Below are positions 1-64,000 of a stretch of DNA of 64,000 nt, in pieces. The notes under the pieces were generated by a model. The model did not search any database and was not told the DNA's origin. It worked only from the letters and a program-made list of their open reading frames with translations. The stretch spans positions 160,263,630 through 160,327,629 of the forward strand of contig CM068824.1 in the NCBI GenBank assembly GCA_028554795.2. The letters run 5' to 3'. Position 1 is the stretch's first letter. Each line of letters begins with the position of its first letter. Source of the stretch: Sinohyriopsis cumingii (lineage: Eukaryota; Mollusca; Bivalvia; Unionida; Unionidae). Position numbers and translations under genes: made by a program.

Positions 1-59
1 TCCATCAATCCAGGAAAAGACTCTTTTTTCTTTTTAACTGCTGAGTGTTGAAACCAACT

Positions 60-1080
60 CTGATATGCTTACGATTTTCAAGATGAGAACTCTGACAGTG
101 ATATTGGAGTAAGATCAGTAATTTTTATTTTAGATTAATTAGACATAATTAGTTTGATGTAAAAACTACATTTTGATTCAGAAGATATAGCGATAACAAG
201 ATTTTCAAGATGGTTATTATGGGACCATATTAGATGTCAACTCAACATCATTTTCATTCAGGACTAACCAGACACAATAAAAAATATACTGCTGAAAACT
301 CCATGTCAATATGACTATCCATTCAAGAGGAGTAGAAATAACAGGATTTACAAGATGGCCATCGTGGTACCATACCAGATGCGAGATTTACACCACAATC
401 CTTTAGGATCAACTGCTTATTACAGGAAGTCTTTTGAGTGAAAACTCCATGTCAGCATGACTATCCATTCAGAAGAAGTAATGATAACAAGATTTTCAAG
501 ATGGCTGCCATCGTGGCCATATTAGATGTCAGATCAGCACCATTTTCATTTCAAACCCCATGTCAATATGACTTTCCATTTAGGAGTAACGATAATATTT
601 TCAGGATGACTGCCATATTGTATGTCATATCGCAGCAATTTTAATTTGGACAAACATCATGTCAACATGCCTTTCTGTTCAGAAAGAGACTCAGTATTGA
701 TAACAAGATTTTCAAAGATGGCTGCAATGGTGGCCATAGTGGATGTAATGTCAGCACAATTGTAATGTAAGACCAATTAGACATTAAAAGAAGTCTTTTG
801 CTAAAATCTCAGGTTTATATCACCATCCATTCAGGCTGAGTAGCTACAACAACATTTTCAAGCTAGCGGCCATACTGGATGTAAGATCAACACTATTTTC
901 GTTCAGGAAAAACTAAGGATAATAACAAGTCTTTTAGTGAAAAACGCTTTTTTATATGACCAGCCATTCAAGATGAGTGTCAATAACAAAATGTTTAAGA
1001 GGGCCACTGTGGCAGCCATATTGGAAATACAAGTAGCACCATTTTCATTTAGGATCAACTAGACTTTGTGATGAATGTGT
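60..1080. repeat. Degenerate tandem repeat built on 'gattttcaagatggctgcc' (family R1)
   Basis: About eight diverged units with spacing between 105 and 150 bp. Each has a core like gattttcaagatggctgcc, then ggccatattggatgtcag, then caccattttcatt and a tract near gtcttttagtgaaaactcc. Related blocks occur at 9985-10390, 23190-23700 and 53985-54715 in the same orientation, so this is a dispersed satellite-like family. No coding function is apparent. The short open frame at 438-644 falls entirely in repeat units. Confidence 0.85.
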
Positions 1081-1360
1081 GTGTTCAGGTTCATGGCATC
1101 CCTCCAAGTAGTTTAGGAGATGAAGAGATAACAAACCTGTGGTAAGAGACAGACAGTGAATGGCAGACCATCCCATATGCTCTAGTTGTAGCATCTGACC
1201 TGTAGAGCTAAAACTGCAAGACTAGTTGCATTTACAAGATTTTATGTGATGGACTGATGGACAAATGGACACCAGGATTACTATATATAGTATACAAGGA
1301 TAACAGGTATATTGTCATCTTTGAATGCAGACAAGACAAAAAGTAAAGCTTGATAAATAC

Positions 1361-1530
1361 CCATCCTCAAAGCTGAAATTCCTTGCCAGGACTATTGAGA
1401 GAGCTGCCTCAAACTGCTCCTGGTAGGTGGGATATTGGAACAGCTGGGCAGACAACAGCTGGAAGCCATCCATTTTCAGGAAAGATTCCACATATCCTGC
1501 ATTACAGTGTTCAAGATACTTTGCCAGAAC
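1361..1530 (-). CDS. LYST: LYST exon 14 of window (second helical region)
   Basis: The acceptor ccgatatgtcag is followed by GTT CTG GCA AAG (phase 0); the donor is GGATGG|GTATTT (phase 2). The product contains [20 protein letters not shown] and RNFSFEDG, matching human '[20 protein letters not shown]' and 'RHIGLDEEF'. This is the last exon before the left edge. The rest of LYST (further helices, PH-like, BEACH and WD40 domains) should lie to the left of base 1. Confidence 0.88.
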
Positions 1531-4500
1531 CTGACATATCGGAAATAAAAGATACAGTATCAGTTCCATAAAGTTTCCATAATACACATTAATTACATTT
1601 CAATTTACCATAAAGTGATCCCTCGATATAAAGTCTCTAAAAGTACACTATGACCTTGTGTAATGGGGAAGTGGTCATGGACATCAATAAACAACTCAAT
1701 GACATATCACCAATAGCAATTAAAATGTAGTTTTTGTGGGTGTGAAACTAACTTCAATTATGAAATACTTACCTGCTATCATAGCTATATCTTTCTGTGT
1801 GCTAGACCCCAGTTCCTGGTGACTATTCCAATTAGTAACTGAAGGTCTAGAAAATAAAATGTGATGATCCCATTCTAATAACTTAGTCAAATTCAGTCAT
1901 TTGGAATACTGTCCTTTTTTGTTGATTGGATTGAGATGGAAAGGGCACCTGAGAAGGGGGGGAGGTGGGCAATAATAGCAGGTAAGCATCACATGATTCA
2001 AACTAACTTTACCCCTCAGCTATTTTAACAGTAGTAATACCTGCTGTTATTGTACTGTTGAATTTGCCAGCCTGCTGGGCAAGTGATGGCCTAACTTGTG
2101 ATTGCCATCAGTAGGATGCTCTACCACTGGTTGGAGGATGTCTTGACAACTTGTTGGGTTGACACACTTGGACCTAAAATGTACATGTCTTTACCTGGTT
2201 TGGCACCGAATAAAGATAAAATGACAAAAAGTTGGAGTGAGAATGGCAGAATGCAGCTTTCAAGACTGCTGTCCAAAGAAGAATGATTAAATAATGCTCA
2301 TGATGTAGCAACAGCTCCAACGTCATGGACTCGGAACTTCATGAAATAAAGATCTCTCCCAGTGAGAGATTGGTAAGCTCTTCTAATAGCCTGAACAATC
2401 CATATGGCTACTGAAATGTCAGAGATATCATTAAGAATGAAGAAAAAAATGGTTCTCACACTTTCTTTACTCTTCTGTTTTAAACAGAAAAATACAGTTC
2501 TAGTAGGGTAAAGTACCAGTAGTCTATAATGATCATCTGCAGCATAGGTATGACTGAGACTGAGTAATACTACAGGAATGGGACCTACTGAAGGTAGCTG
2601 ATTCTTGGCCATATTCCCAGGTTGGCAAAGAAGAAAGACTGATTCATAGACTCAAGAAGATCACTGAAACAGGCTCACTAGGGTCACTGAGGAGCTATGA
2701 CGATTAGCCATGACTTGGCAATCCTGATCCTGTGAAGAACCTAAGGAATTATTCTGAAGGTGGAAGGTGTAGACATACAGTCAATCCCATCTCAAACTGA
2801 AGGCATCTACCACCGATGCCTCTGGTCTGCCATGGAACAGATATAAAGAAGGGATGTGTTGTTCAACCTCAACCTCATTATAGAAAGTCTACCACTGGCT
2901 TTCCCCAAAGATAAAAAGTGTCTCTGCTACTTACTTTTGCTGAGACCAAACTGTGAAGACTGTTCATTCCTGTTTGGACTGGCTGTCCAACAGAATATTC
3001 CTCTTGTCCAGATTATGGCTGGCTCAAATGGTGGTCTCTTTGTAAGCTGTCCAACAGAGGATGTCCAAGACTTTCAAGCAGATAGAAGCAGCATGAGTGT
3101 CCCCTTTATATCTAAAGTACTATATGAATAACATCTTTACCATGATGCAGTGATGTCTTATGCAGGTGATGCCCCCTTAAAATGCATTAAAAACAGACCA
3201 CATTTCTAGATTGTTCATATGAAGGAAACATTATTTTCCAGAGACCACAGACGCTGCAGGACTACTCCATCTGGCTCTAGGTAAGCATCCCAACATGAAT
3301 CTGAGACATCAGTGCAAAACAAGGAATGAGGTTCCATTTGATGAAATGGAACTCCAGTTAGAAACCTGTCCTGATTTTTCTAGCAACTCCGATATTGACA
3401 AAGTCTGCAGCCAAAGGGAATCTGACCTTACAGGGGTTACTTGTGAAGTTTCCAGTTTGTTAGAAACAAAAACTGGAGAGACAGCAATTGAAGCCTTCCC
3501 CATAGAACTTTTTCTGGTGCCATGTTGCCCCCAGGAGAAACAGGAAAGCATGCAACAAAGTCTTCTCATCAGGAATTTCTATGAGAGAATGTAATTGGGA
3601 GATTCTGTTCAAAAAGGAACATTCATTGTCCATTCATGGGTGAAAAAACTAACTGCCACATAATAAAACATTCTGATAAGGAAAAGATTCAACTTCTCCA
3701 GGTTGGTGATTCTGCCTCAATGAATCACTGTCTTCCAAAAGAAAGACTAATCCTTCTGAATGGCACATCATAGGATTTTGTATCAACCAATCATGAAGCC
3801 ATTGTGTGATGGGGACTCAAAACAATCGTACACACATCATCCTGGTCAAGGCTCTACAGTGTAAACTAGGTCAAGAAGAGCCCATGATGAAAAGATCTGT
3901 CAAAAAGATTTTTAAAAACCTCTGTAATTTCCCGTGGGATCAGAAAATATAGATGTGAAGATAGGCATCCTGGAGATCTATGGAGACTATTTCCTAGATG
4001 TTTGGCATGATTTTCTGACAGAGGCAAATATCTCCATCTTGAAATTCTCTTCTTAATGTTGTTGATATTGTCATTGTTGTAGGGTTCAAAGCTATTTTTC
4101 AGCACAAGATCGGCTATACATGGAGGCCAGTATAAGCGGTGCAGGAAGAACCCAGGAAAACCCCAAAAAGAACCACCAACCCATGAGAAGCTACTGGCAA
4201 GCTTTCTCACATATCCACATTGGCTGAACCTGAGACTTGAACCCACACAGACTGAGGTGAGGTGGCAATGATCCGTCATGGTGAATGCCTTAGACCACTT
4301 GGCCACTTGAGGTCCCCAAAACTTGCTGAAGAAGAAAGATTGATAAAGAGTCAAAACTTTCCACCTTTTTTTATACTAGGAATAGTGGGAAATAAATTCC
4401 TGAATAATGAATGTTTGTCACCCCCATCTACTGCAACCATCCTCAGATATGTGTACATCTCTTCCAATAGGGATATCATGGAACCGAACAGATGTCCTTG

Positions 4501-7500
4501 AAAGAGGTCAAGGGTCCCAAAGCAAAACTGGTAAAACACTTTTATTATGGAAAGGACCCATGCATTATCCATAAGGTCCAACCAAACCTTTGAAAAAAGG
4601 TTAAATCCAGCACCTACTGGAACATTAAGAAGCTGATAAGAAGGGTCTCAGTGGGAGAGGATTCACCTCCCAAGATACAGCTGCGAAGAGGAGGGGTTTT
4701 GTCAGGAGAGAGTTTGACTTCTTAGAGATGACTGCCTCCCTCCTTACAGAATCTGTAGAAGACTAAAAGACTTTCTTCCCAGTCCCATTCTGGACATCTT
4801 GTGAGAAAGACAAGTGGAAAGGAGTCTTACACTAGAACTGATGGTTCGGCTGAGGCGTCAGCTAAAAAAAAACAACAGGGTACTGTGGACCTTTCATCCT
4901 TAAGGGTTTTCTTTGCCAATTTAGATGGGAAAAGTAACAATACCAGGGACCAGAGTTATTGCTAATTCAAAATCATTTGAGGTCACTGTATGGATCAGCC
5001 CACCAAAAACATCTCTGCATCAAGCAGAGTGGCACAAAGAAGGATTTTGTTGTGCTACAGCAAACCCTTTTATTTCTCCAAAACCACATCCCTATAGATA
5101 TGGAGCTTGGTGTAGAGCACCGTAGACAAATAAAGTGTTTGTCTCATTGTCTTGGCAATGGCTTCTCAGCCAAGCAGCCATAGACAATCACTGCTCATTT
5201 CAACAAATTTATTAAAGAAGCTGAATGAAAAGAATGGCATGGAGGATATAGTAACAAGCGCACTTCAGTTCCAAAGCCTTGAAAAACTTAAAGGGGAGAT
5301 GTGCCCAGTTTCAAAGCAATGGAGTCCAAAGCAAGGGGCTAAAGAGGCTAAGTAGTCAAATGGAAAATGTTTACTGAAAAAATAGAAAAGGGGGACAGTC
5401 CAGCCATTTCCTGCCTGGTCACCTATGGGCCTTGAGACAACTTCTAAGTTAGCTCCCTTCCCATCACTCAGGGGGATGACAAAAGATCCAATCTGGACTG
5501 TGCCCTGGAGGGTCTTGCCCAACTGTGGAGGATCCAAATGTCTGAAGTACCCAAGGGTTTTAGACACAGATCTGGTAGAAGGAGGCAGTACACCCTGTTC
5601 ACTGCATTGTTAAAAGCTTACGTTTCCTAGGATAGGATGAAGATGGGAACACCAAAAGAGGTGAAGGAGCTATGTAACTGGTTCTTCAGGGAATTCACCC
5701 TGTCAAATTGAAAGTACATCATCCTGTCTTCACTCCCATGGCAAGACAGGACTATTCCATTTTACATTTTATTTCTTTGTCATCCTTTTGTATTGTTTTC
5801 AAGCACCATTATCTTGAGTGTATGTGAAATAGGCACTAAGATTCTGAGGTGGGGGGTAACAAAATATTACAAAATAATGAGATGGTAACAAATGTCATGT
5901 GAATAAAAAAGAAACACATACGAGCAGGCAAAATGTTATATCCCTCCAAGCTTCATTGGTGATAACAAGACCCATTTTATGAAAATCAGAAGCTCTGTAG
6001 CCTTGATCCATATACATGCTTTTATATTCTTAACAACAAAGGAATAATGATAGTCTATTTGAATACTACACCTTGTTTGTTCTACTTATTACTACTAACA
6101 AACTGCACAGAACCAGATCTGTCCATGCATTATGCAACGGCAGATCTGGGAATGTGCAGTTTGCATTTAAGACTCATTTTATAAGTGATAATATATGGTA
6201 GCGGGTATAATCACACCCTCAGCACCTGCCAACAGGTTAGTTGAATACATATATCAACCCGATTCAACTAGAATGAACTATTCTTGCTAGGACTTACCTT
6301 GATGATCCAGGTCCTAATCTCAGGGGAACTGTGGTGAGCTAGCACTATGAAGACCTGCGGGTTGATGGAATTATGGAATGTCTTTTCCAATAATGCATCT
6401 GGCATTATTACAATGGTGTCACACAGCAGCTTCAACAGACCTAGATAAATACAAAGTGGTGATTCAAATAAAGAAATAAATCCTATGACATTTTTGTAAT
6501 GAATGCATTGCTCGCCTACTGCAATGCAGCATAGTACACTGTAATGAATGCACTGCAGGCCCATTGCAATGCAGTATAGTACACTGTAATGAATGCATTG
6601 CTGGCCTACTGCAATGCAGTATAGTTTATTGCTGGCCTACTGCAATGCAGCAAAGTACACTAATGAATGCATTGCTGGCCTACTGCAATGCAGCATAGTA
6701 CACTGTAATGAATGCATTGCTGGCCTACTGCAATGCAGTATAGTACATTAAATGAATGTACTGCTGGCCTACTGCAATGCAGTATAGTACACTGAATGAA
6801 TGCATTGCTGGCCTACTGCAATGCAGTATAATACACTGCAATGAATGCATTGCTGGCCTACTGCAATGCAGTATAGTATACTGTAATGAATGCATAGCTG
6901 GCCTACTGCAATGCAGTATAGTACACTGTAATGAATGCATTGCTGGCCTACTGCAATGCAGTATAGTACACTGTAATGAATGCATTGCTGGCCTACTGCA
7001 ATGCAGTATAGTACACTGAATGAATGCATTGCTGGCCTACTGCAATGCAGTAAAGTACACTGAATGAATGCATTGCTGGCCTACTGCAATGCAGTATAGT
7101 ACACTGAATGAATGCATTGATGGCCTACTGCAATGCAGCATAGTACAATGTAATGAATGCATTGCTGGCCTACTGCAATACAGTATAGTACACTGTAATG
7201 AATGCACTGCTGGCCTACTGCAATGCAGTATAATACACTGTAATGAATTAAATCTTCAACCCTGTAGGTTGTGCATTACTATACATATTAATATGTACCA
7301 TAGGCATATGGTGTCAGTCCAAGCAAACATGAAATCCAAGAAAATTTATACCCTGTAAAATAAAGTCAACTCAAAGTATTCAAAAAAGGACAACAACTAC
7401 AATAATGAATGAATTTCAATATGTGTATATTTAAATGATTAAGCAGCATACAACCATATCAGTACATATAATTCAAGGCATAACAGCATTCCTTGTTAGT

Positions 7501-10500
7501 GCATTCTATCTTCAGAATGCTACATTAATCAGGGATGCATGGTGGTCTACATTAATTAGGGATGCATGGTGGTCTGCATTAATTAGGGATGCATGGTGGT
7601 CTACATTAATTAGGGTTGCATGGTGGTCTACATTAATTAGGGTTGCATGGTGTCTACATTAATTAGGGATGCATGGTGGTCTACATTAATTAGGGTTGCA
7701 TGGTGGTCTACATTAATTAGGGATGCATGGTGGTCTACATTAATTAGGGTTGCATGGTGGTCTACATTAATTAGGGATGCATGGTGGTCTACATTAATCA
7801 GGGTTGCATGGTGGTCTACATTAATTAGGGTTGCATGGTGGTCTATATTAATTAGGTATGCATGGTGGTCTGCATTAATTAGAGCTGCATGGTGGTCTGC
7901 ATTAATTAGGGCTGCATGGTGGTCTACATTAATTATGTCTGCATGGTAGTCTACATTAATTAGGGCTGCATGGTGGTCTACATTAATTAGGGCTGCATGG
8001 TGGTCTAAATTAATTAGGGCTGCATGGTGGTCTACATTAATCAGGGTTGCATGGTGGTCTACATTAATTAGGGTTGCATGGTGGTCTACATTAATTAGGG
8101 TTGCATGGTGGTCTACATTAATTAGGGATGCATGGTGGTCTACATTAATCAGGGCTGCATGGTGGTCTACATTAATTAGGGTTGCATGGTGGTCTATATT
8201 AATTAGGTATGCATGGTGGTCTGCATTAATTAGGGCTGCATGGTGGTGTACATTAATTATGTCTGCATGGTGGTCTGCATTAATTAGAGCTGCATGGTGG
8301 TCTGCATTAATTAGGGTTGCATGGTGGTCTATATTAATTAGGTATGCATGGTGGTCTGCATTAATTAGGGTTGCATGGTGGTCTACATTAATTAGGGTTG
8401 CATGGTGGTCTACATTAATTAGGGATGCATGGTGGTCTACATTAATTAGGGTTGCATGGTGGTCTATATTAATTAGGTATGCATGGTGGTCTGCATTAAT
8501 TAAGGTTGCATGGTGGTCTACATTAATTAGGGTTGCATGGTGGTCTACATTAATTAGGGTTGCATGGTGGTCTATATTAATTAGGTATGCATGGTGGTCT
8601 GCGTTAATTAGGGTTGCATGGTGGTCTACATTAATTAGGGTTGCATGGTGGTCTACATTAATTAAAGCTGCATGGTAGTCTACATTAATCAGGGTTGCAT
8701 GGTGGTCTGCATTAATTAGGGATGCATGGTGGTCTACATTAATTAGGGATGCATGGTGGTCTACATTAATTAGGGTTGCATGGTGGTCTACATTAATTAG
8801 GGTTGCATGGTAGTCTACATTAATCAGGGTTGCATGGTGGTCTACATTAATTAGGGTTGCATGGTGGTCTACATTAATCAGGGATGCATGGTGGTCTACA
8901 TTAATTAGGGATGCATGGTGGTCTACATTAATTAGGGTTGCATGGTGGTCTACATTAATTAGGGTTGCATGGTGGTCTACATTAATTAGGGTTGCATGGT
9001 GGTCTACATTAATCAGAGCTGCATGGTGGTCTACATTAATTAGGGATGCATGGTGGTCTACATTAATCAGGGTTGCATGGTGTTTACATTAATCAGAGCT
9101 GCATGGTAGTCTACATTAATTATAGCTGCATGGTAGTCTACATTAATCAGGGCTGCATGGTGGTCTGCATTAATTAGGGATGCATGGTGGTCTGCATTAA
9201 TTAGGGATGCATGGTGGTCTACATTAATTAGGGATGCATGGTGGTCTACATTAATTATAGCTGCATGGTGGTCTGCATTAATTAGGGATGCATGGTGGTC
9301 TGCATTAATTAGGGATGCATGGTGGTCTACATTAATTAGGGATGCATGGTGGTCTACATTAATTAGGGCCGCATGGTGGTCTGCATTAATTTGAGCTGCA
9401 TGGTGGTCTGCATTAATTTGAGCTGCATGGTGGTCTGCATTAATTAGGGATGCATGGTGGTCTACATTAATTATGTCTGAATGGTAGTCTACATTAGTTA
9501 GGGTTGCATGGTGATCTACATTAATTAGGACTGCATGGTGGTCTGTATTAATCTGGGCTGCATGGTGGTCTACATTAATTAGGGTTGCATGGTGGTCTAT
9601 ATTAATTAGGTATGCATGGTGGTCTGCATTAGTTAGGGCTGCATGGTGGTCTACATAAATTAAAGCTGCATGGTGGCCTACATTAATTATGTCTGAATGG
9701 TGGTCAACATTAATTAGGGCTGCATGGTAGTCTGTATTAATTTGGGCTGCATGGTGGTCTGTGTTCATTTGGGCTGCATGGTGGTCTACATTAATGAGGG
9801 CTGCATGGTGGTCTACATAAATTAAAGCTGCATGGTGGCCTACATTAATCAGAGCTGCATGGTGGTACCAATTTCTATTGGTGATTCCAGAACATCTTTA
9901 ATATATCCCAACTGAAAGTTAGTTGAACTTTCATGATAGGATGCATTCTGTCTAATTCTGATGTGTAATTTATAAGAAGTTATTTAAAGTTTGCAAGTTT
10001 TTAGTAATGGTGGCCATATTGGATATCAGATCAATCAGATCATCATCTTTTATCCAAACTTGAAATGCCTTTATGCCAGGAGGCTTTCTGGTAATTTGAT
10101 CTAACTCTGTTAAAAAGCATTTCAGAAGAAACTGTTTATTTAAAGGTTTTCTATTTATAATACGGGTGGCCATACTGGATGTTTGATCAACATCATTTTG
10201 TACAACATTAAAGTCACCTTCATGAAGGACATTTTTTGTTGCGTTCAGTAAAATTCTACAAAGCAGGTTTTGAAAAGTCACTTAAAAGACGTTTTCTATT
10301 TATAGTCATGTTGGCCATACTAGATGAATAATCAGTATCATTTTGTGCAAAACCATAAAGAGTCTGATGCCAGGATGCTTCATGCAAATTCAGTTAAAAC
10401 TGATCCAGTTGTTTTAGGGAAACTGTCAGCCAATATTTATCAATGAATAACAACACATGCACTATGGGACATAAAAATATATTTAAATCTTATATGAAAA

Positions 10501-13500
10501 TTTTGTGCTGAAACAAAAGTTTTAGTTCTGTTATATTGTTGAAATCAAGCCCATGACACCATAAAGAGACACCTTCAGATAATCTAGGCTCCTTCCCTAC
10601 TGTATTCCTTCAGATCATTTGCAATAGACTCTGTGATATTGTTGTAATTTGGTGTTCAACTTTGAGTATACATTCAAGCAACTGATATGTGAAAAAGCTA
10701 ATCCTTAAATAAGTGTTGATTGACTGAATGCATATTAATTAACGTTTATGTGGGTGGTTGTTGATTTAACTGAATTTACTAATAAAAGTAACTGGTTTGC
10801 TTATTTAAAATTTCATGAGTGGTATGTGTATATAAAAATTGCTTTAGTCACTTCAACACCAACAAATATTTTCTAGAACAAGCCAGTGGGTTAATAAATA
10901 CAGACTTACCAACACATAGTGTAATCAGGCCTTTCTCAAGCTCAAACAGTTCTGCGTTTTCTTCATCAAAATGATCAGCAGCACTTTTCATCTTTTTGTT
11001 TCCATCTTGGTCAAGATCCTTCCTGTCGGGTACAGACATGTTGTCCCACTGTTTGTCATTAAGACTCTCTTCATGTAGGCTTGTGTAACTGCTGTCTTCT
11101 TCCTGGGACTGGTTTGAACTTTCCCAAACTTTTCCATCATCCTGTATTTCAGCAAGTGCTTGTGAATCATGTCTTCCCAACCCTGACTGTGATGAACTTC
11201 CTTCAACTTCTGCATTCTCTGTGACCATATCATCAGAAGATTTCTTGTGGCCAACAGTTAATGAAGGCTTGAAACCTATTGAAACCGTTTTGACTGCATC
11301 ATCACAGCTTGGGGCTCTTAAATATATATATTCAGTGGCACTTTTCTTCTGATTTTCTGAATTTTCAGGGTTGGACTGACTTCGTAATTTACGTACAGTG
11401 TCTGGTATTAAACTTCTCTCATTGCCTATTTCAAGCTGCAAAGACCGTTTTGGAGATCTGCCTTGTGATGATTTCTCATCACTTGACATATGTAACCTCT
11501 CAATCCCATCAGCAACCCCCACTTTTGACAGAGACCTCTTGTAACCTAAAAAGAACAAATGGAAGAAGAGGACCAAGTGGGCCTGATATCGCTCAACTGA
11601 CTTACATAACTTGACAGTTCACCATGTAGTGCATAAATTGTAAAAACACAATCTATTTAAACTACATGTATCTCCCACATTTTATGATGTTAGTTTTACT
11701 TATTTTTACTATATCCTGATAAAAATTGTTTCCAAAGATAATCGATAATTAATCTGCAGAGGGTCTTGCTCATAAATGAAGTCATCCAAAATCAATAAAA
11801 GTCAATTTTACAGATAAAGTTTTAATCTGTAATGCAGAGTCACATGGTGTATACACCAATTAAGATCATAATTTACGAGTTTGGGGTGGGGATTGTTTCG
11901 ATTCATCTGAACACAAGTATAAACATATTTTCCAGTAAGAGATCATTTTTTCAGCTCAACCAGTCAAGCAACATCTTTACTTCTTTCAATTTCATAGAAC
12001 AATTAAGTTCTACCATATCCTTCAATTCAACAGAAATCTAATCCCAGTAATCTAAAATTGGATGTTGACCAGTTAAAATCTGCATGGTTGTCTCCAAGGA
12101 CAAATGAGAACCATCTAATAATAAAAAGTGTCATCAGTGTATTACCATAACTTTAACTCCATTTCGTTACAGAAAATTCCTATATTTCTATTCTTTTCTA
12201 GTTCTATAGCAACAAGTTCAATTCCTATTATAAATAAGCAGGGTGCGAATGGTTCTCCCAGGCGAAAACTTCTTTCAAAAACAATGAGGAAAAATGTCCA
12301 TTATAAACGACACAACATTTTGATTTATTGCAGAATGCTCTGAACCACTGTCAAACAGATTCCCCAAAGTTAAAAGATTTCAGGGCATTTTCCAGAAAAT
12401 TCCATACAACCGAGTCAAAAGTAGGAGAAGACCAGATTCATTTTTCAAGATACTGCATCAGGTCATGCAAAAGTCACCGAGGAATCTCCCTTTAATAAAA
12501 CCCTTTTGAATGTCACTAAAAACAAAATGGACGACTTTCTTGACCCTAGAACTCCCTTTAATAAAACCCTTTTGAATGTCACTGAAAACAAAATGGACGA
12601 CTTTCTTGACCCTAGAACTCCCTTTAATAAAACCCTTTTGAATGTCACTAAAAACAAAATGGACGACTTTCTTGACCCTAGAACTCTCTTTAATAAAACC
12701 CTTTTGAATGTCACTAAAAACAAAATGGACGACTTTCTTGACCCTAGAACTCCCTTTAATAAAACCCTTTTGAATGTCACTAAAAACAAAATGGACGACT
12801 TTCTTGACCCTAGAACTCTCTTTAATAAAACCCTTTTGAATGTCACTAAAAACAAAATGGACGACTTTCTTGACCCTAGAACTCCCTTTAATAAAACCCT
12901 TTTGAATGTCACTAAAAACAAAATGGACGACTTTCTTGACCCTAGAACTCCCTTTAATAAAACCCTTTTGAATGTCACTAAAAACAAAATGGACGACTTT
13001 CTTGACCCTAGAACTCCCTTTAATAAAACCCTTTTGAATGTCACTAAAAACAAAATGGACGACTTTCTTGACCCTAGAACTCCCTTTAATAAAATCCTTT
13101 TGAATGTCACTAATAACAAAATGGATGACTTTCTTGACCCATTCATGCCAAAGAATCTTGTAATCTACATTAAGTAGTGAAATTGGCCTCCAGTATTTAA
13201 TAAAGTTTTGTTGCACATCATATCCATCCTCCTAGATCTTTCTAAAAGAATTTGTTGAATTAAATCCATCAGAATGAGGGCAAGCTTCATTTTACATATT
13301 TCTGACTGCTAAACCATATTCTTAAAAAATTAACTTACCTTAACATAAACTTCTTTCAAAGTCTTAAAGATCTTTATCACAATTTTAAAAAATGGTCACA
13401 AGTTTGTAAGTTAATGATGTTTTTGATTTTGCATAATTTTTCATAAACGTCTTTCTGATGATTTAATATCTATTTTTGACCTGTTACCTTCGTTCCATCT

Positions 13501-16500
13501 TCTGTAATTAACTTTTTTATTGTTTGTTTATGTAATTTCGTTTTAGAAGGTTAATAAAATATTTTGTGTTTTTTTTTCTTCACCAGACTCATAACACCTT
13601 GCTTTTAATCTTAACATTACACCATCCACCTCTTTTCTCTCATTTTTTCTAAATCTGATTGGTTTTTGTTCTTTTATAATTCATAGTGGGGTTATTTTGA
13701 TTCACTAAAGTATGTAAAGTCTGTATTTCAGTTTAAATTTTCCTTTAATTTTGTTTCTCCTGTTTAGCATTAGCTTGCAAATATATAATTGATTCTGGTC
13801 TTATAATCATTTTAAAAATTACAAAAAATATTTATTATTGCAAGTTAATTTCAATTTAAGTAGGTTTTTCTTATTAACTTCACAAAAGTATTCTTGTACT
13901 GTCTTAGATATACATCATTTTACTAGATGAATATATTCGTCTTGCTTTCATGGTTTTGAACTGAATTTGAAGTACCCAGGACCTCTGGGTGCTGCAGATA
14001 TATCAGTTTTATAGCCAGCAATAATAGAGGAGTAAATTTGAAAACATATCCTCAAGATTAAAATATAGTCCAGTCTACTCTGTTTCTCAGGGTTTACCTG
14101 TCAGCAGGACAAAATTCTACTGTGAAAACTTGTTGTTCAACCCACTACAACCCTCTGATGCTTGCTCATTTACATGTATACACACCTGTGTATGAAAATA
14201 TGTTGCTGTTGAAGCACCTAAATCAGATCAATAAATTTACCATCCTAATTAACTAATTGCAAATCTTCAAAGTTCATCCCGTAGCAAAATGTTGCCACAA
14301 CTATCAAGAAAAAATATTATAAAATCAAAGCTGCCTTCATGCACAAATGGGTGGACCATGTTACTATTCAATCATCAAGCAAACAATCGATCAGTAGCTA
14401 ACAATCGATATTCAATATGATCTTGCATCTGATATCTCTCACACAACTTATTTAAGGATAGATATCGGGATAGCTTATCTTGTTTTAAATAAAAATTATT
14501 GCTTTTATAGTCCACAAGTTACAAATAATGTTGTGGGTATGTGAGAAAGCTTGCCAGTAGCTTCTCGTGGGTCGGTGGTTCTTTCCGGGGTTTTCCGGGT
14601 TCTTCCTCCACCATTAATACTGGCTGCCATGTATAGCCTATCGTGTGCTGAAAAATGGCATTAAACCCTACAACAACAACAACAACAACAAATAATGTTT
14701 ATATCTCAAGCAAACCTTTTATGAGTCCTTACAAAGGGTACAATTATGTTTCACCTACATACTTTGTGCATAGCATATAATAATAATTCAACTGTCATAG
14801 ACATACGTGAAATTGGCATGGATTAGGGTACAATAAGTGAATCAATTATAGTGACCATACAATCAGAGTAACTTGAACAAATGCATTAGTTTCACTATAT
14901 TTTTTATACATGTTCAAATGCTGTGACAAAAAGATTCCAATATACATTCATTGGTCCTATTCATGTAGGTTCTGTAATCACACAGTATTTACAATTTCTG
15001 TACTAAATAAATCATTATGCCATCTACCAGTCATTTATAGTGGTAGTGATAAGTATTTGATCTTAACTAATTGCAAAGGCTCTCAATAATGTTTCTTTTT
15101 TCTATAAATTGACAACAAAAGAACGAATCAATAGAAAATTTCACATTTCCTCATCTCTTACTCACTATCCAAACACTGACCCAAGCATATGTCAGATGTC
15201 CAAATTTCATATCTCTTGGTTGAATAAAGTCAAGCTGATGATGGTTTTCCATAATTCAACCCTAGTCACATGATCACTTGCTGTCAAAACTGTGGTAGAC
15301 AATAAGGGTCACGGCACTGAAACCTTAGGTTATTCCAGAATGTTGCAATCATTGATTATTTATTCTATCTACAGATATAAAAATATGTCTGTAATATACA
15401 GTTTGATTTCAAGTATAAACACTGGTACATGGATGGATAATGCGAAAGTATGGGGGTTTGTTGTACTAGATTAAAATAACATTGATCCACATGCCATTTC
15501 TTTTGAAATCCTGGATCAAATACTTTCTTTTCTTTTGTAACATTTTTCATTTTAGTTTAAGTAGTTTAGTGATAAATTATGAAAGAACAACCTGAAAATG
15601 AGATTCAACTTTTTTGTTGCTATTTCTACTGACTTCCATATTTCCTTACATGTGGATAGTCTTCCATAACTGGACAAGTGAGACTTTATTGCAAATATAT
15701 ATATAGCTGTATTTCGTTCATAACACACCTGCGCACATGCTGTCTTTTTACCCTGATTCTTTTTATCAGTCTTTCAATCTGCATTCTCCAAGCTTTCTGA
15801 TGCTTCTTCTAAATTCAGTTTTGAATTTTTTTGTTGTTATCAACTAATGAATGTTTTACTTTTACTTGTAGCTCATGTTTTGTGCTGTTTTAAGCAACTA
15901 CCGTAATCACAACCTGTGTTCTCTCTCTCTCTCATACACACACATGCACACACACACACACACACACACACACTCATACAAACATATAAATGCAGTACAG
16001 AAAAGTTCTATTATAAAAAACTGCATTTACAACTGATGCCACTTGTCTGTAAATGATCAACCTACATCATAAGATTGCACAGACTTTGCATGCTCTTTGA
16101 ATTCCTTGGTCCAGACTTACTCAGTGTCATATATACCATTTAAACTTGCGGTCTTACTTATGGTGTAATGACAATGAAGTTTCTAGACAAGAATAAACAA
16201 TCAAAGTAAAATGTCTTGAGAGTGTAAACATTTCTATGAAAATATCAAACTGGAGAGTCACTATGATAATTGTTGATAAATATTTTAAAATATGTCACGT
16301 TTCCGATGCTACGGCCCTGGATGGCAAGTGGTCTAAGTCATTTTATAAGTTTGACGAAATTCATTGTTTATGGTTTTCGTTCATTATTTGTTGCTACAGT
16401 TTGTTGTTTATGTTTTACCATTTTGTGTTTATTATTCAACGTGTTTATTCATCTTTCATGTACCTATTTTCTTACTGTTTTTTTTATTATAAATTATTCC

Positions 16501-19500
16501 ATTTGCATTTCTTAGGTCTGTATACAAGATTATTCCCCTTGCATTTCAATGGAATAATAGACAGCTTAGGTCTGTTTACAAGGTTATTCCATTTGCATTT
16601 CAGTGGAATAATAAATTACCAAGGATCTGCATACAAGGATAGTCCATTTGCATTTTGATGGAATAATGCACGATATAGGGTCTGCATACAAGGTTATCCC
16701 ATTTGCATTTCAACTGAAGAATACATTACTTGGGCTCTGCATACAAGGTTATTCCACTTGCATTTCAATGGTGGAATTCATTACTTAGGGTCTGCATACA
16801 AGGTTATTCCACTTGCATTTCAATGGTGGAACTCATTACTGAGGGTCTGCATACAAGGTTATTCCACTTGCATTTCAATGGTGGAATTCATTACTTAGGG
16901 TCTGCATACAAGGTTATTCCACTTGAATTTCAATGGTGGAATTCATTACTGAGGGTCTGCATACAAGGTTATTCCACTTGCATTTCAATGGTGGAATTCA
17001 TTACTGAGGGTCTACATACAAGGTTATTCCACTTGCATTTCAATGGTGGAATTCATTACTGAGGGTCTGCATACAAGGTTATTCCACTTGCATTTCAATG
17101 GTGGAATTCATTACTGAGGGTCTGCATACAAGGTTATTCCACTTGCATTTCAATGGTGGAATTCATTACTGAGGGTCTGCATACAAGGTTATTCCACTTG
17201 CATTTCAATGGTGGAATTCATTACTGAGGGTCTACATACAAGGTTATTCCACTTGCATTTCAATGGTGGAATTCATTACTGAGGGTCTGCATACAAGGTT
17301 ATTCCACTTGAATTTCAATGGTGGAATTCATTACTGAGGGTCTGCATACAAGGTTATTCCACTTGCATTTCAATGGTGGAATTCATTACTGAGGGTCTGC
17401 ATACAAGGTTATTCCACTTGAATTTCAATGGTGGAATTCATTACTGAGGGTCTGCATACAAGGTTATTCCACTTGCATTTCAATGGTGGAATTCATTACT
17501 GAGGGTCTGCATACAAGGTTATTCCACTTGCATTTCAATGGTGGAATTCATTACTGAGGGTCTGCATACAAGGTTATTCCACTTGCATTTCAATGGTGGA
17601 ATTCATTACTGAGGGTCTGCATACAAGGTTATTCCACTTGCATTTCAATGGTGGAATTCATTACTGAGGGTCTGCATACAAGGTTATTCCACTTGCATTT
17701 CAATGGTGGAATTCATTACTGAGGGTCTGCATACAAGGTTATTCCACTTGAATTTCAGTGGTGGAATTCATTACTGAGGGTCTGCATACAAGGTTATTCC
17801 ACTTGCATTTCAATGGTGGAATTCATTACTGAGGGTCTGCATACAAGGTTATTCCACTTGAATTTCAATGGTGGAATTCATTACTGAGGGTCTGCATACA
17901 AGGTTATTCCACTTGCATTTCAATGGTGGAATTCATTACTTAGGGTCTGCATACAAGGTTATTCCACTTGAATTTCAATGGTGGAATTCATTACTGAGGG
18001 TCTGCATACAAGGTTATTCCACTTGCATTTCAATGGTGGAATTCATTACTGAGGGTCTGCATACAAGGTTATTCCACTTGCATTTCAATGGTGGAATTCA
18101 TTACTGAGGGTCTGCATACAAGGTTATTCCACTTGCATTTCAATGGTGGAATTCATTACTGAGGGTCTGCATACAAGGTTATTCCACTTGCATTTCAATG
18201 GTGGAATTCATTACTGAGTGTCTGCATACAAGGTTATTCCACTTGCATTTCAATGGTGGAATTCATTACTTAGGGTCTGCATACAAGGTTATTCAACTTC
18301 AGCTTCAGCTTCACAAAAGTCTCTCTTTTATAGAATCTACCTTTACTGTAGCTAAGAAAGTAACAAAAATTTAACAATGAGTTTAATCTAAAAAACATTA
18401 ATACTGACATCAATCTAGGGTGTGCACATACTGAAATGCTTTGTTCTTAAAATGACAATGCAGCTTACCTTTGCCTCTCTCAGGTTGACCCTCTTTTTCT
18501 GGCGTGCTGGTCTTCTCCCTACTCAGCCCTTGTTTCCACTTTGTGAGGGGTGAGGCAGGTACTCCTGTGTGCCATAAAAAATTTACATATTCATGAAGGA
18601 TCAAATGACTCTTCAGGTAGAAAAACAACAATACAAGGTATCAACAAAAGCCTAGAAATTACATGTATGAAAAATATATCACTCACTAGTCACATTGCAA
18701 TAACAAAGTTAGAGGTACTTTGCATAGGTATTTTATTAAGTTCAATTTCTTATTTGGCAAATAACAAATCCCTGCAGCATTGCCTTGCATGTTTGCACAG
18801 CAATTTGCCCACAAGATGCAGATAACTTTTCAGAATGAAGATTTATCTGTAGATAACAATAATACAATAAAAACAATGCTTACTCATTATGTTGGTTTGC
18901 ATGGATGAACTTGAGAGTACATACAAGGGTCATAAATCTCTTTCCCCAAATGGTCAAAACATATTTCTGTCATATTGCTTCTATGGCTTTTACTTATATG
19001 ATTGTTGGAAGTGTAAAAGACTTAAAATGTGTGCACTGCAATTCTAAGGGAGGTCAGTGAGTGTAACCCAGCAAGCAACATTATAAAATTCAGGATAATG
19101 AGAGTTATCAACTGATAAAAGCCAATAGAAAATGACTGGAAATTCAAAATTAAATTAAAGGAAATAAAATGTCTACTCTGAAGTACTTAAAACACTTGCG
19201 TACAAATAGAGCTGGTAGATTTAGTCTCACAACCTCCAAAACCGTCGGAGAGGTTGGTTGGTATATTATTCTTATTAGACCTTAATTATTAATGACTGTT
19301 AGAAGTATATATATAGTTACTGGAAGATGCACTATGATCTCAAAAGTTTGTTATTTTGTTACTTTTAACAAATGTGCTCTTCATTCTGGATTTGCTGCCA
19401 AGACTTTGAAAAACTGATACAGTAAAAGCATGTCACATTATTACAACCACACAGACATTACATTTTAAAAAATTCACCAAGTTTCAGTCTTTAAAATCCA

Positions 19501-19881
19501 CAGGACAGTGGCACAGTCTCAACTAAATGGAGTCTTTGCTGCTCTAAATAGTTCAGTGGAGTGTTTTAAAGGTGATGCGAGTGTCATTAGAGTTCATTCT
19601 GCCATCAGAGACTAGATGGTACTACTGTCCAAACTTCCCAAAGATTTTGTTAACTTCTTCTCAGCATATAAAATGATCTTCCTGCTACTGCATTGCTGTG
19701 TGGGAATGGCAAAGATACAATGACCACACAAGATACAATGTTTAAACATGTTACTTTAAAGACTGAACTCTGCATTTGATCATTGTTGCTAGGTGGTGTT
19801 ACTATGCTGATGGATGTGATACATGCCAGAATGTTATTATGGTGTTTGCAATATGTGCAAATAATATAATCCTCCATCCTT

Positions 19882-19912
<31 letters not shown>

Positions 19913-22900
19913 CCTTATTTAAAGAGGGTAACACAATTAGCTAAAAACTAATCTACCTTGAGGCCCTCATACAAAGGAATTCATTTATTTAAGCTGCATC
20001 TCTGAAGCCACTGGATATATTGGGTTTGGAAGAAGGAAATAGAGTGGGCATTTCTAATCTCAGCTGGAATACTATTCCAGAGCAGAGTTCCAGAGTATTG
20101 GAAACTTTTTTTAAATAACTCCTTATTTGGTTTGGGAATTTTATACTGCTTGGTTGACATGGATCGCAGGTGGGGAGTATTACCAGGTAGCCTATACTGG
20201 AATAGTGATTGTAAATATTCAGGAGCACTATTCTGAGATATCCTGTACATTAATTTGGCTTTTCTCAAACAGATTCGGTCTTTAATAGGTAATATTTTTA
20301 ACCTACCAGCTAAACTTTCCTTGCTTTCTTTCTGGATTGATATTAGCCCAAATGCTCTTTTCTGAAGATGTGCCAGCTTTCCTATGTTTTTATCATTTGA
20401 ATTACCCCATACTGTACTACAGTAGTCCAGATAGTGTTGTATGTAACTGTTATAAAATAGTTTCCTGTGCCTTTCAGGGAGAAAATGTCTTATCCTACTG
20501 AGAAGCCATAAACTTGAATTGACTTTTTTACTGGTATGTTTGATATGTTCAGTCCAAGATAGGTTATTATCTACCAGAACACCAAGTAGTCTATCATGAC
20601 AGACAATTTGCAGATTTGTATCCTTCCATGTCAGACATAGTTCATCACTGTCAAGATTTGTCCTTCTTTGCCGTGTTGAGATAAGTAATATTTTAGTTTT
20701 ACCAGTATTTACCACCATGCCATTACATGTGCACCAGTTTTCCAGTTTGTTTAGTGCATTCTGTAAAGAAATTTCGAGCTCATGCTTTGTGTTTTGGATG
20801 TCTGACAATGTTGTGTCATCTGCATAGAGATCTGTAGATGATATTGAGTCTCTTAGTGAAAGTGGTAGGTCATTAATAAATAAAATGAATAGTAGTGGAC
20901 CTAGAATTGAGCCTTGTGGTACTCCATATCTAATTGTTTCAGGTTCAGACAGAACATTATTTATGTAAACATGTTGTGTTCTCTCATTTAAGTACGAAGT
21001 AAACCATCAAAGTGTTCTTTCATCACACTGGTAGATTTTCAGTTTCTTCAAAAGGATTTCATGATCCACCATGTCAAAAGCTTTCCTGAAATCTACAAAT
21101 ACAGTTCCTATTATTCTACCTTGGTCAAGTGCTTGAAGCATTTATCAGTTAGGGAGATCAAGGCAGTCTCACAGGAATGGTTCTGTCTACAGCTGTGCTT
21201 CACACAAAGTCAAAATTCATCAATCAGGCACTCTAACATTTAGTTTTGCTGGGTTTTGCTTGCTTCATCGATGACTCATCCTTTCATAAGTCAGAGCTGT
21301 GTTTTGACATTTTGGCTTTAAAATTAACCATCCATCCAGCTACTGAAATAATCATGTTTTGCATGTTAGAGATTTGACCTAAAAGACACATTTCCATACC
21401 AGGAACTACCCAACAGTCTTTAAGATGGCTTATATATTATCATTCAAGGCAACAAAGAATAAAAACTTTTGTTCTTTAACAGGCATTTCTTTTATTTAAC
21501 AAGCTTCAAATGAATTGGGTTGTTCCATGTCCTGTATTCTACCTATGCGAATTAGCATATTGGAATCTCCCCAAAAGGCTTCTTATGAAAGCATCACCCT
21601 AGATATTGTCAGTCAATTAAAATATTTGTGCAGCCTATTATAACGGTTACTTGTCTCAGACAAATTTACATTTTTAATGACTTCGGTCTATGACAATCAA
21701 CTACGTAAACTGCCTGTAGATAATACTTTTCTATGAGCATGAAGCATGACTGTTCATAAATGCTACAGACACATATCGGGTTTGAAGAAAGGTCTGTGTT
21801 TTTAGTATGACTACCACAAACCATGTTTTTTTTAAAACAGGACCTGGAAGTATAGAATAATGTTTTTGCATGACAAATAGTGTTCAGTCAGCTATGCAGG
21901 ATGATTCTCTCTTTCATAAGGCCTGCATTTATGTTTGCCTATAAAGGAATAAATGTTCATGCTGAGCTTAAATCTAAGATAAAAATCTTAAACTAAAAAG
22001 CCTAAACATTAACCTGTAGATGTCCACACATACACTGCCATGACTGATTCTGCTTGACAATAAAGGTATATCTATTCCTACAAAAACAGAACCCTTAATT
22101 CCTTTGATATTTTTGGTCAAAACAATAACCATAAATAGAAACTGTCCTCACAAATAATCTTCATTTCTCTTTTCTTTTCTTCAACATTTTTCACTGTTTA
22201 CAGTTGAATAAACTAGCTTCTTCTTGTCAATATTCTGTGTTTCACACAAAGAAAATACTAAGAAAATATATTCTATGTACCAGTCAATCATACCAGGTGC
22301 TTCAGTACTTTTCTCCCAACCTAGGTGGGATGTTAGGAAGAGAAAGAAAGAAAGCAGCCAAATGTCCTGAGAAATCTGGCTTGTGGGAAAAGATATCTCT
22401 TTCCAATGACTGTTACAGATGGTATATAAACAAGACTACCCATTTAATTTTAGTAACAATAACAGTGAACTAATTACTTTCACCCCCCAGTTAATTTTTT
22501 TTTTCCAACTTAGCAATAGCACAGACAAAAACCACTTGCATGAACAATATGCTGAACTGGCATGGTGTCAGTGATTTTTGGAGGAAATACTTATTATATG
22601 TCTTTTGTGGTTAAGAAGATGTTTACCTTTCTTCGATGTATGTATGGATGGATGGATGGATGGGTGGGTGGGTGGGTGGGTGGGTGGGTGAATGGATGGA
22701 TGGATGGATAATGTTGCAATTCTTTCCAACACTGTTCCTGGGAGCCACAAAACTGACCCATGTTTTAACTGAGGAAGCCTTATATTGTGAGATGTTCCAA
22801 CAAGATGATAACAGTGCATAAACAGTATCCTATTGTATTTAATTATGTGGAATGAAATACAAGTGATTCTCTTCAGCTTAGAACTGAGAAGATTTTAAGT

Positions 22901-25900
22901 AAATTATGTAACAATGACAAAGCAAAATTCAACCAACTGAATGGGATGCATGACCATACTTGCATTACAAGAGTGCTGCAGTACAATAAGGGGCTTTATA
23001 GTGTACACAGATATACAGGCAAACTGAAATAGACCTAGATCATAAGAATCTTCCCCAAGTATGTTGGTAGTATGGGGAAATCTAACCCAAGGGGGCAAGA
23101 TTTATATCAGTGAAGAAGCCTGCCAAGTCACTGATACAAAATCTTACTCCTGAGGGTTCGAGTTCACAATCATGCACACACAAAGACACACTGCCATCCT
23201 AGTGGCCATACTAGATGCCAGATTAGCATCATTTTCATTTTGGATCACCAAGACATCATAAATTATCTTCTGGTGACCATCCATCCAGAAGCAGCAGCAA
23301 TAACAAGATTTTCAACATGGCTGCCATGGTGACCATATTTTCATTTATGACCCACTAATCACTAAAAGAAGCATTTTGGTCAGAACTAAATGACATTTTG
23401 ACTTACCATCAATAACAAGATTTTCAAGACAGCTACTGTGGTGACTGCATTAGATGTTTGATTAGCACCATTTTCATTTAGATCCAACTAGACATCACAT
23501 GAAGTCTATTGGTAAAAGAACCAAATCAATATGATGATCCATCCAGGAACAGTATTGATAACATGATTTTCAGGATGGCAACCATGGTGGCCATATTGGA
23601 TGTGAGATTCAGGAAGAGCAGCAAAAAGATTTCAAGATGGCTACTGTATTGGCCATATTGGATCTTGAAGCAGCTGCATCTTCATTCAAAGCCAACTATA
23701 TCTTCTCATGAATGTGTGTGTAAAGTGTCTTGTCTTGAATGTGTGTGTAAAGTTTCTTGTCATAAATGTATCTATCAAGTTTCCTGTCATGAATGTGTGT
23801 GTAAAGTATCTTGTCATGAATGTGTATGTAAAAAGTTTCTTGTCATGAATGTATGTCAAGTTTCCTGTCATGTGTGTGTAAAGTATCTTTTCATGAATGT
23901 GTGTGTAAAGTTTCCTTTCATGAATGTGTGTCAAGTTTCTTATCATGAATGTGTGTGTAAAATTTCTTGTCATGAACATATGTGTAATGTTTCTTGTTAT
24001 GAATGTATGTGTGTACAGTTTCTTGTCATGAATGTGTGTGTAATGTTTCTTGTCATGAATGTATGTGTGTAAAGTTTCTTATCATGAATGTCTGTAAAGT
24101 TTCTTGTCATGAATGTGTGTGTCAAGTTTCTTGTCATGAATGTGTCAAGTTTCTTGTCATGAATGTGTGTGTAAAGTTTCTTTTCATGAATGTGTGTGTC
24201 AGGTTTCTTGTCATTAAAGTGTGTGTAAAGTTTCCTGTCATAAATGTGTGTGTAAAATTTATTTTCATGAATGTGTGTGTCAAGTTTTTTGTCATGATTG
24301 TGTGTAAAGTTTCCTGTCATAAATGTGTGTAAAGTTTCTTGTCATGAATGTGTGTGTCAAGTTTCTTATGAATGTGTGTGTAAAGTTTCTTGTCATGAAT
24401 GTGTGTCAAATTTCTTGTCATGAATTTGTGTGTAAAGTTTCTTGTCATGAATGTATGTCAAGTTTCTTATCATGAATGTGCATGTCAAGTTTCTTATCAT
24501 GAATGTGTGTGTTTAAAGTTTTGTGGCAATTCTCCAAAAACCTTATGAGGAGTAGCAATGACAAACTTATCCTTAAAAAATGAATGGATGACCGAAAACA
24601 GGCCAGTCCATAAGCACTACTGGTCTATGACCAGTAGAGCTAATATAAATGAAATAAATACTATTGATAAATTAGATATACAAGTAAATTTATAAAATTA
24701 AATTCCACATACCCCACCAGAGTGTGAAGTAGAACGTTGACCTGGAATGGTTAATGTACGTGTTGGCAGCTGGATGGACATGAAGCAGAAAATCACAAAT
24801 TTCAATTATTAAGTGGTAGTCAGGTGGGGAACCAATCATAGCATGAATGATATACAGAGCCCTCTGGCTTATATGGACTGGTAATGCAGCTTTACTGTCC
24901 TGTATACGCTCCTGTGGTAGAAAGAAAAGAAAAAAAGGAGGATATATGGCAGACAATACTGAAAAAGTCTCACTATAAATGGCTTATTTTGGTCATCTTG
25001 ACGTCATCCATATATTCTCATCATATTCGTGAAACATTCCATGGAAATGCAAGTTATGTGATATCTGTCAAGGTCTACGGCTATAATTCAGAAGAAAAAA
25101 AAACAATGTGCTTATATACTGAAAAGAAGTTTATGTTCTCAATTGTGTATCTTTTGTGCATTTCAATATATTCTCATGTCATTGTTTCCAATTAAGCTGA
25201 CAACTCTGAAACATATTTTCCCAAACGTTATTACAAGTTATTTTAGATTCAGATGGGTCAACGTTATATCTATATATGATTACATGCTCCATTACTTGTC
25301 ATTACCTTATTTGATGCTACCATCCAAGGTGTACAGAGGTGCATTTCTGATGTGAAATCGTGGATGACATGTAACAAGCTGCTGATGAATGATGATAAAA
25401 CTGAGGCCATTCTGATCACAACACAAAGACTTTCTCATTCACATCCTTTACCTCAAACAAAAAATATCAGCAACACCAACATTAAATTCACACAATCAGT
25501 ATGAAACCTACGTGTTACTCTGGACAGTACTCTCACATTGCACCAACATGTCATGAACATATGCAAGGCTGCATATCTTGAGCTGAGATGCATCAGCTCA
25601 ATTCGCAAATATCTTTCAGCTGATGCCACTAAAACACTTGTGTGTTCATTAGAACTTTCAAGACTGGACTATTGTAACTCAATTCTGTCTGGTTCATCTC
25701 AATATCTGCTCCAGAAACTTCAAAAAGTTCAAAACACAGCTGCTCGGATCATACTTAGAGTACCACGGTCAGAGCACACCTCCCCACTGCTCTGTACCCT
25801 AACACTGGCTATCCATTCGATCCAGAATCAAACACAAAATTTGTTCTCTGTGCTATGTTTTACTGTCAGACTCTAGTCCAACATACCTATCCAACCTCAC

Positions 25901-25907
25901 CCATGTG

Positions 25908-25938
<31 letters not shown>

Positions 25939-28900
25939 TAATAATAATAATGACCTTATTTAAAGAGGGTAACACAATTAGCTAAAACTAATCCACCTTG
26001 AGGCCCTCATACAAAGGAATTCATTTATTTAAGCTGCATCTCTGAAGCCACTGGATATATTGGGTTTGGAAGAAGGAAATAGAGTGGGCATTTCTAATCT
26101 CAACTGAAATACTATTCCAGAGCAGAGTTCCAGAGTATTGGAAACTTTTTTTAAATAACTCCTTATTTGGTTTGGGAATTTTATACTGTTTGGTAGACAT
26201 GGATCGCAGGTGGGGAGTATTACCAGGTAGCCTATACTGAAATAGTGATTGTAAATATTCAGGAGCACTATTATGAGATATCCTGTATATTGATTTGGCT
26301 TTTCTCAAACAGATTCAGTCTTTAATAGGTAATATTTTTAACCTACCAGCTAAACTTTCCTTGCTTTCTTTCTGGATTGATATTAGCCCAAATGCTCTTT
26401 TCTGAAGATGTGCCAGCTCTGCAATGTTTTTATCATTTGATTCAGTCTTTAATAGGTAATATTTTTAACCTACCAGCTAAACTTTCCTTGCTTTCTTTCT
26501 GGATTGATATTAGCCCAAATGCTCTTTTCTGAAGATGTGCCAGCTCTGCAATGTTTTTATCATTTGAATTACCCCATACTGTACTACAGTAGTCCAAATA
26601 GGGTTGTATGTAACTGTTATAAAATAGTTTTCTGTGCCTTTCAGGGAGAAAATGTCTTATCCTACTGAGAAGCCATAAACTTGAATTGACTTTTTTACTG
26701 ATATGTTTGATATGTTCAGTCCATGATAGGTTATTATCTACCAGAACACCAAGTAGTCTATCATGACAGACCATTTGCAGATTTGTATCCTTCCATGTCA
26801 GACATAGTTCATCACTATCAAGATTTGTCCTTCTTTGCCGTGTTGAGATAAGTAATATTTTAGTTTTACCAGTATTTACCACCATGCCATTACATGTGCA
26901 CCAGTTTTCCAGTTTGTTTAGTGCATTCTGTAAAGAAATTTCGAGCTCATGCTTTGTGTTTTGTATGTCTGACAATGTTGTGTCATCTGCATAGAGATCT
27001 GTAGATGATATTGAGTCTCTTAGTAAAAGTGGTAGGTCATTAATAAATAAAATGAATAGTAATGGACCTAGAATTGAGCCTTGTGGTACTTCATATCTAA
27101 TTGTTTTAGGTTCAGACAGAACATTTTTTATGTAAACATGTTGTGTTCTCTCATTTAAGTAAGAAGTAAACCATCTAATTGTTCTTTCATCACACTGGTA
27201 GATTTTCAGTTTCTTCAAAAGGATTTCATGATCCACCATGTCAAAAGCTTTCCTGAAATCTACAAACACAGTTCCTATTATTCTAAGTTGGTCAAGTGCT
27301 TGAAGCCATTTATCAGTTAGGGAGATCAAGGCAGTCTCACAGGAATGGTTCTGTCTAAAGCCTGATTGATTAGGGTGTAACAGCAAGTGTTTGGTTAAAT
27401 ATGACATGAATGAGTCTTGGACATGTTTTTAAATCAATTTTGACATTTTTGGTAATATTGAGATTGGTCAGTAGTTATCAGCATCATCCTTAGAACCAGA
27501 TTTGTGAATAGGAGTTACTTTTGCAGTTTTCCATATTTTGGGGACAGATGAGGTTGCAATACTTAAATTAATTATGAATGTTATGCTATCTACAATAGCA
27601 AAGGCAGAAGATTTAATGAGTCGTGGACCAATCTGATCAAGTCCTGTAGCTTTCCTGGTATCAAGTTCACTGAGACATTTTTTAACAAAGTTTTTTGACA
27701 CTGGTGGGATAGAGAAACATACCTCCTTAGAGATTTTGCTGCTGCATAACTTTTTCAGTTCATTAAAGTTGTTTTCTATCACTGGTTCTTTTAACTTTGT
27801 GGTAATGTTGGTGAAAAAATCATTGAAAACATTTGCAATGTCAGTTTCATCAGTGACTATGATGTCATTTACCAGAAGTGAGTGAATTTTATTTGTCTGT
27901 TTTTTGTGCGTTCCTCCAGTGAGTTCATTGAAGACTTTCCAAATGGAGTTTGAGTTGCTCTTTTTGTTTTCAAGCAATGATTGATAATAAGTTTTTTTAG
28001 CTTTTTTAATCATACTTGTTATTTTATTTCTCCATACTTTATATTGTGCATGGTTTTCCATAGCCTTGAATTTGTCTCGTGTTTTCATAGCATCTAGGAT
28101 TTCAGTAGTAAGCCAATTAGGTTGAATTTCAGTCTTTACTCGATGTACTTTCAATGGTGCATGCTTAGATACTACATCCATGAATAAGTCAGTCCACACC
28201 CTCATGGCTTCATCTATGTCATCCAAATTTTGGATCATATCCCATGGAACTTTATATAGGTCATTGAGAAATTGTTCTTCATTACAATTTTTGAACGATC
28301 TGTAAGTGATCGTTTTATGTGCATTTTTCTTATTTTTCTTGCATTTAACCTTTCTTGTCAAAAAAGGTAAGATAGTGGTCACTAAGACTAACATTCCGTA
28401 CATTAACACAAGCCACATTGTCTGGTAGGTTGGTATAAATGTGATCAATAAGAGTGCTCGATTTTTCTGTTACCCTTGTAGGCTCATTTACCAGCTGGTC
28501 TAGGCCTAATGATTCAATAAATTCCATCCAGTTGTTCCTTATTTCAGTATTGAGAAGGTCCTTATTTATATCTCCAAGTATATCTATTTCTTTCTCCTGT
28601 GCTAGAACATTTTTCATTTGTTTCAAAAAGTTATCATTCCAAAATGCTTTGGAGGAAGGTGGCCTATAAATGAAACCAGCTAGGAAAGATTTTGCATTAT
28701 TTTGAAAATTTCCACCCAGATACTCTCAATTTCATGTGACTCCAAGTCAAGTCACCTTTTTACATTTACATCTTCCCTAATGTATACAACAAGACCCCCC
28801 CCCCCAGCTGTCTCTCTGTCCCTACGTAATGGTTTATTGTAGCCTTGACAGTGAAATAGATCATCATTGTGGTTAGCATTTAATTTGGTTTCAGTGAGTC

Positions 28901-31900
28901 CTAAAACATGTATATTATTTTCCTTGGAAGACAACATTAACTTAATCTGGTCTATCTTTCCCACTATACCTTGTACATTTAAGTGACCTATGTTAAAACC
29001 TTTTGTATTTAGTTTCACACCAGCATGATACTTACGCTCCTCTTCTGACAATTGTATACTCATTATTCCCACTATGAAAACAAAGTCATATGCACAGCGT
29101 TCTTTTGCATACCAGGACCCAGCAACATGGAATGAATTGCCCACTGAACTTAGACACAAAGACACAGTGATCCCATTCAAGAGTGCTCTCAAAACTAACT
29201 TATTTCGACTGCAAGAACAAACTTAAAGACCTAATAATGTTTCCTAGCTTAAATATTCTCAGCATGTTTTTTATGTTTTCTAATTTCATGGTGTTTGTTT
29301 TTGTAATCATATCATTATATGTTTTTTATCTTATATGTGTTGTTTAATGGTGTAAAATGCTTAGAGCTTCTAAAGATTAGGTGCTATACAAAGTCCTCAT
29401 TATTATTATTATTATTATTATCTATTAAATATTGTCTCTGTTGGATTTATTTTAGCAGAAGTTTTAAGGCCACTGACCTAGCAATTTGGAATTGACAAGT
29501 GTTTAGTACTTTAGAAAATGAAACATATTCAAGTACTTGGATGGAGAATCTTTTTCTTTCAAACTATAAATATCAGGCATAAATCCTTTCCTATCCATAG
29601 ATGATATACCAGTGTCAACTTTCAACTTTTACATTATTCCAGAGAGTCTGTTTCTGGATCAAATAATATTTTCTGTGTTGTAAAGAAAACATCATGTTAC
29701 TGGTGTCTGCTTATAAAAATATGTTTGCATTGTATTCCTAAACTGAATGTGCTGCATATTTCCTTGAAGAAGGTATTCCTGCCAATTTCCTTCACTATTC
29801 TTAACATGGAGGATTCCAATTATGACCAATATCATCATTTTAGAAAATCATTTTACCCACTATGCTTGGATGTATAGATCTATATCTATCATTTTCAATA
29901 TATTTTTCCCATTAGCACATATATACCTCTACACAGTGATTCTTGGCATCATATCCAACTTAGATCTAAGAACAAACTGGAAGATTTTTAAAGCTTCTTT
30001 AATAATTGCAACTGAAGGAAATGGAAAGACTATCAGAGGGAATATTAGATTTGTTATCAAAATTTGTTAGCTACAAATATTTCTCGAATCAATGAAAGGC
30101 TTAAAAAAAATTTAAGGCATGTCTTTCAGTTTGGAGTTGAAGTCCAGTTCATACAGGAGATCTGAAATTTAGAACTTTGGGAAGTCAGTCTGGATTGTAT
30201 ACCAGAATAAAATTTTACCGTAATTCCACTAAGTCCAAAACAAATTTTTTATTAACAAATCAGTGAAACACCAGAAATTTCTTAAAATCCTCAAAAACGT
30301 TGACCATGGTAGTAAAGTTTATTTCCGAACTATCAAGAAATACAGTAGCATCTTAGGCCAATAATGTTCATTTGGATTCATTTTCATAAAGTTTATACCC
30401 TTTGATATCAACATTTTTTTTCCTAATAGCACAGAATTGGAATTATATTGCCAGTATGATTTAATATTAAGATAATAGGGGCAACTTTATCTAAGGGAAA
30501 ATGTAATTTTCTGATAAATAATAATAGTTTGATTTACAGTGTTATATATGTTTAATTTGCACTGTTTGCATACCTGTCAACTCTCATGTCGGGAGAAGAA
30601 AAAAATCCCAAATTTTGGGGTCATTCCATGCCTACCTCCCGATTTCATTACACCCAATTTTGCAAAGAACTCCTGATTATTACATTATGTCTGTCGATTT
30701 TCATTTCTCCTATAAAAAATCCTACATGTTCAATGTTATAACCCACGATATTGTTGTGATGAAATAATTATTATCACACTACAAAGAATTTTTTCTTTGT
30801 AACCTGAAGTCAAGAAAAGGACTATATGACCTTGATTTTCCAGAAAATATTTTTTTTGTGCTTAAAGATAACAGCAGAAAAACTTGTATTATTCTTGTAC
30901 CCAGTGTTTCATTTGAGCAGGAATTTTATTTATGCCGATTATTCATTGGAAATACAGAATGCTCATCAAAACATCATTCTTGGAAACAGAGACTTGAATT
31001 TCTTGTGAAATTTCAAACAGGGACATATTCTTGGATTGTATTATTGTAATTCAACAAAAGACTTGGCATATCACCACTACATGGGCCACCACAGGACAGG
31101 CACATCGACACTTCCAGCATTGGATTTAATTTGGATTTCCACTAAAGTTTATTCGGAACTTTAATCATCAGGACTTGTATTTGCATATCTAAAATTAATT
31201 GGGATTTAATTTACAATGTTATAAGAACCTTTATAACATGTTCACTTAGTATTCTAGTGAAATAAATTATTTTTTAAATTTTACATGGCTTGTTCATTTT
31301 CACTCTTCTCTATTACTTACGTTAAGACCATGAATTCGTAATAACAGCTTTTAGCATTAGTGTAAAAAAAGATGGATCTAATTCATAAGATCTAGGTCAA
31401 TAATAAGAAACTCCAAACAAAAAGATACAATTTAGACCATTGAAAACCTTTTCAAAATCAGCCAAGGAAAGAACAATGAGAAAAGTGATCTGCCCTGGGA
31501 CAAAGACTCTGGCTGATTTAAAACATAAATATGCAAGGAAGAAACATCATTTTCATCACTAACCTGGTAGATCTTGAATATTTTTCTGACAATATTGATG
31601 ACTTGGTATTGCTTGACGTTGAAAGTCTGATGTGGGTGATCTTCCCTGACTAAACTCTCTAGTCCTTGAAAAACAAAGTCTGCCAATTCCTCCTTCTGCC
31701 ACAGTTGCCAGTTTAGAAGGAGCTGCTCGATGATAGAAGCATCTCGTATCAAGGCCTCAGACTTTGGGCGAAGGACAAGGCCTCCAGACTGAGGGTCGAT
31801 TTTGAATAACGATTCCGTTGTGCTGGCATCCATCAACACCTAAAACAAAGACATTCACAAATATTTTGATTCATATTCAGTCTGTAGCAGTATTTACAAT

Positions 31901-34900
31901 TTTCTTGCAAAAGAGAACATTTTCACTTTATTGTAAATGATCTAATGAAATTCAATAAACAACAGATTTAATGAACAAATTGTCTACGTCAATATTTACA
32001 ATTAGCAATACAGATTTTCTACAGAATGACCTACCGTCACAGTGAACTGAAGACATTTATACTAAAAAATTCTTTTTTTTTAAAACTTTAAAATTATTGA
32101 GATTTGTAAGGATTTAACATGTGTTACATTTATCTTTTATATTATATACCATTAACAGAATTTATACCTCTTTATGTTTCATACTGGAATTTTAACTTCT
32201 TGTACTTCATGTAAGCATTTATTTGGCAGGGGTTATAGCTTATATGCAAATCATTTTTACAATGTCATACTTTATATTAAGTTGGCACAATATAGCCACT
32301 ATTGTGCTGTGATACTGTAAATTGCTACTACAACTTCTACAAGTGATTCAAAACTCAATTTCCAGTACTCAATGCAATCATTTTAAACTTCTATAGCTAA
32401 AATGGTTGTATGTATTGATTCTTCATTTGGTTTATCATCCAAAATTGAAGAACATTTCTTTAACTTATTCTGGCAAAATACCCCTCCAATATCTGTTCTC
32501 ATATTGACCTTTCATATCCAACAAGCTTGATATTCAACTTTCTTTACATTATGAGATCAACTAATTCTTGTTAAAGACTGAGTACCCTTCAAACGGATAA
32601 TAGCCTCAATATTTGAACTGTTCACCCCAAAATCAACACATTATAAGACTTTATTTTAGGATAGGCTGTGAATTATTGGATTTTCCAGGAGAAATAAATT
32701 TGATAATTTGCTGGAGTGGAATACCAGGAATATTTTTTTCTCTGTGCTGTCATCAGACATTAATAACATTATCACCAAGATGTCTGAACTATTTTTAGAA
32801 GCTTACATGATCTAGTGTAAATATGGCCACCATGCATGGAAATGAACCAAGTTCAATTCCACTTTGTGCAATTTTTCTTCAATTCTTGTTTCTTATGTGC
32901 TGCTTTACATTGAGTTGTGAAGTAGAATTGTTCCTACTGATATTTCCTGTGCCAATATACACATCCAAAGGAAGACACATTTGCATGTGCCACAACTTGA
33001 GAGCAAGAACAGGATTCTACATAGCTGTTGCTCTTGACCAGTCTATGGAAGACAGCAAGCAAATGATGACTATTTCGTTACCAATGGATGGTAACTTATT
33101 TTTGGTTGTGTCAAGAGGACCAACAAACCATCTGATCTAAACTGAAAATAGTTTGGGTCAACAGAAAGGGCATGTAGCTCACTTACTCTGCATGCAGAAA
33201 AATGTCTACCAAGATGTTGAAATGTGTCCGATATCATGGAGCAGTAGCCTTTGATAGTAATTGCAGCCAACTGTTTTTCCTCAAATAGCCAGAGAAAAAT
33301 GTTGGCCAGTTGAGGGATTGAAGCACTCAGAGGGACGATGTTATTGGTATGATACCACTCCCTGAAAACATGCCATTTTCCCTCATAAACCTTGAGAATG
33401 GAAGGCCTTCTTGCTCTCGGGATTCTCTCCACAACTGAAGGTCAAAATTGTTTGCCTCGCCCTTATAAGAGCCAAGCAGGCAGAAGATGGTCCAGGCAGG
33501 GATGGAACACCCCTGACCCTGGTTGCTTGAGAAGATTCGGGATGGCCAGATTCTTCCAGGGTAGATAAATCATTAGATCAATTAGACTGGTAACTCACGA
33601 CTTGTCCCATCTGAGAGGGGCTATCAGAATCATCCATATTTCTGACCCCATAACATCTGGATTATTTTTTTATCTGGACCATGAGAGGGTAAGCAAATGC
33701 CCACAACCCATCCTAAAAGACTGACAGGGCAAGAGTTACTGGTCTTTGTCTATATGAGATAGACAGAAAAAGACATTTTTCATCTTTTAGTAGGGCTGGA
33801 TTCACGAGGTGGCAAGTTAATATTCCTAACATAATGTGATTGGGGTATTTATTAGAAGGAGAAATACATCCATTATTCACTCATTTAAGGCAAAATATCC
33901 TCTATATAAAACAACAGAATTGTCTACAGTATATATACCTTACCACATGACATAAGTATACACAATGTCGGACTCACCTAAACATTTTAATCTGCCCTAA
34001 GATCAGGTGGCTCATTATCAAGGCTGCTCATGGTGGCCTTCCCCTTATAATATTACCTAAAATCTCATGGATATTTGCTCTTTGGGCAGATTGCCAGATG
34101 GGCAGTCTGACATTGGGTACACAGCAATTTATTCTTATAAATGCAATAACCTCTCATACTTTGCCATTTCATTATAACATCTGAATCATTATCTTATTTC
34201 TATATGTCTGACGATATCAGAAAACAAAGTATGATACACTTAAACCATATGAGTGCAAACACATAACACCATTACATAATTTTTCCAGTGCAACATACAA
34301 CCATTTGCTATATTTCAAACAATTTTGTCCATTTAAAGACATTTTTATTGCATGCAACAAATAACATAAAACTAAGAATTTTAAACTGAAATTTTCATTC
34401 CATTTACATTGGTGAATTTGTTTTTACAAAATGTATATTCACATCCTTATTTATGCAAATTACCAACCCGTTTCTTAATCCCTTTTTCTTAATTAGAAAT
34501 TAAAAAACTGCAATTATTGCCTTTTGCAAAATCCCTGTCCTTTTTATTGCATATTTCAAACCAACCAACCAACACACTCCTTGGATTTACCCCCTCATAC
34601 CCAAAAGAGACCAATCAGTCATAATGCAAAATCCACCAACTATATATATGATGCTTTTTCTTAAAATAATTTCATATGTGAAGTATGGTCAGCAAAAAAA
34701 AATTATTAAATCTTTGTACATTTGATTTCTGATCCCATCACAGGGGCCCAACAGGCAGGGGCCAAGGAAGACACTTTTTGCAGATGGGTATCCTGGGCAA
34801 CAAATCAAAAAAGCTTCTTGAAATTCTATCCAGCACTTTACAAGATATAGTAACAAACAGACAGGTGGACAGAATGCAGGTATCACGAACTCCACACAAT

Positions 34901-37900
34901 TGTTTTCAAAAACTGTATGTTTGGGCATGGAACTGGAAAAACCCACTCTCACTACTAGAATTCACAATTTTACCATTATTATTACTTTTTTATTATATAA
35001 ACCTTTTACAAAATGATACAATCTTTAGCTCTTTTTGCTTATCCTGTGGAACTACATAGTGTGACCCCACTATAGCACGCTGTTATAACACAAATTTGGA
35101 AATAACAAGATTGTGGCGTGGTTCCTGAAATTTCATATGCAAATATATTTCTCATGCATGAAAAAATATTTTTCCTTCTCAAAAGTACAAAAATAATGTG
35201 CAAAAAGTTTAACATTTGAGGAAGAGATCACGTGTGAGTTCTAATATAAGATGATTGTGGTGAGACTCTTGAAATTTCATATACATGTATTTTTCTCATA
35301 CGTGAAAACAAAAATTGTTCTTTTCAAAGGTATGAAAAATAATATTAAAAAGTATATTCAGGGATAACATATGGCTTTGCCAAAGTTGCAAATTGCAATT
35401 CTTTTTCCTTACTGGTGACAAAATATATGATCTGGCAATTATTTTTCTTTTCGTGACAACGTTGTTGGTTGTTTAAACTTGCATACACAATCTTGAGTTG
35501 GGAGTGGAGAAATTCAAAGGCACCGTGAAAGGAAGCTGCAAACTTTGATATAAAATGGATTGGAATCTATCTACTGTTACATAAACAAATCCTTTGCTCA
35601 TATTGACCAACCATCTTAACAGTGCATTGATATATCATAATTCACATATGCTGACATCTGACCTGAGTACAATATGCTATGATAGACCTGCTACTGGACT
35701 GGTTACAATTGACCAACCTTTGAAGGCAGGAATAGGAAGATGGGAATAGCTACAATCAACCAAATGAAATCTAATCCATTTTTTGTAAAAATGTACCCAG
35801 AAAAAATAATTTTGCTGAAACTTAAAACTGATTAGCTTTGAAGCACCAATCATTCTGTATATATACTAAGCAAATGAAAATTATTTCAGTCTCAATCAAT
35901 GTTCTACACTTATCTGATGTTGACACCACAATAACAAATTGACATTTGTTTGATCCTCCAACTTTGTCCTTTAGCTGTGACTTCAGTAACACATGCACCT
36001 TTCATCGAAGCAAGCCAACTACAACCTTCAAAAAAGACAAATCACCTTTCATCTATGGAAGTCAGCACCAAATTTAAATAAGAGCAATGGAATCTGACGG
36101 ATTGTCACATTTTCCAAAGTGACTGAAAGATGTATATTGTGCCCTGCAGTTTCCTTTTTGCAGGAAAAATATTTATGCATACAACTGCTACCAATGGCAG
36201 CATAAAATGCAAATTAAATTCCAATCTTTTGAAACCACAGATATCTGGCCGTCAAGTTAATTGAACGTGTTAAACTTTGTTCACATTTTTAATTTCACTC
36301 TGAATAGCCTCATCCCCTGCTTAGCCCCGGCAAGATCATAGCTGTCTATGGCTGTCCACAATCTAGGCCAATTTAAGTACAGGTACACACTGCATGTAAA
36401 TAACTACAGCTACATGCTACAGGTGAAAATATCACAGTGAATTGTTTAGTGACAAAAATGGGATACAGATCCAATGAGAACTACCATTTTATATATATGT
36501 GTTGTGTTTTCTAATGGGATGTGACTGGTATATGAATTTTATAACTTGATTTATACTCGAATTCATGAATTTTCCATCTACATGTACACTACTCAATGCA
36601 TTTTGGATTGTACTAAAAAAAATATAAGTTGTTGATAAACAAGTGTGTTCCAGGCTAGTTTTGTCTTCATTTAATCAAAACATGTATTTTTGCAACTGCT
36701 TTTATCACCCACCCACCCTGCCATATTTTGGTACATGCATCATTTTCTTCAGCTAACTGAATTCATTGGTTATAACACAGTTCAGTAGATAACATGGTTG
36801 GGTTATATGGACCCCAACCATCATCTTATAGTGGAGTCACGCTGTATTTACATTTATTTGGAAGGGTTTATTTTCCAAGAGTTTTTAGCAATTCTACTGT
36901 TTTAAATTGGAGAACTTTACTTCTAACTGGTTTCACATAGCTAGTATTGTGCTGATGTGCTTTTATAACATCATATATAATTCACCAACAAGAATTCAGT
37001 GTCCTTGTTCCAGCACTTGAATTCCAATCCTTACCATGCAATTTCTCATAGTCTCAGCCTCGGCTAACGTTGGTACGTGAGAAAGCCTGCCAGTAGCTTC
37101 TCGTGGGTCGGTGGTTCCTCCCGGGGTTTTCCAGGGTTCTTCCTCCACCAATTATACTGGCCGCCATGTATAGCCTATCTTGTGCTGAAAAATGGCATTA
37201 AACCCTACAACAACAACAGCAATTTCTCATAACCCAATTTTTTGTATGATCAATTCATGCAATTTCTCATAGTCTCAGCCTCGGCTAACGTTGGTACTTG
37301 AGAAAGCCTGCCAGTAGCTTCTCGTGGGTCGGTGGTTCTTCCCGGGGTTTTCCAGGGTTCTTCCTCCACCAATTATACTGGCCGCCATGTATAGCCTATC
37401 TTGTGCTGAAAAATGGCGTTAAACCCTACAACAACAACAGCAATTTCTCATAACCCAATTTTTTGTATGATCAATTCTGTTATTCTCACCTTCAATGTGT
37501 GATGACCAACCACACGTCTGGAGATGGTCAGGACCTTACTGAGGAGGGCATTGCCATTAATTTTAGCATATTCCTGTGCCATGAATGGCGAATGGTGAAC
37601 TACAGAAAATAACACTCGCAAAGCTCTTGCCTGGAGCTTTTCTGCCTCATGTTTCCCTACGCTGCTCTTCTCCATGGCAGAAAGCTCATAGATCTGAAAC
37701 AAATGAAGACCAGAAGTTTGGATGATATCCTATACTTGACTCTGCCGGTTGCGATCAGGTGTTAGAATTAGAGTACGTATTATCTCTGTTAAAGTTACTT
37801 AAAATTCTGGCTGTCCAAAGGAGACAAAACACTTACGAAGTAAAAATTATTGTTATACTATATTTCTTGGTCAAAATTCTTTCTTCACTAACAAATGGTT

Positions 37901-40900
37901 CTTTTATAAGTCGTTCCTTTATAACTTTTTATTTTTTATTTTTCTATGGTTTAACCTCTTGATTTATATCATTTCAATGCATAGTAGTGACATTCACTTA
38001 GCAATCATGAAGTTCCAGGTTTGATTCCTTGTTCTGACAAGTGAAATGTAATGGCAATTGTAAATGATCATCCATTTATGATTGATAGGTGACTCTCTAT
38101 GTACTGTAGGTTTCTTCCAACATAAAAAATACACAACTTCAAACGATGCATTAGGAACACTTAAAATTTAAAATAATTTATTAAAAATTAATTCTGAAAT
38201 ATAATGGAATATGTAACCATTACAATTTGTTAGTAAACTAACCACTACATCGCAAATACATCACTCCCAACTTTCTTTTGGCTTGTGTCTGCAATAAAAG
38301 TGCTTCATATCCTCTGCTTGCCATAACAACTGGCTGTCTCTCTTCAGACCAGTGAAAATAATATTACAAGTCAGTCTGATCAACACCCTGTACAGCTTGT
38401 ACAGGTATGGTAATCCTCTACAGCCACCCTGAATTTCCTACAGACTCCACATTTAATCATACCCAATGATATTTGTAATCTGAGTAGAAAAAATGAATTA
38501 TCTGCATGTCCTATTCACAGTGCAGCCGTGTTTTGTTTGTATCAATATCAAGTTTCAAATAAATTCAAATAAATTCAAATACATTCAAATCCATGCACAA
38601 TTACTCTGCATAACAGGTGTATATATAGAAGCTTGTCTAAAATTGGTGGTTCGCATGTTTAGAAAGGTAAAAGCTATACAATTTTCTGGCATTCCATTCT
38701 TCAAATATGCATGAAAGAGGTGATTTATTTACGTATTTCATTTGCATCCATAAAATAATTAGCTAATACTAAAAGAAAGAAATGTTCACAGAGTATTTCC
38801 CATTTTGATGTTTAAGGCATCACAAGATTAAATAAGTTCCTTATATATTTCCTTCATTTTTTAGATATAATAAAATCCAGTGTTTCAGCTATAAGTTCTG
38901 ATGCACCAATACAATCTCACTTATGTTAGACACATACATGGACACAACATAAAAAATCAGGACACTGATATGGACACAACATAAAAAATCAGGACACTGA
39001 CATGGACACACTATAAAAAATCAGGACACTGATATGGACACACTATAAAAAATAGGACACTGATATGGACACAACATAAAAAATCAGGACACTGACATGG
39101 ACACACTATAAAAATTCAGGACACTGACATGGACACACTATAAAAAATCAGGACACTGACATGGACACAACATAAAAAAATCAGGACACTGATATGGACA
39201 CAACATAAAAAATCAGGACACTGACATGGACACAACATAAAAAATCAGGACACTGATATGGACACAACATAAAAAATCAGGACATTGACATGGACACTCT
39301 ATAAAAAATCAGGACACTGATATGGACACACTATTAAAAATCAGGACACTGACATGGACACACTATAAAAAATCAGGACACTGATATGGACACACTATAA
39401 AAAATCAGGACACTGATATGGACACACTATAAAAAATCAGGACACTGATATGGACACAACATAAAAAATCAGGACACTGATATGGACACAACATAAAAAA
39501 TCAGGACACTGATATGGACACAACATAAAAAATCAGGACACTGATATGGACACAACATAAAAAATCAGGACACTGATATGGACACAACATAAAAAAATCA
39601 GGACACTGATATGGACACAACATAAAAAATCAGGACACTGATATGGACACAACATAAAAAATCAGGACACTGACATGGACACACTATAAAAAATCAGGAC
39701 ACTGATATGGACACAACATAAAAAATCAGGACACTGATATGGACACAACATAAAAAATCTGGACACTGATATGGACACAACATAAAAAATCAGGACACTG
39801 ATATGGACACAACATAAAAAATAAGGACACTGATATGGACACAACATAAAAAATCAGGAAACTGATATGGACACAACATAAAAAAATCAGCTAAGGTAAT
39901 GTTGCATCTTCTAACAATAGCTGCATTTGAATGCAACTGCTGCAAAATTTTTAGTTCAAGTGATCTTTCCAAAACCAGCCAAAACACACCTGGCTGCTTT
40001 TTCATCCAGTGTAAGAGTCAAGATGCTGAACTTAATAAACATTTTCTTTTCTGTTTAGGCTTTAATACCGCATTATGTTGAATAGAAGTAACATTCTTCT
40101 CTGCTTATCAAATCTGTAGGAATCAAAATATTTAAAATAATTATGCTTTGGAGTGTTTGGATTATATGGAACATCAATAAGGATCAATGGGATTAATATA
40201 AATTGCAATATATTATTGATCTTTTCTATTTATCATAATTAACACTAATTTCCATCCAAATACATGTAACTGCAAATAAATATTTGATGTCTTTTCATCC
40301 TATTATCAGAAAACTGATTAAAAAGTTTTTAATAAGTTGGAAGAAAGTACTTCTGCAATGAAATTTTATTAGCATTTGTTATTCAAACAATGCTATTATT
40401 AAAGCACAATTAAGATCCTGTCAAACTATATCAGGGGATTTCCTCTTAGAATCAGGATTTGAATGATGTCCCTTTACAAAGCTCAACTGAATTTTTCAAG
40501 ACCAAAATGTTAAATGAGCTAAATACAGAAAAATGCATATTATTTGAAACTAAAACTATTTTTAGTAACAGAAGAGCAGATGTCATAGGCTTTGGAGGGA
40601 AATCTCTCCAAGCCAAAAATGGGTTTAAAAATTTATTACTGATTTTCTATGGTACCTAAATAAGATGCAATAGCAACTAACTGGCTAATTTAGTGGAGAG
40701 ATACTTGAAAAGAGTGTTCTGATTTAGCACAAATATTAGTTACAACTATTGGATGCCAATGAAGAAAAACTCACTTCCACCTTGGAAAGCAGAAAGATTT
40801 TACACATTTTTATTTAAAAAAAGAAGCCGAAAGTTAACATCTTACTTAGCCTGGAAGTCTGGATTTGTGAGGCAGTGGATGTTTTCCTAATAAACTGTTG

Positions 40901-43900
40901 CACCATCAAACACAAAAAATTTAAGTTTATTCTTAAGGAGGTATCCCTGTAAATGTTACTCTGAAGGTCAGCACCTACCTTTGCTACCAAAAATAGAACA
41001 GCATCCAACCCTCCTGATTCTTCCACAGCCTTTTCCAGACCAAGATTGATGTCTGCATGAAGATATCCTTGAATTGTTGGAATTATTTGCTTGGGTTGTT
41101 GAGTCAACATGGCCATATCTGGTGTAAGACCAAGGTTGGCTGCAAGCTGCCCAGACATGTTCCCCTTGCTAACAGCACCGTAAAGGCTTATCTCCCTTGA
41201 ATACTTAGGGTTGTACATCAACAGTAGAGAATTCTAAAGAGAAAACATATGAATTGAAGCTTTCAAACTAGTCAATGTATATCATGAATCTACACTAGCA
41301 ATGTATTTTCATGAATTTTAATCACATTTAATCTCATCAAGTGACTTGTAAACCTGAACACTATTCTGATGAAAATACCCATGTTCCTGTGCAGGTTCAA
41401 TGATGTAGAACAGGCCTAAAAGTGCCCTCCCTCCCACATGTCATAACAGGTGATTCATGAAGGCAACCTTTTTGCCCCAGGGGCATCATGTGAGAACATT
41501 CCAGATGAGAAGGTGTTAAACTATTTAATGAAGTGTTGTCTATATCAGAAATTGGATTGTTTAAAGGACTAACCCATTTCTGGCTTTATCTTTGCCTTGT
41601 GTGCTTTTTTGGAATACCAAAACTTACTTAGCACTATATAGCCACAATTGTGTTTATGTGCTGTTAAACACTATACATACAAGCATGCATACTATCCCAA
41701 TACATGCATATACTACCCAAGTATAATTCTGATATAAAAAATGAATTTTTTAGATTTTTATGTGGCAATCTGTAATGTCTGATTATAATATTCAAATTCC
41801 TTAATAAAATAGTCCTGTTGATGATAAAGATTTGACACTAGGCAATAATAACACAATTAAACATATGTTGTCACACAATAATTAACAATCCCCGTTTATA
41901 ACTTTTTAAGAACAATCCAAGCACAGTGTATTTGCAACAGCACAATACTGTTCCAACTTATTGTGAGAGAAGTATTTTCTCCATAAAATTAGTAACCTGA
42001 ATTACTGATAATGATTTACAAAGTAAAGTATAAACTCTGAAACCTTGAATCCAGACCTGCCAATCTTAACACAAGGCACTTTTTTCTGTAGCTTCAACCA
42101 CTTTTCAGTAAGGTTTAACAAAATATCATGTACTACTTTTGTAACGTTGGAATGCTTTTAAAACATTCAAATGTTGTATTGGAGACTAATGCGGTGATGA
42201 TATATATTTTGTTCAACTAAAAAGTTTGTCAAGTATACTTTGATATCAAAGACCTCTATATAAACTGCAGTTCCAAATACTATGTAGTTCAATGACTTCT
42301 TGCAATGGTAACTCTCAACTTGTCACAATTCTTTTTCCACATTTTCACAAGATAATAGTCATCATATCTCTGCCATGAGATATACTCAAATAAACACATG
42401 TCCAATAAATGTAACTGTTACCATTCATGTATTTTTCTCCAAGAATCTGAATATTCCTTTATATTCTTTTGTACTGACTATAAACACATTTTTAAGAGAC
42501 ACTTTTCCTTCTATCATGAACATGTAACAAATGCTGGATGCCATTTTTTGAAAATTCTTTATTATAAACAGCTTGATCATTCAGCCATTTTGCCTGAAAA
42601 AATATGCACAGTCTAAAGCATCTGATATCTTCCTGTAAAGTTACCGTATTTACCGCATATATTGGGACACGAAAAAATAAGTATTTTTTTTGTGTCCCAG
42701 AACTTAAAGTGAATTTTTTTTAAACCTACATCATGTGTCCCAAGACTTAGGAAATGAAATAAATTGTGTTCAATTTGCCTCCACCCCCTCTGGCGCAACC
42801 GGCCACACCACATTTGACAATAAAATAGATAAATAAAATACTTATTTGATAATAAAATAAAGAAGCTAACCTTGTACTATTATCATTTATTCACTTTTTG
42901 GTTGACATTAGCATTTTATTATGAGCAAAATATATCCATGAACCCCGCATAAGTAGCACATGCATCCATAGTGTTATCGCTTTTCGTCAGTCAACACAAC
43001 ACATTGGTCACTGACGTGAATATTGAGACAGTAGCCTTCCACAACTGGATTTAATCCAGACCCTTCCTGTGAAGGTTACCATTGAAGGTGGAGAAGATGA
43101 TTGGCCCTTCTTCCTCCTATTGCATATGTGGCAACTTTCTGCCAACTCCCACATCTAATCACTCCAATGACAATAAATTTGACAGCCATCCATGCCTGCA
43201 CACCCTGTGCATGCAAAGCAGGTGTGACAATTGTGTCACATGGGACTGTCCTGTGGACATACTGGCCCACAACTTGCATCTTTAAAAACCCAGAAATTAA
43301 AATGTGTGCAATGCAAACAATCTGAACTAAACAAAGCACAGACAGTACTTACGCTAGCACCAGAACAATGATGGGGAATACAAATTAATGAAGCACTAAT
43401 TGCTAACCAAAGTGCAAACCCATCCCTAAAATTTACAAGAAGGGCACAGATAACATAAAGCAAAGACTGAGGGGACAAATACTCAGTTGATACAAAAAGG
43501 TACCATATGTACTACATATGTGTCACAAGACTTAGGAAATGAAATAAATTGTGTTCAATTTGCACCACCCCCCTCCTCCCCCACAACCGGCCTGTTACAA
43601 TAAAAAAGATAAATAAAATGCTTATTTGATAATAAAATGAAAGAAATTAACCTTGTACTGTTATCATTTATTGACTTTTTGTGTCGAGATTAGCATTTTA
43701 TTAAAGGAAAAAAATATCCACAAACTCTGTAAGTAGCGCATGCATCCATAGTGTTATAGCTTTAGTCAGACAACACAACACATTGGTCATTGACATGAAT
43801 ATTGAGAATTGAATCATATTTGGTTGTCCTTAAAAGTTTGAAAGTCATGAGAATGAAAACTGGATCCTGCAAAATCACATACAAATGAGAGAGAGAGAGA

Positions 43901-46900
43901 GAGAATTATCAACCCCATTGCTCTAAAGCACCTGTCATTCATGCGTGTCACAGTGTAAGGTACAAAATAAACAAGAGTGTATTATATCCAGTTAACAATA
44001 TGACAATATCTCGTAAACTAAAATCATTATTAGAAATACATTCACTGTGAGTACAAATGACAATCTTTTTGATTCCATGGGTTACAAAAAGTATTATTGA
44101 TGCAAGTTAATGCTGTGTATACTATTTACACTGAAGAACTCGAAACCCATTTGTGTTAATTATGACTACAGATGGCACATAAATGAAAGCCCAGGTGTTG
44201 AATAAACACACCTTGTAACAGCCATAAACTCATTGTTTGAACTTACTGGTAGGATATCAAACACAAAGGTCAATTTATTACAAAGCAAGCCGACCCCAGA
44301 AGCAGACATTGGATTCCTTTTAGCGTGGAGATTTTTTTTAACTATACATACGTATAGAAAGTCGGCCAACATGGGGAAGCCAACTTTGATTTCTTTCTAA
44401 CCAGTTTTCACTGGGATTTTGAAAATAAATAGAAACAACGGACCACATTGAAACGATAACTTCTCACATATTTACACAAAAAGTGATTCCTCACAGTCAT
44501 TGTTATCATGTACATAGCATATATAATGGGGAATAAAAATAAAACAAAATAAACCACATTATAGATCTTCACTATCATGGATAAGTTTGTAGTGCGATGC
44601 TCAAGTAGTGAAGAGGCCTTGCCTCATGCATGGAAAGAAAATGCGTTACCTAAAGCTTCACCTAAGAGGCCTGTAGGTCGACCAAAAAAGTGTGCTAGTG
44701 AGAAGCAGTATGATGTAAAAGAAAATGAACCAGGTGCAAAAAGACATAAAATTGGAGACCCCAGTCAGGAGAGACATGATGCCTACGAAAATGATGATGT
44801 CAGGCGAGGGCATTACAAGCGTTTTACATTAAAGCACAAAGAGGAAGTTGTAAATTTCTCAAAATTGCATGTAAGTTGAGTAACAGCAAGACATTTCAAA
44901 ATCCCCAAATCAACCATTGCAAACTGATTAAAAATAAATTTTTCTCGGCAGCTGAACGAATGGGGACATTTAGCAAGGAGTGGGAGACCAGGATCATATG
45001 GCAATGAGTTAGATGGAAAAATTACAAAGTGGGTTCTAGTCCAACGCGATCTGCAGATCCCTGTTAGTGTGGACACTATATGTGCTTATGCCAAGGAATT
45101 TGTGTCAAGTGAACGTCCAGAAATTGAGTTTCAAGCCGGTAGGAACTGGGCAACTGGTTTTTTAAAATATATCAGTGGCATTCATGTTTGTTCAGTAGTA
45201 CTTGGATTATGTCAGATATCACTGCTGTGTAAATAAAAGATGTTTGAATCGCTTCAGGACAAGCCAGATCTGATCCAAAAATAATTTAAAGTTTGTGGTA
45301 TTAACAGTAACTTGAATGGATGTGAGGACAATACCATAAGAGATACTGAATGTGATGGCAGAGACAGTGAAGAGGACGAATTTGATGGATTTGAGCCTGA
45401 GAAAGTTGAGTGGGCAATTAATAATGTGGACAGATTGAAGGATTTAAATTAAATATATTAGCAGCATTCAAGTTTGTTCAGCAGTACTTGAATTATGTTA
45501 GATATCACTGCTGTGAAAATAATAGATGTTCGGTTTTGGAATTAGTATTTTATCAATCACTCTCATAAACACAAACAATTCATTCTTACCTGTGCTCTTG
45601 TTCTTAACGAATTTGCATCTAGGAAGAAAAGTGTAAACAAACAACACTCACAGCATTTTCTTTTTTAAAAGTTTCTTTAATAAAATTTACATTTGAGTGC
45701 ATTTGCCGATGTAATTTTCAAATGATTTAAAAGGTGTCCCACAACTTATGACTGGAGAAAAACAATGTGTCCCAGAACATAAAGTGCACAAAGAAATTAC
45801 TTTTAAAATAAATTTATGGTGTCCTAAACAATATGCTGTCCCAACATATATGGTAAATATGGTAGTCTGGTTCCCTGAACCTAATATGAAACCTGGAACC
45901 AAACCACAGACAAGCCAGTATCAAGATTTTACTGTAACAATCCATTTCTGTAACTTTTGCTTTTATTCCACAGAACTTATTTCAAGGGTCATTTTCATAA
46001 CATATAGGGTCAAGTCATGCCAGTTGGTAGGTCTATGAATCACACAATTTGCATCCAACTTTACATACTACAGACCTGAATCTGCTACCAAATAAGATGC
46101 TGGCAAATCAGGGTGTACAATTTTTGCTTGACATCATCAATAAAACAGACTTGACTCTGATATAAGGTGGCAAATATGAATCTACAATTTTCAAAGTTGA
46201 GTATGGATTATATGCAAGAAAACTGAATTACTCAGTGAAGTACATGGCAACCTCTTAAACAGTGATCACAAACTCTCAATTAGTAATCACAAACTCTCTA
46301 TCAATAATCACAAACTCTCTATCAATAATGACAAACTCTAACTCAGCAATCATAAATTCCCAATAGGCAATCACAACTCTAACTCAGTAATCATAAATTC
46401 TCAATCACTAATCAAAAACTCTCAAACAGTAATCACAAACTCTAAATCAGTAATCAAAAACTCTCAATCAGTGATCAAAATTATGATAAATTTTAGCTGT
46501 TTAAAAGAGTACCTGGAAATGGGAGGTAAGAACATACAAGAAGAATTATGGGTGATGGGATAATTTTGTGAACCTGACAACCTTTCCAACAGTGCTGGTA
46601 GGTGTTTGAGCTTTGTGATCCCAATGAGGGGTTCATGCATATGACCCACGAAAGCAATGTCATACAATTGAGAGTACATTGTCTGCTTATAGACACTAAT
46701 AGAAAATGACTGGATATTAAAAAATGAACCATACTTCCACCCTATTCCAACTACAGAAATAATCATACTCTACACTTTATATATGGAGTAAAATTGGACT
46801 TTAAAAAAAACATTGCTGCTGATCATGAACCAGCCTATAATTTTTCATACTGATGGCTTAAACATTCCAATTCAACAAAGTGTAATAACTTCAACATCTA

Positions 46901-49900
46901 TCTCTTTGATTTACCTAACTTCAAATGAACTGGGTTGTTCCACTTCATGTACTTTACCTATGCAAATTAGCCAAGCAGGGTCTCCAACCACTGTGCTGAA
47001 AAAACTTTCACACAAAATAACCCTTGGTGCAATTGTCTGTCGAAAAGGTAATTTGTACAATAGTGTCTGTTTATCTCTGACTGGCTTTACCTTTAAGCTG
47101 AATCCATGTCAATTAACTATATAAATTGTCCCATGCTGACATGTTTGCAAGAGTGTTAGGCATGACTGTTCACTATTTATATAGGCTATAAGTTATGGGC
47201 ATATATCATGGTGTCAAGAAACCAATCAATCTCTCTCTCTCTGCCCCCCACTCCCGATCTTTCCTTCATAAGATTTGATGGCAGTCGTGTTTTTACAAAC
47301 ACAAACATGTCATGGGTTTGGGAGTCAAAAACTGTTTTGGCATGACACTTTGTACAAATGTTAAGAGGGGTTAGACTGCATATACCTAAGTTAATGCTCA
47401 AAATCCCAAATCAAAGCAGTGGACCAGAAAAGTCCTTGGTAAATATACTGCATATTTAAAAGTCTTTGGTAAATATACTGCATATTTAAAAGTACTTGGT
47501 AAATATATTGCATATTCAGAATTACATACCCTCAGTTCATCTAAGCTCACTTTCTTAAGACCCACGAGGATGTCATACTGTATCTTTGCCTGCAGCACTA
47601 CATTTTTCTTCAAAAGTGGAGCATAGGTAAAAATGTCTTCTGCTCTATCACATTTGCTGATAGATTGGCAACTGGGACCAAGAGCATATAAATGGAAACA
47701 CAAGTCCTTGCTTTCAATGGCACCTGTAATAAATACAACAATGTAAATTGATGGATCATGATTAACACTAGCAATCATTATCAAATACAATGAAACCCAG
47801 CTATACCATCCTTCATTACGACACAAATTCAGATATAACATGATTGTGGCATGGCTTCTGTAATACATGCAGCAATTTTAATTGATGAATTATGATTAAC
47901 ACACAGGAATTATTATCAAATATAATGTATCTTTTATGAAATCAATGGAAGAAATTAAGAAAATATTTGGCAGACTTGTTTCTTGCAAGGTTTCTATTCC
48001 TTCTCTGCAAGCTGCATGTGCAAATAGTGAAAAAAATGTACCCATCATTTCATACTAGTTTCCTATCTGATATTTATGAATTCCAAAAACTGAAATCAGC
48101 ATTAAATTTTAGTACTGTCATTACCCTAAGTCTCTGGACATTAAAAAATAATTACTTTTCTTTCTATTTAAATAAATTATATGCTAATGAAATTCATAAT
48201 ATTTCCACACTGTCATACCCATAAAATAAATATGTATTTTCATGCTTGTCTATCAATGTTCCCCATAAGATAGATGCTGGTTGAAAGTGGTCTGGATGGG
48301 TAAACTACCTTTCAGTAGCTTCTTGCTTGCCAAAATTCACACTTTCTAGATGATGTATATAAGTGATTTCTTATACAAATCAGAATACTGGTTGGAATTC
48401 TTTCTATTTGCAAAACTATGACTGTCTGCTCATGTTGTATATGTACTACCAATGGTGATAAGTATGAACAGTGACCAGTACCCACCACTGAATGGCTCTA
48501 AATGACATCTGATTTTGGTAAACTCTAGGTTAACTTATGAATTATGGCAGATTATTATCATGTTGCTTAATCTCTCTGACATATAAAGTTTTAACAAAAT
48601 CAACTGATTAAAGCCCAACAAGTCACAGTCATTGATAGAAATTTGACCATGATACAGGTAATAATAAAATAGGCTGATTGGAGTGAGTTCTAATATCAAG
48701 CATGTTTTGTGATGTTAATCGTTTCTGACAACAGAAATGTCTACAGTATCCATATTATGTTACCTCTGAAAATCTGAAAAATATTTCAATTTGTTTTTTT
48801 CAAAAATGTCTGAGCCAACCTTGACATTACAAGTTTAAATAAGGTGATTTCTGCTCTAAATATGCAAATAAACCAAATTACTTAGACTGGTTCAAGAACT
48901 CAAGTGTTTCTGATTTAATGTTCATGACTGCTTTGTTTCCATTAGTAACCTCTCCAATGGTTTAAATAAAATAAATCTGCAGTCATATGTTGACTTAATG
49001 TAATGTTGATGACTATTAATTTACAATAATGAAAGTGCTTAATTAATCAATCTGACCCACTGTCATAATAAGATTTTTTTTCTCTCTTTATCATCACCTC
49101 TAACAAGTTTGCAACTTGCTTTGTTATGGAACTTCATAAAACAAGCTCTGGAGAATGTCAGCTGTTTTTGTTTTCTGCCTATTGAAACACCTTCAGTTAA
49201 TCCATTTGATAATGAGAGTAACCAAAAGGTTTCACTGTCTAATTTGTCACTTATACATTCTGAGCACAGGTAAAACATTCCTTAACTGACGTTCCATCTT
49301 GATTTGTTATCATCAGCTTTAACAAACTATTGTTGTCCAGAAATGTTAGGTACTATTCAAAATTATTATAAATTTTGAAAATAAATAGTCTGTAAAATTG
49401 GATAATCTGTATGACAGTACTAACACTAAAGAAAGAACTGCAAAAAGGGTTCAGTACCTTATAATGTCTTGCAAGTTAAACAAATTTGTGAACTTCAGGT
49501 GAAAAGAAAAATGGGCGAGTTTAATTACAAAAACATTGCATTATATCTCACCTGAGAAGTTTTTGAACACATATAAAATCTTAAAGCTGCTACTTCACAT
49601 TAAATATTTTAAATTCTTTATTCCTTAAATTCTTTAAATTCTTTTATATACCTCTTTTAATCAGCTTTTAAAAATATCAATTGCAGAAGACAAATAGTGA
49701 CATCTGAAATAAGGAAAATTCTCCACAATTTTAGCAGAATTTCTCTCCTGCATATTATATTTAATAATAAAGATGTATCCATATAGAACAGATAGTCAAT
49801 CAAATTAAAGAAAGCTCAGTTTAATATATAAGGGCAAAAGTCTAGTTGAATAAGGGCCATAACTCCATTAAATTTGTCACAAAATGTGGAAAACTAAAAC

Positions 49901-52900
49901 CCATGTCTGACCTAATTTTTCTTAATATAAATCCCCAAATTAAAATCTAGTATCAATCCATCAAGTTACTGAGTGGAAATGAATTAAAAACAGAGGGAGA
50001 AAAAAAAGAAAATGGATGTATGACAAATGAATATGCAGAACAGATGTATATGGTAAGACTATATGCCAAGTCCTGAAAATAAGCCCACCTTTGAAAAACA
50101 TCACTGGGCCAAGAGACAAAGTCCCTAATGCTGAGCTCCTGGGATCCTCAATGACATGACCAAGGCAGAACTGAGGAGACAGGACACCTGACTTATTACG
50201 AGACTTGATGGCTGAGAAGGAATGATCCAAGGTGAAAGAGTGACTTTGCCAACCATCTGTAACAACTGTTGTCTACAAATAGAAAGAGTGACAAATATTT
50301 TTATATATTTGGGTCAGTTCTGGTGGGTGTAAGGTGTTCATGTCATGATCTGTTGTCAAATGCCTCAATCTCATCTGCCAATTAAAATCTGTTATAACTG
50401 TATGCATTTTTTTATTTGGTATCCAGTAATCTGTGCAAAAAGAAAAGCAAAGGCAAAGATGGAAATCAAAGGTCTGGTCATGGTGTATGCATAAACATAC
50501 ACAGTACACCTGTTCAACTTTTTCAGACATATGTGGATATCATCTTTGCAAGAAAACTTTTTTTGTGTTTAGATTTTTTTCAGGAAATTCGTTGCAATGG
50601 TGACTGATCATGCAATTACAACAATTAAACACAGTTTACAAAGGTCAAATTTTTGCAAGAAAATTCTGGAAGGAATTTAAACTAATTATTCAGAATTTAA
50701 TATTAAAGCTGACTCCTGAAACCTCCAATACTTAAATACAAGAACCTAAAATACTGCTGAGGGATCTACACTTAAGATTTCATCTACCATTTTGGTCTCA
50801 GCAAATCATTATGGGATCAAAGAGAACTCTTTTGTATTGAAAAAATCTGTATAAAAAAATATTTTAAAAAATGCTGTCAATGTGAGTCATTTATCATTTT
50901 ACGTAACAATAACCTACTAGACATCTAGCATATGGATAGTACTGTAACAAAACAAGCGGACCATGACAACTGTTGCTTGTGTATCTTATAAAAACAACTC
51001 TTATGGCATATCTATACTTTGCATCTACAGATATGGTTGGTAGTACAACAGCATCATTTGTCCAATACTGTAAAGCCTATATGTTTGGATGCTTTATATC
51101 AATACTTGTCAAATTCGATTGAGGTTTTTCAGAGGCACTGTTGACTTTTTCTATTTTCAACTAAAGTGGGAATATTTCATGGAAGCCTACCATAATTTGC
51201 ACAAAACTGAAAAGCCTCTTTTGACTGGATGCTGTCACTCAGATTTGGTTGAATTTTGTCTTTAAACAGTCTCTTAAAGGCTTTTCGATTTTAAGCAATT
51301 ATGGCCATATCTAAGGACAAATTAGCCTCAATTATACAGACTTGAAAGACATTTCTCAATGGATGATTTGTGTCAAACTTTGGTAAATTTTGTTAAACAG
51401 TTTTTGAAAACAAGTTTTCTGAGAAGAAATTTTTTAAAAAATCTATTTTTAACTTTTACCTAAGTTATGGAAGCTTTCATAGTAGTGATTCTAATCATGC
51501 AAAGTGCAGAAAGTACTGAACAAAATCCACGGCCTTCATATTGGTGAGAGGAGAATATGACCCAGCCACTTTAAATAGCAGATCATGACTAGAGCTTAAA
51601 CATCGACCATGTGATCTGATGTAATGGTCATTCAAATCAATGTAATGTAATATCTAATAGGGGGTTTTCCCCAAAGGTGACGCTAATAAAACCAGCTCCA
51701 AATCGCAGATGTTTACAGCAGGCGTCGAAAGGTGCTTCCATGAGAATGGTGGAGAGGCATCAAAGCACGATTCCATGCAAATCAGGCAGAGGCATCCAAA
51801 GGCACTTCCATGAGAATGGAGTAGAGGTGTCCAAAGGCACTAATATGAAGTAATGAAGTAAAATTTTTAAAGAAAAAAAGCTTCCAAGGATTGTTCAATC
51901 TGATGAAAAGGTACAACATGGAAGGTGTCTGTTAGGCTGCTTGTAAGACTGTATTTACCAGAAACAAGTAAAAGCAGTAACTGATTCATGGGATATGGTA
52001 TCAGTCCCTCCATCCAAGAAATTCTACATTTACTAGTGATATTCATTTAAAACAGAATAAAACAAAGTAGTGTAGTTTAAAAATAGTTTTACCTGTCCTG
52101 TTAAAGTGCTACCATCTAAACCTTCCACATAACTGATAACAACATGATGCCAGTCACCCAGGGGTAGAATATTCTTACGAGCTGTTTCCTGTACAACCAA
52201 TTCAACCCCAGCTGTCTCACTTGTCAGTCTAGCAGAAAAAATATACACAGACAAAATACAGTTCATTTAATCATAACAGTCAAACAAAGGGGTCACTGTT
52301 CTGCTAATAAAATGTTCACAATGAATCACACACTGTTTCTCTATACTTAAATGGCTTCCTCTGTCAAACAAAGACCTTGAGAAAAACAATATTTTTTTTT
52401 AAAACCTTGATTTTATATTATCTAAAACTCATTACAAGAAAGGTTTTAACTTAAAAACAACCCACCAGATGCTATTAATGAATATATAACACAGTTGCAG
52501 TCAATGTGCCTTTTAGGTCACTGATGTCAGAAAGCAACAGTCTTAAAACAGCCACATAATAATTATAAAGTTGTTAAGCAACCAAGTGTTGCTAAGTAAC
52601 CATGTGTTGTTAAGTAACCAAGTGTCCTAACAGGTCAATTTTCTTAGTTCCCTGTCTGCTGGAAAAACTGCATACTCAAAAACAATACTCCAACAATACT
52701 GGATAATCTGCTAGAAAGAAAAAACATTTCATATACTAAACCTGCAATTTATTCCAATACTTTTTAGAAATTCAGGCTGTAATGATCTAGATAAATGAGC
52801 AGCAGCAAAAGCCATCAAATAGTGTAAATTCACTGTTATTCAAAGGGTACCATGAATTTCTAGCCAGACACACTTAAAGAAATGATGTTCTACTGATGGA

Positions 52901-55900
52901 AAAGAATTTGCAGGAATTCACAAAATATCATTTTCATCCCTCCTTTTATCATATTTAATTGGTGAGTACTGAAAACATCTCAGATCGTTCTTTTAGAAAC
53001 TCCAGCAAAATAAATTGATAAACCATGTGACCGCAGTTATCATTCAAAGTAGTCTTAAAATACCATAGTTACTCTAATAGAAGCCCTCTTCTAATAAACG
53101 CCTTCCTTTTTCCCCCAAAGAAAAGAAATTCCTACATTATAGAGGTTTATAGATCAGTACATATCCATTATGGAATGTCCAAAAACAGTACATGAGTAAT
53201 CCAATGACTGTTACAAAAATCAAAACAACTTAATTTAGAAAAGTCTTCAGTCAAACAGTGATGTATGGTATTAAAAAGAATTCAGCTCAGACACAACAAA
53301 ATCAACACATTACCCCCTTTGGAAATTGTAATGCCCATGGGGTATATATTAGAATAACTATCGTATATCACCAAATGGGGTTGATAAAATCCATTCATGC
53401 ATGTCTGTTGTATCCTGCTCATAAGTCATCACAGACAAATAAACGAGTCAAGACTTTTGACCCTAAAATCAATATCAGTGTGCTAACAACTTATGTGTGT
53501 GTGTGCGTGGTTAGATTTTTAATGTAGCTTTAACAATTTTAGTCATATCCCTACGATATATGCAGTGTGGCAGTTTATAGTGATGTCTAGCACTGGGGCA
53601 TCATGCCACATGTCTGTCCCACCCAGTTACATTATCCTGACACTAGGCCAACCAGTCCTAACATTAACCTATTAATGATGAGTGCCAAGCAAGCTAGCTA
53701 CTAGTAACATTTTTAAAGTTTTGGTATGACGGGTTCAAACCTGTGACCTCCTGCATCTGAGGTGGATGCTCTAACCACTTAGGTTTCTATAGCAGTTGCC
53801 ACTATCAACTCGTTTATTGCAAACCAATGAAATACAAAGTAAAATTTGTCCACAATATCAAAACATGTTGTTGGTCAGAACATCATAATTTTATTCCGAA
53901 CCAGTAACATACTGCAAAATGTGTTTTAGTGAAAATCCCATATTAAATACCACCACCATTCTTTCAAGAAAAGTGGTGATAACAAGAGTTGTTTAGTTTT
54001 AGATGGCCACTACATTTGCCACACTCGAAGTCAAATGAGCAAGCTGTCATTCAAGACCTGCAACATATTGCAATAGTGAAAAGCCCATCAATACAACCAT
54101 GAAGACTTTCAAGATGGCAACTAAGGCAGACATTTTGAAAGTCAGACAATCGTGACTTTAACACAAGACCAACTACCAAGTGTCTCATGCAAAACATTAT
54201 GTGGTTATGAGTACCTACTTAGAACTAGTCATCAAAAGATTTTCACGATAAACAGTCCACATTCTTGACCAATATCAATATCATAAGACGTCTGTTGATA
54301 TTAGCATCTATTCAGGAGAAACAGTAATAAAAAGACTATCCAGATGGCTACTATGATGAATGCTGGAAATCAGCTCAATACCAGTTTTATTTCTGACCAT
54401 CTATACATGCCATAAAAAGTTTTTTAGTGAAAACACCATGATGAGCTGAACATTTATGCAGGCAATAGTATCAATAACAAGACATCCCAGATGGCAGCCA
54501 TGGTGACAATGTTGGATAACAGACAGTTTCATTTATGACCAAGTGCAGGTCATAAAAAGTCTTTTAGTAAAAATACCATGATAATATGACTATCCATGCA
54601 TTTAGGAGTGGAGAAAAAAAAAATGTGATTTTTTTCTTCTCAAAATGGCCACCATAATGGATGTCTAAGAGCAACTACTTTCAGTCAGAACCAACCAGAC
54701 CTCAGAATAAAACAGTATGCCAAGTTTTCTGACTTTCCTCCATGTAGTTTATTAAGAGTCATGACACCAAAAAACTGCTCACTGACAACAGATGCAAGGT
54801 GAAAGCATAAGCTCTCAAGTATGCCAAAAAAATTTAATGCAGGGACCCAACGAACAATGATTATTCTGTGAAAACAATGGGGCCACTCTCCCAATTCATA
54901 GAAATTTATGTACTAACACAAATATCTTTTCATTTTGTCAGAACCATGAAAATTGATACCCACAAAAATAAACAAATTCGCAGTACATGAAATAAAAGAA
55001 TCAGAGTAGGAAGAAATACCTGAATATGAGAGATCCATCTTCTGGTTTGGTCCATACTTCAAACATTTTTTCTCTGGTCCCAACTGATACAAGATGGAGG
55101 CAATTATCAAGAGAGATACCATGCCTACTACTGGATGCTGTGTGCTGAGGTGTGACAAAAGTATCTGTAATGTTAAAACAGGAGTAACATGAATGGCACA
55201 TTGTCCACTGTGTAGGCATTGGTTGGTAAACATTAGAGATTATTGACCAATGGGGCTCAGTGACCTAGATCTAACATGAAGGCATGTACTTTTGAACAAA
55301 TGTTACAGTGAAGAAACCATAATGTTCTTATTTGACTTAACCATGAACTTGACATCTGAGCTACATACCCCACAAAAGGTTTCCTAATAACCACAAATGC
55401 AATTCATTAATAAAGTTTAGTCAAGGATAAAGCTAGAATGAAAGTTATTCTGCTGAAACTATTTTTCTACAATGACCCTAACACATTTTGGTCCCAAAAT
55501 CAAAAGACTTATTCTATACCTGAATAGAAAACCCGCCACAAATTCTGGTAAAGGTACAGGGTCTAGAACTAAAGTTATTATGCAAAAAACCATACTTCCT
55601 CTTTTGATCTTTCAATCCAAAAATCAACTGGCTCCTTTCTTACCTAATGTGCCAATCAACCGTATACTTGTCATGACAGTTATTGGTCCAGAGCTTAATT
55701 TCTTATGCAGAAACCTTGACCTCTAACACTCTGACCACAAAATCAATAAGGTTCTTTTATACCTAAGTGCAAACCATTCATAAAAATTGCTAACTGTAGA
55801 TGGTGGAGAAATCAAACTTTGTTGTGCAACCATTTTCTCTTCTTTCAGTCACAGTAACCTTGACCTTTGACCTTTTGAACTCCAAATCAATAGGGTTCAT

Positions 55901-58900
55901 AATTACGCCAAATACAAACTATCCACAAAGTTTTGTAAGTAATGATTGTGATAAACGTATTAGTTTTTGTGCCGAAACAATTTTTCAGTCAGTGACCTCA
56001 ATCTTTGACCTTTTGATCCTGAAATCAACAAGGTTCTTTCTCACCCCACATGCAATCCATCCACAACATTTGCTAACTGTAGATGGTTGACATCTCAAGT
56101 TTGTGTCTGGAAAGGAAATTGGTAACTGATGGATGGACAAGATCATAAAATAATACCCTCTGCTTTATGGCATAGTCACTGGGATTTGATTATTTGGTTT
56201 AAATATGCATTTTGGCACAATGCCTGTGCACATGTTCATGCATAGAATTTTCAGTTAGGGACTCTGGATCCAAACTCCTGACCTGCAGATCCAGGATCTA
56301 TTCTAGGAAAAGCCATTGTCATCCAACTGATTTCAAAAACATTGTGCACAAAGAAAAAGCAATAATGTAATGTGGGAAAATTGCAATAAATTTTGCAAGC
56401 CCTATTTTGTTTATTTCATTCAATTTCCCTTATATTTAATGAATCCCCTACCCCCAAGGGCACACACATGATGCAGCTGCTCCACATAAACTGCCCAGAT
56501 AAGTAGCAGTTTATGTCAACTAAGTGGCATCTATTAAGTTAAATAAATAATAAATTCCTGAACGTGTAAAAACTATAAATTAAAACAAAATTCTCAATCA
56601 AAACCATAAATGTAACAAAATTTTAACCATTAACTAAGGTAATGGTTAACTAGGAATTCAGCCTCTACAAATTGCCTGTTGATGCATGTATGTACAGGTA
56701 TCAATTCAAATAATCATCAAAGAAAGCCCTAAATCTTACATATTTGGTACTGTATGTAAATGCTTATAAGTCCATCTGCAAAGTGCACAGACCCAGATCT
56801 GATGTCACATAATATGCTGACAGATCTGGATCTCTACAGTTTGTTATAAGTAATCAGAAGAACAAACAATACAGACCTTGATCTGCAGGTGTATTATGTT
56901 ATCGAGGATCACAATCTTTGTTGTCTACAGTTTGACTCGACTAATAAGGGAGTAAATACAGTAGCTATTGTTGTAGTGGACATCTCATCATCTATATGAA
57001 TGTATCTATAGGTTTCTCACATATCTCTCAAAACTATTATATTGCTGACTTTTCATATTATGAAAACACGAATTGACAGAATCTTCCAAATGTGACGGAC
57101 CATTGTAGGATCATCAAGCCTTAGTGAGTAGGATGTCCTAGGTGTTCCTGCCAAGTCCCTTGAACAAATCTTATTCCTGAGTGTAGGAATTCTGTCTCCT
57201 ACCCACATGCATTGGGAAAATTCATTTTATTAGCTAAAGCACCCATTAATTCTGTGAACAAGTTTCAAGAAATGAGAAGTCTGTGTATGATTTGTGCATT
57301 CCAAACTACAACATGAAGTGACCGACATTACAAAGGGTAGGCGTTAACCTTTTGGATTAGTTTTTTTTCTAGATCCATGTAAAATATGGGATAACTCTCT
57401 CTGGTGGGCAAAAGAAGCTGTGATTTAAGAGTTTACAACAGACTTGGGAAGACTTAAATCAACTACATTCCTTTCCATATCGGTTTCATCAAAATAGAAT
57501 TTTGTATCCACACTAGAGAGATAATCTTGACCTGTAAATTTTACTGTGTTGCTACTGACACCATCATCCACAAGCTGACACCACAAGGCAACACTAAAGC
57601 CCTTCTGGAATGGTGGCCATGTGAGGGAGCTAAGTAGTGAGGTTTGAATGGCAGATATCCCCCACACTTCTTGATAGTGAAGTTTCTTCTCTGCCTCAAC
57701 AGTATCTGCAAATATACATATGATATTGTTGCTGACCAAGAGATTTCTTATAAATATAAACAGTTTGTGCACTCAAAGAAAAATCAGCATATATATTTCA
57801 CATTTAAAATATGTTTTTACTTACAGTTACTGGCAAAAATAAACATTTTGAGTCCAATGACAATCATTTTTTTCATTTTTACGAATAATTGTTATATGTT
57901 CATGTGAACCAATCAATGTCGCATTTGTCATTTTTATTTTGGTATGCATACCTAGACCAGAAAGTTGGATTTTTTCATTTTATTTCATAAGCTTTCTTTG
58001 TGATTTATATTTATTTTACTAAACAGTACCCTCTGTCAATGCAGGTTTAGTCTACTTTTCTGAACAGATAATCTGACCTTGTCAATATAGTCACATTCCT
58101 TTATGCCACAGTATGGTAGATGAAGATATGCTGCATGGAAATTGTTGTATTTAGAGTTTAGGGATCATTTTCAAATAATTTAGGGATAATTAAAACATAC
58201 AGTTATGAATGCAAGTTAATGCAATGTTTTTTTGCAGTAAAACAATTTGAGAACTGAGTATTAGCCACAAGACAACCTGTGTTCCAAATGACTTTTATTA
58301 GCTACAAGACAACCCGTGTTCCAATTGACTTTTATTAGTTACAAGACAACCTGTGTTCCAAATGACTTATTAACTACAAGACAACCTGTGTTCCAAATGA
58401 CTTTTATTAACTACAAGACAACCTGTGTTCCAAATGACTTTTATTAACTACAAGACAACCTGTGTTCCAAATGACTTTTATTAGCTACAAGACAACCTGT
58501 GTTCCAAATGACTTTTATTAACTACAAGACAACCTGTGTTCCAAATGACTTTTATTATCTACAAGACAACCTGTGTTCCAAATGACTTTTATTAACTACA
58601 AGACAACCTGTGTTCCAAATGACTTTTATTAGCTACAAGACATCCTGTGTTCCAAATGACTTTTATGGACAGAGATAACAAAGAACTTAAAAAACTTGGT
58701 TAATGTATAAAAAAATCCAATTTTTTATGACATTATAATACACCTTTTAGAAAAAAACACTGTGGTACTAAAACCTTTCTATACATGGTGGATTTTTAGA
58801 AAAAGTGGAACAACTGGATTGTAACATAAACCAAACTGACAACACATAAAAGAAATCTTTACAACATATTACAATCTAGCTGCCTTAATTCTACCCAAGC

Positions 58901-61900
58901 TGTTCTAATGCAAAAACTGTCAGAAAAAAAACAATGACTTAATTTATTTTACAAGCATTTAAAATTTATTTTAGATAAATCGTTTCTACCTAAAATGATG
59001 CATTAATTGAACAGCTGGACATGAATATGTTCATGGCATACATATTGGGCATGCTAAGAATTGAAAAATGCTGGTATATGTGGTTCTACTGGCAGTAGGA
59101 CATAAGTTCAGTTTCAAAGGGCATCTATCGCAAGTACCATTTTATACATAAAATCTACTGCTTTTGAAAATCACAAGATTATAAAAAGTAATTAAATAGC
59201 CAAAAGATGGTATTTACATGTTCTATAAAAACATTAGAGAAACTAGCCAGAATCAGTCGAATGAAGACTGGAAATGTTGTGATAATTATGCATGGAAAAT
59301 CTATTGTTCAAGAACAGCCAACTTGTGTTGTCCACAACAAACTGTTAATTGATTACCTTATTGATGGAATATTGAGAGTTCAAAGCCAAAAGTGGAATAA
59401 CTTTTGAAGTGAAGGAGTAAAAGGTTGTCATGATTTCTTCTGAGCCTTTGATGATAATCAGCCAACCAATACCAGAAGGGATTTAAGAAGGAGACCAACA
59501 ATAATAAATCATTTTAGCAGACACACTAGAGAAAGTTTTGGGATAATTTCTCATGTTTAATTGTCCTTGTAATGTTTACGGTGTTTTAAGATTAATATTT
59601 ATGGGCAGCTTTTGCATTTTTTTTAATCAATTCATAGCATAATGCCAAATGCATGCTTTCTCCCAAATGCTAAGAAACCACAGGATAAAATATATTACAA
59701 ATTCAACAGTGCATGGATATTAGAGTTTTTAAGTGGGTGCAGGTTAGTAGCAAGGTCCTGAGTTTGCATTGTGTGTTTTAAAGGTATGCATTTTTGTATT
59801 TCACACACATAAATTAAATTCAATCCCTAGATGAAATATAATAATTAACAGTATATTACAAGATAATTGTGTGTGTGTGTGATTTGGATTTTTAATGTAG
59901 CTTTAAAAAAATTTCAGTCATATCGCTATGATGTCCGCAGTGTGACAGTTTATAGTGATGTCTAGCACGGGGGCATCATGCTGCAGACATGTAGCATGAT
60001 GTCCCAACCAGTCACATTATCCCGACACCAGGCCGACCAGTCTTAACACTAAGCTCTTAATGCTGAGAGCCAAGCAAGGCATCTGTTAGTAGCATTTTTG
60101 TAAGTCTTTGGTATGACTCGGACAGGGATCAAACCCAAAACCTCCCACATCCTACATGATAATTCATTTTAAAGTTGGGATAAATTATTCATAAAGCATA
60201 AATACATCAAGTACTTTTCATCATTTATTTAAAGTCTAAATCATTCTGTTTTTCTTTTAAATTCACAGTGGTGAAACCTGCCAACAAATGTTTGTATCTA
60301 CGCCAAAGAAAAAAGTTCCTGAGGATGAGACTTTGGAATTCATCTAAAGTCCAAATCGAGAACTTTCCCCATGGAGTGAACCTAGCTCGGTTTATTGGTA
60401 GCAGTCATCAACCTTACAAACCCAGGAACAGGAAACTGAAGCAAAAAGTTATCTGCTGGCTGATCATAGCTGTCTTGTCAATACAACAGTCTTGTGCTGA
60501 TGCAGAGAGGACATTCTCCATTCTTAGAAAAATACAAAGTGATTCAGGGGAAATCTGAACCAGACAACTATTGAGAGCCTGTTAAGTGTGAAGCTTAATA
60601 ATTACAGTGACTGTCATCAGTGGTCATCAGTGGTCAGAAAATTGTAATCTTCTGAAGACAGCTAAAAATGCTACTGGATGTTATCAAAAAAATTTTTGCA
60701 GTGAACTGTAAGATAAACAACTCTTACCTTTTTTATTAACTGATAATATACTGACTCACATCAAAATAGTCACATGATATCAACAGTAAACCATCATCCA
60801 ATGTTGTTGCACAAAACATTTGAAAATATTAAATGAAAGTCATGTAATGTTTGCAAATAAATATAATACACAACTAATTCTCAACATATTTATTCTGAGA
60901 ACAACGACCAGAAACCTGTTGGTATCGCAGCAAGATATAGAAAATCAGATTCATCAAGTATTGAGCATGTTTCAATGATGTTTTTGTTGGTATCAATTGA
61001 CCACCGAACTGACATGTGTTCTCTGCTTGGTGAATCTGGTTTCCTCCAAGTTGCTGCGACAGTAACAGAATTTTGGTCGGTCACTGTTTCCAGAATAAAC
61101 AGTTTGGGATGTTCTTACATTTTTTAATAAAGAATACATGACTTATCATTTATATTTTCAATCTGATATCCTACAGCAACAATGAAAATGGTTTATTGTT
61201 GATGTCATGTGACTATTTGACCTCTGATGTCATTAATATGTAGGTTGCAAGATTTGTGTAGTCATGTGACTAGCAATGCAATTGGCAAGTTCCAGGTAAA
61301 TTTCATCAATGCTGTAGTTTCCTCTCATCTGTCATTGGATTGAAGACATAATAAATGGTATACTCACAATTCCTGGTTTATATAACAAATTTTCGCCATA
61401 TATTTTAAGCATTTTATACTGATACCATTATCTTTTATCTTATATAACTTTAAAAGAATTATACCATTTTAAACTTTTATCCTTTATCTTGTAGGACCAC
61501 ATGCTTACATTTACTTTGAAAAGTTTATTTCCCACACATTTTTGCAACTTTTACCATAAAGTTTACATTTTTAGAACATAACTTCAATTCAGCACTATAT
61601 AGCCAAGATTGTGTTGACATGCTGCTAAACTTCATATATAATACAAACATGTGCAAGGACTAAATGTTTTCAATAAAATTCTGTTCATAAAAAAAAAACT
61701 TTTCACCATAATTTTGGTACATGTCTAAAATCTTACCCTGTATGTTGTGATCCTTACCCTGTATGTTGGGATCCTTACCCTGTATGTTGGGATCCTTACC
61801 CTGTATGATGGGATCCTTACCCAATATGTTGGGATCCTTACCCTGTATGTTGGAATCCTTACCCTCTATGTTGGGATCCTTACCCTCTATGTTGGGATCC

Positions 61901-62343
61901 TTACCCAATATGTTGGGATCCTTACCCTGTATGTTGGGATCCTTACCATGTATGATGGGATCCTTACCCTGAATGATGGGATCCTTACCCTGTATGTTGG
62001 GATCCTTACCTTGTATGTTGGGATCCTTACCCTGTATGTTGGGATCCTTACCCTGTATGTTGGGATCCTTACCCTGTATGATGGGATCCTTACCCTGTAT
62101 GTTGGGATCCTTACCCTGTATTTTTGGAGCCCCTATCATCAACATGCTGGACATAGCTTTAAAGAAAGGAACCACTTTGGAAGGATGAACAGGGGGTTGA
62201 TCAAAAGATCCACTCTCAAGGAAGTCCCTTTTGTTGTCATCTTCTGGCCGGGGCTCAGTCACCTTCACTGGAAACCTTACAGAATGGTATGGCAAGAGTG
62301 GGGAATTTTCAACAATCGTCAACAACACTGACAATAAATTATC
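1361..62343 (-). CDS. LYST: LYST-like BEACH-family protein, middle part of gene (14 exons, both ends outside window)
   Basis: LYST is a very large cytosolic BEACH-family scaffold that controls the size and traffic of lysosomes and lysosome-related organelles; its loss causes Chediak-Higashi syndrome in mammals. Fourteen minus-strand exons with GT-AG borders join in matching phase. Translated, they follow vertebrate LYST as I remember it, in order: a lectin-like segment ([33 protein letters not shown]), then [66 protein letters not shown] and [14 protein letters not shown]. About 1,010-1,040 codons are present of a protein that has about 3,800 residues in human. No start, stop, PH, BEACH or WD40 region lies in the window. 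Other BEACH proteins (WDFY3, neurobeachin) share the general architecture, but the run of short matches fits LYST best. Introns are 1-6.9 kb and packed with repeats. Confidence 0.9.
2290..4015 (-). pseudogene. DIRS-like retrotransposon remnant (reverse transcriptase, RNase H end, tyrosine recombinase)
   Basis: Reading right to left there are pieces typical of DIRS polyproteins. The RT motif [12 protein letters not shown] is at about 3985-4005, and a degenerate WLHDWLI box with a NLEKLNL tract is at 3680-3810. An RNase-H-end segment [16 protein letters not shown] is near 2790-2840. The tyrosine-recombinase C-terminal part, [16 protein letters not shown] then [13 protein letters not shown], is at 2298-2430. 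Many stops and frameshifts separate them. The recombinase Arg expected after HD(V) is Gly here. Order and spacing fit one ancient element inserted antisense relative to the window and in the same direction as LYST. Short open frames elsewhere in 2098-5613 are unrecognised. Confidence 0.75.
4055..4318 (-). mobile_element. tRNA-derived SINE, full length (family S-A)
   Basis: Read on the minus strand, the head contains an A-box-like AGTGGCCAAGTGGTCTAAGG and a B-box-like GGGTTCAAGTCTCAG, as in Leu/Ser tRNA. It is followed by a conserved body (gagaaagcttgccagtagct, ggtggttctttttggggttt, atactggcctccatgtatag) and an AAC-rich tail. The copy is somewhat diverged. It is the only one in the window with the tRNA head. 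It sits at the edge of the DIRS-like remnant. Confidence 0.88.
4320..6045. other. Unassigned intronic DNA
   Basis: Several open frames of 60-100 codons on both strands, none recognisable. The stretch 4350-5640 might be the 5' (gag-like) part of the adjacent DIRS remnant, since it lies on the correct side and is less AT-rich than its surroundings, but no motif supports it. Confidence 0.4.
6050..6190. repeat. Palindromic element (family P), copy 1
   Basis: Arms acaaactgcacag.aaccagatctg and cagatctggga.atgtgcagtttg face each other over a loop of about 22 bases. The outer left arm (ttgtttgttctacttattac) matches the right arm of the copy at 56765-56900 in reverse complement. It looks like a small foldback/MITE family. 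Confidence 0.75.
6298..6440 (-). CDS. LYST: LYST exon 13 of window (second helical region)
   Basis: The acceptor gtatttatctag is followed by GT CTG TTG AAG (phase 1); the donor is ATCAAG|GTAAGT (phase 0). The product, [19 protein letters not shown] then [18 protein letters not shown], matches human 'GLYELLSGVLLILPDVLLE' and 'LLVLVNHPSPAIQQGVIK' almost position by position. A 45-bp hairpin-forming tandem array begins about 56 bp upstream of the acceptor, inside the same intron. Confidence 0.93.
6497..7247. repeat. 45-bp tandem array of hairpin-forming units
   Basis: About 17 units of 43-45 bp. Each contains the perfect inverted repeat TGCATTGC...GCAATGCA around a 9-base loop (tggcctact), followed by a 'agtatagtacactgtaat' spacer. 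Open frames on both strands across it, rich in Cys and His, are by-products of the repeat. The array lies in the LYST intron and its edge is about 56 bp from the acceptor of exon 6298-6440. Confidence 0.95.
7515..9868. repeat. 27-bp minisatellite, about 87 units, with higher-order pattern
   Basis: The unit contains acattaattaggg followed by tgcatggtggtct. Most differences between units are at a few fixed positions (gggatgc, gggttgc, ggtatgc or agagctgc; tctaca, tctgca or tctata). Variant types recur every 4-5 units in the first half (for example the 'tatattaattaggtatgc' type) and in another order in the second half, which points to amplification of multi-unit blocks. Since 27 is a multiple of three, long open frames exist on both strands. 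They contain only the repeated 9-residue motif and are not taken as genes. Confidence 0.96.
9985..10390. repeat. R1 family block
   Basis: Three diverged units marked by ggccatattggatatcagat, ggccatactggatgtttgat and ggccatactagatgaataat, each followed by a catcattttgt-like tract. It lies between the 27-bp array and LYST exon 10910-11545. Confidence 0.75.
10910..11545 (-). CDS. LYST: LYST exon 12 of window (Ser/acidic linker, start of second helical region)
   Basis: The longest exon seen: acceptor ctttttag, donor TGTGTTG|GTAAGT, phase 1 at both ends, 636 bases. About 190 residues are rich in Ser, Asp, Glu, Lys and Gln, likely disordered, with clusters such as [15 protein letters not shown] and [11 protein letters not shown] that look like phosphorylation-prone linker. 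The last 20 residues, [17 protein letters not shown], turn into an amphipathic helix. They match the vertebrate helix before 'CCGLYELLSGVLLILPD'. The corresponding vertebrate linker is also long, Ser-rich and poorly conserved. Confidence 0.85.
11830..13265 (-). pseudogene. L1-like LINE reverse transcriptase remnant, interrupted by its own 66-bp amplification
   Basis: Right to left: [20 protein letters not shown] (RT domain entry) at 13150-13215, then the 66-bp array built from ...[10 protein letters not shown], then [10 protein letters not shown] at 12458-12490. Next come broken frames with SGLLLL, '[20 protein letters not shown]' near 12190-12270, and 'FRLLGLDF', '[13 protein letters not shown]' near 11950-12070. 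These follow the L1-clade order: palm entry, fingers, 'RQGDPLSPYLF'-like box, thumb. The YADD-type box is not recognisable. It is inserted in the LYST intron and oriented with the gene. Confidence 0.82.
12485..13140. repeat. 66-bp minisatellite derived from L1-like reverse-transcriptase sequence
   Basis: About 10 near-identical 66-bp units (aacccttttgaatgtcacta, then aaatggacgactttcttgac). On the minus strand each unit encodes a 22-residue motif including [15 protein letters not shown]. The flanks on both sides continue an L1-like reverse transcriptase in the same frame: [14 protein letters not shown] before the array, GRFLGD after it. The array therefore arose by amplifying an internal piece of LINE coding sequence. 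The last unit on the right differs most and joins the unamplified LINE. Confidence 0.93.
13270..14525. other. AT-rich intronic DNA
   Basis: No gene, array or element recognised; T-rich tracts dominate 13300-13900. Confidence 0.5.
14531..14694 (+). mobile_element. SINE family S-A, body and tail
   Basis: Body starting gtgagaaagcttgccagtag, with cggtggttctttccggggtt and tatagcctatcgtgtgctga, ending in a perfect (CAA)n tail. The tRNA head is missing, so the copy is 5' truncated. Confidence 0.9.
14700..16510. other. Intronic DNA, nothing beyond one microsatellite
   Basis: Small open frames at 15292-15550 are unrecognised and probably chance. The tract at 16380-16515 leads into diverged 55-bp units. 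Confidence 0.5.
15918..15976. repeat. (CT)n/(CA)n microsatellite
   Basis: Short (CT)n followed by interrupted and then pure (CA)n. Intronic. Confidence 0.95.
16515..18293. repeat. 55-bp minisatellite, about 32 units
   Basis: Units read ggtctgcatacaaggttatt, then ccacttgcatttcaatggtg, then gaattcattactgag. Each has a short inverted repeat ATTCCAC...GTGGAAT flanking a loop of about 13 bases. The left few units (16515-16740) are diverged and the rest nearly identical, with two recurring variants (gaatttc for gcatttc, ttagg for gaggg). It lies in the LYST intron downstream of exon 18469-18564; its edge is about 175 bp from that exon's donor. Open frames inside it are by-products. Confidence 0.95.
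18469..18564 (-). CDS. LYST: LYST exon 11 of window (polar linker)
   Basis: A short exon between the acceptor atggcacacag and donor GGCAAAG|GTAAGC, phase 1 at both ends, 96 bases. The 32 residues are Pro, Lys, Glu, Ser and Thr rich ([20 protein letters not shown] onwards), with no domain. It fits the low-complexity linker that follows the 'NTY...FYFSL' segment in vertebrates, where sequence conservation is poor. The call rests on splice sites, phase agreement with both neighbours and position rather than on similarity. It could be alternatively spliced, since phase 1-1 makes it skippable. Confidence 0.7.
18570..19875. other. Intronic DNA, nothing recognised
   Basis: No exon-like, repeat-array or transposon signal seen between LYST exon 18469-18564 and the LINE tail at 19880. 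Confidence 0.5.
19880..21190 (-). mobile_element. LINE with YADD-type reverse transcriptase, 5'-truncated copy
   Basis: A 275-codon frame (19981-20808) gives the RT thumb and C-terminal region: [49 protein letters not shown] and [16 protein letters not shown]. Upstream to 21190 the frame is broken by substitutions and a one-base deletion but still shows the YADDT box and [10 protein letters not shown]. The 3' end is a (ATT)n microsatellite at 19885-19915, as in CR1/L2-type LINEs. It is over 95 percent alike to the longer copy at 25905-29065 by eye and ends abruptly at 21190, hence 5' truncated. Confidence 0.9.
21475..21790. repeat. Dispersed repeat D1, copy 1
   Basis: Shares with 46905-47215 the runs tcaaatgaattgggttgttc, tacctatgcgaattagc, a middle part and agcatgactgttcat...cacatatc. 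Unclassified, no terminal repeats recognised. Confidence 0.7.
22637..22709. repeat. (GGAT)n/(GGTG)n microsatellite
   Basis: Tetranucleotide tract starting ggatggatggatggatgggt and continuing as (gggt)n, then back to (ggat)n. The poly-Trp/Gly or His/Pro/Ser frames it creates are by-products. Confidence 0.95.
23190..23704. repeat. R1 family block
   Basis: About five units marked by gattttcaacatggctgcc, gattttcaggatggcaacc and ggccatattggatgtgagat-like cores. The block runs straight into the 27-bp TG-rich array. Confidence 0.8.
23705..24512. repeat. Degenerate 27-bp TG-rich minisatellite
   Basis: About 30 units of 20-30 bp around the theme gtttcttgtcatgaatgtg then tgtgtaaa. Lengths differ through gain or loss of TG steps. 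Frames across the array give Cys-, Val- and Met-rich or His- and Thr-rich peptides without homologues known to me; they are not counted as genes. The array follows directly on a block of the 'ttttcaagatggc' repeat family and lies about 200 bp downstream of the LYST exon 24713-24911 donor. Confidence 0.93.
24713..24911 (-). CDS. LYST: LYST exon 10 of window (armadillo-like region)
   Basis: The acceptor ttctaccacag is followed by GAG CGT ATA CAG (phase 0); the donor is TGGTGGG|GTATGT (phase 1). The product contains [35 protein letters not shown] and STFYFTLWW. It matches human 'IIAEVLGSPPDLELLTIIFN', 'LLAVHPPTNTYVCHN' and 'TNFYFSL'. The 'HP..NTY' motif is a strong LYST signature. A degenerate 27-bp TG-rich array starts about 200 bp downstream in the intron. 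Confidence 0.93.
25310..25904 (+). mobile_element. Second LINE, 5' piece (host of a nested insertion)
   Basis: Plus-strand frames read [20 protein letters not shown] near 25350, then an open 112-codon stretch: [50 protein letters not shown]. This is the RT C-terminal region of a CR1/L2-like LINE from a family distinct from the minus-strand copies. There are stops and a frameshift near 25800. It stops at 25904 where the minus-strand LINE begins and resumes at about 29066. Confidence 0.87.
25905..29065 (-). mobile_element. LINE with endonuclease and YADD reverse transcriptase (longer copy)
   Basis: Right to left: endonuclease start ([28 protein letters not shown]) from about 29050; endonuclease end ([30 protein letters not shown]) at 28345-28626; linker and RT entry (28448-27468, ending [17 protein letters not shown]); RT core (27407-26442) with [32 protein letters not shown] and LYADDTTLS; and the C-terminal part to 26021. 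The tail is (TAA)n at 25905-25950. Frameshifts near 28700, 28370 and 27430 and a 127-bp tandem duplication (26314-26440 and 26441-26567) make it inactive. The style is CR1/L2/Jockey-like; the clade is not certain. Confidence 0.9.
29066..29422 (+). mobile_element. Second LINE, 3' piece after the nested insertion
   Basis: [20 protein letters not shown] then [20 protein letters not shown] is the usual C-terminus of CR1/L2-like ORF2. It is followed by a 3' UTR and the tail gctatacaaagtcctcatta with (TTA)n to 29422. It continues the piece at 25310-25904 on the same strand with perhaps 20 residues missing at the joint. Confidence 0.87.
29425..31560. other. AT-rich intronic DNA, nothing recognised
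   Basis: Only short unrecognised open frames (29822-30070, 30826-31049). Confidence 0.5.
31564..31839 (-). CDS. LYST: LYST exon 9 of window (armadillo-like region)
   Basis: The acceptor ttgttttag is followed by GTG TTG ATG GAT (phase 0); the donor is TACCAG|GTTAGT (phase 0). The 92 codons include [18 protein letters not shown] and [20 protein letters not shown]. They match human 'IQDVKLLEELLLDWKIW' and 'ADHHQQMFNIKQLLKAQVV' closely, among the best-conserved segments in the window. The distance from the preceding exon's 'LK' to the LLLNW motif is within one residue of human. The two exons therefore join directly and the DIRS fragment between them is intronic. Confidence 0.93.
31842..33065. 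other. Intronic DNA, nothing recognised
   Basis: The frame at 32823-33140 ([15 protein letters not shown]...) runs into the antisense of the DIRS fragment and is taken as chance. Confidence 0.5.
33070..33755 (-). pseudogene. DIRS-like retrotransposon fragment (RNase H end and tyrosine recombinase start)
   Basis: The open part (33070-33432) reads [20 protein letters not shown], then [20 protein letters not shown] and [10 protein letters not shown], then [16 protein letters not shown]. This is the core-binding domain and start of the catalytic domain of a DIRS-type tyrosine recombinase. Upstream to about 33755 a broken frame keeps 'GLWAFAYPL' and '[15 protein letters not shown]'-like pieces of the preceding RNase H/linker region. 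No catalytic tail is present, so the element is truncated. At first sight it could pass for a LYST exon, but adjacent LYST exons join without it. Confidence 0.82.
33760..35050. other. Intronic DNA, nothing recognised
   Basis: Two overlapping opposite-strand frames near 34689-35059 have no known relatives. Confidence 0.5.
35057..36846. mobile_element. Possible non-autonomous DNA element with imperfect terminal repeats
   Basis: The left end GTGTGACCCCACTATA, with TTATAACAC further in, faces a right end whose reverse complement reads GCGTGACTCCACTATA, with TGTTATAACC further in. TA lies close outside. Such ends resemble Tc1/mariner-type termini. Inside, a segment of about 125 bp (gattgtggcgtggttcctga, aaatttcatatgcaaatata) is repeated at 35245-35330. 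No transposase is visible. The boundaries are tentative. Confidence 0.4.
37070..37218 (+). mobile_element. SINE family S-A, body and tail (copy in tandem duplication)
   Basis: Contains gagaaagcctgccagtagct, gtcggtggttcctcccgggg, actggccgccatgtatagcc and a short CAACAACAG tail. Duplicated with its flanks; the second copy follows at 37291-37440. Confidence 0.9.
37291..37440 (+). mobile_element. SINE family S-A, second copy of the tandem duplication
   Basis: Same SINE body as at 37070-37218 with a handful of substitutions (acttgagaaag for acgtgagaaag; cttcccgg for cctcccgg). It did not insert separately but was copied with flanking DNA. Confidence 0.9.
37490..37693 (-). CDS. LYST: LYST exon 8 of window (armadillo-like region)
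   Basis: The acceptor ttgtttcag and donor TTGAAG|GTGAGA bound 68 codons, phase 0 at both ends. The product includes [17 protein letters not shown], then [24 protein letters not shown]. This matches human 'TQALALRVILSLIKYNQ' and '[23 protein letters not shown]' at the same spacing, typical of paired amphipathic helices. On its intron side, a 221-bp tandem duplication carrying a SINE ends only about 10 bp from the donor. Confidence 0.9.
37700..38930. other. Intronic DNA, nothing but a small 11-bp repeat
   Basis: Four copies of an aaataaattc-like 11-bp unit at 38555-38590; otherwise no feature. Confidence 0.5.
38931..39892. repeat. 32-bp minisatellite, about 30 units
   Basis: Units read tcaggacactgatatggaca then caacataaaaaa. 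Two two-state positions (gatatgg or gacatgg; acaacat or acactat) are shared among units in blocks. The array is otherwise very regular, suggesting recent expansion. It is intronic, between LYST exons 40979-41233 and 37490-37693. Confidence 0.95.
40979..41233 (-). CDS. LYST: LYST exon 7 of window (armadillo-like region)
   Basis: The acceptor ctctttag is followed by AAT TCT CTA CTG TTG ATG TAC (phase 0); the donor is GCAAAG|GTAGGT (phase 0). The 85 codons read [20 protein letters not shown], a Gly/Gln linker, then [20 protein letters not shown] and AVLFLVAK. They correspond to human 'VVYTTYCPAQYTIYEPVI', '[20 protein letters not shown]'. The segment lies just after the lectin fold and begins the helical repeats of LYST. 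The insect-to-human spacing of these motifs is preserved, so no exon seems missing here. Confidence 0.9.
41236..42640. other. Intronic DNA, nothing recognised
   Basis: AT-rich, no exon or element signal between LYST exon 40979-41233 and the pogo-like element. Confidence 0.5.
43886..43904. repeat. (GA)n microsatellite
   Basis: Pure GA tract of about 19 bases inside the pogo-like element. Confidence 0.9.
44577..45452 (+). pseudogene. Pogo-like transposase remnant, DDE domain missing
   Basis: An open 100-codon start ([20 protein letters not shown]) has an AT-hook-like PVGRPKK and a helix-turn-helix start, [16 protein letters not shown]. An in-frame TGA at about 44877 is followed by [15 protein letters not shown], another TGA, then [18 protein letters not shown] and [20 protein letters not shown]. 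This is the CENP-B/pogo-type second DNA-binding domain. The catalytic DDE region is absent. In its place are two copies of a segment of about 80 bp (45170-45245 and 45445-45530) around an acidic tail ([16 protein letters not shown]). The pogo assignment rests on the DNA-binding part only. Confidence 0.8.
46255..46480. repeat. Degenerate tandem repeat of about 21 bp
   Basis: Roughly ten diverged units on the theme aatcacaaactctcaatcagt, with several single-base changes and small deletions. It is older-looking than the other arrays. It lies in the LYST intron between exons 47530 and 41233. Confidence 0.85.
46905..47215. repeat. Dispersed repeat D1, copy 2
   Basis: Matches 21475-21790: tcaaatgaactgggttgttc, tacctatgcaaattagcc and ggcatgactgttcac. 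The open frame at 46813-47124 lies within it and is not recognised. Confidence 0.7.
47429..47518. repeat. Three-copy 30-bp repeat next to a LYST donor
   Basis: Three copies of a 30-bp unit containing ttggtaaatatactgcatat lie 12 bp beyond the donor of LYST exon 47530-47723. Small and near-perfect; a seed of a minisatellite. Confidence 0.85.
47530..47723 (-). CDS. LYST: LYST exon 6 of window (end of lectin-like domain and following helix)
   Basis: The acceptor gtatttattacag and donor CTGAGG|GTATGT bound 194 bases (phase 1 in, 0 out). The start [20 protein letters not shown] matches human '[20 protein letters not shown]', the last strand of the lectin fold in BEACH proteins. The next residues, [17 protein letters not shown], match the helix 'REL...VDIGLLIESL'. 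A three-copy 30-bp repeat follows directly downstream of the donor (47429-47518). Confidence 0.88.
47730..50085. other. Intronic DNA, nothing firm
   Basis: A short stretch at 47790-47865 (gaaacccagctatacc, gataacatgattgtggcat-like) resembles the left end of the possible element at 35057. Otherwise nothing recognised. Confidence 0.45.
50089..50272 (-). CDS. LYST: LYST exon 5 of window (lectin-like domain)
   Basis: The acceptor ctatttgtag is followed in frame by ACA ACA GTT (phase 0); the donor is TTCAAAG|GTGGGC (phase 1). The product has [13 protein letters not shown] then [14 protein letters not shown]. This matches the vertebrate strand with 'FCMIGHCLSSQEE' and 'WDLGNLLLFNG', the late beta strands of the lectin-like sandwich. 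Sixty-one codons plus one base. The split Gly codon G|GT is completed by the exon at 47723. Confidence 0.87.
50275..51450. other. AT-rich intronic DNA, nothing recognised
   Basis: No exon, array or element recognised between LYST exon 50089-50272 and the eroded MITE relative. Confidence 0.5.
51455..51845. mobile_element. Diverged relative of the 62.9-kb MITE
   Basis: Shares with 63355-63720 the run cctaagttat..gaa.ctttcatagt, gtgattctaatc, atatgacccagccactttaa, gcagat, gggggttttcccc and repeated cacttccatgagaatgg units. Clear terminal repeats are no longer visible, so this is an old, eroded copy. Confidence 0.75.
52093..52228 (-). CDS. LYST: LYST exon 4 of window (lectin-like domain)
   Basis: The acceptor ttctgctag and donor GGACAG|GTAAAA enclose one base completing the previous Arg codon plus 45 codons. 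The product contains [18 protein letters not shown] followed by GSTLTGQ. The motif 'LP..W.H.V..Y' followed by a small insert and a GQ/GK strand is the classic Trp-His strand of laminin-G/concanavalin-A-like folds. It corresponds to 'FLPSKWQHLVLTYLQQPQG' in vertebrate LYST. Phase is 2 on entry and 0 on exit, consistent with both neighbours. Confidence 0.88.
52232..53485. other. Intronic DNA with one short direct repeat
   Basis: Three copies of a 20-21-bp unit (gttgttaagtaaccaagtgt-like) at 52568-52626. No other feature recognised. Confidence 0.5.
53491..53805 (-). mobile_element. tRNA-derived SINE, second family (S-B)
   Basis: On the minus strand the head reads AAGTGGTTAGAGCATCCACC (A box) and GGTTTGAACCCGTC (B box). 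The body contains ggactggttggcctagtgtc, ggataatgtaactgggtggg and gggatatgactaaaattgtt, and the tail is (CA)n-rich. This body resembles a tRNA-SINE family I recall as abundant in bivalves and other molluscs. A second, head-truncated copy is at 59868-60152. Confidence 0.88.
53985..54715. repeat. R1 family block
   Basis: About five diverged units with actttcaagatggcaacta, ttcatttatgaccaa and cataaaaagtcttttagtga motifs, same orientation as the other blocks. Confidence 0.8.
55020..55164 (-). CDS. LYST: LYST exon 3 of window (lectin-like domain)
   Basis: The acceptor aacattacag gives a phase-1 start; a second possible acceptor, acacctcag, gives a phase-0 start at 55144. The donor is ATTCAG|GTATTT, phase 2. 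Translation gives [20 protein letters not shown] then [17 protein letters not shown], which lines up with the human strand pair 'CIHIISLGSKALMIQVW' and 'ATLIFR'. These are central beta strands of the concanavalin-A-like sandwich. The split Arg codon (AG|A) joins cleanly to the exon at 52228. Confidence 0.85.
55440..56100. repeat. Tandem repeat with 'tgacctttgacc' core
   Basis: About four units of 150-190 bp containing ccttgacctttgaccttttg, then ccaaaatcaataaggttctt and an 'accatccacaaa..ttgctaac' tract. This theme is, from memory, very abundant in mollusc genomes. One unit holds a perfect TGACCTTTGACCT at 55861-55873, which is the reverse complement of a DR1 nuclear-receptor element. It lies in the LYST intron between 57437 and 55164. 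Confidence 0.8.
56765..56905. repeat. Palindromic element (family P), copy 2
   Basis: Contains gtgcacagacccagatctg and cagatctggatctctacagt with an extended right arm ttgttataagtaatcagaag then aacaaacaa, the reverse complement of the left arm of copy 1. Confidence 0.75.
57437..57705 (-). CDS. LYST: LYST exon 2 of window (start of lectin-like domain)
   Basis: The acceptor tatttgcag is followed by AT ACT GTT GAG (phase 1). The product contains [20 protein letters not shown], matching the remembered vertebrate LYST strand with 'HLSEGFSVSLWF', the opening beta strand of the concanavalin-A-like domain. The 3' border is ambiguous. A donor ACAG|GTCAAG (exon end 57532, phase 1) fits the phase of the next exon at 55164. 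A donor GTT|GTAAAC (exon end 57437, phase 0) includes 32 more open codons, rich in Asp, Ser and Lys, and would need an alternative phase-0 acceptor at 55144. The longer form is given because the extension looks coding, but both donors are weak. Confidence 0.75.
58261..58665 (-). repeat. 37-bp tandem array with repeated AATAAA and GU-rich tract on the LYST strand
   Basis: About 11 units of 37 bp lie in the intron between LYST exons 62115 and 57705. On the minus (gene) strand, most units read AATAAAAGTC and then, about 20 bases later, GGTTGTCTTGTAG. An AATAAA hexamer followed by a GU/U-rich element at that distance is the layout of a metazoan polyadenylation site. At least eight units keep the hexamer intact; one has AATAAG and the last has lost it. 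Whether any are used is unknown. The units are nearly identical, so the array looks recent. Confidence 0.9.
58670..60260. other. Intronic DNA outside the S-B SINE, nothing recognised
   Basis: A 66-codon frame at 59207-59407 is unrecognised. Confidence 0.45.
59868..60152 (-). mobile_element. SINE family S-B, head partly lost
   Basis: Same body as the copy at 53491-53805 (gtgacatcactataaactgt-like region, gacatcatagcgatatgact), a (CA)n tail on the low-coordinate side and a B-box-like ggtttgatccctgtccga. The A box is absent. Confidence 0.85.
60268..60680 (+). pseudogene. hAT-type transposase C-terminal remnant
   Basis: The open frame ends [20 protein letters not shown] then [14 protein letters not shown]. 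After a one-base frameshift near 60552 it continues [20 protein letters not shown]. 'S.ADAER.FS.L..I' followed by 'LN..T...LL..KLN' is the hAT dimerisation domain. The first 50 codons ([12 protein letters not shown]...) are not recognised. No terminal repeats or other transposase parts were seen nearby, so this is a stranded fragment in the LYST intron. Confidence 0.8.
60685..61730. other. Intronic DNA between hAT remnant and the donor array
   Basis: No feature recognised. The read-through frame from the 21-bp array ends at 61660. Confidence 0.5.
61731..62120 (-). repeat. 21-bp tandem array carrying an in-frame splice donor in every unit
   Basis: Eighteen full 21-bp units plus a terminal partial unit directly follow the end of LYST exon 62115-62343. 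On the gene strand each unit contains GGTAAGGATC and a variable ACATACAG-like part. The core GTAAGGAT is unchanged in all 18 full units; the terminal one reads GTAAGATT. Substitutions fall in the exon-side half (CAGG, TTGG, GAGG, CATG or CAAGG before GT). Because 21 is a multiple of three, each donor is in the same phase. Read through, the array encodes 18 GKDPNIQ-like heptads, then about 20 more residues and a stop near 61660. Each regular unit also holds a GGATCC site. Confidence 0.95.
62115..62343 (-). CDS. LYST: LYST exon 1 of window (pre-lectin region)
   Basis: The exon begins after an acceptor reading cttgcag and starts in phase 0 with [20 protein letters not shown]. It ends in phase 1 at CAGG|GTAAGG, after GAPKIQ. 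The 76 codons correspond to the linker just before the lectin-like domain of vertebrate LYST: a short hydrophobic helix, then a charged Pro-rich stretch, then [15 protein letters not shown], which resembles the human NSKAMGLLRRA segment. The donor is the first of 19 near-identical donors in a 21-bp tandem array lying directly downstream. Any of them keeps the frame, so the 3' border is not certain; the first is chosen as the shortest form. The next exon inward starts with AT, completing a GAT codon. Confidence 0.8.
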
Positions 62344-62940
62344 CTGCAAGGATAAAAAGCAATCAATTACTTTATTTGCTAAATAAAGAAAAGAATGATA
62401 GTACATCTGACAGAACATCTAGGGAAAAATCATCGCATCACAGTATTCTAATTGTTTGTACAAACTAAAGATATTAGTAATGGGTGCTATGAAAAGATGT
62501 CCTTACTCCCTAAAATTTGCTCAGCAGGGCTTTGAACTTAGTGTTAAGGTGGCACTCTAACAGTTTCATATTTTGCATAGGGTGAGAATTTTAAAGAAAA
62601 ATCATTTCCTTGGGTGTCCTCACTGGTCTTAATGGCAATTTGAAAAAGACCTTGTACATCTTAGGTACTGTTCAAAGAACCTTTAATTCCCTTTATTTTG
62701 GTGTATGATTGATGGTTGTAATATGGGTTATAGAGTATACAGCTTGGCCTTACTCCAGATGTGCACCTTTCAAAAAACTGCTAGCTCCACTTGGTCATTT
62801 TCACTTCCTGAACTTCAGAGGTAAATTGTAAAAATAAAGAGCCAATAGTTTTCTAACATTTTATATATTGGTAATTCATCCATTGCACTTTCAGAAGCTG
62901 ATATTGTTGAGGTATGCAAAATTTGTTTTTCCTATCTTAA

Positions 62941-63725
62941 CCCTTTACCTCATAGAGCATAGTTACAAAGTGCAGTGTGCTGTAAATAGAACACCTGTTA
63001 CCTATTCGACCCCATACGCATAGGTCTGCCTGTGAACTGTTAAGCAATGTAGAGTATGTTACGTTTAACAGCAATTTTAACCATTTTTCATTTTTGGTGC
63101 ACATCTATTATATGTGGAAAAATTTAAGAGTAAAGTCAAATTGTTATAGCTGTGTAATTATTTTTCACAGAAGACTTTTTATGTGCTTTAAAATCTTGAG
63201 AGAACTCATTCACCGTCATGTCAGTGAGGCCGCGTGACCAACCGTAGCTGCCATTTCTCATACTCGAAATTTACAAGTTTTTAGTCTGCATCTACATCAC
63301 TAAGTCATCTGAATTTGATAATTTATAAAAATAATTGCTGCCTGCATCAATATCAGAGCCTTTACCTAAGTTATTGAATCTTTCATAGTTGTGATTCTAA
63401 TCGTAAAAATTTCATAAGTACTGAATGAAATACATGACCGCCATTTTGGAGAGTGGAGATTATGACCCAGTTACTTTAAATAGCAGATATCGACAGTGCA
63501 TAAACAGTGACCACGTGATCTGACGTAATTGTCATTCGCAGAAATGAATGTAGTATCTAACAGGGGGTTTTCCCCGAAGGTGGCGCTATGAAAACTGGCT
63601 TAAAATGGCTGATGTTTACAGCCAACGTCAAAAGGCGCTTCCATGCGACTGGAGTAGAGGCATCAAAAGACGCTTCCATGCGAATGGTGTAGAGGCATCC
63701 AAAGACGCTTGCATGAGGTAAAGGG
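62941..63725. mobile_element. piggyBac-like MITE, 785 bp, TTAA target site
   Basis: A perfect 13-bp terminal inverted repeat CCCTTTACCTCAT / ATGAGGTAAAGGG bounds the element, and TTAA lies directly outside both ends (62937-62940 and 63726-63729). TTAA duplications with termini starting CCC are the signature of piggyBac-type elements. The inside has no transposase frame. It contains gcgcttccatgcgactggag-type short repeats near the right end (63625-63720). A diverged relative is at 51455-51845. Confidence 0.88.
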
Positions 63726-64000
63726 TTAATAGGTGGTACAGATAGTGTACTTTAGACTAATTCAGGCTGATTTTTTTAGCACATAGGAGCAGTCATTTTA
63801 GATAGCAGTGTGCTTATATCATGTACAATTCCATAAGTACAATATCCAAAGAAATGTCAGCCACATTACATCAAAGTAGCATAGAGGAACACCAACATTC
63901 TCTCCACTGCACATGTTTCAAATGCAAACAACTTCACCGTACATATGTCACGCTCTCAAAAGTATATAATAACTGGTAAGTGGCCCCTAAGAGAATTGGC

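Follow-up and report, generated by a model that had tools for sequence, protein, structure and literature searches.

The window analysed here is a stretch of 64,000 nucleotides from the bivalve Sinohyriopsis cumingii, and its minus strand carries part of a gene that the first-pass annotation had named LYST. By tblastn, 14 exons matching residues 1191-2203 of the LYST protein of Potamilus streckersoni (P0001) were found in the same order and on the same strand, and a junction search restricted to GT or GC donors and to AG acceptors gave a GT-AG solution for 13 of 13 junctions. This confirmed the name of the gene as well as the limits proposed for the exon at 62115-62343. The database name of P0001 is Lysosomal-trafficking regulator; its entry lists PF02138 (BEACH) and PF00400 (WD40), in a region outside the window, and the protein matches neurobeachin and WD40 chains among solved structures.

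The exon of interest (62115..62343, minus strand; 229 nt, phase 0 to phase 1) was placed by a tblastn match from P0001 residue 1191 and by junction fit, and the acceptor CCTTGCAG lies directly upstream of it. It shows 88-89% identity to P0001 and 82% identity to the LYST of Sinanodonta woodiana (P0002, a partial protein). As these two relatives are freshwater mussels, the window accordingly looks like that of a unionid-like mussel. The exon is followed by an intron of 4409 nt (57706..62114, minus strand, from the junction fit) and by the next LYST exon (57532..57705, minus strand, from tblastn and junction fit), which starts with AT. When the assembly (2.905 Gb, 1138 contigs) was searched, each of these two exons was found once, both at the LYST locus, and no second copy of the array locus described below was found in this one assembly.

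A 21-bp array at a LYST exon end

At the start of the intron lies a 21-bp minisatellite (61732..62128, minus strand; consensus unit GTAAGGATCCCAACATACAGG), which consists of 18 full units and flanking half units. Tandem Repeats Finder reported a period of 21, 18.9 copies, 93% matches, 0% indels and a score of 675, in line with the description of a minisatellite as head-to-tail units of roughly 10-100 bp. In gene-sense order, exon 62343-62115 ends with ...AAAATACAGG, after which GTAAGGATCCCAACATACAGG is reiterated with a 21-bp period. The exon end CTCCAAAAATACAGG is similar to the repeat unit, and the array starts within the exon, the last 14 nt of which are already part of the repeat. The array had initially been placed at 61731..62120; its presence was upheld, but the limit on the exon side was not, as the Tandem Repeats Finder call takes in 8 more bases of the exon. 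Across the 2.9-Gb genome, GGTAAGGATCCCAWCATACA has 11 exact matches, all of them within the LYST array, while the reversed control gave 0. The array is thus not a chance pattern.

In gene sense (minus strand), the array contains 19 GTAAG sites, at 62114, 62093 and onwards to 61736, with a spacing of exactly 21 bp. The sequence is GTAAGGAT at 18 of these putative donors and GTAAGATT at the final one. Donor 1 (AGG/GTAAGGAT, the slash marking the exon-intron boundary; 62113..62114, minus strand) is where the two unionid gene models discussed below make their join, and donor 19 (AGG/GTAAGATT; 61735..61736, minus strand) is the most intron-proximal. The reading frame is open across the array and encodes 18 heptads with the consensus GKDPNIQ; in a retained intron it would run on to a stop (61663..62114, minus strand). 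All 19 donors leave the exon in phase 1, and with the AT that opens the next exon (57705) the junction codon G/AT encodes Asp after any donor; therefore each use would add whole heptads and keep the frame. The proposals of 19 in-phase donors, of a phase-1 junction with an AT start, and of an open heptad frame with the capacity for a ladder in 21-nt steps (here open to 61663) were all in agreement with these results.

Arrays elsewhere in the window and the genome

To place the LYST array in context, we considered 16 arrays in the window, a set in which overlapping repeat rows were merged by hand and six short rows were left out. Together they cover 15% of the window. Only 1 of the 16 overlaps a LYST exon, where random placement expects a mean of 2.8 (P for one or fewer = 0.17). 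The large minisatellites in LYST introns are those at 7520-9866 (27 bp x 87) and 16515-18299 (55 bp x 32.5); further ones are found at 38938-39890 (32 bp x 29.7) and 12486-13140 (66 bp x 9.9). Another LYST exon ends at 47530, and 14 bases from it starts a 30-bp array of three copies (47428-47516); the gene-sense frame of this array is open and encodes decapeptide repeats, and no GTAAG was seen in the stretch inspected. On the intron side of the LYST exon whose end is at 37490, a 221-bp tandem duplication (37035-37477) lies 13 bases away. The LYST introns also contain open frames at 19984-21006 and 26024-29222 on the minus strand, in gene orientation, which presumably resemble the reverse transcriptases of two related non-LTR-type elements.

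Genome-wide, three GGTAAG motifs at 12-42 bases from start to start gave 12,428 overlapping matches, and the reversed motif gave 27,845. Donor arrays as an enriched class were rejected on this comparison. Among the matches listed, the first 16.3 Mb of one contig (C1) holds 19 GGTAAG arrays when grouped by eye, for four of which only one spacing was measurable. Four of the 19 keep phase and have an open frame, and AG/GTAAG occurs in five. A start at a coding exon was shown for none of these 19 when upstream frames (19 of 19), Pfam (3 of 19) and solved structures (1 of 19) were consulted, which is no proof of absence. It seems to be the location at a real exon end that is uncommon at LYST, rather than the donor array itself.

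Two of the listed arrays have features of their own. One is a 25-bp array (L058, G000:C1:15655403-15655508) whose unit GTAAGATAAGTATTATTCTCTACAG resembles a miniature intron, with a donor and a pyrimidine-rich acceptor in the units listed. The other is a 28-bp array (L051, G000:C1:10707057-10707118) with strong CAG/GTAAGTC donors after an open frame of 81 codons. As this upstream frame had no Pfam match and was only weakly like solved chains, it is not shown to be an exon.

Donor scores and unit variation

The mussel donors were scored against a human table of donor base frequencies and by pairing with an 11-base U1 end. On these measures, array donors 1-19 have table scores of 7.5-11.2 and U1 duplex energies of -8.5 to -10.0 kcal/mol, and none of the 19 falls outside the span of predicted strength seen at the other 12 LYST donors (table median 8.5, span 3.5-12.4; duplex median -8.9, span -7.2 to -11.4 kcal/mol). 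The LYST introns of the window hold 3295 further GT sites; 14 of these have a table score at least equal to that of donor 1 and 13 have as good a duplex energy. The best array donor is donor 6 (AAG/GTAAGGAT, beginning AAG/GTAAGG; 62008..62009, minus strand), which outscores donor 1 and is equalled or surpassed by 2 of the 3295 sites in table score and by 7 in duplex energy. Donor 19, the final one, is slightly weaker.

The predicted RNA structure of the array was no better than that of shuffled sequences (z -0.74; 20 of 100 shuffles at least equal). The 15 bases preceding the three CAG sites inspected in the array are 33-47% pyrimidine, compared to 60-87% at the 13 real acceptors, and splicing-out of inner units therefore looks unlikely.

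The first-pass annotation had described an unchanged donor core flanked by about a dozen substitutions. More exactly, there are 15 variant cells of nine kinds in 7 of the 21 columns, and the longest invariant run is nine columns around the donor. The unchanged core is thus correct as a description, but it is not strong statistically: the P value for the nine-column run was 0.074 (nine changes) or 0.119 (eight changes) under random placement and 0.084 with permuted columns. With the 7-mer GGTAAGG treated as a hypothesis fixed in advance, its invariance has a P of 0.026-0.039. The same test on six other arrays of the window gave P values from 0.08 to 0.90, including 0.08 for a control 27-bp array without GTAAG. 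Units out of register were dropped in this test (units kept: 53/86 in the 27-bp control, 9/9, 30/32, 15/29, 8/11 and 3/13 in the others, and 18/18 in the LYST array). With post hoc P values of 0.07-0.12, selection on the donor core was not accepted as proven; the lower values under a prior hypothesis leave a hint of possible constraint. Since the 19 donors would be interchangeable, no single donor is expected to be under strong selection.

At the protein level, two of eight kinds of change are synonymous and six are not, when CA>TT is counted once. The 63 possible single changes in the unit comprise 12 synonymous changes, 49 non-synonymous changes and two stops. From these counts the substitutions look neutral for the protein, with no sign of protein constraint on the units.

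Possible splicing of the array and its precedents

In the relatives, the junction reads APKIH-DTVETEKK in P0001 and APKIQ-DAVEAEKK in P0002, and both equal the join made in the window via donor 1. Heptads are absent from these two unionid LYST models, the only ones found; both are predicted proteins derived from annotation, one of them (P0002) partial, and may hide isoforms. No shorter LYST models were found at E <= 0.001 among 39 candidates. One search combining the three terms LYST, bivalves and alternative splicing found no literature, which does not prove absence.

The window LYST was aligned with the LYST proteins of five bivalves: two unionids, Mya, Mercenaria and Mytilus. The heptad insertion point falls in a short, gapped and weakly conserved stretch between KAMS and QEVW, and it is plausible from this alignment that the LYST linker would tolerate heptads. 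No solved-structure template for the linker was present among the best 60 of 223 P0001 matches, all 60 of which lie in the C-terminal neurobeachin-like and WD40 parts. The region after the linker may be lectin-like, with a weak likeness to Laminin_G_3 below the Pfam cutoff. An antifreeze-like beta-roll was considered for the heptads (Pfam LbR_Ice_bind, E 4e-05, 24.1 bits, below the cutoff of 30) and was rejected as a chance heptad likeness.

Work by Turri in 1995 is said to have found that a minisatellite in human IFI6 (G1P3) supplies multiple splice donors, and its unit is reportedly 12 bp long, in phase and present in about 26 copies. An in-phase unit would then be common to IFI6 and to the mussel array, although the mussel 21-bp unit adds seven residues, unlike that of IFI6. 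It has been stated that two downstream repeat units of IFI6 act as splice donors, giving three mRNA species and different isoforms, and that the 130-residue form predominates (PMC4526556). The likeness is that minisatellite units carry donors; the gene, the unit sequence and the phylum differ, and donor use is reported in IFI6, whereas the mussel donors of downstream units are candidates. In the VNTR of human ABCA7 intron 18, according to PMC5954066, the first GT is the canonical exon 18 donor, and the array has 23.7 copies in the reference genome and about 12 to about 427 units among alleles. The same paper describes a transcript junction that retains one VNTR unit, out of frame, and links VNTR length with Alzheimer risk as well as with altered exon 18/19 splicing, such as skipping of exon 19 (PMC5954066). 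On that account, both ABCA7 and mussel LYST have a tandem array that opens at the donor of the preceding exon. The ABCA7 unit is given as 25 bp, and one retained unit therefore shifts the frame, whereas the 21-bp mussel unit is in phase. The mussel array has as its first donor that of a coding exon (donor 1, at exon end 62115, by homology), and each of its 19 donors scores as competent. Judged from its letters, it is the same kind of object as IFI6 and ABCA7, in another gene and phylum.

We consider it somewhat better than an even chance (roughly 0.55) that the array is a tolerated minisatellite born at the junction, in which donor 1 dominates and a few downstream donors are used to a minor extent. 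A segment across the exon-intron junction of LYST, made up of the donor and about 12-14 bases of exon, would have been tandemly duplicated and have grown to 18 units. The likeness between exon end and unit makes it probable that the junction was the source of the copies, and the exact unit copies, which occur nowhere else in the genome, speak for such a duplication. Every copy would supply a donor of similar quality in one phase, and because the copied piece holds a donor and is 21 bp long, the array could have expanded without damage to the gene. Donor 1 is probably chosen in most transcripts, giving ordinary LYST, as suggested by the donor-1 homologue at the joins of both unionid models. A minority probably use inner donors, which would place one to a few extra GKDPNIQ heptads, presumably of no selected function, in a linker of variable length. 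The precedents IFI6 and ABCA7 count in favour of such minor use of downstream donors. Against dominance of donor 1 stands the higher score of donor 6. Classical work on duplicated donors, moreover, often favours the intron-proximal site, which would also disfavour donor 1.

The same two unionid joins, and the abundance of tandem GGTAAG clusters in this genome, would also fit an array in which only donor 1 is ever used and the remainder is intron filler. We regard this as doubtful, given that the downstream donors are about equal to donor 1 by both scores and that both human precedents are reported to use at least one further unit. It is unlikely that a downstream donor instead dominates and builds a long heptad linker into LYST, of 35 aa if donor 6, the best-scoring, were used or 126 aa if the intron-proximal donor 19 were used. 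The frame open across 18 units, the top score of donor 6, the variability of the linker among bivalves and the proximal preference among duplicated donors would be consistent with such a fixed insertion; the absence of heptads from both unionid models, the lack of protein constraint on the units and the slightly weaker last donor argue against it.

A regulated isoform ladder, with splicing factors or the length of the array as its control, is improbable. All donors are in phase, heptads appear tolerable in principle, and the invariant run around the donor reaches a low P when the 7-mer is a prior hypothesis, but this run is weak post hoc, the control array without GTAAG is comparable, and the ratio of changes is neutral. 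We give the same slim chance to a working in-phase ladder with 0 to 18 heptads, in which array length would be a heritable dial on linker length. Least probable is that the extra donors, 19 U1-complementary sites within 400 nt, mainly recruit U1 snRNP to strengthen exon definition or to suppress premature polyadenylation in the 4.4-kb intron, as donor 1 is already about average for LYST.

The two described examples of this kind that we found, which the first-pass annotation had not named, are both human. The LYST array offers a natural experiment on donor choice by the spliceosome, with up to 19 near-identical donors in one intron and single-base differences at donors 6, 9, 11 and 15 as internal controls. 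It also indicates that a minisatellite arising at the end of an exon can remain harmless when every unit includes the donor and has a length divisible by three.
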